Translations under genes and position numbers: made by a program | Origin: Candidatus Kapaibacterium sp. | GTDB lineage: Bacteria; Bacteroidota; Ignavibacteria; Kapaibacteriales; UBA4661 | Length of the DNA: 64,000 nucleotides | Reading direction: 5' to 3' | Assembly: GCA_025455065.1 (NCBI GenBank) | Contig: JALONG010000015.1 | Span: 1 to 64,000 of the forward strand | Shown: positions 1 through 64,000 of the stretch, one piece after another | How the letters are laid out: each line of letters starts with the position of its first letter | Position numbering within the stretch: position 1 is the stretch's first letter | Notes under the pieces: model-generated | Databases searched by the model: none | The model's input: the letters and a program-made list of their open reading frames with translations, nothing else | What the model was told of the DNA's origin: nothing

Positions 1-1096
1 AACGGCGCATGATGTTGAGCAACAGGTTACAAACATTGTTCTATTCAATCCAATATACAAAGAATTTATGCATAATTGTCAACTCAAATTGGTATTACTT
101 GCACTGGACAAAGATTCAGGCAAAGAACTCTGGCAATGGAACGATAAAATTGATGGACATGGAATTAGAACGATTAAAATTCATCAATTCCAAAATATTC
201 TTGTTTGGAGGTTTGGAGGGCGTGTCTATGGTATTAACCTTGATAACGGGAAAACCATTTGGAAAGAACTTGCTATCCATATTCCGGGATGGAGTTTAGG
301 AAATGATGTTTCCGGTCTTGGAAATCGTTTTCTTTTTTATACCAGTGATAAGGAGTATTTTTCAGGCTGGACAAATTCTGGGAATATTCAGCAATATCCG
401 ACGTTCAACACACCACCACGAACGCAGCATAGCTCAACGCTAATGTTTCTCAATGCTCCACCAAATTTGTTTGACAATGCAGCATTGAATGATACAATAG
501 CCGTCCTGCCCTTTGGTATTCCTACCGGAGGGCAGGCGATTGGTTTTATTATGTTTAACTTTACGCAAAACAAAGAAATCTATACCAAAACTATCCCCGG
601 CGACAATATTGGTGCTTTTGGCAATCCACCTATATTGCAAAACAACACTCTTTATCTTGATGCCGGTCCGTGGATTCATGCCTTCGACCTCAAAACAGGA
701 AACCAACTCTGGCGCGAGCGCTTTCCTAGTACACTTTCCATTTCCGGCATCATCTACTACGACGGCATGATTATCGGCAACTGCGAAGATACCTTCATGT
801 ATGCCCTCGACGCTAAAACAGGCAAGCAACTCTGGGCGACAAAAACCTCCGGCACGTCCAGCCGCCTTTTCGAGATGAACGGCGTGATTTATTTCACGGG
901 TGGCGGCGATGGCTTGCTTCACGCCGTGGACGCGAAAACAGGCAAACACATCTGGAAGAAAGAATCTCCCGACGAAAGCCGCTTCAATGGTGCGTGGTTC
1001 TTTGATCGCTCTTTTGTTACAAAGCCGCTCGCTAGCTCGCCTAGCGGCGGCTTTTTTTTTCTTTTTTGCCATGATGAGAGATTTGCCGTACTTTGA
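1..1096 (+). CDS. PQQ-like beta-propeller repeat protein, 5' partial, doubtful 3' end
   Basis: Several beta-propeller blades of the PQQ/YWTD-like type are visible, each with the core LDxxTGKxLW (for example LDKDSGKELW, FDLKTGNQLW, LDAKTGKQLW and VDAKTGKHIW). The frame is open back to base 2, so the gene may begin outside the window. An internal ATG at 68 is only a fallback start, because it lies where a sequence resembling a miniature-element end (69-94) enters the frame. The last blade is followed by a hairpin plus T-run (1024-1060) before the stop at 1094-1096, so the C-terminus is probably degenerate or shortened. Such propellers usually act in the periplasm or outside the cell as binding scaffolds. 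No catalytic residues could be assigned. Substrate and partner are unknown. Confidence 0.7.
   Translation, partial: TAHDVEQQVTNIVLFNPIYKEFMHNCQLKLVLLALDKDSGKELWQWNDKIDGHGIRTIKIHQFQNILVWRFGGRVYGINLDNGKTIWKELAIHIPGWSLGNDVSGLGNRFLFYTSDKEYFSGWTNSGNIQQYPTFNTPPRTQHSSTLMFLNAPPNLFDNAALNDTIAVLPFGIPTGGQAIGFIMFNFTQNKEIYTKTIPGDNIGAFGNPPILQNNTLYLDAGPWIHAFDLKTGNQLWRERFPSTLSISGIIYYDGMIIGNCEDTFMYALDAKTGKQLWATKTSGTSSRLFEMNGVIYFTGGGDGLLHAVDAKTGKHIWKKESPDESRFNGAWFFDRSFVTKPLASSPSGGFFFLFCHDERFAVL
69..94. repeat. Solo terminal-repeat-like sequence of the 136-bp miniature element family
   Basis: This 26-bp stretch differs at about 3 positions from the left terminal repeat (in reverse complement) of the 136-bp elements at 5147-5282 and 46142-46277, and it is followed by TTA like the 46142 copy. 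No matching other end is visible in the 68 bases to its left. It is either the edge of a longer relative starting outside the window or a relic. Confidence 0.45.
1024..1060 (+). terminator. Rho-independent terminator, lying inside the open frame of the propeller gene
   Basis: A GC-rich stem (1024-1035 against 1041-1051, one bulged base, 5-nt loop) is followed by nine T and then more T-rich sequence. It lies upstream of the only in-frame stop codon (1094-1096) of the propeller frame. That is abnormal for an intact gene. Confidence 0.75.
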
Positions 1097-1163
1097 AGAT
1101 TACATCGCTACCCGCAGAATCTACGAAGATTCCGACGCGCTTGTGCCGGTGGCTTCCCAGCGT

Positions 1164-1195
1164 AACCCGCGTGAAAACAAGGTTTCACGCGGGTT
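1164..1195. terminator. Perfect 13-bp hairpin between convergent genes, possible bidirectional terminator
   Basis: Bases 1164-1176 pair perfectly with 1183-1195 around a 6-nt loop. It sits between the plus-strand propeller gene and the 3' end of the minus-strand caspase gene (stop at 1226). The flanking T-tract is weak on both strands, so termination is inferred from position and stem strength. Confidence 0.5.
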
Positions 1196-1225
1196 TGCTC
1201 ATTTTGACATATTGCTCCCGGGCAA

Positions 1226-4200
1226 TTACTTTTTCGTTACTGAAACAATCTCAAAATCTTTGCCGGAAAGCTGTCCGAAGGGCGTTTGTTCTTTGCCTTT
1301 GAGCAGTTGTTTCGTGAGTTCCGGTACCTGCTCCTCCACATAATTTTTCAAACCATTCACCGTAACTTTGCCTTTGTCATTTTTCACATTTCCTGACAAT
1401 GCTTGCAAGAGAACGTGAGAAAATACGCCGTGTTGGAGTGATGTAACTTGATTTGCGGCTTGGTCGGAGGATGCCGACGCAATCACGCCGCTTCCTGTCT
1501 TTCGCGCCATACCTTTCACGGCTTTGGACTGCATAAAATCATCCAATGCCGCGCCAGATTGACACGCATCAAACAAAACCAACTGCCGTGCTGCCGGAAC
1601 ATTTGTCAGCAAAACACTGAGTTCCTTTGCCGACAAACCGCGTGTTTCCAACTCTTGCTCATTTTTCACATCCTGCATGACCAGATAAAATGTAGATTGT
1701 TCTTCTGCCGTAACCGCTTTACCGTGTCCTGCGTAGAAAAAGACAAATACGTCTTGGCGCTGTGCGCTTTCCGTGATTTTTTTGAAAATTTCCTGCACCT
1801 TTTCGCGCTTCGCTTCCGCGTCGTAAAGTTCGTATTTGAATACCTTATCGTAACCGCTTTGAGCGCCGTTTGCGACAATAGTTTTTAAGACATCTTGCGC
1901 ATCGGGACGTGCGTAGGGCAGATTGTACTCTTTGTTCAAATAATCATTAATGCCGACGGCGAAAATGTGCAGATTCGTCGTCTGCACGGGGATATTGCAC
2001 ACCACGCTTGCTTCTGCGGCATTCGATTCGGTGCGGTCTGCGTTGATAGCCACTACCTTCAAATCATTTTTCCCGGGCAGAAGTTGAATCGTGTAATCCC
2101 GCAAAATGGTGAAACCTTGCGCCGAAGGCAGATTCTTAAATTCTTCGGGGAACAGCAGTTTACCGTTTTGGAAAATGCGTACTTCCACAATTTGGGATCC
2201 TCTGTCTTTCACGCCAACGGTGATATTCACTCGCGGCGAAGCAAGCGTGTCTCCTGCGCGAGGAGCGAGAATTTCTACAAGCGGTGGCAATTTGAAATCG
2301 CGGTTGATGTCCGGTGCGGCTTGCACTCCGGCAACGGGATTGGTAACTTCCTCTGCGGCTTTGCGGGCGGCTTCTTCTTGCTGTTTTTTAAGTTCGGCTT
2401 GTTTGCGGGCGAGTGCTTCGGTTTCTGCTTTTGCCTTGGCTTCAGCCTCAGCGCGGGCTTTCGCTTCGGCATCGGCTTTTGCCTTCGCTTCGGCTTGTTG
2501 TTTAGCAAGTGCATCCGCTTCGGCTTTTGCTTTGGCTGCGGCTTCAGCACGGGCTTTTGCCTCTGCATCCTGCTTTGCTTTCAGTTCGGCTTGCTGTTTT
2601 GCGAGAGATTCTTGAGCAGCTTTTTCTTTAGCTGCGGCTTGCTGCTTGGCAAGTGCCTCAGCTTCAGCTTTGGCTTTCGCTTCAGCATCGGCGCGGGCTT
2701 TTGCTTCGGCTTCTTGCTTTGCTTTCAGCTCTGCTTGTTGTTTGGCGAGTGCTTCGGCTTCACGCTTTGCTTTGGCTTCCGCTTCAAGGCGGGCTTTTAC
2801 TTCAGCCTCCTGTTTTGCTTTCAGTTCGGCTTGTTGCTTTGCAATGTCGGCAGCTTCGCGTTTCGCCTGCTCTTCCGCATCACGCTTTGCTTTTTCAGCA
2901 GCGAGTTTTGACGCTCTTTCTTGCTGCGCTTTCAAAGCAAGTGTTGCGGGAGATGCGGGGAAAATACGAGAAAGGAGTTTCGGTGAATAAAACCGCTCAA
3001 AAAACGCATCCAACTGTACAGGCTGACCATCTACAACCCAATGTAACAACTTCGTACCGTCTTCCGAGCCGTCAAACTGACCATCGGGCGTAACAACCAC
3101 CCAATCGCCTCTGTCCAAGCCGACGAGTGTAGCATTTTCCTTGCCTTCGGCAGCATCCCACACAATAACCTTCGCATCAGCGCTGGCGCTGGCGAGTGTG
3201 CGATTGTTCGGGTGGAAACTTGCCGCAAGTACCCAATTCGCATGACCGCGCAATGTCCTCAATTCCTTACCGCTTGCGGCATCCCAGACTTTCACGTCGT
3301 CGTCCGTTGCGCCGCTTGCCGCATATTTACCATCATTGCTGAGTGCCACAGCCATGACCTCGCCTTTGTGTCCTGAAAAGGTCTTCACGGCTTGCCCTGA
3401 AGACACATCCCAGAGTTTTACGGTGCGGTCGGCGCTGCCGGAAATAAGTTGTTTGCCATTCGCAGAAAACGCGATGTTGTTGATAAGTTCGCCGTGTCCG
3501 GTCATTGTTTTCAATTCTTTGCCGCTTGCCACATCCCACAGGCGAATTGTTTTGTCGGAGGAAGCTGTTGCAACGGTTTTCGCGTCAGGGCTGAAGGCAA
3601 CGGAATAAACACTTTTTTTGTGTCCGCGCAGTTTTTTGTCAAGTTTTCCTGTCGAAACGTTCCAAATACTCACGACGGAATCAATCGCGCCACTCACAAT
3701 CATCGCGCCATCGGCAGAAATAGCAATCGCCTGAATCGGGCTGTCGTCGGTGGTAATGGTTTTGGTAATTTTTCCTGTTTCAACGCTCCAAATGGCAATG
3801 CTCTTGTTGTCCAGCGACGTTCCTCCTGCTGCAAGCGTTTTTCCGTCGGCAGTGTAGGAGAGGCTTGCTACCTGAATAAGCGGTGCTTTGAGGTCGGCGG
3901 GTTCTGTACCTTTTTCCAAATCCCAGAGGCGGATATTGTTGCCGTCTTTGTCGGAATGCGCCGTTGCAAGGCGGTTGCCGGATTTGTCGAAGGTAACGGC
4001 TTTGATAACTTTGCGATAGCCGTTCAAATCGCTCACGTCGCGCCCTGTGGCTACATCGTAGGTGCGGAGCGCTCTGTCAGCGCCTCCGGTGGTCAGTTTT
4101 GTGCCGTCGGGTGAAAATGCAAAGCAGAGAACGCGGGGAGAATTGCCGATGAACGTGCGGATTTTCTTACCGTTAAAAACGTTCCACAAAGCAACCGTGC

Positions 4201-5059
4201 GACGAATATCCATGTCATCATCTTCTTGCGAAGACTTATCCACGCTGGCGAGAATGCGCCCGTTGGGGCTGACGGCGGCTTGTTTCGCCACACCAACAAC
4301 TTCGCGGAGCATGGTCTTTTTCACGGCATCGTATATTTTTACGCTTTGATTGTCGCACTGCGCAATAAGCAATGAACCATCGGCACTGTACGCCAAGTGG
4401 GTAATTCCCGCTCCCGCGTCAATCGTCGCAACAACGTTTTGCTGGATATTGAGCAGGCGAATGGTGTTGTCATCGCCGCCGACAGACAAGGTCTGCCCAT
4501 CGGGGCTGAAAGCAAGCGTGTTTTGGGGTTTGGTCAAATCTCGAATCGGAATGGGAATTTCTTTGCCGATACGAATGTCCCAGAGCTTGACGGTTTTGTC
4601 AATGCTGCAACTCGCCAAAATGTTATTGGTCGGGCTGAAGGCAACCGAAGACGCATAAAACGAATGTCCCGGCAAGGTGCGTATTTCCGTGCCTTTGCGG
4701 ACATCCCATATACGAATCGTATTGTCTTTTGCGGCAGTAACGAGTTGGTCTCCGGCAGCGTTAAAATCAAGTGCCGTGATATAACCACGATGCGCGACAA
4801 GCGTCCTAACGACTTTGCCGGTGGTAACATCCCAAAGTTTGACGGTATTGTCCTCGCTGCCGCTTGCTACGAGTTGCCCGTTGGGGCTGTATTTTACGGC
4901 AACAACATCGCCGAAATGCCCTGTTTGAACGATAAGTTCCGGCTTGGGCGGCGTGGTTGCTTGTTGCGCACGTGTTTCGGCGGAATGTCCCCAAAGTAAG
5001 CACCAAAGCGCCATTACGAGGATGTACCGAAATCCCGTGAAGGAAGTACGTCGCTTCAT
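1226..5059 (-). CDS. Secreted WD40 repeat - coiled coil - caspase (peptidase C14) protein
   Basis: The protein is 1277 aa from the ATG at 5059, chosen because an SD-like AGAGGA precedes it and a signal peptide follows (MKRR, hydrophobic core, ETRAQ). An in-frame extension to 5263 runs into a miniature element and is rejected. About a dozen WD40 repeats (roughly residues 45-660, with GH...WD spacing) are followed by an Ala/Lys/Glu/Gln-rich coiled coil (about 700-900), an Ig-like segment (about 920-1010) and a C14 caspase domain (about 1025-1200). The catalytic His lies in FYAGHG (about 1108) and the Cys in FDACQSG (about 1166). WD40-caspase fusions are known bacterial orthocaspases. Target and trigger are not visible. 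It stands alone, with a miniature element 87 bp upstream. Confidence 0.9.
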   Translation of the reverse strand: MKRRTSFTGFRYILVMALWCLLWGHSAETRAQQATTPPKPELIVQTGHFGDVVAVKYSPNGQLVASGSEDNTVKLWDVTTGKVVRTLVAHRGYITALDFNAAGDQLVTAAKDNTIRIWDVRKGTEIRTLPGHSFYASSVAFSPTNNILASCSIDKTVKLWDIRIGKEIPIPIRDLTKPQNTLAFSPDGQTLSVGGDDNTIRLLNIQQNVVATIDAGAGITHLAYSADGSLLIAQCDNQSVKIYDAVKKTMLREVVGVAKQAAVSPNGRILASVDKSSQEDDDMDIRRTVALWNVFNGKKIRTFIGNSPRVLCFAFSPDGTKLTTGGADRALRTYDVATGRDVSDLNGYRKVIKAVTFDKSGNRLATAHSDKDGNNIRLWDLEKGTEPADLKAPLIQVASLSYTADGKTLAAGGTSLDNKSIAIWSVETGKITKTITTDDSPIQAIAISADGAMIVSGAIDSVVSIWNVSTGKLDKKLRGHKKSVYSVAFSPDAKTVATASSDKTIRLWDVASGKELKTMTGHGELINNIAFSANGKQLISGSADRTVKLWDVSSGQAVKTFSGHKGEVMAVALSNDGKYAASGATDDDVKVWDAASGKELRTLRGHANWVLAASFHPNNRTLASASADAKVIVWDAAEGKENATLVGLDRGDWVVVTPDGQFDGSEDGTKLLHWVVDGQPVQLDAFFERFYSPKLLSRIFPASPATLALKAQQERASKLAAEKAKRDAEEQAKREAADIAKQQAELKAKQEAEVKARLEAEAKAKREAEALAKQQAELKAKQEAEAKARADAEAKAKAEAEALAKQQAAAKEKAAQESLAKQQAELKAKQDAEAKARAEAAAKAKAEADALAKQQAEAKAKADAEAKARAEAEAKAKAETEALARKQAELKKQQEEAARKAAEEVTNPVAGVQAAPDINRDFKLPPLVEILAPRAGDTLASPRVNITVGVKDRGSQIVEVRIFQNGKLLFPEEFKNLPSAQGFTILRDYTIQLLPGKNDLKVVAINADRTESNAAEASVVCNIPVQTTNLHIFAVGINDYLNKEYNLPYARPDAQDVLKTIVANGAQSGYDKVFKYELYDAEAKREKVQEIFKKITESAQRQDVFVFFYAGHGKAVTAEEQSTFYLVMQDVKNEQELETRGLSAKELSVLLTNVPAARQLVLFDACQSGAALDDFMQSKAVKGMARKTGSGVIASASSDQAANQVTSLQHGVFSHVLLQALSGNVKNDKGKVTVNGLKNYVEEQVPELTKQLLKGKEQTPFGQLSGKDFEIVSVTKK
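2390..2900. repeat. Imperfect tandem coding repeat for the coiled-coil linker
   Basis: Imperfect repeats encode runs such as AKQQAELKAKQEAEAKARA on the minus strand, inside the caspase gene. Length polymorphism between strains would be expected. Long antisense open frames here are shadows of the repeat. Confidence 0.7.
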
Positions 5060-5146
5060 AGACTTGTTCCTCTTGGTTAGTGAAAATAAAGTATGGAAAA
5101 TTGTTTGCTGTTGGGTAGCGTCAAAAAAAAAACAGTTGAAGAATAA

Positions 5147-5282
5147 TACCAACTTGAGTTGATAACTGTGCAAAAAAAATCTGGCTTTAGTGGCACAGAC
5201 ATTCTTGTCTGTGCGAGTATTTATGCTACTTCCAGAGAAAAGCATTGAAAAAATAATGCACAATCTTCAACGTAAATTGGTA
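5147..5282. mobile_element. 136-bp miniature element (MITE-like), copy A
   Basis: The ends form an imperfect inverted repeat of about 26 bp beginning TACCAA. The element is flanked by the 3-bp direct repeat TAA (5144-5146 and 5283-5285). It has the same length as the copy at 46142-46277 and is nearly identical to it. The centre carries the palindrome GCACAGACA-TTCT-TGTCTGTGC. It has no coding capacity. It lies 87 bp upstream of the caspase gene start. Confidence 0.85.
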
Positions 5283-5578
5283 TAATTAACCTTCGTAGCA
5301 AAGTTCATTCCTCTCTGTGCAGACATCAAGCCGCTTTGCGGCTCAAGGGAACAGACAGGAATGTCTGTTCTACGGGAAAAAGGTATCACCATAGTTTTAC
5401 CGATACCTACTGTTGAATTTGATAAACACAAGGTTTGATGAACACAAGGTTTTGTGCGGTTTAATTGTTTGGCGTGGCACAAATATTTCCACCCTTGAAT
5501 CCGCAATGCCATGTTTTCCTTAGCCGCGCCCAATATACCGTATTTTCCACCGTTCACAAAAGATTTACAGCGATTGCT
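5283..5578. other. Intergenic region with REP-like palindromes, no gene seen
   Basis: This stretch of 296 bp holds two palindromes: AGCCGC-TTT-GCGGCT near 5329-5343 and AACAGACA-GGAA-TGTCTGTT at 5350-5369. The second resembles the core of the dispersed repeats at 12394, 14220, 14322 and 61680. No convincing gene was found on either strand. Confidence 0.5.
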
Positions 5579-8500
5579 CTATCGGGCAATAAGGATGCGC
5601 TGCGCGGCTGTTTCCCGTGCTGAAGTGAGGCGCACAAAATATACACCATTCGGTACATCGCTGACTAGCAGCGTCGCTTCGTTCTGCCCTGCTGCACGCG
5701 GCATGATTGCTTGTGTGCGCAGCGTCCGCCCGAAGACATCCACCAGCGTCAGTGTGAGTGTTCCTGTGGTCGGGGTGGAATAACGAATGGTTACTTGTTC
5801 GTTGGCGGGATTGGGTTGTGTCGTCAAAATACGCAGTGATGCGCTTGTCGAGAAAAACAAGTGTGTGCCGCCTGCTTGCGAAGTGATGAGGCGGAAATTT
5901 GCTGCGGAGGTATTCAAAAATGCTCCCGGAGGGCTTACCACCTCAACATTGATGCGGGTTGAACTTGTATTCCCTAACATCACACCAAAGCACATATTTT
6001 CAAGCGGACTGACATCAAGTTGCCGCGTCGAAGCGGTCGAAGAAACAGGGCGTAAATTCAGCGTTATCGGGATATAGCGGATTCCTCCGGCGACAACGCC
6101 AAGCGGCGTGGGTGCTTCGGGAATAAGCAAGCTCGCATTAAAACTCACCAGCACCGTAACACTCGTGGAAAATTCGGGCTGACCGGAGCAGGATTGCAAG
6201 AGCGACACGCACAAACGGTCATTCGGACGTGCGGCGGTGTCATTCAAACGCAGGGTACAAGGCGGCACAGGAAGCATCAAGACACCATTACCCAAAAGCC
6301 GCACCGTTGCTTGTAAGCCGTTGCCATAGGTAAAGACCACCGAACCGTTTGCCCGTCCGACAGCCATGGGCGCAAAACGCAGTGTGATTTGACGTGCTTC
6401 CCCCGGAGCCAGCGTAAACATTGGTGTTCCCGACACAATCACAAACTGCACATTGTCCGGACCGCCTAATTGCGTCGCCGTAACGCCAATCGGCGTTGTG
6501 CCTGTGTTTCGCAACACTGCCGTCACAACGCTGTCCCGACGCGAACCGACCAGAACGCTGCCGAAGTCAATAATTGAGCCGATAATTTGTAGCGTCGGCG
6601 TGAGACCAATGCCGCGAATCGTGTATTGAAGCGTTGTGTGCTGCATCACCACATTGATTCGTGCCGTGCGCTCTCCCGCAGCACGTGGACGAAAGCGGAA
6701 CTCTACAGTTGCCGAAGCGCCCACAGGTATCAGCGCCGGAACGCCCGTAACAAGTTCAAAATCTTCGGGATTATCGCCCGTGAAGTAGATAGAATCAAGG
6801 CGCACGGGGAATGTGCCTGTATTGCGGATAAATGCCTGAATCACGGAATCTTTCGGCACACCGACAAGCGATGTTCTCATGTCAATATCGCGCCCAACGG
6901 CATCCGGCGCGACAATCGCCCAAAGGCTGTCCGAAACATCGCTTTGCAGCGCAATCGGCTCGGCAAGCGCATAAACACGGGCAACTTGATTACTGACAGT
7001 GAGAAAACGGCGCGAATCGGGGTGATATTCCGCGTACGTGGCTTCTTGGCTGGGCAGAACAAAACTGCGAATAAGCGCATTAACACCACCCGCATCCCAA
7101 ATGCTTACGCCATTTGTCAGCGCTGCCGTGATAATACGTCGCCCGTTAGGGCTGAAGCGCACACTGACAACGTTTTGACCTGCCGCAAAGCGCCGAATAA
7201 GCAAGCCACGCTGCCAATCCCAGCGTTCACAGCCGTTGCGCTTTGCCAAAGCGAGTTCGCGCCCGTCGGGGCTGAAAATTGCGCTATTGACATCCCGCGA
7301 CGAACCAAGCGGGGGCTGGACAATAGCGCCCGTCTGCACGTTCCAGAAAAACAACCCTCCATCGCTCCGCACCATGCCGATAGTGCGCCCGTCGGGTGTG
7401 AAAAATAGTTCACGCGGTCTGCCGCCAACGGTGGAATAGCGCACCTCGCGCAGAAGTTCGGTCGTTTCGGCGTTGTAAAATTGCAACAGCCCAATGCCCG
7501 GATTATTCGGCTCAGTGCCACCTGCCGTTGCCAACAGCGTCCCGTCAGGGCTGTACCGGACAGCATTGCCGACATTGCCGATAATAGCGCTTGCAAGTTG
7601 GGCGCGGTCGTTATTCCAAATCACAATCGTTCCGGCATCGTCCGCCGTTGCCAAGCGCAAACCGTCGGGTGAGACCGCCATATCTCGAATCGCGCTCCGA
7701 TGCCGCGCCTGACCGCCATAAAATGCGCTGTTGAAAGAATCCCAAAATGTTACCTGCCCGTTAAAACCCGCAGCAACACGCTCTCCGCCGGAAACAAACC
7801 GCGCAAACGACGCAGCAGCAGGAACAGTAATAACCGTGTCGGGGTCAGGCGAAGCGACAAGCTGCGTAACCCGCATCAAACAACGCTCGCTGGGCATATT
7901 GGGAATTTGTCGCCAATTATATTGCAGTCCTCCGGCGCGTTCTACCAGCAAATTCCACGTTCTGCCGCTATCTATGCTGTATTCCAGCCTCACGCTGTCG
8001 TCGGGAGCAACGCCTCGCCACGTAACGATGCTGTCTGTGCCTGCTAAAAAGCGCTGTCCGCCATTGGGGAAAGTCAGCACAAGCGTCGGGCGCACAGGCG
8101 GTACGGTTGTCCGCGAAACGGCGTAGAATGCCGTCGGGCAGGTGTCGGCAACAACCAAAAACACGCCCAGCGCAAAACCCGCCTCACGCGGCGTGTAAGT
8201 AACGGTCAGGGTTTGCGACGTGCCGTTGGCAAGGGAAAATTGTGTCGGAGAAACACGAAAATTCGTGTCGCTGGACACGATATTAAAAATGCGATAATCG
8301 CCATTTCTCGCCGTGATAGTCATAGTGCGGGTTTGTGGTGTGCCAAGTTGTGCGCCGGTGAGATTAAACCCGACACTTGGCGGGCTGACGACAAGTTGCG
8401 GCTGCGCCGGGGCAGGCAACCCATAACCGCCGGAGCCGATAACGGCTTGTGCTTTGGGCAATCCAAACGCGCCGCCTTCCACAACCATTTCCACCGTGCG

Positions 8501-9421
8501 CAGCACCACGCCTGATGTGCCGCAATTAAACGTCGGTGGGGCGCTCTGCCAAACAATATCGCAGGGGGGAGTGTCTTGCGCGGCGTACAAAATCGTGAAA
8601 AAGGCTTGTCGCGCCTGTTCAACGGTGCTGATATTATCCAACACCAATCCGCCAGTGGCTTGGGCAACATTGCGCAAAAGCAAGGGTGCGGGCAGCCCCA
8701 GACAAACCGCATACACTCTTACATCCTGAGCGCGAGCCGCACGGATAATGTCGGTTTCATTCCCACTTCCAATGCCGTCGGTGAAAAAAATAAGAATACG
8801 GCGGTGCTTTCCTGTTTTGGCAATTTCGATACCGCCTGCGGGGCGAGTAAGGAAGCCCGCATCGTAATCCGTACCACCTTGCGGACGCAGTGAATCAATC
8901 GCACGAATGAGGCGCGGACGGTCGGTCGTCCAATCTTGGTTGAGGTAATTTTCATGGTCAAAACTCGTAACGGCACATTCCGAGCCGCCCGGAAGCATCG
9001 GCGAAGGTGTTCCGAGTGTTAATGCGTTCACAAATGCCTTTGCTGCGCCCTGCATGATGTCTATATTCCGCGTTCTGCCGTCTCTGGCGGCGCTCATTGA
9101 ACCCGACACATCCAGCGTCAAAATGGCGGAAAGCGGTCGGGGCGGTGGCGGTGTGGGGCAGGAAATAGAGATGATGCGGCGTTCTGTGCCGTTTTCAAAC
9201 ATGGTCGTATTTTGCAACCCAACGGCGGTTACAAGTCGCCCCAACGAATCAATCGCATAGAACTGTCCGCGTACTTGGGGGAAATTTGTGGGAGAAACGT
9301 TAAAAAGCGAGAGCGTTTGCGCCTGAAGGTGCGGGGCTATGGCAAGCACGAACCACAAGAGCAGCAATAATGAGGAATAAGCACTGTTTCGCAGTGTTTT
9401 GGAAGCGGAAAAAACGTGCAT
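5579..9421 (-). CDS. Secreted vWA - WD40-like propeller - HYDIN/choice-of-anchor-D protein with type IX sorting domain
   Basis: The protein is 1280 aa with an N-terminal signal peptide (hydrophobic stretch ending near HLQAQ). A von Willebrand A domain (about residues 90-290) has a MIDAS motif DVSGS near residue 100. A second set of repeats (about 560-850) is a WD40-like propeller with SPDG turns. Two HYDIN/ASPM-type choice-of-anchor-D beta-sandwiches follow (about 880-1060). The last 80 residues match the T9SS type A sorting domain: PNPANEQ, then DVFGRTL, then PNGVYFVRL. This predicts export through the outer membrane and attachment at the surface or release. It probably acts in adhesion or as a structural surface protein; no enzyme motif was seen. 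It is on the same strand as the caspase gene, but the elements between them argue against one operon. Confidence 0.88.
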   Translation of the reverse strand: MHVFSASKTLRNSAYSSLLLLLWFVLAIAPHLQAQTLSLFNVSPTNFPQVRGQFYAIDSLGRLVTAVGLQNTTMFENGTERRIISISCPTPPPPRPLSAILTLDVSGSMSAARDGRTRNIDIMQGAAKAFVNALTLGTPSPMLPGGSECAVTSFDHENYLNQDWTTDRPRLIRAIDSLRPQGGTDYDAGFLTRPAGGIEIAKTGKHRRILIFFTDGIGSGNETDIIRAARAQDVRVYAVCLGLPAPLLLRNVAQATGGLVLDNISTVEQARQAFFTILYAAQDTPPCDIVWQSAPPTFNCGTSGVVLRTVEMVVEGGAFGLPKAQAVIGSGGYGLPAPAQPQLVVSPPSVGFNLTGAQLGTPQTRTMTITARNGDYRIFNIVSSDTNFRVSPTQFSLANGTSQTLTVTYTPREAGFALGVFLVVADTCPTAFYAVSRTTVPPVRPTLVLTFPNGGQRFLAGTDSIVTWRGVAPDDSVRLEYSIDSGRTWNLLVERAGGLQYNWRQIPNMPSERCLMRVTQLVASPDPDTVITVPAAASFARFVSGGERVAAGFNGQVTFWDSFNSAFYGGQARHRSAIRDMAVSPDGLRLATADDAGTIVIWNNDRAQLASAIIGNVGNAVRYSPDGTLLATAGGTEPNNPGIGLLQFYNAETTELLREVRYSTVGGRPRELFFTPDGRTIGMVRSDGGLFFWNVQTGAIVQPPLGSSRDVNSAIFSPDGRELALAKRNGCERWDWQRGLLIRRFAAGQNVVSVRFSPNGRRIITAALTNGVSIWDAGGVNALIRSFVLPSQEATYAEYHPDSRRFLTVSNQVARVYALAEPIALQSDVSDSLWAIVAPDAVGRDIDMRTSLVGVPKDSVIQAFIRNTGTFPVRLDSIYFTGDNPEDFELVTGVPALIPVGASATVEFRFRPRAAGERTARINVVMQHTTLQYTIRGIGLTPTLQIIGSIIDFGSVLVGSRRDSVVTAVLRNTGTTPIGVTATQLGGPDNVQFVIVSGTPMFTLAPGEARQITLRFAPMAVGRANGSVVFTYGNGLQATVRLLGNGVLMLPVPPCTLRLNDTAARPNDRLCVSLLQSCSGQPEFSTSVTVLVSFNASLLIPEAPTPLGVVAGGIRYIPITLNLRPVSSTASTRQLDVSPLENMCFGVMLGNTSSTRINVEVVSPPGAFLNTSAANFRLITSQAGGTHLFFSTSASLRILTTQPNPANEQVTIRYSTPTTGTLTLTLVDVFGRTLRTQAIMPRAAGQNEATLLVSDVPNGVYFVRLTSARETAAQRILIAR

Positions 9422-9438
9422 AGCGTAGGCAAAGAGCC

Positions 9439-9483
9439 ATCGTTGCCAAGGTTATCGTTGCTACGGTTATCGTTGCTACGGTT
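9439..9483. repeat. Three tandem copies of a 15-bp unit
   Basis: Three consecutive 15-bp units of the form ATCGTTGCTACGGTT occur, the first with two changes. They lie just upstream of the vWA gene start (9421) on its 5' side and could alter its promoter spacing. The rest of 9422-9677 shows nothing recognisable. Confidence 0.7.
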
Positions 9484-9677
9484 ATCATGACCGATGACGG
9501 TGAGCGAGAAGGAGATTGCATCAAACAGAAGTATTTCGGAAGGAATTTACGAATTTCATTCAGCACTTGCAATCAATACTTACTGCGAATATCGTCAAAA
9601 TGTTGGTTATACAAGAGAAGTCGCCTATTTATGGTGTTAGCGGTACACGTTCAGCACCACATTTGCGTTTCAAAATC

Positions 9678-12326
9678 TCACACAAACCCCGCCGCATCCA
9701 CATCAATCGTAATTCGCACCGCAGAGGAAGGATATTTCTGGTTGTAAAGCTGGTAAGCGTGTAAAATAGCGCTGCGCATGATTTTCCCCGACGGGTCATG
9801 CTCTCGGTGATTTTTCAGCACGACAATCCGCCTGTACTGCCCTCGCAAGCGAACAATCGAGGGCGGTGCAGGACCTAAGCGCGTGAAAGCCTTGTGTTCA
9901 TGCGGGATGAAGTAAGCGAAGTGTTGTGCCTGCATATTCACAACAGGCTCGTCTTTGCCGGAAAATTCAATCATCACAAAGCGCGTAAAGGGCGGATAAT
10001 GTGCCTCGCGGCGGTATTGCAGTTCGTCGTTGTAAAAAAGTTCATAGCTGCCAAGCGTTGCCGCGACAATGGTTTGATGCTTCGGATGCGCCGTTTGAAT
10101 AATCACCTCGCCGTGAAAATCGCTGCTGCGCCCCGCTCTGCCTGCGACTTGCGTGAGAAGTTGAAATGTACGCTCGGAAGCGCGGAAATCCGGCAAGTAC
10201 ATTTGCATATCGGCGTTAATCACACCAACCAGCGTAACCCGCGCAAAATCCAGCCCTTTGGCGACCATCTGCGTTCCCAGCAAAATATCAATCTCGCCTT
10301 TGGCAAAGCGCGTCAGCATTTGTGTGTGTGAGCCTTTTTTGCTGGTGGTGTCCAAATCCATACGCTGAATTTCGATTGCTCGCTTTTCTCCATCATGCTG
10401 GCGGAGATAGGTTTCAAGCGCTTTTTCGAGTTCTTCCTGCAAATCTTCTTCAATGCGCTGCGTTCCCGAACCGATTTCTTTAATGCTCACCGAACCGCAG
10501 TTTGTACAGGCTTTTTCGGCTGCGTGGCTGTGTCCGCAATAGTGGCAGCGCAGTTGGTCGCGGAATTTGTGATAGGTAAGCGGCACAGAACAGTTCGGAC
10601 ACATCGGAATATGCCCACAATCCAAACACTCAAAACGCGACGCAAAACCGCGCCTGTTCTGAAACAAAATCACCCCTTCGCGGCGCTGAACCCGCTCCAC
10701 GATTGCCTTCAGCAAATCTTCCGAAAACACACCCTGCATTTTGCCCTGTTTGCGACGCAACAGCACATCCACAACCTGAATCGTCGGCATTTTTGCACCG
10801 TCCGCACGTCCCGTAATTTCGAGCAGATGATATTTGCCGGAGAGCGCATTAAACATCGTTTCCAGCGACGGCGTTGCCGAACCCAGCACCACGACAGCGT
10901 TTTCAACCGTGCCGCGAACAATTGCGCAATCACGTGCATTGTAGCGGGGTGCGGGGTCGTCCTGTTTGTAGGACGGCTCATGTTCTTCATCCACGATGAT
11001 AACGCCGAGATTCGGAAGCGGCGCAAAAATCGCCGACCGAGCGCCGATGACGATGCGAATTTTCCCGCGACGTGCCATTTGCCAAGCATCGAAGCGCTCT
11101 CCGGCGGATTTGTGGCTGTGCATCACGCCAATTTCTTCACCAAACACCGCACGAAAGCGTTCAATAAGTTGCGGTGTCAGCGAAATCTCCGGCACAAGCA
11201 CCAGAGCCGTTTTGCCCAATGCCAACGCTTCTTCAATCACCCGCAAATAGACCAGCGTTTTTCCGCTTCCTGTAACGCCGTGCAGCAAAAAAGGCTTGTA
11301 TTTATGCGCCCTCAAAGCCTCGTTGATTTTGTCCAAAGCGTGGTCTTGTTCGGCGGTCAGCGTGGCGGCGGCTTCGTCTTTTGACACGAGGAACGAAGCG
11401 GCTTCTGCGTCAAGTTTAGGCGCGGTGCGGGGGATTTCGACCAAAAATTCTTCCACATAATTTTTCTGCACGAGTGCCTTCAAAACCGCTTCGGAAAGCC
11501 CTGTTTGAGTTTTGTTCTCAGAATTTCCCACCGCACCCGCAAGAGCATCTTTCGCTAAAAGCGGCTTGGCATCAGGCGCGGAATAGTGCAGATAGAGAAA
11601 ACCCAGCAGTGCCGACTGTTTCGGTGCGGAATGGTCGAGGTCATCCAAAAGGCTGCGGAGAAATGCCTCATCCTTGGCAAGCGGCGTAAGGCGGACGGCA
11701 CGGGCGGTTTTGGCGTGAATTTCCCGCGTCATGGTGCGGTGGCGCTCCACGAAGCCCTCATTTTCAAGTGCTTCCAACTGTGCGGCAATAGTAGAACTGC
11801 CAACGGCGTGTTCCAAATATCCCACACTTACATCGCCGTCGTGTTTCAAGAGTTCACGGAAAAGCGCTGCACGGCGCGGTGCGCGGCGTTCCATTTGGTG
11901 GAGTTCTTCGTCGGAGGGGCGCTGCACGGCGCTCACGCGCACGACACTTTCGGGCGACATTCCTTGCGGAAGCATGGTTTTGAGCGTTTCTCCGAGCGAA
12001 GCCAAATAATACTCAGCAAGCCACCGCGCAAAGACCAGCATTGATACGCTAAAGGCGGGTTCGTTATCGAGAAGTTCCAGCACGTCTTTTGCGTCTTTCG
12101 TATCTTTGAAATCTGCACCGCCGCCCACTTCCACAATCACACCCGTCAGCGTCCGTTTCCCAAACGGCACTAAGGCACGACAGCCCACAAGGCGCTTTAA
12201 TGCTCGGTTTTCTGCTCCCATACCATGAGACCAGCCTTGCTGCTCACCCAAAAGTGCCGCCGGAAGGTTGTAGGTAAACAAACGCGGCGTGGGCAGTGGA
12301 AGAGCGATTTGAACGAGGTGGGTCAT
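9678..12326 (-). CDS. priA: Primosomal protein N' (replication restart helicase PriA)
   Basis: The protein is 882 aa. PriA is a 3'-5' superfamily 2 helicase that recognises stalled forks and reloads the replicative helicase. The N-terminal DNA-binding region begins with QIALPLP. Walker A is GVTGSGKT (about residue 353) and Walker B is VDEEHE (about 445) followed by YKQDDPAPRYNARD. Paired CxxC zinc motifs (CLDC, CPNC, CHYC, CTNC; about 562-610) sit between the helicase lobes. Motifs VAKGLDF and QVAGRAGRS complete the C-terminal lobe. It is somewhat longer than the E. coli protein (732 aa), through extra residues in the N-terminal half. It appears to be a single gene with no close partner. Confidence 0.96.
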   Translation of the reverse strand: MTHLVQIALPLPTPRLFTYNLPAALLGEQQGWSHGMGAENRALKRLVGCRALVPFGKRTLTGVIVEVGGGADFKDTKDAKDVLELLDNEPAFSVSMLVFARWLAEYYLASLGETLKTMLPQGMSPESVVRVSAVQRPSDEELHQMERRAPRRAALFRELLKHDGDVSVGYLEHAVGSSTIAAQLEALENEGFVERHRTMTREIHAKTARAVRLTPLAKDEAFLRSLLDDLDHSAPKQSALLGFLYLHYSAPDAKPLLAKDALAGAVGNSENKTQTGLSEAVLKALVQKNYVEEFLVEIPRTAPKLDAEAASFLVSKDEAAATLTAEQDHALDKINEALRAHKYKPFLLHGVTGSGKTLVYLRVIEEALALGKTALVLVPEISLTPQLIERFRAVFGEEIGVMHSHKSAGERFDAWQMARRGKIRIVIGARSAIFAPLPNLGVIIVDEEHEPSYKQDDPAPRYNARDCAIVRGTVENAVVVLGSATPSLETMFNALSGKYHLLEITGRADGAKMPTIQVVDVLLRRKQGKMQGVFSEDLLKAIVERVQRREGVILFQNRRGFASRFECLDCGHIPMCPNCSVPLTYHKFRDQLRCHYCGHSHAAEKACTNCGSVSIKEIGSGTQRIEEDLQEELEKALETYLRQHDGEKRAIEIQRMDLDTTSKKGSHTQMLTRFAKGEIDILLGTQMVAKGLDFARVTLVGVINADMQMYLPDFRASERTFQLLTQVAGRAGRSSDFHGEVIIQTAHPKHQTIVAATLGSYELFYNDELQYRREAHYPPFTRFVMIEFSGKDEPVVNMQAQHFAYFIPHEHKAFTRLGPAPPSIVRLRGQYRRIVVLKNHREHDPSGKIMRSAILHAYQLYNQKYPSSAVRITIDVDAAGFV

Positions 12327-12516
12327 ATATGAGGATTGGCTATTGAGGAAGTCTTGAAGAAGGGCAAAAAAATATGTGGCTTTAATGTAAGTGGCACAGA
12401 CATTTTTGTCTGTGCGAGATTTAATGCTGTTTGCAGGTTATTTCGCACAGGCAGAAATGCCTGTGCCACTTCATCATTTTCGACACTTTATTTATCAAGT
12501 ACTCCTTTACTGTTGC
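12327..12516. repeat. REP-like double palindrome between priA and the ABC-F gene
   Basis: Two hairpins occur: GCACAGACA/TGTCTGTGC (12394-12415) and GCACAGGCA/TGCCTGTGC (12445-12466). The sequence around the first (GGCTTTAA...GTGGCACAGACA...GTGCGAG...TTAATGCT) follows the interior of the 136-bp miniature elements, so this is probably a decayed relative. No gene was found. Confidence 0.6.
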
Positions 12517-14130
12517 CTATTTCTTCGCACTGCGAGTGCGCTGTTTCCACTCAATAAATTCATCAAACGTGCCGGTATAATCCAAAATTTCATCGTGTTG
12601 CATTTCAATCACTCTTGTTGCAAAGCGGCTTACAAGGTCGCGGTCGTGACTGACAACGATTGCCGTTCCTTGATATTTTTCCAAACCCTCCGCAAGAGCG
12701 CTCACGGACTCCAAATCAAGGTGGTTCGTGGGTTCGTCAAGAATGAGAAGATTATTTTGCTGAAGCATCAGTTTTGCGATAATAAGCCGCGCCGATTCAC
12801 CGCCGGAAAGATTATCGGTCATCTTCAATCGTGCCTCGCCGCTAAAGAGCATTCTGCCCAGCAAGCCGCTTAAAACCTCATTTCCGTCTTCGGGCGTACT
12901 GAAACTTTCCAGCCACTTGTAGGCGGTCATGCCGTGCTGAATGCCGTCTTTGTAATCCTGCGGGAAATATCCGACGCTGACTTCATGCCCGTAGGTAACA
13001 GTGCCACTGTCCGGCACGAGGTCGCCCGCTAACATCCGCAACAGCGTGGTTTTGCCTACGCCGTTGTTACCAATGACGGCAATATGTTCGCCGCGTCCGA
13101 GCGACAAATCAAGGTTTTTGATAACGTGCAGCATTGAGCCGTCGGGCTGAAGGTAGGATTTATTCAGCTTTTCGGCGGTGAGCGTTTCGCGTCCCGATTG
13201 TTTTTTCACATCGAAACGAATGTAGGGACGCTGGATGTTCGATTTTTTGAGTTCCGTCGCTTCCAAGCGCTCAATCTCTTTTTTCCGTGATTGTACCTGA
13301 CTTGCGCGAGTACCTGCACCGAATCGTGAAACAAAGTCCTGTAATTGCGCGACTTTCTTCGCTTTTTCACGATTTTCCGCTTCGATTTTTCCGCGTGCCT
13401 GCACTTTCATTCCAACCATATCATCGTAATTCCCGGGATAGACAATCACGGTATCGTAGTCAATATCGGCAATATCCGTACAAACAGCATTCAAAAAATG
13501 GCGGTCGTGGGAAATCACAATCAGCGTTCCTTTGTATGCCATAAGTTTCTCCTCAAGCCACTGCACCGATGACAAATCCAGATAGTTCGTCGGCTCGTCC
13601 AGCAAGAGTGCATCAGGCGTTCCGAAGAGTGCTTGTGCCACCAATACACGAAACTTCAGGTCCGTCGGCAGCGTTTTCATCAGGTCTGTGTGCTTATCCG
13701 AAGGAATGCCGATACCTTCCAAAAGCTGCTCCGCTTCTTGTTCGGCTTCGTAGCCGTTTTCATCGCCGATGATGCCTTCGAGTTCACCCAAGCGGATGCC
13801 CATTTCATCGGTGAAATTGGTCTCGTTCCAGAGTTTTTCACGCTCTTGCATAGCTTCCCACAACACGGCATTGCCCATAAGCACCGTATCAATAATGCGG
13901 TGTTCGTCGTAGGCGAATTGGTTTTGCTTCAAAATGCCTGTGCGCTTGGGCAACGTCACGGTGCCGCCCGAAGCCTCTTCTTCGCCCTGAAGAATTTTGA
14001 GGAATGTGGATTTGCCCGCGCCATTCGGACCGGTCAAACCATAACGATTTCCCGATGAAAACGTCACGGTTACGTCTTCAAACAGAAGTTTACTCCCAAA
14101 CGATTTTGTCAAGTTGGCAACAGTTATCAT
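12517..14130 (-). CDS. ybiT: ABC-F family ATP-binding protein, YbiT-like
   Basis: The protein is 537 aa with two ABC ATPase domains and no membrane segment, which is the ABC-F layout of ribosome-associated translation factors. Domain 1 has Walker A GPNGAGKST and Walker B LLLDEPTNYLDL. Domain 2 has GNNGVGKTT, signature LSGGESARL and LILDEPTNHLDLES. The signature of domain 1 is degenerate (LPTDLKFRV), as in E. coli YbiT, whose start (xxFGSKxLFE, then GNRYGLxGxNGxGKST) it also follows closely. The charged linker between the domains is the P-site tRNA interaction motif. Its precise role (translation restart or antibiotic protection) cannot be told from sequence. Confidence 0.9.
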   Translation of the reverse strand: MITVANLTKSFGSKLLFEDVTVTFSSGNRYGLTGPNGAGKSTFLKILQGEEEASGGTVTLPKRTGILKQNQFAYDEHRIIDTVLMGNAVLWEAMQEREKLWNETNFTDEMGIRLGELEGIIGDENGYEAEQEAEQLLEGIGIPSDKHTDLMKTLPTDLKFRVLVAQALFGTPDALLLDEPTNYLDLSSVQWLEEKLMAYKGTLIVISHDRHFLNAVCTDIADIDYDTVIVYPGNYDDMVGMKVQARGKIEAENREKAKKVAQLQDFVSRFGAGTRASQVQSRKKEIERLEATELKKSNIQRPYIRFDVKKQSGRETLTAEKLNKSYLQPDGSMLHVIKNLDLSLGRGEHIAVIGNNGVGKTTLLRMLAGDLVPDSGTVTYGHEVSVGYFPQDYKDGIQHGMTAYKWLESFSTPEDGNEVLSGLLGRMLFSGEARLKMTDNLSGGESARLIIAKLMLQQNNLLILDEPTNHLDLESVSALAEGLEKYQGTAIVVSHDRDLVSRFATRVIEMQHDEILDYTGTFDEFIEWKQRTRSAKK

Positions 14131-14388
14131 GGTAATTTGTCGAAGTGATAAGTGGTAAGTTTTGAGTGCTAAGTTTTGAGGTGTGACGTAGGGAAGGAAG
14201 CAAATTCAACTCTTTTCGTAGCACAGACATTCCTGTCTGTGTCTGAAACGAGCGCAGCGAGTAATCTTCTACATCACTGTTGTAAGACAACTTTTGGTAA
14301 TTACGCCTGACGGCGTTAATGGCACAGACAAGAATGTCTGTGCTACGGAAGCCGAATTTTTGAGCATAACAAATTTTCTCAAACGATA
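14131..14388. repeat. Pair of inverted REP-like palindromes
   Basis: Two copies of the AGCACAGACA-TTCC-TGTCTGTG type palindrome occur, at 14220-14241 and 14322-14343, facing each other, with CGTAGC/GCTACG flanks. This resembles a BIME-like pair or a short non-autonomous element. No gene was found. Confidence 0.6.
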
Positions 14389-15162
14389 TTACTTCTCTCG
14401 TTCAGCGCGGACGCGGATTGCGGCATCGCGCGCATCGGGATTCGCATCTAACCACCGAATAACATCCACCGCCGTAAAGTGCGGATTATGCGGGAACAGC
14501 GCTTCGTAGGCGGCTTTGATAAGGTCGTAATCTTCGCGGTAATCCAGCGTTACGCGGAGTTCGGGGCGATTGAGTTCACCCAAATATTTGAGGAATTGCG
14601 GCTTGTATTTGTCGCCACTTTCTGGGCGGTAAAAACGGTACGAAACGTGTTCTTTATCCTCGTTATCGGGATTGTCGCTGAGGATATTGTACAAATCGTC
14701 CGCAAGAAAAACCTGCGAATCGAAGCCCCAAGGCATCGAAATTTCCGCCCCACTATTCGAGAAATAGCGCCGTTCCGGGAAGTTTTTGAGAAATGCTTCG
14801 ATAACGCCGTCGGTCAAAGAAACATCCACAAGCGGGCAATCACCCGTGATTTCCACCAAAACCTCAGCATTGACGGACTTCGCCGCACCGCACACGCGCT
14901 CCAAAACATTGAGCTCGCTGCCACGAAAACTCTGAACGCCCAAACGCTCACAAAGCGCAATAATAGGCTCGTCTTGCGGATTTATCGTCGTGGCAACAAC
15001 AATATCGGTAATGTAGCGAGAACGGCGGAGGCGCTCAATCAAAATTTGCAAAAGCGGCTTCCCGCCTGCTTCCATAAGCACTTTACCCGGCAAACGAGAA
15101 CTCGTCATACGGGCTTCAATGCTTGCTACAATGCGGGGTTGAGCGCTGAGTGTTTGTTTCAT
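14389..15162 (-). CDS. Nucleotidyltransferase of the SpsF/NeuA cytidylyltransferase type
   Basis: The protein is 257 aa. The N-terminus (IVASIEARMTSSRLPGKVL) is the nucleotide-binding loop of SpsF/CMP-sugar synthetases, with R...SSRLPGK contacting CTP. ITGDCPLVD supplies the metal-binding Asp. These enzymes activate sugars such as pseudaminic or spore-coat polysaccharide sugars with CMP. The start at 15162 (MKQTL) is preferred because the longer frame to 15237 runs into a terminator hairpin belonging to the upstream gene. No glycan gene cluster surrounds it, so the sugar is unknown. Confidence 0.82.
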   Translation of the reverse strand: MKQTLSAQPRIVASIEARMTSSRLPGKVLMEAGGKPLLQILIERLRRSRYITDIVVATTINPQDEPIIALCERLGVQSFRGSELNVLERVCGAAKSVNAEVLVEITGDCPLVDVSLTDGVIEAFLKNFPERRYFSNSGAEISMPWGFDSQVFLADDLYNILSDNPDNEDKEHVSYRFYRPESGDKYKPQFLKYLGELNRPELRVTLDYREDYDLIKAAYEALFPHNPHFTAVDVIRWLDANPDARDAAIRVRAEREK

Positions 15163-15199
15163 TGAATGCGGAAATTGCAAGGTGAACAGTAGTCGTACA

Positions 15200-15244
15200 A
15201 ACAAAAAAGAGTCCATGTTTAGCGATTGCGTAAACATGGACTCT
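15200..15244 (-). terminator. Rho-independent terminator of the BI-1/YccA gene
   Basis: A perfect 14-bp stem (15208-15221 with 15231-15244), read on the minus strand, is followed by TTTTTTG. It lies 15 bp downstream of the stop of the gene at 15259-16074. Confidence 0.88.
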
Positions 15245-15258
15245 GCAAATCTAGCAAA

Positions 15259-16074
15259 TTAGTCGTTATCGCGCAATTTTGCCAACAAGCGCAAAATCTC
15301 AATGTAGAGCCAAACAAGCGTTACCATGAGACCAAATGCGCCATACCATTCCATATATTTCGGTGCGCCTTCGTCGGCTGCGGCTTCGATAAAATCGAAA
15401 TCCATGAGCAGATTTGCTGCCGCAATACCGACAACAATCACGCTAAAGCCGATACCAATCAAACCGCCTTGGAAAAACGGTAATTGATACCCGCTAAACA
15501 TTCGGAGCAGAAAGCCCACCGCATAGACCAGCATCAAGCCCATCATCGCAACAATCAAGCCGGAACGAAAGGTTTCGGTGACGCGAATAAGGCGCGTTTT
15601 GTACGCCAAAAGCAGCGAAATAAATACGCCAAAGGTCAAACCTGCGGCTTGCACGGCAATACCCGGATACCGCATTTCCAACAGTGCCGAAAAACCACCG
15701 ATAAACAAGCCTTCCAAGACCGCATAGAGAGGCGCTGTTACGCCAGACCATTCGGGCTTGAAGGTCGTTACAAGAGCGACGATAAAACCACCGATAGCGC
15801 CAATGCCTATCCACGCACCAACGCCATAAACCTCGCCACCACTGGTTACACCAACGCGACTCCATGTAAAGAGCGCACTAACGAGACAAAGCACCAGCAG
15901 CAAACCGATTTTATTTGCCGTGCCTTCAATCGTCATACGCTCGCCTGTTCTGTCCCATTCCACTTCAGCAAAACGTCGCTCGGACAGCGCGGGATTGCTG
16001 GTTTTGTAAGGAACTTTATAGCGTGGTGCTTGGCGATATTGATTGTTTGAGCCGGAATTTCCAAAAGAACCCAT
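15259..16074 (-). CDS. Bax inhibitor-1/YccA family membrane protein
   Basis: The protein is 271 aa. A hydrophilic N-terminus of about 50 residues (MGSFGNSGSNNQYRQ...) is followed by about seven hydrophobic helices. The C-terminal helix pair contains DFDFIEAAADEGAPKYMEWYGAFGL, the usual acidic signature region of bacterial YccA-like BI-1 proteins. Some family members are pH-sensitive calcium leak channels; here that is only family knowledge. The SD AGGAGTG lies immediately upstream. It is terminated by the hairpin at 15200-15244 and is probably monocistronic. Confidence 0.9.
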   Translation of the reverse strand: MGSFGNSGSNNQYRQAPRYKVPYKTSNPALSERRFAEVEWDRTGERMTIEGTANKIGLLLVLCLVSALFTWSRVGVTSGGEVYGVGAWIGIGAIGGFIVALVTTFKPEWSGVTAPLYAVLEGLFIGGFSALLEMRYPGIAVQAAGLTFGVFISLLLAYKTRLIRVTETFRSGLIVAMMGLMLVYAVGFLLRMFSGYQLPFFQGGLIGIGFSVIVVGIAAANLLMDFDFIEAAADEGAPKYMEWYGAFGLMVTLVWLYIEILRLLAKLRDND

Positions 16075-16142
16075 TGGGACACACTCCTAAAAAAGTGGTA
16101 AAAAATGGTGAAATTGTGCAGTTATTTTTCATCAATACAAAA

Positions 16143-17696
16143 TTAGCGTTTTCCTATCCATTGCGCAATATCATTGATACATCCCGCATCAACATTGCCT
16201 TTGCGGTCATAATCACGCAGCGTACCGTTGCCTTCGGCAAAAAGGTGAAACAATTTCGGGTACGATTTCCACTCAACATTCGGCTTTCCTTCCAAGTGTT
16301 TCTTCCACGCAAGACCGTTTTTGGTGAAATCTACATCGTGGTCTTGTTCTCCGTACAGCAGCAAAAGTGGGAGCGTGAGTTTGCTTATTTCCTCAACGTG
16401 ATTATACGAGCGTAAATCCAGCCAATAACTTGGTGCAATGCCGTAGGGAAGGTCGTAGATGCTTGTTTTGAGGCTGAGTTTTGCGCTTTGGACGGTTTCT
16501 AAACGCCGCATGATGCTTTCACGCTGCTTCACTTCTTCTACCGTCATACCATCTTGCATGAAAAAATGTTCAAAGCGCGGGTACATGAGTTCATACAGTT
16601 TCACATAATTCAGCGCCAAGGCAACAGCACCAACGACACGCGCCGAAGCGGGGTGTAGGCGTTCATCCTGTTGCAATATTTTCGGAAGCACCATCGCTGC
16701 AAGCGTTGGAGCAATAATGATAATCTTGGTCGTATCAATCGGATATGTTTTTGCAAGCTCACGTATGGTTTGAAGCGCTTGGACAGCATCATCAACGGTT
16801 TCCTCGTTCACGGTATATTTGTCCATCTCTTGTTCTTTGACTTGGTACAATCTCATACGCTTGTCATAGCGCAAGGTTGCAATGCCCATTTTCCCCAAAC
16901 CCAGCGCCAAATCTTTGTTTGGCTTATAGGCGTTGTCACTGCGGTCGCGGTCTTGCGGACCTTGGTCGTGTAGCAACAGTGCAATCGGATAGCGCTGTCC
17001 AAAGATATTGAGAATACTTTTCGGCAACGCCAGCGATCCCGGTAGCCTGTATGTGCCTGATGTAACAGTTATTTCCTGTTCGGTGATACTGTTCAGCAAG
17101 GATGAATCCGCAGGAGAATACTGCTGTTTAGCCAGGGCGTAGGCAAAGCCGATGACTGCGTGTTTTTCGTCGAAATTAAACGAAAAATCAAAGTCGAAAT
17201 TTTTGAATTGTGCGCTGATAACAACTACATCGCCGATTGCCAAGCGCTCTGTTGTAATGCGGTTTATAGCGCGATAATCGCCCAAAACTCCACTTGCGCG
17301 TCCCCAAAATGCTTGCAAGTGCTTTGCACGAGCAGGAATTTTTGTTGTGTCGAAATTTTTCTCTAAAACCTCATACTGTTCTAATATCAGAAGCCGAAAA
17401 AGCGAGGTAGCCCGCTCTTTGTGGTCTTCTTTCGGCAATGCTGCAAGGCGCTCTATTTCTAGCTTTGCGAGATTGTCCAGCGAATCTTTCCGTGCTAATT
17501 GTTTAGGCGTAAGTGGTGGCGGTTCCGGCGGAGCGGGCAGCACATTGGTCTTATTTGCTTGCTTTTCTGTACTGTTTGCTGATGGTGCTGCTTTGTTTGT
17601 GTTTTGGGATGATGATGTCTTCTGAGCATATCCCATAAACGGTAAGAGAAAGCCCACAAGGCTTGAAATTACGCCAATGAATAAACGTTTGAGCAT
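16143..17696 (-). CDS. Exported alpha/beta hydrolase fold protein (DUF3887-like N-terminus), nucleophile apparently missing
   Basis: The protein is 517 aa from the ATG at 17696, where a signal peptide begins (MLKRLFIGVISSLVGFLL...GYAQ). A Ser/Pro/Lys-rich linker and a DUF3887-like module (about residues 100-230, with FDFDFSF) precede an alpha/beta hydrolase domain. The family landmarks GPQDRD, LRYDKR and YGEQDHDVD (acid) and the His of KLFHLFAEG are present. The usual nucleophile elbow GHSEGG after the KI(I/G) strand is instead IIAPTLAAMV, with no Ser, Cys or Asp in place. The oxyanion-side HGSGPQ is HDQGPQ. It is therefore probably a pseudoenzyme or a much changed hydrolase. The longer frame to 17804 lacks a signal peptide at its start. 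Confidence 0.8.
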   Translation of the reverse strand: MLKRLFIGVISSLVGFLLPFMGYAQKTSSSQNTNKAAPSANSTEKQANKTNVLPAPPEPPPLTPKQLARKDSLDNLAKLEIERLAALPKEDHKERATSLFRLLILEQYEVLEKNFDTTKIPARAKHLQAFWGRASGVLGDYRAINRITTERLAIGDVVVISAQFKNFDFDFSFNFDEKHAVIGFAYALAKQQYSPADSSLLNSITEQEITVTSGTYRLPGSLALPKSILNIFGQRYPIALLLHDQGPQDRDRSDNAYKPNKDLALGLGKMGIATLRYDKRMRLYQVKEQEMDKYTVNEETVDDAVQALQTIRELAKTYPIDTTKIIIIAPTLAAMVLPKILQQDERLHPASARVVGAVALALNYVKLYELMYPRFEHFFMQDGMTVEEVKQRESIMRRLETVQSAKLSLKTSIYDLPYGIAPSYWLDLRSYNHVEEISKLTLPLLLLYGEQDHDVDFTKNGLAWKKHLEGKPNVEWKSYPKLFHLFAEGNGTLRDYDRKGNVDAGCINDIAQWIGKR

Positions 17697-17800
17697 GACG
17701 AAAAACCTTGAATAATAACAAAAGAGCCATTGATAGAGTTGCTGCGGAGCGTGTGTCGTTGCTTGAGTAATTTTTTCGATGGAAAATTGATACGCCCTCG

Positions 17801-17849
17801 GCAAGACTATTCTTGCCCAAGACTATTCTTGCCCAAGACTATTCTTGCC
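17801..17849. repeat. Three tandem palindromic 16-bp units
   Basis: The unit CAAGACTATTCTTGCC occurs at 17802-17817, 17818-17833 and 17834-17849. With the preceding GG, each unit folds as GGCAAGA/TCTTGCC. The last copy supplies the stop codon (17839-17841) of the Spy-like gene. It may be an expandable hairpin array. Confidence 0.8.
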
Positions 17850-18474
17850 GCAGCTTTTTCGGAGAGCGCCTTAGCTCACGTGCGGAGCGCTTATCTTTAG
17901 AAAGGCTGATATAACCTCGTTCTTGGTCGTACTGCAAAATTTGTTCTTTGGTCAAAACTGCTTGTGCGATAATGTGTGCGTTCAAATGTGCAAAGCGAAT
18001 CGCCGCTTGTAATCCACCAATCGTTGTCGTGATACGCCTTACAGAAGCGCTGTCGGCTTTGCCGTGAGTAAATAGGCTGTCAAGTGCCTTTTCTTCTTCG
18101 ACAAGTGCCTTCCCAAGCCGCACGGTTTCGTCGTGCATTTGGTTGTATGCGTCGTTCATTGTGCGCTCTTGTTCAGGCGTTAAACCAAGAATTTGTTTGA
18201 GTTCAAGCACGTGCATCGGACCGGGGTAATGGTTTAATTCCGCAGCTTTGGCAAAGCCCATTCCACGCCCTTTTCGGTAGCCCTCTATCATTTCCGCCGA
18301 TAACGCCTTGATTTCGCGCTGTTCTTCGCCCGAATAGGGCTGTGATTGCGCTGTTCCCGCCGTCAATCTTGTGTGCGGCTGCGCTGATATGCTCCCTGCG
18401 GGAATTATCTGCCAAAGCAGAAAAACTGCGGTTGCGGAAACTTGTTTTATCACTTGTTGCATCAATGATAGCAT
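17839..18474 (-). CDS. Periplasmic Spy/CpxP-like protein (LTxxQ motif)
   Basis: The protein is 211 aa with an N-terminal hydrophobic signal sequence (VSATAVFLLWQIIPAGSISA). The body is helical and charged, with two LTxxQ-type motifs, LGLTPEQE and VLTKEQI, typical of the Spy/CpxP/heavy-metal resistance family. Family members are periplasmic chaperones or envelope-stress modulators. The start could be at 18474 or at the second Met, four codons on. The C-terminus is strongly basic (KRSARELRRSPKKLRQE). The stop lies within the tandem palindromes that follow. Confidence 0.72.
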   Translation of the reverse strand: MLSLMQQVIKQVSATAVFLLWQIIPAGSISAQPHTRLTAGTAQSQPYSGEEQREIKALSAEMIEGYRKGRGMGFAKAAELNHYPGPMHVLELKQILGLTPEQERTMNDAYNQMHDETVRLGKALVEEEKALDSLFTHGKADSASVRRITTTIGGLQAAIRFAHLNAHIIAQAVLTKEQILQYDQERGYISLSKDKRSARELRRSPKKLRQE

Positions 18475-18530
18475 TTGTGGTGCATTGGGGAAGTATTATT
18501 TGACCGATTGCAAGCACTTGATAGCAACAT

Positions 18531-18740
18531 CTACGGTACAAGATCCACACCGCCCGGATGAAAAGGATGGCATTTACCAATGCGCTTCAACGCAAGCCAC
18601 GAGCCTTTGAATGCGCCGTATTTCTCAACTGCTTGAAGAGCATAGACCGAACACGTCGGATAAAACCGACACGCGCCGGGGAGCATGGGCGAAATCACAC
18701 GCTTGTAAATGCGCAACAGCAAGAGAACAAGCCACTTCAT
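18531..18740 (-). CDS. yidD: Membrane protein insertion efficiency factor YidD
   Basis: The protein is 69 aa with the YidD signature: an N-terminal amphipathic/hydrophobic stretch, then [33 protein letters not shown] and a final CHPFHPGG. The three conserved cysteines are present. YidD helps YidC insert inner-membrane proteins. Its ATG overlaps the rnpA stop by 4 bases, giving the common rpmH-rnpA-yidD order. Confidence 0.95.
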
Positions 18741-19285
18741 TGGGATTTGGTATTGTGATTGTGCTTGGAACGAAAATGTTTATCGGCATTGGCGAAAATT
18801 CTTTCCACAAGCGGTTGAATGTCTGCCAGATGTAGTAATGACGGCTTTTCGGGGATGATGTTGCATATCAGGACAACAGCCACTAGAGGAAAAGCTGCAT
18901 CATCGGCATAAAACGGCATTGCACGGGTTTTCCAAAGAGCGGCTTGAACACTTGCGCGGAGCAGCCTTTTCAGGCGATTCCTCATAACAGCAGGGCGTGT
19001 GCGACGTTTCGAGGAAACACCAACAAAAACCGTATCGGACGCAGCACGGCGAAAGCGCTCTAACTCAGGTACTGCCTGTTTTGCCGATGTTTCTACCGTG
19101 TGGCGAAACAGCAGAAAACCCGTAACTCCCCGATATGCAAACCGCGCTCCATGCTCAAAAATGAGGTCAAAAGCATTATGACCTTTGAGCGGCTGAATAC
19201 GGACGTTTTGTAGTGGTGGAGCGTTGTTCACAGTGGTGCGAGGTGAAAAATATGCGGTGTTTGAAAATGCCTGCATACCAAACAT
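18737..19285 (-). CDS. rnpA: Ribonuclease P protein component
   Basis: The protein is 182 aa, longer than most RnpA proteins (about 115-130) through roughly 30 extra N-terminal residues and a tail. The diagnostic RNR motif region is [20 protein letters not shown], preceded by FVGVS. The N-terminal [14 protein letters not shown] matches the usual L+G...F..vf..G start of the fold. It binds the catalytic RNA of RNase P, which trims tRNA 5' leaders. It lies between rpmH and yidD. The start could also be Met4. Confidence 0.93.
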
Positions 19286-19379
19286 AAATCAGGCGCAAGA
19301 ACAGTATTCATGCGCCTGAGAAAAAATATATTGTGCTGCAATATATCGTGCTGCAAATATCGTGCAGTGCGTTTGCCGA

Positions 19380-19535
19380 TTAACCGTTACGCGGTTCGTC
19401 GCTCACACTCAAGCGATAGCGCCCTTTGGCGCGGCGTGCAGCGAGGACTTTGCGTCCGTTTTTAGTAGCCATGCGTGCGCGGAAGCCGTGTACTTTGCGG
19501 CGGCGCAACTTGCTGGGTTGGAATGTACGTTTCAT
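19380..19535 (-). CDS. rpmH: 50S ribosomal protein L34
   Basis: The protein is 51 aa and begins [18 protein letters not shown], the nearly invariant L34 sequence; the longer upstream frame is rejected. It heads the rpmH-rnpA-yidD cluster. dnaA is not adjacent; the next gene is a divergent ScfR-like regulator. Confidence 0.98.
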
Positions 19536-19620
19536 TATCAGTTCGTAAAAATACAGTGAAAAACTTGATTGTTTGGCTATTGGACTACGTCTTTGCGTTT
19601 GACGCTTCAAAGAAAGACTA

Positions 19621-19654
19621 CAAATGTAGTGATTTTTCGGGAAATATTTGCAAA
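19621..19654 (-). promoter_or_regulatory. Bacteroidota-type promoter of rpmH
   Basis: Read on the minus strand: TTTG (19654-19651), 22 nt, then TACATTTG (19628-19621), matching the TTTG / TAnnTTTG consensus. It lies about 85 bp upstream of the rpmH start. Confidence 0.65.
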
Positions 19655-19857
19655 ATATTTTGCCGATGTGGAAAGAAATTGCGCATAATTCACACAAACC
19701 AGAGCAACTAACTTCAGCGAATTTTCGCTCAATAATAAAATTTCGCGTTCATCGAAATTTAGTTTCGCTTCAAGCGAAAAAGTATGTATCTTCGTGATAC
19801 TGTGTTTTTACCCGCTTCATCGCTTGCGGGTATTGATTTTGTTGTTATTTTTTGTTC

Positions 19858-21423
19858 ATGGAACTTGTTTACTCAACGCCTAATTTTATGAGTATGAGCG
19901 GCGAAAATCTTCGTATTATTCTCGGTATTAAGCTCAAGCAGCTGCGCACAGAAAAAGACCTGTCGCTGAAAGAACTTTCGGAGGAGACCGATTTATCCAT
20001 TTCCTATTTGAGTGAAATTGAAAAGGGAAAAAAATATCCGAAGCCGGAAAAAATTATTGCCCTTGCCCGTGCGCTGGGGACAACTTTTGACGACCTCGTT
20101 ACTCTCAAAGTTGATGAAGCGTTAGACCCGCTCACGGTCATCCTCAATTCCCCGATGCTCCGTGAATTCCCATTTGAGCTTTTCGGCATTGAGCAGCAAG
20201 ACATTATGGATTTGTTTTCTGCTTCTCCTGCCAAAGCCGGTGCGCTCTTGAAGACGCTTCTGGAAATTATTCGTGGTTACGACATGAGTGTCGAACAGTT
20301 CATTTTAGCGGCGTTACGTTCCTACCAAAAATTGCAACATAACTATTTCGAGGATTTGGAAGAAGCCGCAGAGCGCTTTATGACCGAAATGCAGTGGAAG
20401 CAAAAAACGCCTATGCCGACGGAACTTGTTAAAAAAGCACTCACGCAAAAATACGGCTACGACATTGATGAAACCTCGCTTTCGAGCTTTCCTGAATTAC
20501 AAAAATTCCGCACGATTTTTGTTCCGGCGAAAACCTCTAAACACGGCTCCTATCCTCACGTGAAGCCCCGTTTGTTACTCAACAAAGACCTAATTGACCG
20601 CCAGAAAGCCTTTATTTACGGGCGAGAATTGGGGTACAGCTATTTGAATTTGCGCGAAAGAGCGCTTACCTCATCATGGCTCAAGGTGGAATCGTTCGAG
20701 CAGGTACTGAATAATTTCAAAGCCTCGTATTTCTCCGGTGCGCTACTCATGAATCGTCATTCGATGGTCAAAGACATGACGAAATTGTTCCAGAAAAAAA
20801 TGTGGGATCCTTCCGCACTTGTTGCGATGCTGGATAAATACGCCGTTACGCCGGAAATGCTCCTGTATCGCATGACCGAACTGTTGCCGAAGTTTTTCGG
20901 GTTGGAAGAACTCCACTTTTTGCGCTTCAGTCACCGCACCAGTACAGGCAATATGAAACTCACGAAATTCCTGAATATGTCGCAAGTATTCGCGCCCTAC
21001 GGATTGGATTTGAACGAGCATTATTGTCGCCGTTGGCTGCCGATTGCTATTTTGAAGCGCGAACAAACGGAACTCGCCGAGCGCGACCCCACAACGCCGC
21101 TTGTTGTCGTGCAGCGCCCACACTTTGTCGAGAGTAACATTGAATATTTTGTTATCACCGTCGCACGGCGTTTTGCGCTCAAACCCCTCTTCCATTCAAG
21201 CGTTTCGATTGGTTTTTTGATGAACGATGCCTTCAAAGAAGCGGTAAAATTTTGGAATGACCCGAATATTGAGAGAATTACAGTGAACGAAACTTGCGAA
21301 CGCTGCGGCTTGCGAGATGATGTTTGCCGCGACCGCGTTGCACCGCCGACACTGTATATGAAAAATGAGCGCCAGCGTGTCCGCGAAACAAGTTTGCAGA
21401 AGATTTTAGCAGGCGGGCGGTAA
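19858..21423 (+). CDS. XRE-family regulator with IrrE-like/ScfR-type domain and C-terminal Cys motif
   Basis: The protein is about 521 aa. The N-terminal helix-turn-helix (about residues 15-75) is of the Cro/C1 type: LKQLRTEKDLSLKELSEETDLSISYLSEIEKGKKYP. The long remainder, with an IrrE/ImmA-like core and a C-terminal cluster CERCGLRDDVC, resembles short-chain fatty acyl regulators (ScfR/RamB). The metallopeptidase HExxH motif is not evident. ScfR-type regulators control acyl-CoA or glyoxylate-shunt genes; the target here is unknown. The start is uncertain (ATG at 19858, or the Met codons near 19888). It is transcribed away from rpmH. Confidence 0.78.
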   Translation: MELVYSTPNFMSMSGENLRIILGIKLKQLRTEKDLSLKELSEETDLSISYLSEIEKGKKYPKPEKIIALARALGTTFDDLVTLKVDEALDPLTVILNSPMLREFPFELFGIEQQDIMDLFSASPAKAGALLKTLLEIIRGYDMSVEQFILAALRSYQKLQHNYFEDLEEAAERFMTEMQWKQKTPMPTELVKKALTQKYGYDIDETSLSSFPELQKFRTIFVPAKTSKHGSYPHVKPRLLLNKDLIDRQKAFIYGRELGYSYLNLRERALTSSWLKVESFEQVLNNFKASYFSGALLMNRHSMVKDMTKLFQKKMWDPSALVAMLDKYAVTPEMLLYRMTELLPKFFGLEELHFLRFSHRTSTGNMKLTKFLNMSQVFAPYGLDLNEHYCRRWLPIAILKREQTELAERDPTTPLVVVQRPHFVESNIEYFVITVARRFALKPLFHSSVSIGFLMNDAFKEAVKFWNDPNIERITVNETCERCGLRDDVCRDRVAPPTLYMKNERQRVRETSLQKILAGGR

Positions 21424-21641
21424 ATGTTTGCTCGTGGGTTCGGGTTTTCCTTCAGACAAGCAGGAAAGCACGACGAAGCGGTAAAAAATGTACTTCGATA
21501 ACTTTCATGTTGGCAAAGAACGTGGCCTCTGCGCTAACGCGGTTAAAACACTTGCCTGATGCAGTTTTACCTCTCTTGCGGCGCACCTACGCAGTACATC
21601 AACAGTGCAACGGCTTTGTATCGTATTCTCCTCAGCGTACA

Positions 21642-22373
21642 ATGAACCACAAAACCTTATCCTTTGTATATGGCGGCATTATGCTGTTTCTCATGGCATT
21701 AGCTACCATACAATGCTCACCAATCATGGCTGGAAGCACGGAGAGCAAGCGCGATACGCTTACCTATCTTGCATTGGGTGATTCCTACACCATTGCCGAG
21801 CGGCTTCCGACAAAGGATTCATGGGCAACACAGCTTGCGGGGCTTGCGCGATTGCGCGGAGTAAACCTCCAAAACCCGCTTATTATCGCCCGCACAGGCT
21901 GGCGCACCGACCAACTGATGAACGCGATTCGTCAGGCGCAAAACTCCTTGCAAATTACGATGAGCGGTTACGACCTTGTAACATTGCTTATTGGGGTGAA
22001 CAATCAGTATCAAGGCGGTTCGGAGGAACTGTTCCGTGTTCAGTTTGCTTCGCTGTTGCAAATGTCCGTCATCATGGCACGCAATAAGCCTTCGCGGGTG
22101 GTGGTGTTATCTATTCCTGATTATGGCGTTGCTCCTTTCGCACAGAACCTCAACCGTGCGGCAATTTCGAGTGCTATTGACCGCTTTAATGCGATTAAAC
22201 GGGAAGAGTGCGCAAAGGCAGGTATCGCGTTTGTTGATATTACGCCGCTTTCGCGGGAATTTGCTCGCCAGCCTTTTCCCTTTGTGTCGGATGGTTTGCA
22301 TCCTTCTCCCGAACAATATGCCGCATGGGCAAATCTGGCGTTGCCGACGGTTTTGAGAGCATTGGAACGGTAG
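21642..22373 (+). CDS. SGNH/GDSL-family hydrolase, predicted lipoprotein
   Basis: The protein is 243 aa from the ATG at 21642, chosen because it starts a lipoprotein signal (hydrophobic core, then LATIQC). Block I is ALGDSYT with the nucleophile Ser, block III is GVNNQY and block V is SDGLHPSPEQY with the catalytic Asp and His. SGNH enzymes hydrolyse esters of lipids or acylated sugars; this one should be membrane-anchored outside the cytoplasm. It is about 105 bp upstream of cas3 on the same strand, so read-through into the cas locus is possible. No obvious promoter for cas3 itself was found. Confidence 0.88.
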   Translation: MNHKTLSFVYGGIMLFLMALATIQCSPIMAGSTESKRDTLTYLALGDSYTIAERLPTKDSWATQLAGLARLRGVNLQNPLIIARTGWRTDQLMNAIRQAQNSLQITMSGYDLVTLLIGVNNQYQGGSEELFRVQFASLLQMSVIMARNKPSRVVVLSIPDYGVAPFAQNLNRAAISSAIDRFNAIKREECAKAGIAFVDITPLSREFARQPFPFVSDGLHPSPEQYAAWANLALPTVLRALER

Positions 22374-22480
22374 AAGATTGTGGAATAAGCCTACGCCCAT
22401 TCGGTGGAGGAAGTTGCCAAGCGTTTGTTGTCGTGAACACACCATTTTTATCGTGCATATCATAATTGAGGAGGTACAAG

Positions 22481-25348
22481 ATGTCGTCCTACGGTAATTA
22501 TTGGGCAAAAGCCCGCAAAGCCGCAGAAAATCAGCCTGCGGTGTATCATTTGTTGCCGTATCATTTGTTGGATGTGGCGGCGGTGGGCTACACGCTTTTG
22601 GAGCAAGATACGCGGCTTCGGAAGCGTCTTGCAGACTTGTGTGGTATGGAAGAAGATGCGCTACATCTGTGGCTCGTGTTTATGTTGGCGTTGCATGATG
22701 TGGGGAAGTTTTCGCAGCAATTTCAGCAGATGAGGGATGATATTGTTACTGAATGTTTTCACCAACATTCGCTGAGAAGCATTTCACCGCAAAAGATTCA
22801 TCATACAACACTTGGCTACGCACTCTGGAAATTTTACCATCAAACGTGGTTTCATGCACTCAAGGATAATCCTTGCGCTATGCTTTGGAAGCAGATTGAG
22901 CAATGCTATACCGAAGCCGATACACCAAATTTTTGGATTCATGCAATCATGGGGCATCACGGGAAACCAATTGAACTTGGACAAGCAAATTCGATACGCG
23001 GTAAGCAAAGAAGTGACTGCTTTTCTGAACAAAACGTTGAGGCTGCATCAGCGTTTGTCGTAGATATGTCTGAAGTTTTTGCCGACTTATTTAATGAACA
23101 GATTGACGCTGACCAATTTTTTGTAAAAACACCTCTTTCACCTGCTGCATCGTGGGTGGTAGCGGGATTCGCTGTATTATGTGATTGGCTTGGTTCAGAC
23201 GAGCGATATTTTCCCTATAAGTCTGATGAAATTTCACTAGTTGAGTATTGGAAAAACTATGCAAATCTCAATGCACAAAAAGCAATTTCACAAAGTGGGG
23301 TGATTCCTGCAAAACCGGGCGAGGTGAAGACTACCGCTCAATGGTTTGGTTTTCCACCAAGCCCGCTTCAAGAATATGCTGAAAGCATTTCGCCTCTTGC
23401 ACTTGAACCTGCCTTGTACATTATCGAAGATTTAACCGGATCCGGTAAGACAGAAACGGCATTACTTTTAGCGAACCGCATCATTACTGCTGGTAATGCC
23501 GATGGAATTATGGTTGCTCTGCCGACAATGGCAACAAGCGATGCAATGTATGAGCGACTTGCAGAACAATATCAAGGATTATTTGCAAAAGATACTGCGC
23601 CGTCGTTAGCTCTCACACACAGCGCAGCAAAATTCCATGAGGGCTTTCGAGAAACGCTCGTGCCTCCCGAACATTGGCAGGATGATTCATATTCGCCAAA
23701 GACCAAAGAGATTGATGAATCAAGTATCTCTGCAGTATGCAACCGATGGTTTGCTGATTATCGTAAAAAATCTGTGTTGGCTGATGTTGGCGTGGGAACG
23801 ATTGATCAAATCCTGCTGTCGGTACTGCACAGCACGCACCAATCCTTGCGCTTATTCGGACTTTCTCGTAAAGTTATCATTGCCGACGAAATTCATGCTA
23901 ACGATACCTATATGCACAAACTCCTATGCGAAGTATTGAGGTTTCATGCAGCATTTGGTGGAAGTGCAGTTCTGCTTTCCGCTACCTTACCGATTGGAAT
24001 GAAACGCGAATTATCACAAGCATTTATTGAGGGCGCAAGGGGTTTAGAATCGGGGAAGTATGCGCTTTCTGACACTGAAAATGCTGGATTATCGCACACC
24101 GCTTATCCGCTTTTTACCACCGTACAGAGTTATTCAACACACGAAACTATTGACGCGAAGCCATTTCCAGCACGTAATTCTCTGCGACGCAGAGTACAGC
24201 ATAAATTTCTTCGTTCTGAAAAAGAAGCGTTGCAGCGTGTAGTAGAGGCATCACAAAGCGGTTGCGTACTCTGGATTCGCAATACTGTTAGTGATGCGAT
24301 GGCTGCATTTGCTGAATTGCAAGACCAAATTGCCAATTCACATTTGACGCTGTTTCATGCGCGTTTTGCCCTCCAAGACCGCTTGGCGATTGGAAAAAAG
24401 GTGCTGAAACTAGCAGGCAAACAGAGTGTGGGCAAAGAGCGGCTGGGGCGGGTGGTGATTGCCACCCAAGTTGCCGAGCAGTCTTTAGACGTAGATTTCG
24501 ACTGTGTTATTACCGACCTCGCGCCAATGGATGTTTTGCTTCAACGCATGGGAAGGCTTTGTCGCCACAAGCGCGACGCGCAGGGCATTATGCACCCAAA
24601 CAACACAGGCAATGACCAGCGCAAGGCAGTGTGGTATGTGCTTGCGCCGCCGCTCACAGAACCAATAGCAGAGAATTGGTACTCAGCACTGTTCCCAAAC
24701 GGGCGATATGTCTATCAAAACCACGCTCAACTTTGGCGCACAGCAAGAGCATTGGAGCATCGGTCTGAACTTGTCATGCCGGAAGATGCGCGAACCCTTA
24801 TCAACGAAGTATTTAACTCTGCTGAAGAGCCGGAGGCTTTGGTAAAGCACTCCGACGCTGTTTTCAAAGAAAGTGGTATTCAAAAACAACAAGCTCGGCA
24901 AAACATCGTAAAATTACACGATGGCTACCAAAGAACAACCCAGTCATGGGCAGAAGGCGACGATATGCGCATAACACCGACACGATTGGGCGAAGAAAGC
25001 ACGACCGTGCGCCTTGCGCATTGGAACGATGACCACACTGCGCTTATTCCATGGGCAAAGCACAACGATCCGGGAATTGCATGGCGTTTGAGTGAGGTAT
25101 CGGTGCGCCGACGAGTGATTGCTGAGGAATACCACGACAACATCCCCAAAACCGTTCTGGATGCTGCTTTCGAGACCATGCCCGACAAAGGCGCAAATGC
25201 GGTAACAATCGTTTTATCACCAAGCGCAAGCGGTAGTTCAAGCAATGAAATGGAGCAATGGATGGGCAGTGCGCTCAATCTTTCTCGAGAACTTGTCAAT
25301 GTAGAATACTCCACCAAGCATGGTTTGATGTGGAAGAAAGCCAAATAA
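22481..25348 (+). CDS. cas3: CRISPR-associated nuclease/helicase Cas3 (type I-E)
   Basis: The protein is 955 aa from the ATG at 22481, preceded by the SD GAGGAGGT. The N-terminal HD nuclease domain carries LHDVGKF (about residue 74) and the later MGHHGKP motif. The superfamily 2 helicase part has LTGSGKTETA (Walker A), ADEIHAND (DExH), LLSATLP and the motif VI-like QRMGRLCRH. Cas3 is recruited by Cascade bound to target DNA, then nicks and degrades it. It is fused in the usual HD-helicase order. It is separated from cas8e by an unusual 2-kb insertion (25349-27408). Confidence 0.97.
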   Translation: MSSYGNYWAKARKAAENQPAVYHLLPYHLLDVAAVGYTLLEQDTRLRKRLADLCGMEEDALHLWLVFMLALHDVGKFSQQFQQMRDDIVTECFHQHSLRSISPQKIHHTTLGYALWKFYHQTWFHALKDNPCAMLWKQIEQCYTEADTPNFWIHAIMGHHGKPIELGQANSIRGKQRSDCFSEQNVEAASAFVVDMSEVFADLFNEQIDADQFFVKTPLSPAASWVVAGFAVLCDWLGSDERYFPYKSDEISLVEYWKNYANLNAQKAISQSGVIPAKPGEVKTTAQWFGFPPSPLQEYAESISPLALEPALYIIEDLTGSGKTETALLLANRIITAGNADGIMVALPTMATSDAMYERLAEQYQGLFAKDTAPSLALTHSAAKFHEGFRETLVPPEHWQDDSYSPKTKEIDESSISAVCNRWFADYRKKSVLADVGVGTIDQILLSVLHSTHQSLRLFGLSRKVIIADEIHANDTYMHKLLCEVLRFHAAFGGSAVLLSATLPIGMKRELSQAFIEGARGLESGKYALSDTENAGLSHTAYPLFTTVQSYSTHETIDAKPFPARNSLRRRVQHKFLRSEKEALQRVVEASQSGCVLWIRNTVSDAMAAFAELQDQIANSHLTLFHARFALQDRLAIGKKVLKLAGKQSVGKERLGRVVIATQVAEQSLDVDFDCVITDLAPMDVLLQRMGRLCRHKRDAQGIMHPNNTGNDQRKAVWYVLAPPLTEPIAENWYSALFPNGRYVYQNHAQLWRTARALEHRSELVMPEDARTLINEVFNSAEEPEALVKHSDAVFKESGIQKQQARQNIVKLHDGYQRTTQSWAEGDDMRITPTRLGEESTTVRLAHWNDDHTALIPWAKHNDPGIAWRLSEVSVRRRVIAEEYHDNIPKTVLDAAFETMPDKGANAVTIVLSPSASGSSSNEMEQWMGSALNLSRELVNVEYSTKHGLMWKKAK

Positions 25349-25351
25349 GGT

Positions 25352-25382
25352 TTGGCTGAATGAAGAGAAGAGCGTACTTTTG
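25352..25382 (+). promoter_or_regulatory. Bacteroidota-type promoter just after cas3
   Basis: TTG at 25352-25354, a 20-nt spacer and TACTTTTG at 25375-25382 fit TTG-N19..21-TAnnTTTG exactly. It begins 4 bp after the cas3 stop. It would drive the orphan repeat, the DUF2335 cassette and the mini-array, independently of cas3. Confidence 0.6.
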
Positions 25383-25454
25383 TAGAAACACTGTGAAGAA
25401 TGGTACTATTATTGCCAACAACATTCGTTTTCATCATCGGCAGAGATATTTTTA

Positions 25455-25483
25455 TTCTTTCCCGCTGACGCGGGGATGAACCA
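25455..25483 (+). CRISPR. Orphan CRISPR repeat upstream of the DUF2335 cassette
   Basis: The stem CCCGC/GCGGG and seven of the eight handle bases (ATGAACC, then A instead of G) match the main repeat. The first three bases and two loop bases differ. Conservation of stem and handle suggests Cas6e could still cut it. No second repeat stands 61 bp downstream, and I found no match in the window for the 32 bases that follow (25484-25515). Confidence 0.75.
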
Positions 25484-25500
25484 CATTAACAAAACAACCG

Positions 25501-25734
25501 ATGCAAAAGATACCCTCCAAACAAACAATGCTTGCTTTCCGCACAGGCATTGGCTTTTCGTTCAACATTTTTGGCGGAAAACCAACTATAATCAATACTC
25601 CATCTCTCCAAGAGTATGGGACTATTCCTGCATCTGTGCAAGAAGGTCTCACCGCGTCGTGGAATTCCGTTCAATCCCTTATTCATCGTACTGCGCAACA
25701 ATATGGAACAAAACACTTTACCGGAAAAGAATGA
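25501..25734 (+). CDS. Small hypothetical protein upstream of the DUF2335 gene
   Basis: The frame has 77 codons, with a plausible ATG at 25501 and codon choice like its neighbours. It overlaps the DUF2335 start by 32 bp, which suggests translational coupling. No family was recognised; the sequence is moderately hydrophobic near residues 10-30 (TGIGFSFNIFGGKPTII). It begins 17 bp after the orphan repeat. It may be a real small partner of the DUF2335 protein or a chance frame. Confidence 0.35.
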   Translation: MQKIPSKQTMLAFRTGIGFSFNIFGGKPTIINTPSLQEYGTIPASVQEGLTASWNSVQSLIHRTAQQYGTKHFTGKE

Positions 25735-26104
25735 GCCACAATCAGAAGAAATAACAGCGTCTTCAACGACGCTGATTCAGCAAACGTACGTCGGACCCAC
25801 ACCGCCGGCATCAGAACTCGCCGCTCTCGAACGGATTGAGCAAGGAATGGCAAATAGAGTTTTGACAATGACAGAAAAAGAGCAAGAATCTATCCACGCT
25901 ATGCGGAAAGCCACAATGGAACTGCACAAGGAGGAGGTTGCCATAGCAAAAAGGGGGCAAATTTTCGGCTTTTCGCTCGCCGCTTTAAGTCTTGGCATGA
26001 CAACATATCTCGCCGCAAACGGACATTCCGTAGAAAGTATCGCAGGACTTTTGGTTGCTCTTGGTACACTCGCCGCTTCATTTTTCAATAAGCCAAAGAC
26101 ATGA
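25703..26104 (+). CDS. DUF2335 family predicted membrane protein
   Basis: The protein is 133 aa from the ATG at 25703. The pattern is that of DUF2335: P..SELAALERIEQGMANRVLTMTEKEQE, then HKEEVAIAKRGQIFGFSLA, then two short hydrophobic helices (about residues 90-106 and 113-127) separated by NGHSVES. DUF2335 proteins are small bitopic or hairpin membrane proteins of unknown function. The stop codon (26102-26104) directly abuts the first repeat of the mini-array at 26105, and an orphan repeat lies upstream. The cassette is thus enclosed by CRISPR repeats inside the cas locus. A role as membrane effector or toxin is speculation. Confidence 0.78.
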   Translation: MEQNTLPEKNEPQSEEITASSTTLIQQTYVGPTPPASELAALERIEQGMANRVLTMTEKEQESIHAMRKATMELHKEEVAIAKRGQIFGFSLAALSLGMTTYLAANGHSVESIAGLLVALGTLAASFFNKPKT

Positions 26105-26194
26105 ATGTTTCCCGCACACGCGGGGATGAACCGATGAACCTAAGATAACTTGATATATATCAAGAGCTTTTCCCGCACACGCGGGGTTTTCGTT
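26105..26194 (+). CRISPR. Two-repeat mini-array, candidate CreA/CreR-like guide RNA
   Basis: Repeat 1 (26105-26133) matches the main repeat at 28 of 29 positions, with stem and handle ATGAACCG intact. A spacer of exactly 32 nt follows (26134-26165). Repeat 2 (26166-26194) keeps the 15 stem-loop bases, while the handle is replaced by TTTTCGTT. Repeat 2 can thus still be cut by Cas6e but cannot start another crRNA, and its GC stem plus T-run may also end transcription. The spacer partly matches 26207-26238 just downstream. This layout (good first repeat, degenerate second repeat, nearby partial target promoter) is that of creA antitoxin RNAs and of guides that repress cas operons. Transcription would come from 25352-25382 or from cas3. 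Confidence 0.8.
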
Positions 26195-26203
26195 TTTATA
26201 TCA

Positions 26204-26238
26204 AAGATGAATCTAAGGTAACTTTTTATATTTTTTCT
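26204..26238 (+). promoter_or_regulatory. Partial protospacer with AAG PAM upstream of the HTH-fic-cas8e promoter
   Basis: AAG (26204-26206) precedes 32 bases that match the mini-array spacer at positions 1-5, 7-11, 13-18, 21-25 and 27 (22 of 32). The mismatches at 6 and 12 fall on the positions Cascade flips out and does not pair. The PAM-distal end (28-32) does not match. AAG is the canonical type I-E PAM. The site abuts the promoter's upstream element (TTG at 26238-26240), so bound Cascade should block RNA polymerase without a full R-loop, and hence without Cas3 attack. Confidence 0.75.
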
Positions 26239-26268
26239 TGACTAAATCAGAAAATTTTGATACGTTTG
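26238..26268 (+). promoter_or_regulatory. Bacteroidota-type promoter of the HTH-fic-cas8e operon
   Basis: TTG (26238-26240), a 20-nt spacer and TACGTTTG (26261-26268) fit the consensus. It lies 40 bp upstream of the HTH gene start and overlaps the end of the partial protospacer. Confidence 0.65.
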
Positions 26269-26308
26269 TACTGAGTTCACAAACACACAAATTTTTTCTA
26301 TCACGTCC

Positions 26309-26560
26309 ATGCAAAAACTCAACGGGCATTTTTCTACATCCCAAACCTTGTTTGACGTTCCAACAAACAATCGTGGTTATGCAACCACCGAATTTTTACG
26401 TCAAAACAAAAATTTACTAAATATAACAAAATTGGCGAAAATTGCCGGTATTAAATCCGATGCGGTTTTGTCAGCTGTGCGATACAACCACCAACTAACC
26501 ATGGATGAGTCTATGCGACTCACCGCAGCATTAGAAAAATGTGGATTTCGGGTGATATAG
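26309..26560 (+). CDS. Small HTH-like protein paired with Fic
   Basis: The protein is 83 aa. The C-terminal half (TEFLRQNKNLLNITKLAKIAGIKSDAVLSAVRYNHQLTMDESMRLTAALEKCGF) reads as a short Cro-like or phage-type helix-turn-helix domain. The N-terminal 25 residues are polar and unassigned. The stop is one base before the fic ATG, so the two are surely co-expressed. It could be an antitoxin or autoregulator for Fic, by analogy with FicTA-type pairs. It is not an obvious VbhA/FicA homologue, because no antitoxin-type SxxxE(G/N) motif was seen here; that motif is in Fic itself. Confidence 0.65.
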   Translation: MQKLNGHFSTSQTLFDVPTNNRGYATTEFLRQNKNLLNITKLAKIAGIKSDAVLSAVRYNHQLTMDESMRLTAALEKCGFRVI

Positions 26561-26561
26561 A

Positions 26562-27386
26562 ATGCCCACCCCACCCCGCATCACCGACCGCACCTTCTTT
26601 GTGGAATACACGGCACACCCGCGTCCACAGTCGCTCGGCGCACTCTGGGCGCAGTTTGCCGCACTGGAAATTGCACCTGACAATATGCGGGGCGCAGATA
26701 CGTTGCCAATGCTTGCTTTCGCCAATGATGTTGCCTCTGTTCATTCCTCGCAAATTGAAGGAAATTCACTCGACCTCAATTTTTTTATGCAGTCCAAGCA
26801 GCGTGGCGAGGTTGCAAAGCCTAAAAAACGTGAGTTTCAGGAAATTGAAGATGTACGTGCGGCATACAATTTTGCTCAAGAACATTCTCTCACCGAACAG
26901 CACTTCCTTCATGCACATAAAACATTGTCAAAGCGTTTTTTGATTACCTCCAAACGCGGGAATTATCGCAATCACGGCATGATGATTCAAAGTGCTGGAG
27001 GTATTGAATACGTTGCCATTGAGGAAGAGTATATACCTGAAGCGATGCAACAATTTTGGAATGGAATAGAGCATCTGAAACAACAAGACCTTTCACCCTC
27101 AGAAGCCTTTTACCATGCGGCTTTACTGCATTTAGTGTTTGTGCATATTCATCCGTTTTCCGACGGTAATGGTCGGAGTGTTCGCCTTTTGGAAAAATGG
27201 TTTTTAGCCCATCATCTTGGAAAACGTGCGTGGCACATTCCTTCGGAAACACTCTATTTGGAGCATCGCAAAGCCTACTTTGCCAATATCAAACTTGGCG
27301 TGAATTACTACGAACTCGACTATAGCCGAGCAATGCCGTTTCTGCTCATGTTGCCCGAAGCCTTGACGATATTTCTTGATTCTTAA
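26562..27386 (+). CDS. Fic domain protein (probable AMP-transferase) inside the cas operon
   Basis: The protein is 274 aa. The Fic core motif HPFSDGNGR (about residues 198-206) is complete, with the catalytic His, the phosphate-binding DGNGR and a following RLLEKW helix. A class II-type inhibitory helix motif (S/T)xxxE(G/N) is present as SSQIEG (about residues 62-67), so the enzyme is predicted to be self-inhibited until released. Fic proteins transfer AMP or another phosphate-containing group to Ser, Thr or Tyr of targets, and many are toxins. It follows the HTH gene by 1 bp and ends 22 bp before cas8e, so it shares the Cascade transcript. Fic is not a usual member of type I-E loci. Confidence 0.93.
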   Translation: MPTPPRITDRTFFVEYTAHPRPQSLGALWAQFAALEIAPDNMRGADTLPMLAFANDVASVHSSQIEGNSLDLNFFMQSKQRGEVAKPKKREFQEIEDVRAAYNFAQEHSLTEQHFLHAHKTLSKRFLITSKRGNYRNHGMMIQSAGGIEYVAIEEEYIPEAMQQFWNGIEHLKQQDLSPSEAFYHAALLHLVFVHIHPFSDGNGRSVRLLEKWFLAHHLGKRAWHIPSETLYLEHRKAYFANIKLGVNYYELDYSRAMPFLLMLPEALTIFLDS

Positions 27387-27408
27387 ACCTCATTATCGAA
27401 CGAATTAT

Positions 27409-29130
27409 ATGGAACGTTACAACCTTCTCGTTGAACGCTGGATTCCTGTGCAAACTCATAGCGAAAAGCGCCTGTGGGTACGCCCTTGCGACATAGTTGC
27501 CACCGAAGACCCTGTGATCACTATTGATTGGAATCGCGCTGATTTTAACGCCGCTACGCTTGAGTTTCTTATTGGTCTTTTGCAAACCTGCTTTGCGCCA
27601 AAAAACGAAGCCGAATGGCGCAATTACTACGCTGCACCACCTTCGGTTGAAGACTTGCAAACCGCCTTCCAACGCTATGAAGAAGCGTTTTATTTGAACG
27701 GAGAAGGATACCGCTTTATGCAAGACCCCACAGCCGCCGGAGATGTTGCGAAGAAAGATGATTGGGAGCCGATGACAAAACTCCTCATTGACGCTCCGGG
27801 TGGCAATACTATCAAGGAAAATAAAGATCATTTTGTAAAGCGCACCGAAGGCGGTTTTTCTTTGCCTGTTGCAGCAATCGCGCTCTACACGCTACAAACG
27901 TATGCGCCATCAGGCGGGCAAGGACACCGAACATCCATTCGCGGCGGTGGACCGATGACGACCATTCTTTTAGCCGCAGAACCTCGCAATTCAACCGAAA
28001 AGCCAACGCTATGGCGTACACTTTGGATGAACGTTTTACCACAATCGGAAATAGATTCCTTGCCCGGAAACCCTGATAAAAACTCGATTGGTGATATTTT
28101 TCCTTGGATGAAGCCCGTGCGATTAAGTAAAGAAAAAAACAGCGAAGTAATTCCTGATATGGCGAATCCGCTTCTGCCCTTGTGGGCAACTCCGCGCCGC
28201 ATTTACTTTGATTTTTCAACATTGAATACGGAAAATCTACCGTGTCTTGTGGAAGCAGAATGCCGTACACAAGTGTTGATCAGGTATTCAGCGCAAAATT
28301 ATGGTGAGAATTATCCAACAAATCTTTGGGAACATCCGCTTTCGCCCTATTATTTCGATAAAAAACAGCATTTGCCTGAACACCCGCAACCGGGCGGCAT
28401 CCGTTGGAAATACTGGCTTGGCTGTGTAGGTTTGCAACAAAAGGAGGATGATATTCTGAAACGCCCAGCGCGGGTAGTGCGATATTTTCGTACTCGTCGC
28501 AGCGAAGAACATCCTGAATGGCTTGATACAATGCGGGTTTCAGCTTTTGGTTATGACATGAAAAATATGGAAGCACGGTGTTGGTACGCTGGAGAAATGC
28601 ACGTCATTTTGAATGAAATGGATGAAGGTAGAGTGCGGGCAATTCTTATTCAAAGCATTGATGCTGCCACAGAAGCCGCACAAATGCTGAACCGATACAC
28701 AACAGCATTTTTCTACGATACTCAAGCTCAATTCTGGTCGGCAAGCGAGCAACCGTTTTTTGAACATCTGAAAATTTTGTCTAACCTTGTGCGCGAAGCG
28801 CAGCAGCAGCCGAATCCCGAAACATGGATTGATGAACACACGAACAGCCTGAACACACGGTGGTTTCTGGTTTTGCGAGGGCTGTGTTTTTCAATCGTTC
28901 AGAGACTCGCCGAATCCTATCCGCCTGAAGGCGTGAAAGCAAAGCAAGTCTATCAGCAGGTGGGAGAATTTCAGAAGTGGTTTACGGTCAATATCCAAAA
29001 GACGTTAGGGCTTTCCAAAGATATTGTTCAAGACGCAAAAGAGAAAAAAGCGAAAGAAAAAAAAGAGAAAAAAGCATCTGCCGCGAAAGCCAATAAAACA
29101 AGCCCAAAGAAACAAACTTCTGATAATTGA
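27409..29130 (+). CDS. cas8e: Cascade large subunit Cas8e (Cse1/CasA)
   Basis: The protein is 573 aa from the ATG at 27409 (MERYNLLVERWIPV, the typical Cse1 start). Cse1 signatures include the N-terminal DIVATEDP region, PTAAGDVAKKDDWEPMTKLLIDAPGGNTIKENKDHF and the GGGPMTTIL loop. It reads the PAM, opens target DNA and recruits Cas3. It is longer than E. coli Cse1 (502 aa), partly because of a Lys/Ala-rich tail of about 30 residues (KEKKAKEKKEKKASAAK...), probably a disordered DNA-contacting extension. It is the first cas gene of the Cascade operon. Confidence 0.96.
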   Translation: MERYNLLVERWIPVQTHSEKRLWVRPCDIVATEDPVITIDWNRADFNAATLEFLIGLLQTCFAPKNEAEWRNYYAAPPSVEDLQTAFQRYEEAFYLNGEGYRFMQDPTAAGDVAKKDDWEPMTKLLIDAPGGNTIKENKDHFVKRTEGGFSLPVAAIALYTLQTYAPSGGQGHRTSIRGGGPMTTILLAAEPRNSTEKPTLWRTLWMNVLPQSEIDSLPGNPDKNSIGDIFPWMKPVRLSKEKNSEVIPDMANPLLPLWATPRRIYFDFSTLNTENLPCLVEAECRTQVLIRYSAQNYGENYPTNLWEHPLSPYYFDKKQHLPEHPQPGGIRWKYWLGCVGLQQKEDDILKRPARVVRYFRTRRSEEHPEWLDTMRVSAFGYDMKNMEARCWYAGEMHVILNEMDEGRVRAILIQSIDAATEAAQMLNRYTTAFFYDTQAQFWSASEQPFFEHLKILSNLVREAQQQPNPETWIDEHTNSLNTRWFLVLRGLCFSIVQRLAESYPPEGVKAKQVYQQVGEFQKWFTVNIQKTLGLSKDIVQDAKEKKAKEKKEKKASAAKANKTSPKKQTSDN

Positions 29131-29218
29131 GCAGATCATCATCGCGTGAAATCACGACAACAACATCGTAAAACAACGCAATAATCCACACTTTTACTCA
29201 CTTCAATTCTCATGCACT

Positions 29219-29890
29219 ATGGCAGAAATAGAATCTCCTCCTTCCGCCAGCGAGCCAGAAGGCACTTCCGAAAGCACCAATAAATCTCCACAATTTTATT
29301 GGAAGATTGACTCCGACCGCGACGCAACACCCGTTCTCAGGGCGTGGTTCACGCGCTTGCATGGTACGCCCGTAAACACACCTGCCGAATATGTTCGGAT
29401 GCCCGACAAAGGCGCACGGGCTGAACTTCGCCGCTGCCGCACACCGGACAAAGCAGCCATGACCCCCTGTTGCGGTGAACTCTTCCGCGATTTGCAAGTG
29501 GCGAAGTTGATAAATCAGAATGACGAAACTGCCCCTCGGTTTGAACAAAATCTTATTCGCATTGGCATCATTGCCGGAGTTGCATCGCATCTGTACGCAG
29601 ATTCGGTGCGCGGCACAGTAAGGCTTGGGCGACAAATGTCTTCTATGCAAGGCGGTGAAGAAGGCAAACCCCTTGTCAGCGAAGCACGATTTCGCCGCTT
29701 GCTGCTCTCGCACGATTCGCCCGAAGAATTGATGGTGAACATGATTCGCATTGTGCAGCAGATTGATACGAGCGGCAGCAGCCTGAACGTGTTTGATATT
29801 GCAAACACTCTTTGGTGGTTTGATTTTGTCGGCACTCGGCAGCGTCTTGCCTACGATTACTACACATTTTTACCACAAGCAAAAAAATAA
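29219..29890 (+). CDS. cas11: Cascade small subunit Cas11 (Cse2/CasB)
   Basis: The protein is 223 aa; the family is usually 160-200, the excess being an acidic Ser/Pro/Glu-rich N-terminus. The Cse2 core is recognisable from RAWFTRLHGTPVNTPAEYVRMPDKGARAELRRCRTPDKA, then RFRRLLLSHDSPEELMVNMIRIVQQI and NVFDIANTLWWFD. It forms the dimer along the Cascade belly that stabilises the displaced DNA strand. There are 88 bp between cas8e and this gene. Confidence 0.93.
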   Translation: MAEIESPPSASEPEGTSESTNKSPQFYWKIDSDRDATPVLRAWFTRLHGTPVNTPAEYVRMPDKGARAELRRCRTPDKAAMTPCCGELFRDLQVAKLINQNDETAPRFEQNLIRIGIIAGVASHLYADSVRGTVRLGRQMSSMQGGEEGKPLVSEARFRRLLLSHDSPEELMVNMIRIVQQIDTSGSSLNVFDIANTLWWFDFVGTRQRLAYDYYTFLPQAKK

Positions 29891-29923
29891 ATTCTTTTCA
29901 CATCTTATCATTTTTCTACAACT

Positions 29924-31003
29924 ATGACACGATTCTTGCAACTGCACTTTCTTACCTCCTTTGCCGCATCAAACCTGAATAGAGACGATAGCGGTTCTCC
30001 AAAAAACATCCGTATTGGCAATACGAAACGTTTGCGAATTTCCTCGCAATCGCTCAAAAGAGCATGGCGCACATCCGACACATTCCAGCAAGCACTTGGC
30101 GGCAATATCGGCACACGGACACGAAGATTGGGCATTAAGATTTACGAAGACTTGATAGCGGGCGGCATTGATGAAAAAAATGCGGAAGAAATTGCCATCA
30201 AGATTGTCGGAGTATTTACTGATAACGAAGATAAAAAGGAAAATAAACTTGAAACAAAGCAACTCTTTCATATCAGTCCACAAGAGCTGCAATCTGTCAA
30301 TGCGCTTGTCGCGGAAATTTGCGCAAGTAAAGCTACTCCTAAAAACGACGACGAACGCTACAAACTGCTTCGCAAAGAACACACTGCCGCTGATATTGCT
30401 GCATTTGGCAGAATGTTCGCCAGCAATCCGGAAAAGAATAGCGACGCAGCCGTACAGGTAGCACACGCTTTTACCGTACATCCGGCAACGGAAGAAGACG
30501 ATTATTTCACGGCGGTGGATGACCTCAAAAGCAAAGAACAAAGCGGATCTGGATTCTTGGGCGTGGCGTATTTGGGTGCGGGGGTATATTATTCGTACAT
30601 CTGCGTAGATATGCCGCTTTTGCTTGAAAATCTCGGTGGTAATCTTGACCTTGCAGAGCGCACCATTACCGCACTTATTGAATGTGCCTCGACTGTTGCA
30701 CCCACAGGAAAGCAAAATAGCCATGCTTCGCGGGCATACGCACACTACATTTTGGCAGAGGCAGGACACCAAGTACCGCGCCAGTTGTCGCTTGCTTTTG
30801 TGCAGCCTATTACCTCCGCAACCGTTGTAGAAGATTCTATCAAGGCTTTAGAAACCACCGAAGGTGCATTTGAAAAAATGTATGGTGCCTGCCGTAACGC
30901 ATTTGCCCGTGCGAACTTTGTACAACAAGAAGGTAGTTTGAACGAAATTAAGAATTTTGCTCAAGAACATATTCGCGCTGTTCACGGTGCAACGAAAGGA
31001 TAA
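29924..31003 (+). CDS. cas7e: Cascade backbone subunit Cas7e (Cse4/CasC)
   Basis: The protein is 359 aa, the expected size. The N-terminus QLHFLTSFAASNLNRDDSGSPKNIRIGNTKRLRISSQSLKRAWR is the hallmark of Cas7e (nascent Asn-Arg-Asp-Asp and SSQSxKRAxR). Gly-rich segments GFLGVAYLGAGVYYSYICVD complete the RRM-like backbone fold. Six copies wrap the crRNA in Cascade. The conserved thumb of each subunit is what flips out every sixth nucleotide, relevant to the mini-array target at 26204-26238. Confidence 0.96.
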   Translation: MTRFLQLHFLTSFAASNLNRDDSGSPKNIRIGNTKRLRISSQSLKRAWRTSDTFQQALGGNIGTRTRRLGIKIYEDLIAGGIDEKNAEEIAIKIVGVFTDNEDKKENKLETKQLFHISPQELQSVNALVAEICASKATPKNDDERYKLLRKEHTAADIAAFGRMFASNPEKNSDAAVQVAHAFTVHPATEEDDYFTAVDDLKSKEQSGSGFLGVAYLGAGVYYSYICVDMPLLLENLGGNLDLAERTITALIECASTVAPTGKQNSHASRAYAHYILAEAGHQVPRQLSLAFVQPITSATVVEDSIKALETTEGAFEKMYGACRNAFARANFVQQEGSLNEIKNFAQEHIRAVHGATKG

Positions 31004-31007
31004 TTGC

Positions 31008-31880
31008 ATGAGACACTTCCTGCTTTGGACGCTCTATGCACCTTTGGCATCCTTTGGTGATGTTGCCGTAGGCGGCACACGACCTTCCTTTTCCTACCCG
31101 ACAAAATCATCAATCATTGGTATGCTGGCAGCCGCATTGGGGCTGCGCCGTGAGCAATCATCCGCAATAGAAGTCTTGGCACAATCACTTGGATTTGCCG
31201 TGCGCGTGGAGCGTGGCGGAGAACGGTTTGAAGATTTTCACACTGTTCAAACGCCAAAACAAAAGATTCTCAACGATAATACGTGGATTGCTACACGCAA
31301 GGATGCACTTCATCCAATCCACAAATCAAACGATGGCGTTGCAACGATATTATCCACACGAGAATACGTGCAAAACGGTATTTATTCGGTGTGTGTGTGG
31401 CTCAAAGAAGAAACTGCTCCGTATTCATTAGAATCCCTTGCGAATGCTCTCCAAAGCCCAGTATTCACGCTGTATTTGGGGCGAAAATCTTGTCCGCTTG
31501 CACTCCCCTTGAAGCCATTCCATTGTGAAACTTTGACGCTTACCGATGCACTGCGTCAGTATAACGAAAAGGCACAGCCATTAGCTATTATTCACCGCGA
31601 ATACGGTGCAGAAAAGAAAGAATTGGTAGCAAAGTGCTGGGATGTGTTGCAAAAAAAGCCGTCTATTTTCGATGATTTTAGCCCAGATAATTCCTCACAA
31701 CAGCATTATGTCTATTGGGATGCGTCTTTGCCATCACACGAAGCAGGTTTTTCAACGACCTCATTCCAGCAAAAACGCCGCGACGAACCCCGCTCCCGCA
31801 CCAAATGGCAATTCGGTGAACGCTTTGAGTATTCGGCTATTCTCGACGAACCCGCAACACCGGAGGCGCAGCATGACTAA
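31008..31880 (+). CDS. cas5e: Cascade subunit Cas5e (CasD)
   Basis: The protein is 290 aa from the ATG at 31008, 4 bp after the cas7e stop; the longer frame from 30957 overlaps cas7e and is rejected. The start RHFLLWTLYAPLASFGDVAVGGTRPSFSYPTKSSIIGMLAAALG is typical of Cas5e, with the Gly-rich PTKS..IG loop that holds the 5' handle of the crRNA. It is somewhat longer than E. coli Cas5e (224 aa). It overlaps cas6e by 8 bp. Confidence 0.94.
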   Translation: MRHFLLWTLYAPLASFGDVAVGGTRPSFSYPTKSSIIGMLAAALGLRREQSSAIEVLAQSLGFAVRVERGGERFEDFHTVQTPKQKILNDNTWIATRKDALHPIHKSNDGVATILSTREYVQNGIYSVCVWLKEETAPYSLESLANALQSPVFTLYLGRKSCPLALPLKPFHCETLTLTDALRQYNEKAQPLAIIHREYGAEKKELVAKCWDVLQKKPSIFDDFSPDNSSQQHYVYWDASLPSHEAGFSTTSFQQKRRDEPRSRTKWQFGERFEYSAILDEPATPEAQHD

Positions 31881-32586
31881 TCCGCTCTATTTCTCCAAAA
31901 TCACCCTCCGCGAGTCTGCACCTATCAGCAAACTCCGCGAACTCAGCTACGACGGCTACGCACCGCATAAAACCATCTGGCAACTGCTTTCCCGCAGTCC
32001 CACACAAGAGCGCGATTTTCTCTTTCGCTACGACATTGAGCCGCGAAGCGGTTTGCCACGCTTTTATGTGGTCTCGTGCCAAGAAGCCAAGGATACAAGC
32101 GGGCTTTGGGATATTCAAACAAAACCGTATCTCGTGCAGGAGCCTGAAAAACCGTCTCTCTTCACACTTGGCGACCAATTCCGCTTTTCCCTGCGGGTGA
32201 ATCCCACATTCGATAAATCTGACCGTTCCAAAAAGCAGAAACAACGCCATGATTTGATTTGCCATCTCCGCAAGCAACTTCCCAAAAACGCTCACGGTGA
32301 GCGCGAAGAACCTCACGCCGCAACCGAACACCGTGCGTGCAAAGAATGGCTGGAACGAAAAACAACTCTGGGTTTTCGGCTCGTGAATCCTGATGAATCC
32401 TTGCTTGTGGAACAGTACGACCAACTCCGCTTCAAGCACAAAGACCAAACCACAATTCTAAGCCGCGTGGATATGAGCGGTGTCTTGGAAGTAACGGATG
32501 TGAAAAAGTTTTGGGATAATCTCACCAAAGGCATCGGACACGGAAAAGCCTTCGGTTGCGGACTGTTGCTTATTCGGCGGGTGTAG
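31873..32586 (+). CDS. cas6e: crRNA endoribonuclease Cas6e (Cse3/CasE)
   Basis: The protein is 237 aa. The N-terminal RRM has YFSKITLRESAP and a candidate catalytic His in YAPHKTIWQLL; the C-terminal Gly-rich loop is GIGHGKAFGCGLLLIRR. Cas6e cuts the repeat at the base of its hairpin and stays bound to the 3' end of the crRNA. The CCCGC/GCGGG stem of the main array, the mini-array repeats and the orphan repeat all fit its substrate. It is the last Cascade gene. The stop is 6 bp from the convergent vapC stop. Confidence 0.95.
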   Translation: MTNPLYFSKITLRESAPISKLRELSYDGYAPHKTIWQLLSRSPTQERDFLFRYDIEPRSGLPRFYVVSCQEAKDTSGLWDIQTKPYLVQEPEKPSLFTLGDQFRFSLRVNPTFDKSDRSKKQKQRHDLICHLRKQLPKNAHGEREEPHAATEHRACKEWLERKTTLGFRLVNPDESLLVEQYDQLRFKHKDQTTILSRVDMSGVLEVTDVKKFWDNLTKGIGHGKAFGCGLLLIRRV

Positions 32587-32592
32587 GCGGTC

Positions 32593-32973
32593 TTATTCCC
32601 ACACACGCTCCACATCGTAGGCATCGAAAGCCTCATCACTACTGACGACGGGCAGGTTTTCGGCTATGGCTTGGGCAATGATGATGCGGTCAAACGGGTC
32701 GCGGTGGTGATGCGGTAAGGCGGAGAGTTGTTGTATATGCTTGATTTCAATAGGCAATACGGTAAGAATATCGTCATGATTTTGCATAATCTCTTCGATA
32801 CTGGCTGTGAGGCGTAGCTTGCCGAGCGAGTGTTTGATGCACATCTCCCATGGTGTGGCAATGGAAAGAAGGCAGTTTCTCGCTTCAATCATGGAATACG
32901 CTTTCTTCGGAAGTGGCTTGCCAACATCAATCATGGCAAGAAACGCATTGGTATCCAACAAAATATTGCTCAT
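32593..32973 (-). CDS. PIN-domain toxin, VapC-like
   Basis: The protein is 126 aa. The PIN-domain acidic residues are visible: LLDTNAFLAM (first Asp), SPWE-like TPWEMCIKHSLGKL (Glu), RDPFDRIIIAQA (Asp) and VSSDEAFDAYDV (Asp). The RDPFDR variant is typical of the VapC group that pairs with short AbrB/Phd-like or DUF2281-like antitoxins. VapC toxins are Mg-dependent RNases that cut tRNA or rRNA. Its ATG overlaps the antitoxin stop by 4 bases. It is transcribed against the Cascade operon and sits between cas6e and cas1, where no gene is usual. Confidence 0.9.
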   Translation of the reverse strand: MSNILLDTNAFLAMIDVGKPLPKKAYSMIEARNCLLSIATPWEMCIKHSLGKLRLTASIEEIMQNHDDILTVLPIEIKHIQQLSALPHHHRDPFDRIIIAQAIAENLPVVSSDEAFDAYDVERVWE

Positions 32974-33215
32974 ACATACTCCTCAAATCCTTCGGGAAGA
33001 GCATCAAAATCATCAGCTATAAAAGCAACAACGCCCGGCATTCGCCCGAATTTACCGGTGTTGGTCGGTATTGAGGAGGATTGTGAATGTGCTTGGTGTG
33101 CTGCCCAAATTTCCATCGTGCGAGCAACAAGCACATCCAACGAAATACCTTCCGAAGCAGCGTATTTCCTTGCTGTTTCGAGGATGTGCGGCGGTAAATC
33201 AAGTGTTACAGGCAT
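32970..33215 (-). CDS. Antitoxin partner of the VapC-like toxin
   Basis: The protein is 81 aa from the ATG at 33215 (MPVTLDLPPHILETARKYAASEGISLDVLVARTMEIW), a ribbon-helix-helix-like N-terminus with a short strand then two helices. The C-terminus ends DDFDALPEGFEEYV, the kind of tail that wraps around PIN toxins. The pair reads antitoxin then toxin with a 4-base overlap. Its promoter region is shared with the 5' end of cas1 (33216-33280), so it may influence expression of the adaptation genes. Confidence 0.8.
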   Translation of the reverse strand: MPVTLDLPPHILETARKYAASEGISLDVLVARTMEIWAAHQAHSQSSSIPTNTGKFGRMPGVVAFIADDFDALPEGFEEYV

Positions 33216-33261
33216 GATTGAATCCTTATTGTATTGAGCAAAAAACGGTATAATTTCTCTC

Positions 33262-33280
33262 ACAAATATACGCGATTTGT
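33262..33280 (-). promoter_or_regulatory. Promoter -7 element and palindromic operator candidate between vapBC and cas1
   Basis: TATATTTG, read on the minus strand (33270-33263), fits TAnnTTTG. It lies within the inverted repeat ACAAAT-N7-ATTTGT (33262-33267 and 33275-33280), which ends one base before the cas1 ATG at 33281. The -33 element is weak. It is a candidate site for toxin-antitoxin autoregulation that would also cover the cas1 start. Confidence 0.45.
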
Positions 33281-34610
<1,330 letters not shown>

Positions 34611-34763
34611 CGAGGCTTTGCGCCTATACCCTTGGAAGCAAGGTTTGAAGAGGCTTGCAGGGGATAAAAACATCAAGGTTTTATGCGCCTTGTGGAGCAT
34701 TGCTTGTTGGTAACTTTTTTGTACATTTGCAAACTATTGTTTTGCAATGGGATAGGTATTAGT
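34611..34763 (+). promoter_or_regulatory. CRISPR leader with array promoter
   Basis: This is a 153-bp region, AT-rich in its last 60 bp, between cas2 and repeat 1. TTG (34700-34702), 19 nt and TACATTTG (34722-34729) form a Bacteroidota-type promoter directed into the array, with a start expected about 28 nt before repeat 1. In type I-E the leader is where Cas1-Cas2 inserts new spacers. An IHF site could not be assigned by eye. Confidence 0.75.
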
Positions 34764-37700
34764 ACGTTTCCCGCACACGCGGGGATGAACCGGTATAAAT
34801 CATGACACTTGGCAGAAAAAAAGAACGTTTCCCGCACACGCGGGGATGAACCGCGTTTACACAGAATGACGCGGTTTTTGCAATCACGTTTCCCGCACAC
34901 GCGGGGATGAACCGTCACCCTGTACATTCTGCTCTAATTCAAGATTACGTTTCCCGCACACGCGGGGATGAACCGCAAATCCAAATCCTCTTCGGTCTTT
35001 TTACGTTACGTTTCCCGCACACGCGGGGATGAACCGTTTCTCGCTGAAATCTTCTGCTAATGCGTCCCACGTTTCCCGCACACGCGGGGATGAACCGCAC
35101 ACAAGCGTATTGAAACCAAGCGGCGCAATACGTTTCCCGCACACGCGGGGATGAACCGGCATAGTGAAAAACTATTACTGCCTCACGAAGACGTTTCCCG
35201 CACACGCGGGGATGAACCGTAGCGGACACACAATCAACAACAGCGCATCCGACGTTTCCCGCACACGCGGGGATGAACCGTGTATGTTATCTCGACGGTC
35301 ATAGTTCAAATGACGTTTCCCGCACACGCGGGGATGAACCAACGCTTTTGCAGCTTGCATAGGCGTTAGCTGCACGTTTCCCGCACACGCGGGGATGAAC
35401 CGCATTTGACTTTATCGGTAGAAATTGTGAAAGTACGTTTCCCGCACACGCGGGGATGAACCGAAATGTGATACAACGCGGCTTTATTGGGCAGCACGTT
35501 TCCCGCACACGCGGGGATGAACCGCGTTTTATAGTATTCGATTCGTTTTGCTACTTACGTTTCCCGCACACGCGGGGATGAACCGCTGTCGGGGCGCTTC
35601 TTGCGCGGTCAATTATGACGTTTCCCGCACACGCGGGGATGAACCGTTTACAATTCGGGCAAAGCGGTTATTCGTGAAACGTTTCCCGCACACGCGGGGA
35701 TGAACCGGATTTTCTATTGCCTGTGATGTATTTTATGATACGTTTCCCGCACACGCGGGGATGAACCGGTTTTTCATAAACCGACAGGCGAAGAGATTTC
35801 ACGTTTCCCGCACACGCGGGGATGAACCGCCTTTGCCCATGTTTTGAAGCCCATAGAAGCCACGTTTCCCGCACACGCGGGGATGAACCGGCTACAAACC
35901 AAAGGAGCAACAACAATGACAAACGTTTCCCGCACACGCGGGGATGAACCTTGAAGTTGATACTGAGAGCGCTGACAAAGGGAACGTTTCCCGCACACGC
36001 GGGGATGAACCGTTACGGGCTGCGCAATTAACGGCAAAAACAATACGTTTCCCGCACACGCGGGGATGAACCGACCGCCATTCTAATTTCAACTGTTTCC
36101 AAACCACGTTTCCCGCACACGCGGGGATGAACCGTGATTCATCATGGCACGGGCGAGGTCTTGGCTACGTTTCCCGCACACGCGGGGATGAACCGGGCAT
36201 CCCGATTGTCTGTGAAGTGCTTGTGCAACGTTTCCCGCACACGCGGGGATGAACCGGTTTTGCATCTGCTTTTTTCCACGATGAAATGACGTTTCCCGCA
36301 CACGCGGGGATGAACCGTTACTTGTCTCGCTTCCTAACTTGCTTTTGAGACGTTTCCCGCACACGCGGGGATGAACCGTATCATTGACGCAATTCGATGA
36401 ATAAACGCGAACGTTTCCCGCACACGCGGGGATGAACCGGCAGTGCAGAACTATTGGGATTGCGGCAACGTACGTTTCCCGCACACGCGGGGATGAACCG
36501 AGTTAGCGGCATGGGAAGAATCTGATGTGGCAACGTTTCCCGCACACGCGGGGATGAACCGGCGGTGAGTGATGACACCTGAACAACAAGTACACGTTTC
36601 CCGCACACGCGGGGATGAACCGCCGTTACGTGCATCAGCGAGTTTCTCTTCAGAACGTTTCCCGCACACGCGGGGATGAACCGTACAATATCGTTTGTTT
36701 TTGGCGGTATGGTCGACGTTTCCCGCACACGCGGGGATGAACCGCCTGAAAGGTCATTCGGTACGGGTTTCCCTTCACGTTTCCCGCACACGCGGGGATG
36801 AACCGCGCTTAATTTGTCGGTGCAAACGCTTTCTGGGACGTTTCCCGCACACGCGGGGATGAACCGCAGAAACGGAGCGCGTTAGGCTAATGGCAGTAAC
36901 GTTTCCCGCACACGCGGGGATGAACCGCATAAATTTGACCAAATAATGATTGAAAAAGGACGTTTCCCGCACACGCGGGGATGAACCGCATCTACCCATA
37001 ATTGATTTTCAACATTATATACGTTTCCCGCACACGCGGGGATGAACCGTGGTGGGAATTTATATCAAATGTCTGTTCAAGACGTTTCCCGCACACGCGG
37101 GGATGAACCGCATTAGAAATTTTTCGGCGAATTGCCCGTGATACGTTTCCCGCACACGCGGGGATGAACCGGGGGCGTTCGCCCAAACTATTCCTGAGTT
37201 TCTACGTTTCCCGCACACGCGGGGATGAACCGTTCGGGCGGTACAATTCGCAACGTTATGATTGACGTTTCCCGCACACGCGGGGATGAACCGGCTATCG
37301 TGTCAATACGCAGCCTGTTGAGGTTACGTTTCCCGCACACGCGGGGATGAACCGGCTTGGTGCGGACGGTGAACGCGCAATCTACGACGTTTCCCGCACA
37401 CGCGGGGATGAACCATTTTTTTGCCAATCAAGGAAATTTGGTATTGCACGTTTCCCGCACACGCGGGGATGAACCGCATAGCGGGTTAGAGAAACGGTTA
37501 TCTCGTCGACGTTTCCCGCACACGCGGGGATGAACCGAGCTTATTCAGGTAGTTGAAAACGCTGGTAAAACGTTTCCCGCACACGCGGGGATGAACCGCA
37601 ATACGTTTCTACCATTTTTTTGCAAAAAATACGTTTCCCGCACACGCGGGGATGAACCGTAATGATGAATCTTTTTCGTTACTATAAAAACACGTTTCCC

Positions 37701-40700
37701 GCACACGCGGGGATGAACCGCCTTTGAGCAGGAAATTGGCGCGTTTCGGCAAACGTTTCCCGCACACGCGGGGATGAACCGACCGTGAAATTTTTTGGGA
37801 ACGCGCAAAGAAAACGTTTCCCGCACACGCGGGGATGAACCGACTGTTCTATAATTGGCAAAATAAGACTGTCGACGTTTCCCGCACACGCGGGGATGAA
37901 CCGCTGTGAGCCTGTTATGCTTGCCGTCAATGACGACGTTTCCCGCACACGCGGGGATGAACCGATTCACCGCCAAACGGCATTGAAACTGTGCTTACGT
38001 TTCCCGCACACGCGGGGATGAACCGGCATTTGGTGACCAACCGCAAAATCAAAGCAACACGTTTCCCGCACACGCGGGGATGAACCGGAAAATCATACTT
38101 TCTGTGGTGGCAAAATAGGACGTTTCCCGCACACGCGGGGATGAACCGACTGTTGTCATCAATAGCTTTAATTTCCTCAAACGTTTCCCGCACACGCGGG
38201 GATGAACCGGCAGTTTTTACGGAGACCCCGGCGAGTCCAAGACGTTTCCCGCACACGCGGGGATGAACCGCGATGAACGTTATTGTTGAAGGCGGTGATT
38301 TCACGTTTCCCGCACACGCGGGGATGAACCGTTAAGAAGTGACAAGTCACCACCGACAATAACACGTTTCCCGCACACGCGGGGATGAACCGGCATAGAA
38401 TCTGTGCTTATCGCTAATCGTGGTACGTTTCCCGCACACGCGGGGATGAACCGTTCGCCCCAATGCGGACGTATGCAATGATTTCACGTTTCCCGCACAC
38501 GCGGGGATGAACCGGCGGATTAGATAACTTAGGCAGCGCGGCGGAAACGTTTCCCGCACACGCGGGGATGAACCGATGACGGGATTTTGGGCGGTGAGGC
38601 AACATTCCACGTTTCCCGCACACGCGGGGATGAACCGCACATTGTAGTTAATTCCTGCCATTTTATGCGACGTTTCCCGCACACGCGGGGATGAACCGAA
38701 TGTATGCGCCCGAAAATTTACGCTGTCGGTACGTTTCCCGCACACGCGGGGATGAACCGCGAGTGATGACGAAACGCCCTGGTGTGCTGCAACGTTTCCC
38801 GCACACGCGGGGATGAACCGAAACGCCGTTTTCCTTCATTTGCCGCACCGCTACGTTTCCCGCACACGCGGGGATGAACCGCACCCCAGTTTGTTTCGGC
38901 TGGCTGCCTCCTCACGTTTCCCGCACACGCGGGGATGAACCGGTATGCAGCACTCCAAAAAAGTGCGGTGAATCACGTTTCCCGCACACGCGGGGATGAA
39001 CCGCCATGTTTGGGCTTGTTTGGATGATATTTGCTACGTTTCCCGCACACGCGGGGATGAACCGAACGCAGGCATCAGAAGTATTCGAGATGCACGACGT
39101 TTCCCGCACACGCGGGGATGAACCGTCGGACAAAACCCGCGTGGGTTATGTAACGGCACGTTTCCCGCACACGCGGGGATGAACCGCAACATTTTAACTG
39201 AAAACAGAACGCTAAAAAACGTTTCCCGCACACGCGGGGATGAACCGTTTTTCACCATTGCCGCTTCGTCAATAACAGAACGTTTCCCGCACACGCGGGG
39301 ATGAACCGATGACGGGATTTTGGGCGGTGAGGCAACATTCACGTTTCCCGCACACGCGGGGATGAACCGCTCAATATCTTTTGTGATTTTTAGTTCACTC
39401 AACGTTTCCCGCACACGCGGGGATGAACCGAAAACATTCGAGGAAATTAAGAAAATAGGCAGACGTTTCCCGCACACGCGGGGATGAACCGCGCTCTCAC
39501 GGTTGAGTTTATGCACCTGAACAACGTTTCCCGCACACGCGGGGATGAACCGCGTGACGGCAAACACGGTAACAATGTCTCTTGACGTTTCCCGCACACG
39601 CGGGGATGAACCGACACGTTCCAAACAGGCGATACGATTTCTCCTACGTTTCCCGCACACGCGGGGATGAACCGGTTTCCGCACACTTACACCTACAACG
39701 CTGACAACGTTTCCCGCACACGCGGGGATGAACCTGCTATTCCAATTGCAATACCATTGCCAACCACACGTTTCCCGCACACGCGGGGATGAACCGGCAT
39801 TGTTACAGGCGTTGTCACAAAAGGTTTCACGTTTCCCGCACACGCGGGGATGAACCGAACAGCCCACCGCCTCTGTCTGAATACAGTAACACGTTTCCCG
39901 CACACGCGGGGATGAACCGTTTTGTGCGCTCTTCGTAGTCATCGCGGCGTGACGTTTCCCGCACACGCGGGGATGAACCGTTTGATAAACCCAAACCCGC
40001 GCCTCTGTGATGACGTTTCCCGCACACGCGGGGATGAACCGTGGTATCTGTGGCACGCGCACCTAACGCAAGGACGTTTCCCGCACACGCGGGGATGAAC
40101 CGATTGATGCAACGGCGGGGGCGGCGGGTGTGAGACGTTTCCCGCACACGCGGGGATGAACCGACGTGCAATGCCAAAATTTGCTTGCCAACGTGACGTT
40201 TCCCGCACACGCGGGGATGAACCACCACAGCACCGCTTCGTACCAGTTCGCCCATGACGTTTCCCGCACACGCGGGGATGAACCGGCGTTTTGCTTTGCT
40301 TGATTTTCACAAAACGGACGTTTCCCGCACACGCGGGGATGAACCGCCTACCGCGCAGCACGAAAAGCAGGCAAAACCACGTTTCCCGCACACGCGGGGA
40401 TGAACCGTTGCGGTCTCATTAGGGATTGAGGTATAGCAAACGTTTCCCGCACACGCGGGGATGAACCGCCTGTTCCGCCTGTGAGCGGATTTGCTGCTTG
40501 GACGTTTCCCGCACACGCGGGGATGAACCGGTTTTTCGGCGGTTGTTGTAAAAGCTACGTTTACGTTTCCCGCACACGCGGGGATGAACCGTAACTTAGC
40601 GTCTGCTATTCCGCCACGCCCCTACGTTTCCCGCACACGCGGGGATGAACCGAACAGCCCACCGCCTCTGTCTGAATACAGTAACACGTTTCCCGCACAC

Positions 40701-43700
40701 GCGGGGATGAACCGCGGTATCCAAAGGGGGTCATCTTGCGTACACGACGTTTCCCGCACACGCGGGGATGAACCGACTCTTTCCCCGGTTCAATCTACGC
40801 CCAAAAGACGTTTCCCGCACACGCGGGGATGAACCGTACATTGCCATAACCTGATTCAGCATTTTGTTACGTTTCCCGCACACGCGGGGATGAACCGAGA
40901 ATCCCGTGTACACCAAACCGCCTGACTTTACGTTTCCCGCACACGCGGGGATGAACCGCTATCTCGTGGTTGCTTCTGGCGATAGCATGACACGTTTCCC
41001 GCACACGCGGGGATGAACCGAGTTTCGGAAAACATTCCGCAATCGGTTGTTGACGTTTCCCGCACACGCGGGGATGAACCGCAAATCACGCTCACGTTCA
41101 ATCCTATATCGAAACGTTTCCCGCACACGCGGGGATGAACCGTTTTACATACAGCAGCCCGGCTGCTTCGGCTGACGTTTCCCGCACACGCGGGGATGAA
41201 CCGGTTCAGGACATTGCCTACGACCCAGAAACCAAACGTTTCCCGCACACGCGGGGATGAACCGGCGGGCATCTTGCCTATACGGAACTCATTGACACGT
41301 TTCCCGCACACGCGGGGATGAACCGCCGTTTTTCCAACAGGAAAAACACTCTGTCCCACGTTTCCCGCACACGCGGGGATGAACCGCGCTCTCCGCGCCC
41401 ACGAAAGAGGAAATTGAGACGTTTCCCGCACACGCGGGGATGAACCGTATCATTACTCGCATCAACTGTGACTCTATTCACGTTTCCCGCACACGCGGGG
41501 ATGAACCGCTCTCAACATTCCGCGCATGGGCGGCGGTATAACGTTTCCCGCACACGCGGGGATGAACCGCACTCTCCGCGCCCACGAAAGAGGAAATTGA
41601 GACGTTTCCCGCACACGCGGGGATGAACCGGCAAACGGAGAGTATCAATTATCCGCCGATGCACGTTTCCCGCACACGCGGGGATGAACCGGTGTTCCGC
41701 CGCACCCTGTCATTGCCAATTTTACGTTTCCCGCACACGCGGGGATGAACCGGCTGCGAATATCTTATCCTTTGGTATGTGAACACGTTTCCCGCACACG
41801 CGGGGATGAACCGGTATTTTGCAATGGTTGATGTAACAGTTATCGACGTTTCCCGCACACGCGGGGATGAACCGAGGCGTTCACGGCAGGTGGGCTTGCT
41901 TCGGGCACGTTTCCCGCACACGCGGGGATGAACCGCTGAAGGTTGGTGGTTCGAGTCCGCCTCTCGCACGTTTCCCGCACACGCGGGGATGAACCGTTCT
42001 GGGGTGCAATAGGCTCAATCGTGCTGAGAACGTTTCCCGCACACGCGGGGATGAACCGCCCCGAAGCCGCGAAAATCCTGCGTTTGTCCAACGTTTCCCG
42101 CACACGCGGGGATGAACCGAAAAATCTCTCCAATGCCAGCACTCACATACAACGTTTCCCGCACACGCGGGGATGAACCGTAACGTCGGGCAATCCGACT
42201 GTGCTTGCTGTTACGTTTCCCGCACACGCGGGGATGAACCGCCACCAATAGCCTTTCTCAAAATGCGGCAAACGACGTTTCCCGCACACGCGGGGATGAA
42301 CCGGACAGGTTTAACCTACAACGACAACACGATAGACGTTTCCCGCACACGCGGGGATGAACCGCGCGTCGGGCGCATCGTCGGGGTTTTTGGCTTACGT
42401 TTCCCGCACACGCGGGGATGAACCGGTGCTTGTAGGTTTTATGTGGCAACAACCAATACGTTTCCCGCACACGCGGGGATGAACCGACAATTTCATCGAA
42501 ACACGTGTCGAATTGCAGGACGTTTCCCGCACACGCGGGGATGAACCGGTGATTTTCATGCCGGACGATTTGGCGTTTCGACGTTTCCCGCACACGCGGG
42601 GATGAACCGCGCCGGAGCGTGTGATTTTACCAGCATCGGTGACGTTTCCCGCACACGCGGGGATGAACCGCAAAAATGCGTACACTCATATTACACTAGG
42701 GTACGTTTCCCGCACACGCGGGGATGAACCGCAATTCACAGAGCGCTTTGGCAATGTTGCCGCACGTTTCCCGCACACGCGGGGATGAACCGCCGCTCAC
42801 GGTTCAGAGCGCGGAGAGGGCTATACGTTTCCCGCACACGCGGGGATGAACCGCGTTTAATAAGAGCCTCACGCTTCAATTCCTCACGTTTCCCGCACAC
42901 GCGGGGATGAACCGCGATTGGCACTGCACAACAGCAATTAGGGAAAACGTTTCCCGCACACGCGGGGATGAACCGTTCGCTCACCCCTTTTGACGGTATG
43001 CTATACAACGTTTCCCGCACACGCGGGGATGAACCGATTCGCTGCCGATTAGAATTTTCATCACTCACACGTTTCCCGCACACGCGGGGATGAACCGCAT
43101 TACAGAGCAGGTACAGGCAGCGCGGACGGACGTTTCCCGCACACGCGGGGATGAACCCACCACCTGCGGCGGATTAAGCCCGTTTCCCGCACGTTTCCCG
43201 CACACGCGGGGATGAACCGCCAATAGGTTTAGTCGGTTCTACTGTTGATGTACGTTTCCCGCACACGCGGGGATGAACCGATTTGGCGCGGCGCACAGGC
43301 GCTTTGCCTGAAACGTTTCCCGCACACGCGGGGATGAACCGTTTTTTTAGGGGAAATTGAAAATAAATTTGACACGTTTCCCGCACACGCGGGGATGAAC
43401 CGCGGATTGATTCACCGATTTTGCGGAAATAAAAACGTTTCCCGCACACGCGGGGATGAACCGTAATCACACAATGACAAAATAATGAATGCCGGACGTT
43501 TCCCGCACACGCGGGGATGAACCGTATGTCTTATTAGGCATATTAAAGTTCCAACCACGTTTCCCGCACACGCGGGGATGAACCGCAACTTGCGGCGGAT
43601 TTTGAGGGGTTGCAAAAACGTTTCCCGCACACGCGGGGATGAACCGCGAGAGCGGAAATTGCTAGAGATTATTCACAAACGTTTCCCGCACACGCGGGGA

Positions 43701-44805
43701 TGAACCGAATTTATCCAAGTGACGAAACGGCGCAAAAACACGTTTCCCGCACACGCGGGGATGAACCGCGGCTTACAGAGCCTTAAAAATCCGAAAAAAA
43801 ACGTTTCCCGCACACGCGGGGATGAACCGACCGCTTATTATTTATGCCGAGTAGTGATACTACGTTTCCCGCACACGCGGGGATGAACCGCGCTCTCATG
43901 CCTTCCTCAATTCCTGCACCTAACGTTTCCCGCACACGCGGGGATGAACCGCGTGTTGCCTTCAGGCGGTGTTGCACCCGCGCACGTTTCCCGCACACGC
44001 GGGGATGAACCGTTTTGAGCGGTTCTTTCCTGAAGAGTTGGTTGACGTTTCCCGCACACGCGGGGATGAACCGCCGTACAACACAAAACGCGGACACGAT
44101 TATTTACGTTTCCCGCACACGCGGGGATGAACCGTTGTTGTAGGTGGTGACTTATCACAACTCAACACGTTTCCCGCACACGCGGGGATGAACCGGCAAT
44201 CAAAAACTTGCACAGATGCTTAACGCGACGTTTCCCGCACACGCGGGGATGAACCGGCGAACACTGTACCGTTTTTCTCTCCGACACGACGTTTCCCGCA
44301 CACGCGGGGATGAACCGCATGAAAAGCAATCAAGACCTCGACCTCGTTCACGTTTCCCGCACACGCGGGGATGAACCGCCCGCTTGATTCATGGCGAATC
44401 AGTGCAGACAACGTTTCCCGCACACGCGGGGATGAACCGTGTGTTGCGTAAATTCAAATCCTCAACAATAGACGTTTCCCGCACACGCGGGGATGAACCG
44501 ACGGTGCATCAATGATAATTGAGAAACAACAAACGTTTCCCGCACACGCGGGGATGAACCGAACTTGACAACATCCTTCACAGCGAAACACATACGTTTC
44601 CCGCACACGCGGGGATGAACCGGTTTTCCATAAGATTATTTCGATGTGTCCCTAACGTTTCCCGCACACGCGGGGATGAACCGGCTGTTTGTGAGCCGTA
44701 TGCAGTTTTTGCGAAACGTTTCCCGCACACGCGGGGATGAACCGGCTGCGGGGTTATCGTTAATGAATCGGTCGGTACGTTTCCCGCACACGCGGGGATG
44801 AACCG
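34764..44805 (+). CRISPR. Type I-E CRISPR array, 165 repeats and 164 spacers
   Basis: The 29-nt repeat begins ACGTTT, has stem CCCGC-ACAC-GCGGG and ends with handle ATGAACCG. I followed every unit: the period is 61 bp except for nine 33-nt spacers, giving 165 repeats and 164 spacers over 10,042 bp. Transcription is on the plus strand from the leader, so crRNAs carry the 5' handle AUGAACCG. Repeats are essentially identical; the visible variation is the last base, which is not G at 35341 (A), 35951 (T), 37415 (A), 39735 (T), 40224 (A) and 43158 (C). The last repeat is intact, not degenerate. Long open frames with HPRVCGKR and RFIPACAGNV repeats are artefacts of the array. Confidence 0.99.
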
Positions 44806-44820
44806 TTTACCAATCTTTAG

Positions 44821-45198
44821 AACTGAAAGTTAGATAAATTTGAATGAGCTGTTTAGTACATTGTTCTTAAAATAAGCCATTATTAAAAAGCAAGTATTTA
44901 AGACACTTTAGTTTTATCATACCGCATAAATACTTGATTAAAAATAGTTGCTTAAATCAGGAATGATGTATTTAGAGCAAATTCAGCGTAAAGCATTGTT
45001 TTTTCTAAGCAATCAATCCGCATTGCAAGGCTATTGGGAATTAGTTGGCAGTAGCTGCCCAAGCCATCCGCCGATCAACTACCAACTAATTCGGCAAAGG
45101 TAGCTTAAGGTTTTTGAAATCAGACTACACTTATTGTTTTTCATAGCTTTACGAGGTTTGCTTTTTTGATTGGGAAAATTTTTATCTAACTTTCAGTT
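44821..45198. mobile_element. 378-bp non-coding element with inverted ends, cutting the array
   Basis: The ends are a perfect 18-bp inverted repeat AACTGAAAGTTAGATAAA (44821-44838 and 45181-45198). It holds no convincing gene. An internal inverted repeat (GAATTAGTTGG..., near 45040-45095) could fold. It starts only 15 nt after the last CRISPR repeat, inside what should be a spacer, and ends 2 bp before an insertion sequence. No clear target duplication was seen. It is probably a miniature or decayed element. Confidence 0.7.
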
Positions 45199-45310
45199 AG
45201 CAATAGTCTGGACATTTTTGTTTGATAGAGAAGAATCGTAGGAAAAAAGCCCGCCTCTTCCGTGATTTGTAAAGTAACCACACTGTACAACACCACAAGA
45301 GGAGGCGTAT

Positions 45311-46754
45311 ATGCTTATCGCACAGCGCATAATACAGAAATGTTCTTTTCTTTCCAACATCCAGCGAGGTCTGCTGTTGCTCGTGATCCAGTCAATCTAT
45401 TGTTGTCGTTCGCGTGTGAACTTTGCTTCGATGGGCAGACTTGGTCTGGTGAACGAGAAAACAATTCGCCGCTATTTCCAGACACCAATAGAGTTCATCA
45501 AGGTTCATCGTGTGGTTATTGATACGGTCTTGCCGAAGGAGTTACCTGGTCTGCGCGTCATAGGCTTTGACCCATCGTTTCTTCAGAAGTCGGGAAGCAA
45601 AACTCCCGGCATATCGAAATTCTGGAACGGCTCTGCGCAGCGAGCCGAAAAGGGTTTAGAAGTGAGCGTTGCGGCGGTGATAGATGTCACGCGCCGTATT
45701 GCTCTTCCTCTTTCGATAGCCCAGACCTGCCCTCCGGGAACACCAAGAGCGCAAAAGCCGCCGATGGAGCAGCCGGTGGAGCCTTGCCTGCCCCTGAAGC
45801 GGGAACGTACCGATGCTGCTACGAAAACCAAGACCCCAGAGTCAGACAAACAAGAACCATGGCTTATCGAAGAGTATTTGCGGCATATTGACCATCTTCG
45901 TCCACATCTGACGGAGCGAGAGCAACATCTGGTGTTTGATGCCTATTTTGCAAAGAAGAAAATCTTCGACCAATGCGCCATTTGGAACCTCTTTTGCATC
46001 ACCAGACTTCGTTGTGATGCCAACATGAAGTACCTCTACACCGGAGAATCCCGCCCATCAGGGCGTGGGCGACAAAAGGTGTACGACGGAAAAGTCATCT
46101 GGGGTACTCCCCGCGAAGAAGTCTTTGAACAAACGGTCTTATACCAATTTGAGTTGATAACTGTGCAAAAAAAATCCGGCTTCAGTGGCACAGACATTCT
46201 TGTCTGTGCGGGTATTTGTGCTGCTTCCAGAGAAAAGCATTGAAAAAATAATGCACAATCCTCAGCGTAAATTGGTATTACCCGATGGAACGGTCTTGCG
46301 AGCGGCAAAACTCTACCATGTCGGACTCAAACGCATCTTGTGCGTGGTGGTGGTCGAGAAACCCCGAGGCAAACGATACATTCTTGCTTCGACCGACCTT
46401 GAACGAAGCGCCGTAGCAATATTTGACGCTTATACTGCCCGATTCCAGTTGGAGTTCATCATCCGTGATGCCAAAGGATTCACTGGGCTGGGTGATGCTC
46501 AGACCCGTTCGACTCAGGCGATAGATGCGCATTTGAATTGCAGTTTGCTTGCCCTTGGTATTGCGCGGGCAGAACATTACCAGAGCCTAGGGCTAGAATC
46601 GAAAACCCCATTCTCTATGGACAAGATGAAAACACAGCAGTTTAATGAACATTTTGCCGCACGAATATTATCCATCTATGGCATCTCGCCAGAGTTGATA
46701 AAAAATCATCCAGGGTATCACAACATCAGCAAATACGCCATTGCGCAGACTTGA
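45311..46754 (+). pseudogene. IS4-family DDE transposase, split by a miniature element
   Basis: The 5' part (45311-46141) reads through FDPSFLQKSG (first catalytic Asp), FDAYFAKKKIF (second Asp) and GRQKVYDGK up to EQTVL. The miniature element (46142-46277) plus a repeated TTA then shifts the frame. The 3' part resumes at PDGTVLRAAKLYHVG and holds the IS4 signature Y-(2)-R-(3)-E-(6)-K as YTARFQLEFIIRDAK. Removing the element and one TTA copy restores a single frame (EQTVL-PDGTVL), so the insertion is recent. The start at 45311 is approximate. Confidence 0.9.
46142..46277. mobile_element. 136-bp miniature element (MITE-like), copy B, inside the transposase
   Basis: It has the same length and nearly the same sequence as 5147-5282, with imperfect terminal inverted repeats of about 26 bp starting TACCAA. 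It is flanked by the 3-bp duplication TTA (46139-46141 and 46278-46280). The internal palindrome GCACAGACA/TGTCTGTGC is kept. Confidence 0.92.
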
Positions 46755-46795
46755 AAATGTCCAGACTATTGTTTTGAGAAAAGCCCCCATGTCTA

Positions 46796-47671
46796 TCACG
46801 GCTCTGCGGCAACCTGTTGCAGCACAATTTCTCCACCCGCAATTTTTTCAACGGCATCTTTTGCGGCACTCTGCTCTGCATCTTTTTTGTTGCGCCCATT
46901 CCCACGCCCCACAACCACGCCACTAATGACCACTTCCATTGCAAAATCCTTGTGGTGGTCAGGTCCTTCGGCACTGATGACCACGTACTTAGGAACGCCC
47001 GTGCCGACGGATTGTGAATGTTCGAGCAGAATACTTTTGAAGTTCGTATCGCGCATAAGCGAACCCTCGTTCATCACGTGCAAAAGCACGGAGCGGATGA
47101 TAAATTCCTTTGCTGCATCCGCGCCGGAATCGAGATAAATCGCAGCTATTATCGCCTCCAACGCATCGGCGAGAATCGAATCATTGCCCTGTTGCAAGGA
47201 ATGACGGGCGCTCAGGCTGACCATGATAAATTCGTGCAGACGCAGTTTCCGTGCGCAGTATGCCAATGATTTTTTATTCACAAGCCACGAGCGCATCTTC
47301 GTTAATTCCCCTTCTTGCACGTCGGAACGTAGGTAAAATAAGTATTCCGCAATGACCGAACTCAAAATAGCATCGCCAAAGAACTCAAGGCGCTCATTGG
47401 AAAAAATGGAGGGATTTTGGAGAATTTGCAGGTATGAACGGTGCGTCAGTGCTTGCTCGAAGTAAGATACGGTAATAATCGGCACATTGAGAATTTTTTC
47501 TAACTCACGTACTTTTTCTTGCGACAAAAACCCCACCGTCGGGAACATGGAATCATCCAAGACACTGGAACGCAAGAATTTACTTGGCAGCGCAGCTAAT
47601 TTCACGATTTTGCTGTGCAGTTGCTGAATAAAACTATTCAGCGAAAGATTCATGTTCAAATTCAGATTCAT
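46796..47671 (-). CDS. rnc: Ribonuclease III
   Basis: The protein is 291 aa. The RNase III signature NERLEFFGDAILSSV (about residues 91-105) holds the catalytic Glu/Asp, and DALEAIIAAIYLD the second acidic pair. A C-terminal double-stranded RNA-binding domain (about 210-280) has GxGRNKKDAEQSAAKDAVEK. An N-terminal extension of about 50 residues precedes the catalytic domain. It processes rRNA precursors and other duplex RNA. It is the last gene of the fab cluster, as in many bacteria. An insertion sequence ends 25 bp after its stop. Confidence 0.96.
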   Translation of the reverse strand: MNLNLNMNLSLNSFIQQLHSKIVKLAALPSKFLRSSVLDDSMFPTVGFLSQEKVRELEKILNVPIITVSYFEQALTHRSYLQILQNPSIFSNERLEFFGDAILSSVIAEYLFYLRSDVQEGELTKMRSWLVNKKSLAYCARKLRLHEFIMVSLSARHSLQQGNDSILADALEAIIAAIYLDSGADAAKEFIIRSVLLHVMNEGSLMRDTNFKSILLEHSQSVGTGVPKYVVISAEGPDHHKDFAMEVVISGVVVGRGNGRNKKDAEQSAAKDAVEKIAGGEIVLQQVAAEP

Positions 47672-47790
47672 GGTGTTTTGCGGGAAGTGAGCCGCCGGAA
47701 AACAAGCATTGGTGAGGTTTACAGGAATAATGCTTGCGTTCTAACGCCTCAAAAAAAAGAGGTGAATGTGCAAAAAGCAGTAGCGTAAAT

Positions 47791-47988
47791 TTACAAAATC
47801 TTCACAAGAAGCCATACAGAAATAGCGGCAATACAGAGCCAAACAAGCGTATTCAGGAAGTCCAAGCGGTTTTCCGAAGGCGGGAACATGGCATTTTTGT
47901 GACGGTCGTCTTTACGCTGGTCGTCATTATGCTGGTCGTCTTTACGCTGGTCACCGAAAAAATAGCGGATGAAAAGTTCTGTGAGCAT
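47791..47988 (-). CDS. Small single-span membrane protein downstream of fabF
   Basis: The protein is 65 aa. The middle is extremely polar and repetitive (DQRKDDQHNDDQRKDDRHK), encoded by short DNA tandem repeats. The C-terminus is one hydrophobic helix (FLNTLVWLCIAAISVWLLVKIL). An SD, AAGGTG, overlaps the fabF stop 6-7 nt upstream, so it is probably translated together with fabF. No family was recognised. Confidence 0.6.
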   Translation of the reverse strand: MLTELFIRYFFGDQRKDDQHNDDQRKDDRHKNAMFPPSENRLDFLNTLVWLCIAAISVWLLVKIL

Positions 47989-47997
47989 TGATTCACC

Positions 47998-49266
47998 TTA
48001 CGCGGATAACTTGGTAAAACACAACGAAGCATTATGACCACCGAAACCAAATGTATTGCTGATAGCCGCATGAATACTACGCTCCACAGGAGTATTCGGC
48101 ACATAGAATAAATCGCAGTCGGGGTCAGGAACTTCATAATTGATGGTCGGCGGAAGCGTGTTATGATGCAGTGCCAAGACCGTTGCAGCCGCTTCCACAG
48201 CCCCCGCAGCGCCCAGCAAATGCCCCGTCATAGATTTCGTCGAACTCACAGCAAGATTGTGGGCGTGCTGCCCAAAAACGGTTTTAATGGCAGATGTTTC
48301 GTTTTTATCATTCAGTGGCGTAGAAGTGCCGTGAGCGTTGATGTAACCAATATCTTCAGGCTGAACACCTGCATCCCGCATGGCAAGACGCATAGAGCGC
48401 ACAGCGCCTTCACCGCCCTCAGCCGGATGCGTGATGTGATAGGCATCGTCGGTTAGTCCAAATCCCGCCGCGACCGCATAAATCCTTGCTCCGCGCTTTT
48501 GGGCGTGTTCTAATGTTTCCAAGACCAGCACCGCACCGCCTTCGCCCATCACAAAGCCGCTTCGTTCCTTGTCAAAAGGTCGGCTTGCTTTTTCGGGTGC
48601 ATCATTGCGTGTGGACAGCGCCCGCATTGCACCAAATCCACCAATGCCCATCGGCGTAATAACGGCTTCGCTGCCGCCTGCCAGCATCATATCAGCATCG
48701 CCACGCTGCAAAAGCATCATCGCATCGGCGATACAGTGCGAGGAAGTAGCACACGCCGAAACCGCACCGTAATTAGGTCCTTTGAAACCGTAGCGAATGG
48801 CAATCTGTCCCGCAGCAATGTTGGAAATAAGCATCGGCACAAAAAACGGCGAGATTCTATCAGGATTCCCGCCACGTTTGTAGAGTTCTTCCTGTTGAAT
48901 GTGGTATGTCCACATTCCACCAATACCCGAACCAAACATCACGCCAACGCGCTCCCCGTCAAGATTTGTGCGAGTTTCCGCGTCCAACCCCGCGTCCAAA
49001 AGCGCCATTTCTGCCGATGCGATGGCGTAGTGCGTAAACGGGTCCATACGCTGCGCTTCTTTGCGGGAAACAAATTTCTGCACATCGAAGTTTTTTACCT
49101 CGCAAGCGAAATGCGTGTCGTAAGCACTAGCATCGAAGCGGGTTATCGGTGCGGAACCGCTTTTGCCAAGCATCATTGCTTGCCAAAATTCTTCTTTGCT
49201 ATTGCCAATCGGCGTAACAACGCCAATGCCCGTAACGACAATGGTAGGAAAAGGATAGCGCGACAT
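47998..49266 (-). CDS. fabF: Beta-ketoacyl-ACP synthase II (FabF)
   Basis: The protein is 422 aa from the ATG at 49266 (MSRYPFPTIVVTGIGVVTPIG); the frame extends further but without homology. The Cys-His-His triad is visible: the Cys in VSACATSSHCI (about 170), the first His in NAHGTSTPLND and the second His in KSMTGHLLGAAGAVE. It condenses malonyl-ACP with acyl-ACP in type II fatty acid synthesis. It lies directly after acpP in the cluster fabD...fabG-acpP-fabF-rnc. Confidence 0.97.
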   Translation of the reverse strand: MSRYPFPTIVVTGIGVVTPIGNSKEEFWQAMMLGKSGSAPITRFDASAYDTHFACEVKNFDVQKFVSRKEAQRMDPFTHYAIASAEMALLDAGLDAETRTNLDGERVGVMFGSGIGGMWTYHIQQEELYKRGGNPDRISPFFVPMLISNIAAGQIAIRYGFKGPNYGAVSACATSSHCIADAMMLLQRGDADMMLAGGSEAVITPMGIGGFGAMRALSTRNDAPEKASRPFDKERSGFVMGEGGAVLVLETLEHAQKRGARIYAVAAGFGLTDDAYHITHPAEGGEGAVRSMRLAMRDAGVQPEDIGYINAHGTSTPLNDKNETSAIKTVFGQHAHNLAVSSTKSMTGHLLGAAGAVEAAATVLALHHNTLPPTINYEVPDPDCDLFYVPNTPVERSIHAAISNTFGFGGHNASLCFTKLSA

Positions 49267-49446
49267 CGTGTAAGGGATAAGGGGTGAGGGAAAGAGGACA
49301 AGGGTAATTTTGAACGGTACCTTGATTGTTGATGTCAAGGCTTTTGGGGTTTGCGGCACGACAAAAAAAACTTTCCAAGTGCGGTAGATGCTTTGTTGAA
49401 GCGTGTCTCCGACTTGGAAAGTTGATAATTTCGAGAAGGAGCGAGA

Positions 49447-49680
49447 TTATTTTGCTTTCGCTTCGAGATATTTTACCGCGTCGCCGACGGTTTGGATTTT
49501 CTCAGCATCGCTGTCTTCAATCGTTACGTTGAACTCTTTCTCAAATTCCATGATGAGTTCGACGGTATCAAGGGAATCAGCGCCCAAATCGTTGGTAAAG
49601 GAAGCATCGTTGGTGATTTGGGATTCTTCTACACCCAATTTATCAACGATAATTTTCTTAACGCGTTCTGCGATAGACAT
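49447..49680 (-). CDS. acpP: Acyl carrier protein
   Basis: The protein is 77 aa, acidic and helical. The phosphopantetheine Ser is in [15 protein letters not shown] (about residue 37). The N-terminus [17 protein letters not shown] is typical. It carries acyl chains between the Fab enzymes around it. Confidence 0.98.
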
Positions 49681-49741
49681 AGTAAAAACCTAAAAAGGTG
49701 AACAAAAAAGTGATTAAAAAAGAATTAATGTGCTTTGGAAA

Positions 49742-50485
49742 TTACGACGCTAAACCGCCGTCCACTACGATTGTTTGCGCCGTGACATAAGAAGCATCAT
49801 CGGAAGCAAGGAAGGCAACCACTGAGGCAATCTCCGTCGGCTGCGCGGTACGACCAAGCGGGATGCTGCTTTGCAGGGCTTTTTTCTGCTCGTCGCTAAT
49901 TTTCGCGGTCATATCTGTGTCAATGTAGCCCGGAGCAACGCAATTTACTAAAATATTTCGAGATGCCAATTCCTTCGCAAAGGATTTTGTCAAGCCGATA
50001 AGTCCTGCTTTGGACGCAGAATAGTTCACCTGCCCCGCATTTCCTGTGATTCCGACAATCGAACCGATATTGATAATTTTTCCGGCACGTTGGCTCATCA
50101 TCGGCTTGGTGAGTGCTTTGCTCATCAAAAATGCGCCTTTGAGATTGGTGTCTATCACGCTGTCCCAATCCGATTCACTCATGCGCAAAACCAGTGTGTC
50201 TTTGGTAATTCCGGCGTTATTCACAAGAATATCCACGCGCTTTGCGGGGTTTGCAGGATGCTCAAGCACCGTTTTGACAAGATTTTGAACGGAATCGGCA
50301 TTAGCAACATCCGCTTGCAGTGCATTTGCGCCGATTTCCGCAGCCACAGCATGAGCTTTATCAGGGCTGGAATTAAAGGTAAAAAAAACAGTCGCGCCAT
50401 CAGCAGCAAGGCGGCGGACAATCGCCTCACCAATACCGCGTGAACCGCCTGTTACAAGGGCAATTTTGCCAGAGAGTTTGGACAT
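49742..50485 (-). CDS. fabG: 3-oxoacyl-ACP reductase (FabG)
   Basis: The protein is 247 aa, a classical short-chain dehydrogenase. It has the NADPH-binding TGGSRGIGEAIVRRL (TGxxxGxG), NNAGITKD, the catalytic Ser in NIGSIVGITG and YSASKAG (Y-x3-K). The C-terminus GQTIVVDGGL-type ending (AQTIVVDGGLAS) is standard. It reduces 3-ketoacyl-ACP in fatty acid elongation. It lies between the aspartic protease-like gene and acpP. Confidence 0.96.
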   Translation of the reverse strand: MSKLSGKIALVTGGSRGIGEAIVRRLAADGATVFFTFNSSPDKAHAVAAEIGANALQADVANADSVQNLVKTVLEHPANPAKRVDILVNNAGITKDTLVLRMSESDWDSVIDTNLKGAFLMSKALTKPMMSQRAGKIINIGSIVGITGNAGQVNYSASKAGLIGLTKSFAKELASRNILVNCVAPGYIDTDMTAKISDEQKKALQSSIPLGRTAQPTEIASVVAFLASDDASYVTAQTIVVDGGLAS

Positions 50486-50519
50486 GACAAAGTAAAAAAC
50501 TATGAAAGATGAGTGAATT

Positions 50520-50945
50520 TCAAGGACATATGCGGTCCGTCGGGGAATTCGGGATTAGGGATAAGTTTTTGTGCATTTGTGCATTAAAGTCAATAACCAA
50601 ATCCAAGCCCTCAAGCGGCATCGCACCGAGAAGAACTTCAGTGGTTTCTCCGGGCATAACCATTGCCCTGACAGTGGTTTCACGCCCTTCGCAGCGCACA
50701 TCTACCGGACCAACTACTTTCGTCATCATTTGCGAACCATCGGCAAGGACAGCCGTGCGTTTTTCAAGGGTTTTGAGTTTCAGTTCGCGGCAAATTTTTT
50801 CATTGATTGCAAGGGTAATTGCGCTGCTATCAACCAAAGCACGCACTTCCATTTTACGCACTTGGTCTTCGGTAATGTAGCCGTCCTCCAACAAACCTAA
50901 GTCTGTTGTTCGGACAAGTTCGATTGTTGCGTAGGTCAGTCCCAT
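50520..50945 (-). CDS. Retropepsin-like clan AA aspartic protease domain protein
   Basis: The protein is 141 aa. The motif VRALVDSSAITLAINE is the single catalytic loop of retroviral-type proteases, where D-(S/T)-(G/S)-A is expected. EVLLGAMPLEGLDLVID matches the family's second conserved block (LLG...L). Enzymes of this kind are active as dimers. Here DSSA replaces the usual DTGA, so activity is plausible but unproven. A strong SD (AAAGGAGAT) precedes it. It is not a normal part of fatty acid synthesis; the position between the chorismate mutase-like gene and fabG is unexplained. Confidence 0.75.
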   Translation of the reverse strand: MGLTYATIELVRTTDLGLLEDGYITEDQVRKMEVRALVDSSAITLAINEKICRELKLKTLEKRTAVLADGSQMMTKVVGPVDVRCEGRETTVRAMVMPGETTEVLLGAMPLEGLDLVIDFNAQMHKNLSLIPNSPTDRICP

Positions 50946-50993
50946 AGCGGTATCTCCTTTGAAGTAGATAGTTTACGACAAAATTATTTTCCC

Positions 50994-51293
50994 TTATTCT
51001 TTTGTGGCTTTCCAATCGTTCATTTCTTCTTCAATGAAGAAATTGAGTAAATCGCGGTACATTTTTTCGATAATTTCGGGGTCTAATCCTTCTTCCACAG
51101 CCCACGTGCGGCGGTCTTGGAGTAAATTGCGCACACGCTCAACCGCACGAACACTTGCTTCGCTGGTTTTGAATTGTGATGCGGCGCGGACATATCGCAG
51201 ACGCTCGCCCAAAAGTGCAATGATTTGGCGGTCGCGGCGGTCAATTTCCGTGCGGATGTCTTGGATGCTTTCGCATTGTTCGGGTGTTTTCAT
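50994..51293 (-). CDS. AroQ-type chorismate mutase / isochorismate lyase-like protein
   Basis: The protein is 99 aa, all-helical, with the AroQ pattern: IRTEIDRRDRQIIALLGERLRYVRAASQFK, then VRAVERVRNLLQDRR, then DPEIIEKMYRDLLNFFIEEEM. The first-helix Arg (the ...DRRD region), Lys and terminal Glu resemble PchB-type enzymes. It could make prephenate from chorismate or split isochorismate. No aromatic or siderophore genes surround it. It lies 22 bp from fabD. Confidence 0.85.
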   Translation of the reverse strand: MKTPEQCESIQDIRTEIDRRDRQIIALLGERLRYVRAASQFKTSEASVRAVERVRNLLQDRRTWAVEEGLDPEIIEKMYRDLLNFFIEEEMNDWKATKE

Positions 51294-51314
51294 TAGATAT
51301 AAGGATGATAAAAT

Positions 51315-52241
51315 TTATAAAACTATTGCCTTCATCTGCTCCGCCGTGTCAAAACCGCCAATAGTAACATCGCTTACGGTGCGCTTTATCAAGCCTTGCA
51401 GCACGTTTCCGGGACCGAGTTCGTAAAACGCCTTGATGCCTGCCGATTGCATTGCCTGTACGCTTTGCGTCCAAAGAACGGGCGCGGTGAGTTGCTGCAC
51501 AAGCGCAGAGCGAATGTCGTCTGCTTTGCGGAGCGGTTTTGCGAGGGCGTTGGAATACACATCCACGCTTGCATCCTGCATGGATGCGGTATAAATCGCT
51601 TTTTCGAGTTCATTTTGTGCGCTTTGGAGCAGGGGCGAATGGAACGCGCCGCTCACGGGAAGTTCTTTTACCATTTTTGCTCCGGCTGCCTTGAAATCAG
51701 GCATTTTCGAGCGCAAATACTCCGCACTTCCCGAAATAACCACTTGTCCGGGAGAATTAAAATTTGCTGCAACAACCGTTTTTTCCATATTTCCGGCTTC
51801 AGTAAGACTTGCGCAAAGTTCGCGCACCTTCTCATCGTCCATACCGACAACCGCAGCCATTGTGCCGGGAAAGGTCTCTCCGGCGCGGAACATAAGTTCG
51901 CCGCGCAATTTTACCAAACCCAAGCCTGTAGCGAAATCAACAACTCCGGCAGCAAAAAGCGCCGAATACTCACCGAGAGAATGTCCCGCAGCCGCATGAA
52001 ATGGAAGTTTATTGCGCAAAAGCGTTGCCAGAATTGCTTCGTGAACAAAAAGCGCAGGCTGCGTGTAGCGTGTTTCCTTGAGTGTGTCGGCAGGACCGTC
52101 AAAACAAATATTGCTGAGAGCTACGCCCATGATAGAATCTGCCTCTTGAAGCATTTGCTTTGCAATGGGAAAGCTATCTGCTAAATCCCGCATCATTCCT
52201 ACATACTGCGAGCCTTGACCGGAAAAAACAAGTGCGTTCAT
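51315..52241 (-). CDS. fabD: Malonyl-CoA:ACP transacylase (FabD)
   Basis: The protein is 308 aa from the ATG at 52241 (MNALVFSGQGSQYVGM). The nucleophile elbow is AGHSLGEYSALFAAG (Ser near residue 90), with the catalytic His in SGAFHSPLL (about 200). It moves malonyl units onto ACP to start fatty acid synthesis. It is the first gene of the minus-strand cluster. The longer upstream frame (to 52310) is hydrophobic but unrelated. Confidence 0.96.
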   Translation of the reverse strand: MNALVFSGQGSQYVGMMRDLADSFPIAKQMLQEADSIMGVALSNICFDGPADTLKETRYTQPALFVHEAILATLLRNKLPFHAAAGHSLGEYSALFAAGVVDFATGLGLVKLRGELMFRAGETFPGTMAAVVGMDDEKVRELCASLTEAGNMEKTVVAANFNSPGQVVISGSAEYLRSKMPDFKAAGAKMVKELPVSGAFHSPLLQSAQNELEKAIYTASMQDASVDVYSNALAKPLRKADDIRSALVQQLTAPVLWTQSVQAMQSAGIKAFYELGPGNVLQGLIKRTVSDVTIGGFDTAEQMKAIVL

Positions 52242-52772
52242 GAAAAAAAAAGAAAAAGTTACAACGAAAGTAGGAAATAATAAAATACGAAATATCACCA
52301 AGCAGAACATTTTTCGTTTTCGGTGAGATTGTCCAAGAATGATTGCCCACGAATCAAATGAATCCTCGCCAATCGTAGCTGCAACGTAAGCACAAAAATT
52401 GTCAGTGACTCAACCCCCACCCTTGTCGAATTATTCCCTTTCGGGTGATAGAATCTATCGTTGTCTATCGTTGTAGAGACAACGCATGCCTTGTCTCTAC
52501 GTTAAAAACCGCCAAATAATTATGCGGTTTTATCACCTGAAAGGGAATACTTGGTAATAGCTCAAAGGACGGCTTCAAACAGCTATAATCACTTCATTCT
52601 CAAAAGCCCACCAATACAGTTTGAAATTCCTTGAAAAGATAATTCTTTCCGTTAATTTTGCTTCTCATGGCGTAGTAACCTTTATCTCACTTTCAGTTAT
52701 ACTGAGAAAAAAATCATTTTTGCTTGACAATTGTAACGAATTGTCAGGTTTTTTTTTATATTAGTCGGCTAT
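52242..52772. other. Long intergenic region with a MITE-like element and a T-tailed hairpin
   Basis: This stretch of 531 bp shows no gene. It holds an inverted-repeat element (52432-52549), a sequence 17/18 identical to the end of the 378-bp element (52680-52697), and a hairpin TGACAATT-GTAACG-AATTGTCA (52725-52746) followed by a run of T, which could be a terminator or operator. Confidence 0.6.
52432..52549. mobile_element. 118-bp MITE-like element with 19-bp inverted ends
   Basis: The ends TATTCCCTTTCGGGTGATA (52432-52450) and its near-perfect inverse (52531-52549) match at 18 of 19 positions. The interior holds the perfect hairpin GTAGAGACAA/TTGTCTCTAC. It is non-coding. The target duplication is unclear. 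Confidence 0.65.
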
Positions 52773-53009
52773 ATGAAGGCTTCGATATTTTCCAGCAAGC
52801 AACATAAGGAAAAGCGCTTGGCAGCTATCACCTGCAAACGTTCCTCTCTACATAATCTCGGCAACAATTTCATTCGCAGACTGCATCCGTTGAGGTTTCT
52901 AAGCAATGGCATCTACAAATTGCACGAATCTTCACAAATCAAAGAGTTAGGCACATTTGGTAAATGTTCTTTATTGAAAAAAAAAATCGCATCAATCAAG
53001 GACTCATGA
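52773..53009 (+). CDS. Hypothetical small basic protein, doubtful
   Basis: The frame has 78 codons from the ATG at 52773, rich in Lys, Arg, Ser and His, with no recognisable domain and weak start context. It follows a hairpin with a T-run, and a T-rich stretch lies after it. It may be a chance frame. Confidence 0.2.
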   Translation: MKASIFSSKQHKEKRLAAITCKRSSLHNLGNNFIRRLHPLRFLSNGIYKLHESSQIKELGTFGKCSLLKKKIASIKDS

Positions 53010-53096
53010 TGATTCGTCAGTCTCCTAGGCTTTTTTTTTCGTTAGACCCGACCACTTACCGCAGACTTTTTCAGACCTGATATTCCTCAGCACCAA

Positions 53097-53312
53097 ATGA
53101 ACGAAGAACAACTACAACGAATGCTTGCAATTTTGGAAGAAATCCTTCTAGGGCAAGAACACGCAAATAATATGCTTACCGAGATAAGCAAGCGTTTATG
53201 TGCCGTTGAGCGCCGTTTTACCGATATGGAGCGCCAAATGGGTATCACGTATCCGCGTCCACCCAGACGCTTTGTGAAGGGCATAACCGACACGTGGCAA
53301 TCACTGAATTAA
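53097..53312 (+). CDS. Small coiled-coil protein upstream of phaC
   Basis: The protein is 71 aa. It is almost wholly helical with heptad-like Leu/Ile spacing (EEQLQRMLAILEEILLGQEHANNMLTEISKRLCAVERRF), then MERQMGITYPRPPRRF. It ends 55 bp before phaC on the same strand. Class III PHA synthases need a PhaE partner, whose C-terminus is helical and binds PhaC. This protein might be a minimal partner or a phasin-like factor. That is inference; no PhaE signature could be confirmed. Confidence 0.45.
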   Translation: MNEEQLQRMLAILEEILLGQEHANNMLTEISKRLCAVERRFTDMERQMGITYPRPPRRFVKGITDTWQSLN

Positions 53313-53367
53313 AACGACAACTTCATAATTCACAAGTATTTCAACTAATTTCCCCAAAGAGTGTGTT

Positions 53368-54462
53368 ATGGCACAAACAGCAGAGAAAAAAAACATCCCC
53401 TTTCTTGAACCTGCTCAGTTCATGAAAGATATGACCGAAATGAGTACAAAGGTCATGCGCGGCTTACAAAATCTAAAAGATATATCCGAAGACGACTTAG
53501 CCGTCGGCGTAACGCCGCGCGTGAAGGTTTTGGATGTGGACGGCGGAAAAATTAAACTCTACCACTATCCGAATCCTAAAGCAACCTGTAAAGTGCCGCT
53601 CCTGCTGAATTTTGCGGTTGTAAACAAAGAATATATCTTGGATTTACAAGAAGACAAAAGTTTTGTCAAAAAAATGATGGAAGCCGGCTTGGAAGTCTAT
53701 ACGATTGATTGGGGCTACCCGACACGTGCCGACCGTTACCGCGAAGTTGGTGATTACGTTGATTACTTGGATTCTTGCGTGGATTATATCCGCAAAGCAT
53801 CCGGTCAAAAGAGTATCAATCTTTTGGGCATTTGTCAAGGTGGCACCGCAGCACTCATGTATTCAGCACTCTTCCCTGAAAAAGTACGCAATTTAATTAC
53901 GGTGGTTATGCCGTTTGAATTTGATTTGCCCGACAGCCTCTTTTTCAAATGGGGTAAACACGTGGACCCGGACCCGATCGCCGATTCGGTTGGTACAATC
54001 TCCGGCGAGGTGATGAATGCAGGATTCCTTATGGTGAAGCCCATGCAACGCCTCCAGAAATTCCATGCGTTTGTAAACATGATGGATAATAAAGACAAAG
54101 TTGCGAACTTCCTCCGTATGGAACGTTGGTTATTCGATAGCCCCGGTCAGCCCGGCGAAGCATACCGCGAATACACCAAGCGTGTGTTCCAAGGCAATGA
54201 ACTGTCACAAAATAAACTCACGATAGATGGTCGTCATGTCGATTTGAACAAAGTAACCATGCCTGTTTTGTCTATTTACGCCGCACAAGACCACCTTGTT
54301 CCGCCGGAATGTGCAAAACCGGTCTATGACAAAATTGCATCCAAAGACAAGCAAATTGTGGAGTTCCCGGGCGGACACGTCGGCGTATTTATGAGCGGTT
54401 CATCGCAGAAATACGTTGCTCCGGCAATTTCAAGTTGGATTATTGAGCGTTCCAAAGTCTAA
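53368..54462 (+). CDS. phaC: Class III poly(3-hydroxyalkanoate) synthase catalytic subunit PhaC
   Basis: The protein is 364 aa, the length of class III PhaC (about 355). The lipase-like box GICQGG (about residue 151) holds the nucleophile Cys. The Asp lies in AAQDHLVPPE and the His in GGHVGVF. TIDWGYPTRADRY is also characteristic. It polymerises 3-hydroxyacyl-CoA into storage granules. Known class III enzymes need PhaE, which is not obvious here apart from the small protein just upstream. A terminator follows at 54501-54547. phaA and phaB are not in the window. Confidence 0.95.
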   Translation: MAQTAEKKNIPFLEPAQFMKDMTEMSTKVMRGLQNLKDISEDDLAVGVTPRVKVLDVDGGKIKLYHYPNPKATCKVPLLLNFAVVNKEYILDLQEDKSFVKKMMEAGLEVYTIDWGYPTRADRYREVGDYVDYLDSCVDYIRKASGQKSINLLGICQGGTAALMYSALFPEKVRNLITVVMPFEFDLPDSLFFKWGKHVDPDPIADSVGTISGEVMNAGFLMVKPMQRLQKFHAFVNMMDNKDKVANFLRMERWLFDSPGQPGEAYREYTKRVFQGNELSQNKLTIDGRHVDLNKVTMPVLSIYAAQDHLVPPECAKPVYDKIASKDKQIVEFPGGHVGVFMSGSSQKYVAPAISSWIIERSKV

Positions 54463-54500
54463 AAACCAGAAGACTTAGGCGCTTGATATAAAAATACTTA

Positions 54501-54547
54501 CGGGCAATAGTTGAGGGTGGAATCATCTGACTATTGCCCGATTTTTT
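54501..54547 (+). terminator. Rho-independent terminator after phaC
   Basis: A perfect 11-bp stem CGGGCAATAGT (54501-54511) pairs with 54530-54540 and is followed by ATTTTTT. It lies 38 bp after the phaC stop. Confidence 0.92.
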
Positions 54548-54583
54548 GTAATAGCAGTACAACACTTAGCACTTCCTCCCTCA

Positions 54584-55687
54584 ATGCCTACAACCGCAGA
54601 AACCATCGCACGTTTAGACCACATTGCCCGCCCGTTCATGGTGCATTTGCCGCCACAAATGGCGACACACGTGTATTCATCGGGACGGAATGTCTTTCTT
54701 TCCGCTTTGGCATCCGAAAAACCCGCTCCACAGCACGTTCCCGAAGAGCATCGCCGTACGCTCTGGGGATTGCATTTCCGCGCAGGTTTGCTGAATGCTG
54801 CAGGAATGTTCAAAAACGGTGAAAGTTATGATGTGGCGTTCAGACAAGGTGCGGGCGGTTATCTCGCCGGAACAACTACCGCACACCCACGCACGGGCAA
54901 CACACGCAACGGCATAACAAAGCCCTTTGCGCCTTATCCACGCTCACGAGCCGCATCCAATTGGCTTGGACTTCCGAATGACGGGCACGCCGCAGTAGCC
55001 AAGAGGCTTGCAGCCTTCGAGCGGCATGAAGATTTCCCGATTGGTGCAAGTTTGATGACTGCCCCGGAATCAAGCGGGAAAGCAGCATTGGAAGAACTCG
55101 TCAAAGGAATGAGATTGTATGCGGAAGCGAGAGTGGATTTTCTGGAAATTAACGAAAGCTGCCCGAATGTTGCGCACGGCTCATCGTCACTGGAGGCGAT
55201 TACGGAGCGCTTGGAATATATCAGCATAGAGTTTTTACGCAAGCGTTCTGACGCTCTTCCCGTTGTGGTAAAATTTTCGACTGACACCGCAAAGGCAGAC
55301 GTAGAGCCGCTTTTGAGAATACTTTGTACGCTTGGTTTCGACGGGGTGAATTTTGGCAACACTTCCATAAACTATGCTGTACACCGCACTGCGCTTCACT
55401 CCGACGAACAAGCACTGTTTGACTATTTTACGCAAACCTTTGGCGGCGGTGTAAGCGGTGAGCCGCTTCGTGCTTCGTCGCTTGATTTGGTGAGGTTTGC
55501 AAACGATATTTTGCGTCAAAATCCACCTTCGCAAGAATTTCACATCATTCGCACCGGAGGCGTGGCTTCGCAACTTGATATGGAAGAAAGTTTTTCGGCA
55601 GGAGCGTCCTTGTGCCAGTGGTACACAGGATATTTTGAGCGCTTTGCTGAAGACGGTCATCGCCTGTATGCACGGCTTTGGGCGTGA
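54584..55687 (+). CDS. pyrD: Dihydroorotate dehydrogenase-like flavoprotein
   Basis: The protein is 367 aa. The TIM-barrel FMN enzyme pattern is present: LHFRAGLLNAAGMFKNG, GGYLAGTTTAHPRTGN, NESCPN (catalytic loop), VVVKFSTDT, FGNTSI and TGGVAS near the C-terminus. DHOD oxidises dihydroorotate to orotate in pyrimidine synthesis. The general length and GTTTxxPRxGN block recall class 2, but the catalytic loop has Cys (NESCPN), as in class 1, where class 2 has Ser. No N-terminal membrane helix is obvious. The assignment to true PyrD rather than a paralogue is probable, not certain. Confidence 0.78.
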   Translation: MPTTAETIARLDHIARPFMVHLPPQMATHVYSSGRNVFLSALASEKPAPQHVPEEHRRTLWGLHFRAGLLNAAGMFKNGESYDVAFRQGAGGYLAGTTTAHPRTGNTRNGITKPFAPYPRSRAASNWLGLPNDGHAAVAKRLAAFERHEDFPIGASLMTAPESSGKAALEELVKGMRLYAEARVDFLEINESCPNVAHGSSSLEAITERLEYISIEFLRKRSDALPVVVKFSTDTAKADVEPLLRILCTLGFDGVNFGNTSINYAVHRTALHSDEQALFDYFTQTFGGGVSGEPLRASSLDLVRFANDILRQNPPSQEFHIIRTGGVASQLDMEESFSAGASLCQWYTGYFERFAEDGHRLYARLWA

Positions 55688-55725
55688 TGCACATTGCGTC
55701 TGTATAATATCAGGGGAAGTTCTTC

Positions 55726-56097
55726 TTATTTCGGCTGAAAACTTCGTTCAAACTTTAATGTTGGGCTTATCATAAATGCCATTGCAATAAACGGAATAAT
55801 TGCGAAGGAAAGATAAAAACAAATTGCGCCGACACCGAGAGGCAGGAAAAATGGCAGTGCTGCGGCTATCAAACTGCCAAATATCCAGACAAGACCTGAT
55901 AAAGCCAAATATTTCCCACCTACCGCGTTGATTGGATACCAATGTTCATCCGATGCTAATGTTTTGGGGGTGCGGACTCCATAGTACAGATTTCGCTTGA
56001 TTTTACCACGCATAAGCGGAATTCCAAGCCCAATCATCAGGAATCCAATAGCAATATAGGCAAGAACGAGAATTCGTTCAATAATAACAGCATTCAT
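55726..56097 (-). CDS. SdpI/YhfL family membrane protein
   Basis: The protein is 123 aa with three hydrophobic helices. The family motif is YYGVRTPKTLASDEHWYPINAVGGKY (G.RT..t......W...n...Gk). SdpI of Bacillus is an immunity protein against the SDP toxin, but most family members have no known role. It is convergent with pyrD and has no partner toxin nearby. Confidence 0.88.
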   Translation of the reverse strand: MNAVIIERILVLAYIAIGFLMIGLGIPLMRGKIKRNLYYGVRTPKTLASDEHWYPINAVGGKYLALSGLVWIFGSLIAAALPFFLPLGVGAICFYLSFAIIPFIAMAFMISPTLKFERSFQPK

Positions 56098-56164
56098 ATG
56101 ATTTCAAGAACAATGAAGAAAACGGTGCTTTGTTCTTCTGAGGAATCGCAAAATAAGCGCCTCC

Positions 56165-57007
56165 TTAAAGATTCAGAGGATTATGCCAATGAATAAACGC
56201 TCCGTCGCTTCGGAGCAGAGGGATCATACGTGATGTGTTGGGTTTTGCCGAAAACACAACATCCTCCGCAAAGCCGATGTCCGCTAAATAGCGGGCGTGG
56301 TGCGATTGAGCGAGCGCTTGGCTAGGATTAGGCTCGGCGCGATGGAGATTTCGTGCGGCTGTTGTGGCATCGGAACAGGTAATGTCATAATCCCCTTCAG
56401 TTAATTCTCGCACGAGCGCCTCAGCGATTGCTCCGGCGCAAAGTGTGTCCTCATAGCTAAAATCTCCATTTCCGCCTGCACAGACGCAATAAATGGTGTT
56501 GATAGTGGAAATTTCGCTTATCTCCGCCAATGCCCCTCCAGAGCGCTCTTTTGCTCGTGCCTCGTTCAGAACAAGGTATTTGACTACAAAATTCACCACA
56601 GCTCGAAGATTCGCAAACGAAGCCGCCAGCACAAGCGGCGCAGACTGCACGGTCTGAATTGCTTGTGTGCCGTTTGTTGTGCTGAAAACAAGCGTTTTCC
56701 CTTCTATGCGCTCCGGCGTGTATTCAAGCGGGGAATTGCCAATGTCAAAGCCTTCAGGTTTGGTACCGCCTCGCTCCCCACAAAGCATCACCATTTTTTC
56801 CCCTAAACGTCCGCGCAGTTCGCGTGCTTTCGATTCGGCTTCAGCAAGCGTTCCGACGGGGAAAATTTCTTTTGCACCATTTTCCAACGCTTGAGCAATC
56901 GTTGTTGTTGCACGGAAAACGTCAATCACTAGAACGATACTCGTGGTCAAGGCTTCGGCACTTGTGAGCAAGCGCGGCGTGAGGGCAACGTTGATTTCGA
57001 GAGGCAT
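56165..57007 (-). CDS. comB: 2-phosphosulfolactate phosphatase ComB-like
   Basis: The protein is 280 aa from the ATG at 57007 (MPLEINVALTP). ComB landmarks are VLVIDVFRATTTIAQALENGA, LCGERGGTKPEGFDIGNSPLEY, FSTTNGTQAI and VCAGGNGDFSYEDTLCAGAI. In coenzyme M synthesis it dephosphorylates 2-phosphosulfolactate; in bacteria that lack coenzyme M its role is often unclear. It lies 53 bp downstream of uppP on the same strand and may share a transcript. Confidence 0.93.
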   Translation of the reverse strand: MPLEINVALTPRLLTSAEALTTSIVLVIDVFRATTTIAQALENGAKEIFPVGTLAEAESKARELRGRLGEKMVMLCGERGGTKPEGFDIGNSPLEYTPERIEGKTLVFSTTNGTQAIQTVQSAPLVLAASFANLRAVVNFVVKYLVLNEARAKERSGGALAEISEISTINTIYCVCAGGNGDFSYEDTLCAGAIAEALVRELTEGDYDITCSDATTAARNLHRAEPNPSQALAQSHHARYLADIGFAEDVVFSAKPNTSRMIPLLRSDGAFIHWHNPLNL

Positions 57008-57060
57008 AATTGTTTGTTTTTTTGACACGAAGAACAGGAAACGACTGGGTTCTGTGCTGC

Positions 57061-57900
57061 TTACAGCAATGTTTTCCAAATCGTCAAAAGCGCGATACCA
57101 AGCGCGATACGATAAATCACAAACACTGCCGTCGAATGTGTTTGCAAATACCGCAAAAGCAGCGCTATTGCGGCATAGCCCGAAATGCCGGAAACAACAG
57201 TCGCCACAAGCAATGTGGTCATGTCTTGCGTGTTCATAAATTCCAACGACTGTTTCAGTTGTAAGAGTCCGCTTGCCAAAACCGCAGGAATACTGAGCAG
57301 AAAGGAAAATCGCGCTGCCACATCACGCTTCAGCCCGATAAACAAGCCTGCGGTAATCGTTGTTCCGGAGCGGGATGCACCGGGAAACAGTGCTAAGGTT
57401 TGTGCAACGCCGATAATTAGCGCATCGCGCCACGTAATTTCCTGCAAACCGCGCTGTTGCTTGCTTAGACGTTCTGCAATAAACAGAACTAGAGCCAAAA
57501 TAATCAGTGTCCATGCGATAATGGTAACATTTTTGGTAATGTTACTTTCGATAATTTTTTTGAGCGCAAGCCCAATCGTAACAATCGGCACTGTGCCGAT
57601 AATCACGTACCAGCCCATGCGGGATTCCTGCGACTGAGTATGCCATTGCTTGCGTTCACGGATATTTTCCCGTAAAAATGCCGTTGAAATCTGCACAATG
57701 TCTTGAGCAAAATATATCAACACCGCAAGTAGTGTTCCGAGTTGAATAACCGCGATAAACGCCGTCCATGCTTCGGGGTGTTCGGGGGAAATCAAGCCCA
57801 TTGCCTTGCCGACAAGCGTTAAATGCGCAGAACTGCTCACGGGCAGAAATTCGGTTAATCCTTGAACAATGCCGAGAATAATAGCTTGGAAAATAGTCAT
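57061..57900 (-). CDS. uppP: Undecaprenyl-diphosphatase UppP (BacA)
   Basis: The protein is 279 aa with about eight membrane helices. The signature EFLPVSSSAHL (about residues 17-27) and the second motif FPGASRSGTTITAGL (about 168-182) hold the catalytic Glu, Ser and Arg. It regenerates undecaprenyl phosphate for peptidoglycan and polysaccharide export and gives bacitracin resistance when abundant. Confidence 0.96.
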   Translation of the reverse strand: MTIFQAIILGIVQGLTEFLPVSSSAHLTLVGKAMGLISPEHPEAWTAFIAVIQLGTLLAVLIYFAQDIVQISTAFLRENIRERKQWHTQSQESRMGWYVIIGTVPIVTIGLALKKIIESNITKNVTIIAWTLIILALVLFIAERLSKQQRGLQEITWRDALIIGVAQTLALFPGASRSGTTITAGLFIGLKRDVAARFSFLLSIPAVLASGLLQLKQSLEFMNTQDMTTLLVATVVSGISGYAAIALLLRYLQTHSTAVFVIYRIALGIALLTIWKTLL

Positions 57901-58005
57901 GGTGTATTGTTTGGTGCGCTGTGCCTAACAACAGGCAGCGTAAAAATATACATCGTGATAGAAAGGTATAGGGGTATCAGATTACCGGGTGACGGATTAC
58001 AACAT

Positions 58006-59484
58006 TTACGCCCCTTTTTTACGCTGAAAATAGAAATAAAACGGCAAACCCGTCGCAACAAGAAACAGCCCAAATACCGAGTTAATAATCGGTGAAGAAC
58101 CGTTCATGTAGGCAGAAACGTCGTTGTAAAGCGTGATAACGACATACACCGCCGCAAACAGCACAAATATCGCCGGAACGTAAGGATAGCCCCAAACCTT
58201 GTAAGGACGCGGCGCATCGGGCATTTTTTTTCGCAGCACAAATACGCCATACGCGCCTAAAGCGTAAAAAATCCACGTTACGAAAATGAGCATATCCGTT
58301 AGCATATCAAACGTGCCGCTTAACACCAAGACGCATGACCAAAAAGCCTGAAGAAACAGTGCATTGGCGGGCGTGTGAAAACGCGGATGAACGCTGCCTA
58401 TCGGACCAAAAAACATTTTTTCCCGTGCCATGGCAAAATACACGCGGGCGCTTGCCAAAATCGTTCCGTTAGTCGTTCCGAAGGTTGAAAGAATCACGCA
58501 CGCCGCGATAATTGCCCCACCGGAATTTCCAAAAATAGCCGTTGCCACATCTGCCGCCACAAGTTTCGATGTTGCCATCGTTGCCACCGGAAAAATGTAC
58601 AAATACGCTAGATTGATAGAAACATAAATGCCAATCACAATCAACATTCCCAAGAACAACCCGCGAGGAATGGTGCGGCTTGGCTCTTTGACTTCTCCGG
58701 CAATGTAGGTGATGTTATTCCATCCGTCGTATGTCCAAAACGCGCCTGCGGTCGCCATAACGACGAGAAAAATGACGCTTGTTCCGCTTGCTGTCGCGCT
58801 TGGTGCGGCTGTCACAAAATTTGCCGTTGAACCGTTGCCGAAAAGAAAACTTGCCGCGACAAGCAGCACCATTGCGACGATTTTCAGCGTCGTGAATACT
58901 CCCGCAATCAAACCGCCAAAGCGTACGCCGAGAAAATTGATGAACGTCATTGAGCATATCAGCACCATTGTCAGCACTTTTACGCCGATATTTTGCAAGG
59001 GAAAAAAACTCCCGATAAACGGTAAAGACAGCACAAAAGACTGTTCCGTAGCGGGGGCAAAGCGTGGCAGTTGCACGAAATACTCCATATACGTCGAAAA
59101 AATATAGGCAATACTCGCAATAGAACCGGTTTGAATAACAGCAAAAATCGCCCATCCATAAAGGTACGCCGTGAAGTTCCCATACATTTTTTGAAAAAAG
59201 ATGTACTGACCGCCTGTTGCGGTAATCATACTCGCAATCTCCGCATTGGTCAGCGCTCCAATGAGCGTCAGCAAGCCCGCTCCCACCCAGACCAACAATA
59301 ATAATTGCGGAGAACCAAGCTGCGAAGCCATAAGCGCGGGTTTCATAAAAATCCCCGAACCTATCACCGACCCGACAATAATCGAAACAGTTGTAAAAAG
59401 ACCAAGCGTAGGTATCAAGGTATGGTCTGATGTGGGGAGCTTTCCCGCTTGTGTGTGCGCTGTATTTCGGTCGTTTTGTGCCAT
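58006..59484 (-). CDS. APC-superfamily amino acid permease
   Basis: The protein is 492 aa from the ATG at 59484, with about twelve hydrophobic helices. The first helix holds SIIVGSVIGSGIFMKP, the amino acid-binding GSGIF motif of the APC family. The ENxGGxY-like region is EIASMITATGGQYIFFQKMYG. It resembles the LAT/serine-threonine exchanger branch. Substrate cannot be set from sequence. It is a single gene, followed at 75 bp upstream by the class V aminotransferase on the same strand. Confidence 0.9.
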   Translation of the reverse strand: MAQNDRNTAHTQAGKLPTSDHTLIPTLGLFTTVSIIVGSVIGSGIFMKPALMASQLGSPQLLLLVWVGAGLLTLIGALTNAEIASMITATGGQYIFFQKMYGNFTAYLYGWAIFAVIQTGSIASIAYIFSTYMEYFVQLPRFAPATEQSFVLSLPFIGSFFPLQNIGVKVLTMVLICSMTFINFLGVRFGGLIAGVFTTLKIVAMVLLVAASFLFGNGSTANFVTAAPSATASGTSVIFLVVMATAGAFWTYDGWNNITYIAGEVKEPSRTIPRGLFLGMLIVIGIYVSINLAYLYIFPVATMATSKLVAADVATAIFGNSGGAIIAACVILSTFGTTNGTILASARVYFAMAREKMFFGPIGSVHPRFHTPANALFLQAFWSCVLVLSGTFDMLTDMLIFVTWIFYALGAYGVFVLRKKMPDAPRPYKVWGYPYVPAIFVLFAAVYVVITLYNDVSAYMNGSSPIINSVFGLFLVATGLPFYFYFQRKKGA

Positions 59485-59570
59485 AACTATCGGGTGGAAA
59501 ATGCTGATTGGAAAAATGGAGCGGTTTATTGTAAGGAAAAGATGAAGTATAAGTGGCGGACGCGCTTCAA

Positions 59571-60761
59571 TTAGCCGACGGCTTCCCGCAATGCTGCGAC
59601 AACTTCGCGCATTTCTTCCGTCGTGTTGTAACAATGCGGTGAAAAACGCAAGCGCCCTTCGCGCAGCGAGACAGTAACAGAGCGCTCTGCAAGGCGTTTC
59701 ATGAGGATTTCTCCTTGCGCTTCGTCGAGTAGTCGTCCGCTCACGATGCCGGCGCGATGCTCCGCAGCAAAACCGCTAATCTGTGAAAATATACCAAGTG
59801 AGGGCAATTCTGCAAGGAAATACTGCGTTAATTCTGTTAAATGTCGCTCAGTGGCTTCAGGACTGACTTCCAGTAATGTTTTTAGCGACGCCCCCAAACC
59901 AATAATTCCCGGAAAATTCACTGTTCCGTTTTCATACCGCATGGCGCTTGATTGAAGTGGCTGGTCGTAATGAAAAAAATCCCAAGGCTTCGCCACCGAA
60001 AGCCAGCCCAGATGCGCTTGTTCTATGCGCTCTTGGAGTTCTTCGGTAAGATACAAAAACGCGATGCCTGTTGTTGCCATGAGCCATTTTTGAGCGCCTG
60101 TCGCAAGCGCGTCTATCTGCATTGCTTGAACATCAAGCGGGATTGCGCCGGCTGCTTGAATTGCATCCACGACAAAAATAGCATCGTACTTTTTGCACAG
60201 CGCCCCGATTGCTGCTAAATCCGCACGGTAGCCGCTCAAAAACTGCACGGCGCTCAAAGAAACAAGTTTTATACGTCCACCGCTTTGTTTGAGCGCATTT
60301 TCAACCATTTCCGGTGTTACTTCGCCGTTGCGTGTTGTGAGCATTTCGATTTCTACCCCAAAACGGCGTAGATTCAAGTACGGATAAACATTCGAGGGAA
60401 ATTCTTGGTCATTGAGCAAAATGCGGTCGCCGTGTTGCCACGAAATTCCTGCCGGAACGATGTTCAGCGCATCGGAAGTATTCATCACAAACGCAATACG
60501 CTCTGCCGATTCAGCATTAACCAGCCTTGCAGCTAATGAGCGACATTCTTTTGCAAGCTCAATATCGCGGAAATACGTGTTGATGTCGCCTTCGGAACGG
60601 TTTGCCAAATGCCCCTCAATCGCCCCGCGAACCCTGAGAGAAAGCGGTCCTATGGACGCATGGTCAATGTAGATTTTTCTTTGTGCGGTATGCGGAAACA
60701 GTGCGCGAAGTTCCGATGAACCACAAGCAAGGCGGGAAGCGGGTTGTGAGGATGTTTGCAT
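59571..60761 (-). CDS. Class V aminotransferase-fold PLP enzyme
   Basis: The protein is 396 aa. The pattern is that of the NifS/isopenicillin epimerase-like group: YIDHASIGPLSLRV, FVMNTSDALNIVPAG, the Asp in VVDAIQAAGAIPLDV and the PLP Lys in ALATGAQKWLMATTGIAFLY. The C-terminal half carries YENGTVNFPGIIGLGASL. No cysteine desulfurase active-site Cys loop was clear, so an epimerase, lyase or kynureninase-type role is as likely as desulfuration. Confidence 0.88.
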   Translation of the reverse strand: MQTSSQPASRLACGSSELRALFPHTAQRKIYIDHASIGPLSLRVRGAIEGHLANRSEGDINTYFRDIELAKECRSLAARLVNAESAERIAFVMNTSDALNIVPAGISWQHGDRILLNDQEFPSNVYPYLNLRRFGVEIEMLTTRNGEVTPEMVENALKQSGGRIKLVSLSAVQFLSGYRADLAAIGALCKKYDAIFVVDAIQAAGAIPLDVQAMQIDALATGAQKWLMATTGIAFLYLTEELQERIEQAHLGWLSVAKPWDFFHYDQPLQSSAMRYENGTVNFPGIIGLGASLKTLLEVSPEATERHLTELTQYFLAELPSLGIFSQISGFAAEHRAGIVSGRLLDEAQGEILMKRLAERSVTVSLREGRLRFSPHCYNTTEEMREVVAALREAVG

Positions 60762-60803
60762 GAGGCAAGTGATTAAAGATGAAATACGTTTTGGCGATGT
60801 CGT

Positions 60804-61574
60804 TCACTCCCGAATAAGTTCCCACTCCGCAGCCACAGAGCGCCCTAGGAGCATCACGGCAATAGAGTTCGAGAACCAGCGCCATACAATGCGCACATAT
60901 CCATATTTGCGGAAACGGCGCGGAGATTCGTACACAAGAGCCTTCGGAAGCCAAGTAATAGTGCCGCGTTTGCGGAGTTTGGTATAAAGGTCGAAATCTT
61001 CACCCGCCACAATTCGCGCATCATAACCACCGACCGCCTCAAAATCAGCCCTACGGATAATTTGACATTCGCCGCGTCCCATGCCGATGCGGAGCAGATT
61101 AAGCGCCTGAACGTAGGTGTTCATAAACGCATGGAACACCACATCTGACCACACACGCTCTTCGGGAGCAATGCGCACGGGCGTTGTGGCTGCGGGAGAA
61201 ATTTGGGCGAGATGTGCGTCATTTGCCCATGCCAAAACACTCTCACAAAGCGCATCCATGCTCTGCGGCAGCGTATCGGCATTGATCAACACCAGAATTG
61301 GTGCGCTTGCCAAGGCAGCACCCGCATTGCGTCCTTCGGCGATTGTTTGACGGCGCTCCTGTGCGGTGTGCTGCACAAATGCAGTCACAAAGCCACGTTC
61401 CCGTGCTTCCGCAATGACCTTTGGTGTACCATCGGTGCTTCCGCCATCGCTCAAAATGATTTCTAACCCGTATTTTGTGCGACGCTCAGGCGTAAACTGC
61501 TCCAAAAGCCGCATCAAAAGGCGTTCTTCGTTCAATACCGGAATAATAAAACTTATCTGTGCTGCTTCTTGCAT
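60804..61574 (-). CDS. Family 2 glycosyltransferase
   Basis: The protein is 256 aa from the ATG at 61574 (MQEAAQISFIIPVLNEE). GT-A features are SFIIPVLNEERLL, the EIILSDGGSTDGT nucleotide-binding Asp, VLINADT (DxD-like, here NAD) and VAGEDFDLYTKLRKRG (acceptor-side ED). A C-terminal amphipathic or membrane segment follows (YGYVRIVWRWFSNSIAVMLLG). The acceptor is unknown. Same-strand neighbours do not suggest a polysaccharide cluster. Confidence 0.9.
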   Translation of the reverse strand: MQEAAQISFIIPVLNEERLLMRLLEQFTPERRTKYGLEIILSDGGSTDGTPKVIAEARERGFVTAFVQHTAQERRQTIAEGRNAGAALASAPILVLINADTLPQSMDALCESVLAWANDAHLAQISPAATTPVRIAPEERVWSDVVFHAFMNTYVQALNLLRIGMGRGECQIIRRADFEAVGGYDARIVAGEDFDLYTKLRKRGTITWLPKALVYESPRRFRKYGYVRIVWRWFSNSIAVMLLGRSVAAEWELIRE

Positions 61575-61851
61575 TGCGTGTTGGATATAAGCCAGTACTA
61601 ATGCCAAACTTGTCAAGATTTTTCAGGGGCAACCCGTTAAGGAGCGATGAAAAAAATAAGTGGTCAATCTTCCCGTAGCACAGACATTCTTGTCTGTGTC
61701 TCTAACGCGCCTTCTTAGGCGCGTCCCTACGATAATCTCAGCCATATCTGTCGCCGTAAGATTATGCTCTGTCGAGTATTAGGGACACAGACAAGTGAGC
61801 GCCGCGCTCAGTCTGTGCTACGGAAGAAAGTTTTATTATTTCTTTTTTCGT
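61575..61851. repeat. Intergenic REP-like palindrome pair
   Basis: Two facing copies of the GCACAGACA/TGTCTGTG palindrome occur, at about 61679-61702 and 61787-61823, the second with CGC-rich insertions in its loop. Their flanks CGTAGC and GCTACGG match those at 14215-14350. The TTTCGT target duplication of the next element is at 61846-61851. No gene was found. Confidence 0.6.
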
Positions 61852-61974
61852 CAATAGTTCGGACATTTGAGTAGAACACTCGCACAGACAAGAATGTCTG
61901 TGCCACTGAAGCCTGATGTTATGCCGTAGTACCGACATTCTTTTCTGTCGGTTGCAAAAATGTCCGAACTATTG
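61852..61974. mobile_element. 123-bp MITE-like element with IS4-related ends
   Basis: The ends CAATAGTTCGGACATTT and its exact inverse (right end 61974) differ from the IS ends at 45201/46771 only at a CT/TC pair in the overlap. It is flanked by the 6-bp duplication TTTCGT (61846-61851 and 61975-61980). The interior holds two palindromes of the ACAGACA and CCGACA type. It is non-coding. Confidence 0.85.
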
Positions 61975-62010
61975 TTTCGTCATTCCTCAGGACAAAACCT
62001 TGTCAAGGAC

Positions 62011-62056
62011 GTGAAAAAAGGGGCAATTACACAGCGATTTCGCCATTAATTGCCCC
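62011..62056 (-). terminator. Rho-independent terminator of the SDR gene
   Basis: Read on the minus strand, a 10-bp stem GGGGCAATTA (62056-62047 with 62029-62020) is followed by TTTTTTCAC. It lies 30 bp after the stop of the gene at 62086. Confidence 0.88.
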
Positions 62057-62085
62057 GCAATTTGGTATGGATTCTGAACGCGGTT

Positions 62086-62928
62086 TTACTCCCCTTCTTT
62101 CCACCACGTAACATCAACAGAATTTTCACCGCCGTCGGTACGAATCACATCGCCGTTCACCCACGAAGCGTACTCGTGTGTGAGCAAGGTGATAATCTTC
62201 GCAACATCATCCGGCGTAGTCAAGCGGTGCGAAGGGTTACGCATTTTTGCGTTGTTCATCAGCACATCGTTTCCGGGAATTTTCCGCAATGCGGCTGTGT
62301 CGGTAACACCTGCCAAGATAGCATTTGCCGTAATTCCCCACGGAGCAAGTTCCAATGCGAGTTGGCGGATATACGATTCTAACGCCGCTTTTGCTGCCGA
62401 AACGCCGCCATACATCGGCAGTACGCGGGTGCTGCCGCCGCTTGTCATGGCAAATACCCGTGCGCCACGACTGAAAAGTTTCGCCTGAAACACGTCTTGT
62501 GTCCAATACACAAGGCTGTTTGCCATAACGTCCATTGTCATTTCGATTTGCTTTTGCGTCAGTGTTTCAGCGGGATTGTCCGCAACCAACATTTTCAGCG
62601 AACCAAACGCCAAAGAGTGCATCAGCACTTTGACCGATGGAGTTTCGCCCTGAACACTCGCAAATTCTTGTTTCATAGCTGCAATAACTTCTTTACGACG
62701 GTCTTCATCGGCTGCATTGACGTTAAAGAAAATAGCTTTTGCGCCGGTTTTTTCGATTTCCGCTTTGGTTGCTTCGGCAATCGGCATCGTTGCTGCGCGG
62801 TCGAGATGCACACCAAAAATATTATATCCCGCTTTTGCCAATTCGATTGCCGTATGTCCGCCGAAGCCGCTTGATACGCCCAAAATCAAGGCGTAGGAGT
62901 TCGGAGGCGCGATTGATAAGGTTGCCAC
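62086..62928 (-). CDS. Short-chain dehydrogenase, enoyl-ACP reductase-like (FabL/FabI type)
   Basis: The protein is 280 aa. The cofactor loop is GVSSGFGGHTAIELAK. The active site reads MYGGVSAAK (Y-x6-K), the spacing of enoyl-ACP reductases rather than the Y-x3-K of ordinary SDRs, with TSGGSTRVLPMYGG before it. HSLAFGSLK matches the HSLA-type block of FabI/FabL. It probably completes the fatty acid cycle, though distant from the fab cluster. It ends in the terminator at 62011-62056. Confidence 0.85.
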   Translation of the reverse strand: MATLSIAPPNSYALILGVSSGFGGHTAIELAKAGYNIFGVHLDRAATMPIAEATKAEIEKTGAKAIFFNVNAADEDRRKEVIAAMKQEFASVQGETPSVKVLMHSLAFGSLKMLVADNPAETLTQKQIEMTMDVMANSLVYWTQDVFQAKLFSRGARVFAMTSGGSTRVLPMYGGVSAAKAALESYIRQLALELAPWGITANAILAGVTDTAALRKIPGNDVLMNNAKMRNPSHRLTTPDDVAKIITLLTHEYASWVNGDVIRTDGGENSVDVTWWKEGE

Positions 62929-63044
62929 TTGTCGTAATCCCGAAAATTGTGAAGGAAGTTGTTATTTAGGATGAATACACAAAAGTTTGACCGCAAAAAT
63001 ACAAAACTTAGGATTGACTAAAGAATAAATGTGCAAGTCCGGCA

Positions 63045-64000
63045 TTACAGCGCTTTGTCGTAAATGCGATAGGTTTTGTAGCGTTTGGCATTCATAGATT
63101 TTGTCAAAGCTAAGTTCATATCGGCATTTGCTTCATCAATCCACGAAGCCTCGCCTCCGGCGGTGTATTTCTTACCTGCCCGCTCACCGACTTCGTAGTA
63201 CATCACCGCATCCACGCCGGTTTTGCGGTATTCCGGCAGTACACCCATAATCACGATACGGCAGAAATTGATTTCTTTTTGCTTGGTCAAAAGATTCCAT
63301 CCTGCACCCAAAAGCGAACCGGAAGTGTTGTGAATCATAGCGCGGTTAATGTCCGGCAATGCCAGCAAAAATCCGGCAGGTTTGCCTTCGACCTCTGCAA
63401 GAAAGATAATATCAGGGTCAGCGACGGGCTTCAAATCGCTCACCAGCGCGTCCCATTCGGCATCGGTAAATTCGACCATGCCCCAATTATTGCGCCATGC
63501 GGCGTTGTAGATTTCTTTAATGGTGTCAGTATCTTTTTTGAACTGCGTTTTGTCTTTAAAATTCACACCACGAATCGTGATTTTATGCCGCTCCCGAATC
63601 GCTTTTTGCAACCGTGTCATCTTTTCGGTTTGGTATTCTTTGTGGTGCAGCAAATAGGCATAATTGTCTTTCACTTTGCCATACCCTGCATTGTCAAACA
63701 GCGCCGGATAATACGCGGGATTGTAGGTGGTCAAAATCACCGGCGGTGAATCAAACCCGTCTATAAGCAGCGCTGCTTCATCGTTCATGGAAGGATTTAC
63801 AGGACCACGTGCCGTGTCTTTGCCTTCGGATTTCAACCACGCTTCGGCGGCACGGAAAAGCGCATTAGCGGTCTCTTGGTTATTCTCGCACTCAAAAAAG
63901 CCGATAAAACCAACCTTGTCGTTAAACCGTTTGTTATGATTTTCGTTGGTGATAGCAGCAATGCGCCCTACAACCTCGCTCCCGCGCTCGGCAAGAAACA
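63045..64000 (-). CDS. GNAT-like N-acyltransferase family protein, 5' part outside the window
   Basis: At least 318 codons are open from the stop at 63045 to the right edge, so the N-terminus is missing. Visible blocks are FLAERGSEVVGRIAAITN, VGFIGFFECENN (acetyltransferase-like strand), ARGPVNPSMNDEAALLIDGFDSPP, YNPAYYPALFDNAGYGKVKDNYAYL and IMGVLPEYRKTGVDAVMYYE. These fit a large bacterial family of GNAT-fold proteins of unknown substrate. A TTG at 63836 is not its start. Confidence 0.82.
   Translation of the reverse strand, partial: FLAERGSEVVGRIAAITNENHNKRFNDKVGFIGFFECENNQETANALFRAAEAWLKSEGKDTARGPVNPSMNDEAALLIDGFDSPPVILTTYNPAYYPALFDNAGYGKVKDNYAYLLHHKEYQTEKMTRLQKAIRERHKITIRGVNFKDKTQFKKDTDTIKEIYNAAWRNNWGMVEFTDAEWDALVSDLKPVADPDIIFLAEVEGKPAGFLLALPDINRAMIHNTSGSLLGAGWNLLTKQKEINFCRIVIMGVLPEYRKTGVDAVMYYEVGERAGKKYTAGGEASWIDEANADMNLALTKSMNAKRYKTYRIYDKAL

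Follow-up and report, generated by a model that had tools for sequence, protein, structure and literature searches.

Organization of the type I-E locus

The window, i.e. the whole 64-kb stretch of Candidatus Kapaibacterium sp. DNA analysed here, hosts a complete type I-E cas set. Genes and repeats follow each other in the order cas3, P1, R0, orf68, DUF2335, mini-CRISPR, P2, HTH, Fic, cas8e-cas11-cas7-cas5-cas6, a VapBC-like pair, cas1-cas2 and the main array, P1 and P2 being putative promoters and R0 a solitary repeat. Positions in the window are as follows.

22466-25348, plus strand: cas3, upstream of the P2 operon and not part of it
25455-25483, plus strand: R0, solitary repeat with an intact handle, identical to the array repeat at 23/29 residues
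25528-26104, plus strand: orf68 and the gene of a DUF2335 membrane protein, between R0 and the first repeat (R1) of the mini-CRISPR
26309-26560, plus strand: gene of an Xre-type HTH protein of 83 aa, assigned from a predicted model with weak fold matches
26562-27386, plus strand: gene of a Fic AMPylator, with HPFSDGNGRSVR at residue 197 and the inhibitory SSQIEG at residue 62
27409-29130, plus strand: cas8e, with which the Cascade genes of the presumed operon begin
29219-32586, plus strand: cas11, cas7, cas5 and cas6 (type I-E)
34764-44805, plus strand: main CRISPR array, 165 repeats and 164 spacers

The genes from cas8e to cas6 reside downstream of HTH-fic on the same strand, are separated by short gaps, and are presumed to form a single operon, in which an internal promoter is possible. 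For the HTH protein, Pfam gave no match. The structure predicted for it (pLDDT 78) resembles P22 c2, restriction-modification controllers and antitoxins such as HipB and GraA, in all cases with weak E-values. Fic combines a complete catalytic motif with an inhibitory motif of its own, and its relatives in the order (43-52% identity) stand alone, without this HTH. Fic is likelier to be a self-inhibited AMPylator than to act as toxin in a classic two-gene pair.

R0 and R1 flank orf68 and the DUF2335 gene; downstream of P1, the mRNA of the two genes would thus have a Cas6e cutting site on either side. The sequence downstream of R0 was searched as a second guide, and no target was found.

The mini-CRISPR and its promoters

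The mini-CRISPR consists of two repeats and a single spacer, and follows the DUF2335 gene.

26105-26133, plus strand: R1, first repeat, identical to the array repeat at 28/29 residues, with an intact Cas6e stem and the 8-nt handle ATGAACCG
26134-26165, plus strand: guide spacer, 32 nt
26166-26194, plus strand: R2, second repeat, identical to the array repeat at 20/29 residues, with TTTTCGTT at the place of the handle
26126-26186, plus strand: predicted mature crRNA of 61 nt (8-nt handle, spacer and 3' hairpin), deduced from type I-E processing rules and RNA folding

The initial annotation had described two repeats spaced by 32 nt, the second of which keeps the stem and has lost the handle, and the alignments bear this out, the stem retained in R2 being TTTCCCGCACACGCGGGG. 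Together with the T-rich TTTTCGTTTTT that follows it, this stem has a terminator-like score. A feature that had escaped the annotation is that the spacer opens with a sequence almost identical to the repeat handle: GATGAACC is found twice in tandem across the R1/spacer junction (26125-26140). A search of Rfam gave no match. The PAM-distal half of the guide (26150-26165) is a perfect 16-bp palindrome, CTTGATATATATCAAG, which folds into a hairpin in the predicted structure of the free RNA.

Promoters were searched on both strands of the 64 kb as TTG-N17-21-TAnnTTTG. Matches are rare, 12 in all, and include P2, P1 and the leader of the main array.

25352-25382, plus strand: P1, TTG-N20-TACTTTTG, motif match directly after cas3, plausibly in use
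26238-26268, plus strand: P2, TTG-N20-TACGTTTG, motif match and presumed promoter of HTH-fic-cas8e (TTG at 26238-26240, TACGTTTG at 26261-26268)
26249-26299, plus strand: inverted repeat with 21-nt arms (71%) across the P2 core, a possible HTH operator
34700-34729, plus strand: leader promoter of the main array, TTG-N19-TACATTTG, motif match

P2 fits the Bacteroidetes type of promoter (TTG, about 19-20 nt, TAnnTTTG), and the matches at P1 and at the array leader sit where promoters are expected. P1, located 0.7 kb upstream of R1, is the sole promoter recognised by the motif search from which the mini-CRISPR could be transcribed, and none was recognised nearer to it on its upstream side. A transcript started at P1 would run through R0, orf68, DUF2335, R1, the guide and R2.

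The target of the guide

A partial copy of the spacer lies between R2 and the HTH gene.

26204-26206, plus strand: AAG, the PAM, directly 5' of the target
26207-26238, plus strand: target (protospacer), matching the spacer at 22/32 positions, including all of 1-5, 7-11 and 13-18

Spacer and target differ at positions 6, 12, 19, 20, 26 and 28-32. The initial annotation had reported this match behind AAG, the restriction of mismatches within positions 1-18 to 6 and 12, and a site that abuts P2. All three hold, and in addition the last base of the target is also the first base of the P2 TTG. The target starts 12 nt after the end of R2 and covers the region from about -68 to -37 relative to the presumed P2 start, which is in turn some 35 nt from the HTH ATG.

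Similarity of this extent is not expected by chance. In 3000 dinucleotide-shuffled versions of the intergenic region, 22/32 was never attained (the maximum was 21), nor was 15/15 at the pairing positions of 1-18 (maximum 13, or 11 when preceded by AAG). The window contains 2176 sites preceded by AAG, and the runner-up scores 10/15 at the pairing positions. AAG followed by spacer positions 1-15, with 6 and 12 left free and no mismatch allowed, occurs a single time in the 5.6-Mb genome. As an internal control, the 164 array spacers were compared to the window, and no comparable match was found except for duplicate spacers. Mismatches are unevenly spread, as they affect 2/18 of the first positions and 8/14 of the remaining ones (Fisher P 0.008, post hoc), and a test by position on the two at 6 and 12 gives 3/153, or 0.02, again post hoc.

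An 11-mer, GGTAACTTTTT, is common to the array leader (34700-34729) and the target (26217-26227), and is found beside both promoters. An 8-nt repeat, TATATCAA, was dismissed as being at chance level.

The PAM of the system

To derive the PAM, the array spacers were compared to nine genomes from within the genus or the family. One of them, G002, carries two protospacers of spacer 91 (numbering from 0), which match at 30/32 and 29/32 and both follow AAG directly. Copies of spacer 117 match at 30/32 and 28/32 behind AAG, and at 29/32 behind AAA; this spacer lies within a tRNA-like sequence, and some of its copies may not be true protospacers. The repeat ends in G in 159/165 array units, and in A, T or C in the others. 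In E. coli the last repeat base is copied from the PAM, and the prevalence of G is what copying of this kind would produce. Taken together, the protospacers of spacers 91 and 117 in G002 and the G at the repeat end identify the AAG at 26204 as the right PAM. Phage and viral collections searched with the array spacers for the same purpose gave no match.

The PAM evidence excludes the matches between spacer 44 and tRNA-like loci, because the first base is mismatched and the flanks differ. Spacers 44 (near 37477) and 117 (near 41936) both match tRNA-like sequences in sister genomes. Spacers 91 and 117 match the same contig of G002 (C394), which may be phage or prophage DNA. The array spacers at 38332-38363 and 44135-44166 are reverse-complement versions of a single variable sequence, a pattern that would fit uptake from related phages on either strand.

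Distribution among relatives

The only related type I-E locus found is in Kapaibacterium SKYG85, which belongs to the same genus, and its Cas8e is 31-36% identical. The SKYG85 locus lacks the whole block from P1 to Fic, HTH and mini-CRISPR included. There cas3 and cas8e overlap, whereas 2060 bp separate them here, and the block has therefore been either gained in this lineage or lost in SKYG85. Searches with Cas8e, HTH and Fic, run for the covariation of spacer and promoter, found no relative with this locus. Matches to HTH in plasmids and viral contigs, and relatives of Cas8e in viral contigs, were likewise not found.

Within the phylum, 28 other cas regions were examined. None of them includes fic, and no comparable mini-CRISPR was identified in the 21 with a recognised array. 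Ectopic repeats occur, as an exception, in a distant genome of the phylum (G305), in which two degenerate repeats (9293-9321 and 9733-9761 of locus L057, sense strand) surround a small ORF between cas3 and cas8e. No promoter match was found for the sequences downstream of them, and the repeats are absent from the locus of genome G172 (L061), despite a very similar cas3.

A putative Cascade-guided brake

The organization described suggests that the mini-CRISPR is probably a CreR-like autoregulatory guide, which would repress HTH-fic-cas8e-cas11-cas7-cas5-cas6. According to this model, Cas6e would cut the transcript of 26105-26194 within R1 and R2, releasing the 61-nt crRNA. Cascade loaded with this crRNA would bind AAG and 26207-26238 through positions 1-5, 7-11 and 13-18 and, by occupying the region upstream of the P2 start, would hinder RNA polymerase and lower the level of the operon transcript. 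The PAM-distal mismatches would keep Cas3 unlicensed, and leave the chromosome uncut. A shortage of Cascade, its engagement with other crRNAs, or its blockage by an anti-CRISPR would derepress the operon, and both Cascade and Fic would rise. Repression of HTH-fic-cas8e by Cascade and the guide had been proposed in the initial annotation, and each sequence feature on which the proposal could be checked (repeats, PAM, seed, promoter overlap) has been found.

In E. coli, AAG and a short seed are enough for Cascade binding, which is not reduced by mismatches over 19-32, and interference requires pairing over more than 18 bp (PMC5904413). The same article cites work in which promoter repression was strongly lowered by at least 6 PAM-distal mismatches, and the effect could accordingly be weak here; the guide may slow the operon modestly instead of shutting it off.

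The match between spacer and flank could also be read as a 26-nt direct repeat (26133-26158 and 26206-26231) functioning as a pair of operators for HTH autorepression, the CRISPR repeats being bystanders. The two copies are 85% identical, and the first gene after them encodes an Xre-type HTH protein. Proteins of this type usually autoregulate. This explanation is unlikely, as the similarity begins exactly at the spacer boundary, behind the PAM of the system, the bases spared are exactly those that pair in Cascade, and one of the copies is part of a crRNA unit whose Cas6 stems are intact. Moreover, the usual binding sites of Xre dimers are inverted repeats, and the one at 26249-26299 is better placed.

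A two-repeat array decayed to a neutral remnant, in which spacer and flank would stem from a local duplication including the repeat handle and would have no present function, is an improbable alternative. Because the spacer start resembles the handle, part of the match could indeed come from duplication: the tandem GATGAACC at the R1/spacer junction is echoed by GATGAATC, with which the target begins. R2 is degenerate, and related ectopic repeats with no promoter match occur elsewhere in the phylum. Random decay, on the other hand, would not have spared positions 1-18 as observed, divergence being concentrated outside the pairing positions (the post hoc values of 0.008 and 0.02 given above), nor does it account for AAG before the target, a nearly perfect R1 and the location of the target at a promoter.

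An accidentally self-acquired spacer, an autoimmunity scar survived by mutation of the target and devoid of a regulatory role, would fit the G at -1 expected from PAM-coupled acquisition and the AAG PAM, yet is very improbable for a solitary unit with a degenerate R2, outside the main array and 12 nt from its own target; as an origin, self-acquisition is compatible with a CreR-like function at present.

Comparison with known Cascade-guided systems

The CreR-like model places the mini-CRISPR next to known elements. Three articles (PMC13131331, PMC12737573, PMC12948488) describe CreR as a cas-regulating RNA encoded by mini-CRISPRs of types I-B, I-E and V-A, and its occurrence in type I-E is reported in the first (PMC13131331). 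The likeness resides in an ectopic mini-CRISPR made of the repeats of the resident system, with R1 almost unchanged and the R2 stem intact, in a target behind AAG at P2 matched at 22/32, in complete seed pairing at 1-5 and 7-11, and in cas effector genes that follow the targeted promoter in the same orientation. The locus differs from CreR in that genes for HTH and Fic stand at the head of the target operon, R2 is at the same time a terminator-like hairpin, pairing involves 16/18 of the first positions, and the host belongs to Kapaibacteriota.

CreA, the antitoxin RNA of CreTA (type I-B, haloarchaea and others; PMC8501985, PMC9458426), acts via positions 1-5 and 7-11, and leaves 6 and 12 free (PMC8501985). 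Two repeats, one of which is degenerate, a PAM-flanked partial target in a promoter and pairing at 1-5 and 7-11 are shared with the unit described here. In contrast to CreA, the more degenerate repeat is R2, not R1. In contrast to CreTA, a small toxic RNA is absent, as only the leader of about 35 nt is found, and protein genes are proposed to be repressed instead. Judging from these features, the locus is not CreTA. The initial annotation had likened the unit to both CreA and CreR. The likeness to CreR is the one that holds best; a guide acting as antitoxin for Fic is a weaker reading, as Fic is self-inhibited and its relatives stand alone, and its toxicity is hypothetical.

CrePA couples a protein toxin, CreP, to a crRNA-like antitoxin (PMC12737573), and similarly a potentially harmful protein gene may here be under a promoter guided by Cascade. 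CreP is typically a KilA-N protein encoded in a separate unit, whereas the locus has a self-inhibited Fic within a cas operon; a KilA-N domain was looked for in the first operon genes, and is absent, HTH and Fic being found in its place. A CrePA-like role is possible only if Fic is harmful. CreR and CrePA could be merged here, with one guide placing both the Cascade genes and Fic/HTH under Cascade feedback, so that both would rise when Cascade is disabled or occupied; we regard this combined scheme as tentative and rather doubtful. The triggers would be anti-CRISPRs or a heavy phage load, and the scheme would connect anti-CRISPR attack to a Fic response in a testable way.

Self-control of Cascade is already known elsewhere, and the new element is the HTH-Fic pair within a putatively autoregulated Cascade operon. 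If the model is correct, RNA-guided self-repression of type I-E extends to Kapaibacteriota, with a protein-modifying enzyme in the same loop, and Cascade would act as a natural repressor, with 16/18 PAM-proximal bases paired, differences among these 18 confined to the flipped-out ones, and mismatches in the PAM-distal part.

Fic itself shares HxFx(D/E)GNGRxxR and an N-terminal (S/T)xxxE(G/N) in the same protein with class II AMPylators such as SoFic. It differs from them in the separate upstream HTH protein and in the position in a cas operon, in contrast to the stand-alone relatives of the order. Assignment to the class I FicTA toxin-antitoxin systems was rejected, because SSQIEG is in Fic itself, the HTH is of the Xre type, and a separate (S/T)xxxE(G/N) antitoxin is missing. 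A VapBC-like toxin-antitoxin pair is located between cas6 and cas1-cas2, on the minus strand (32593-33311).
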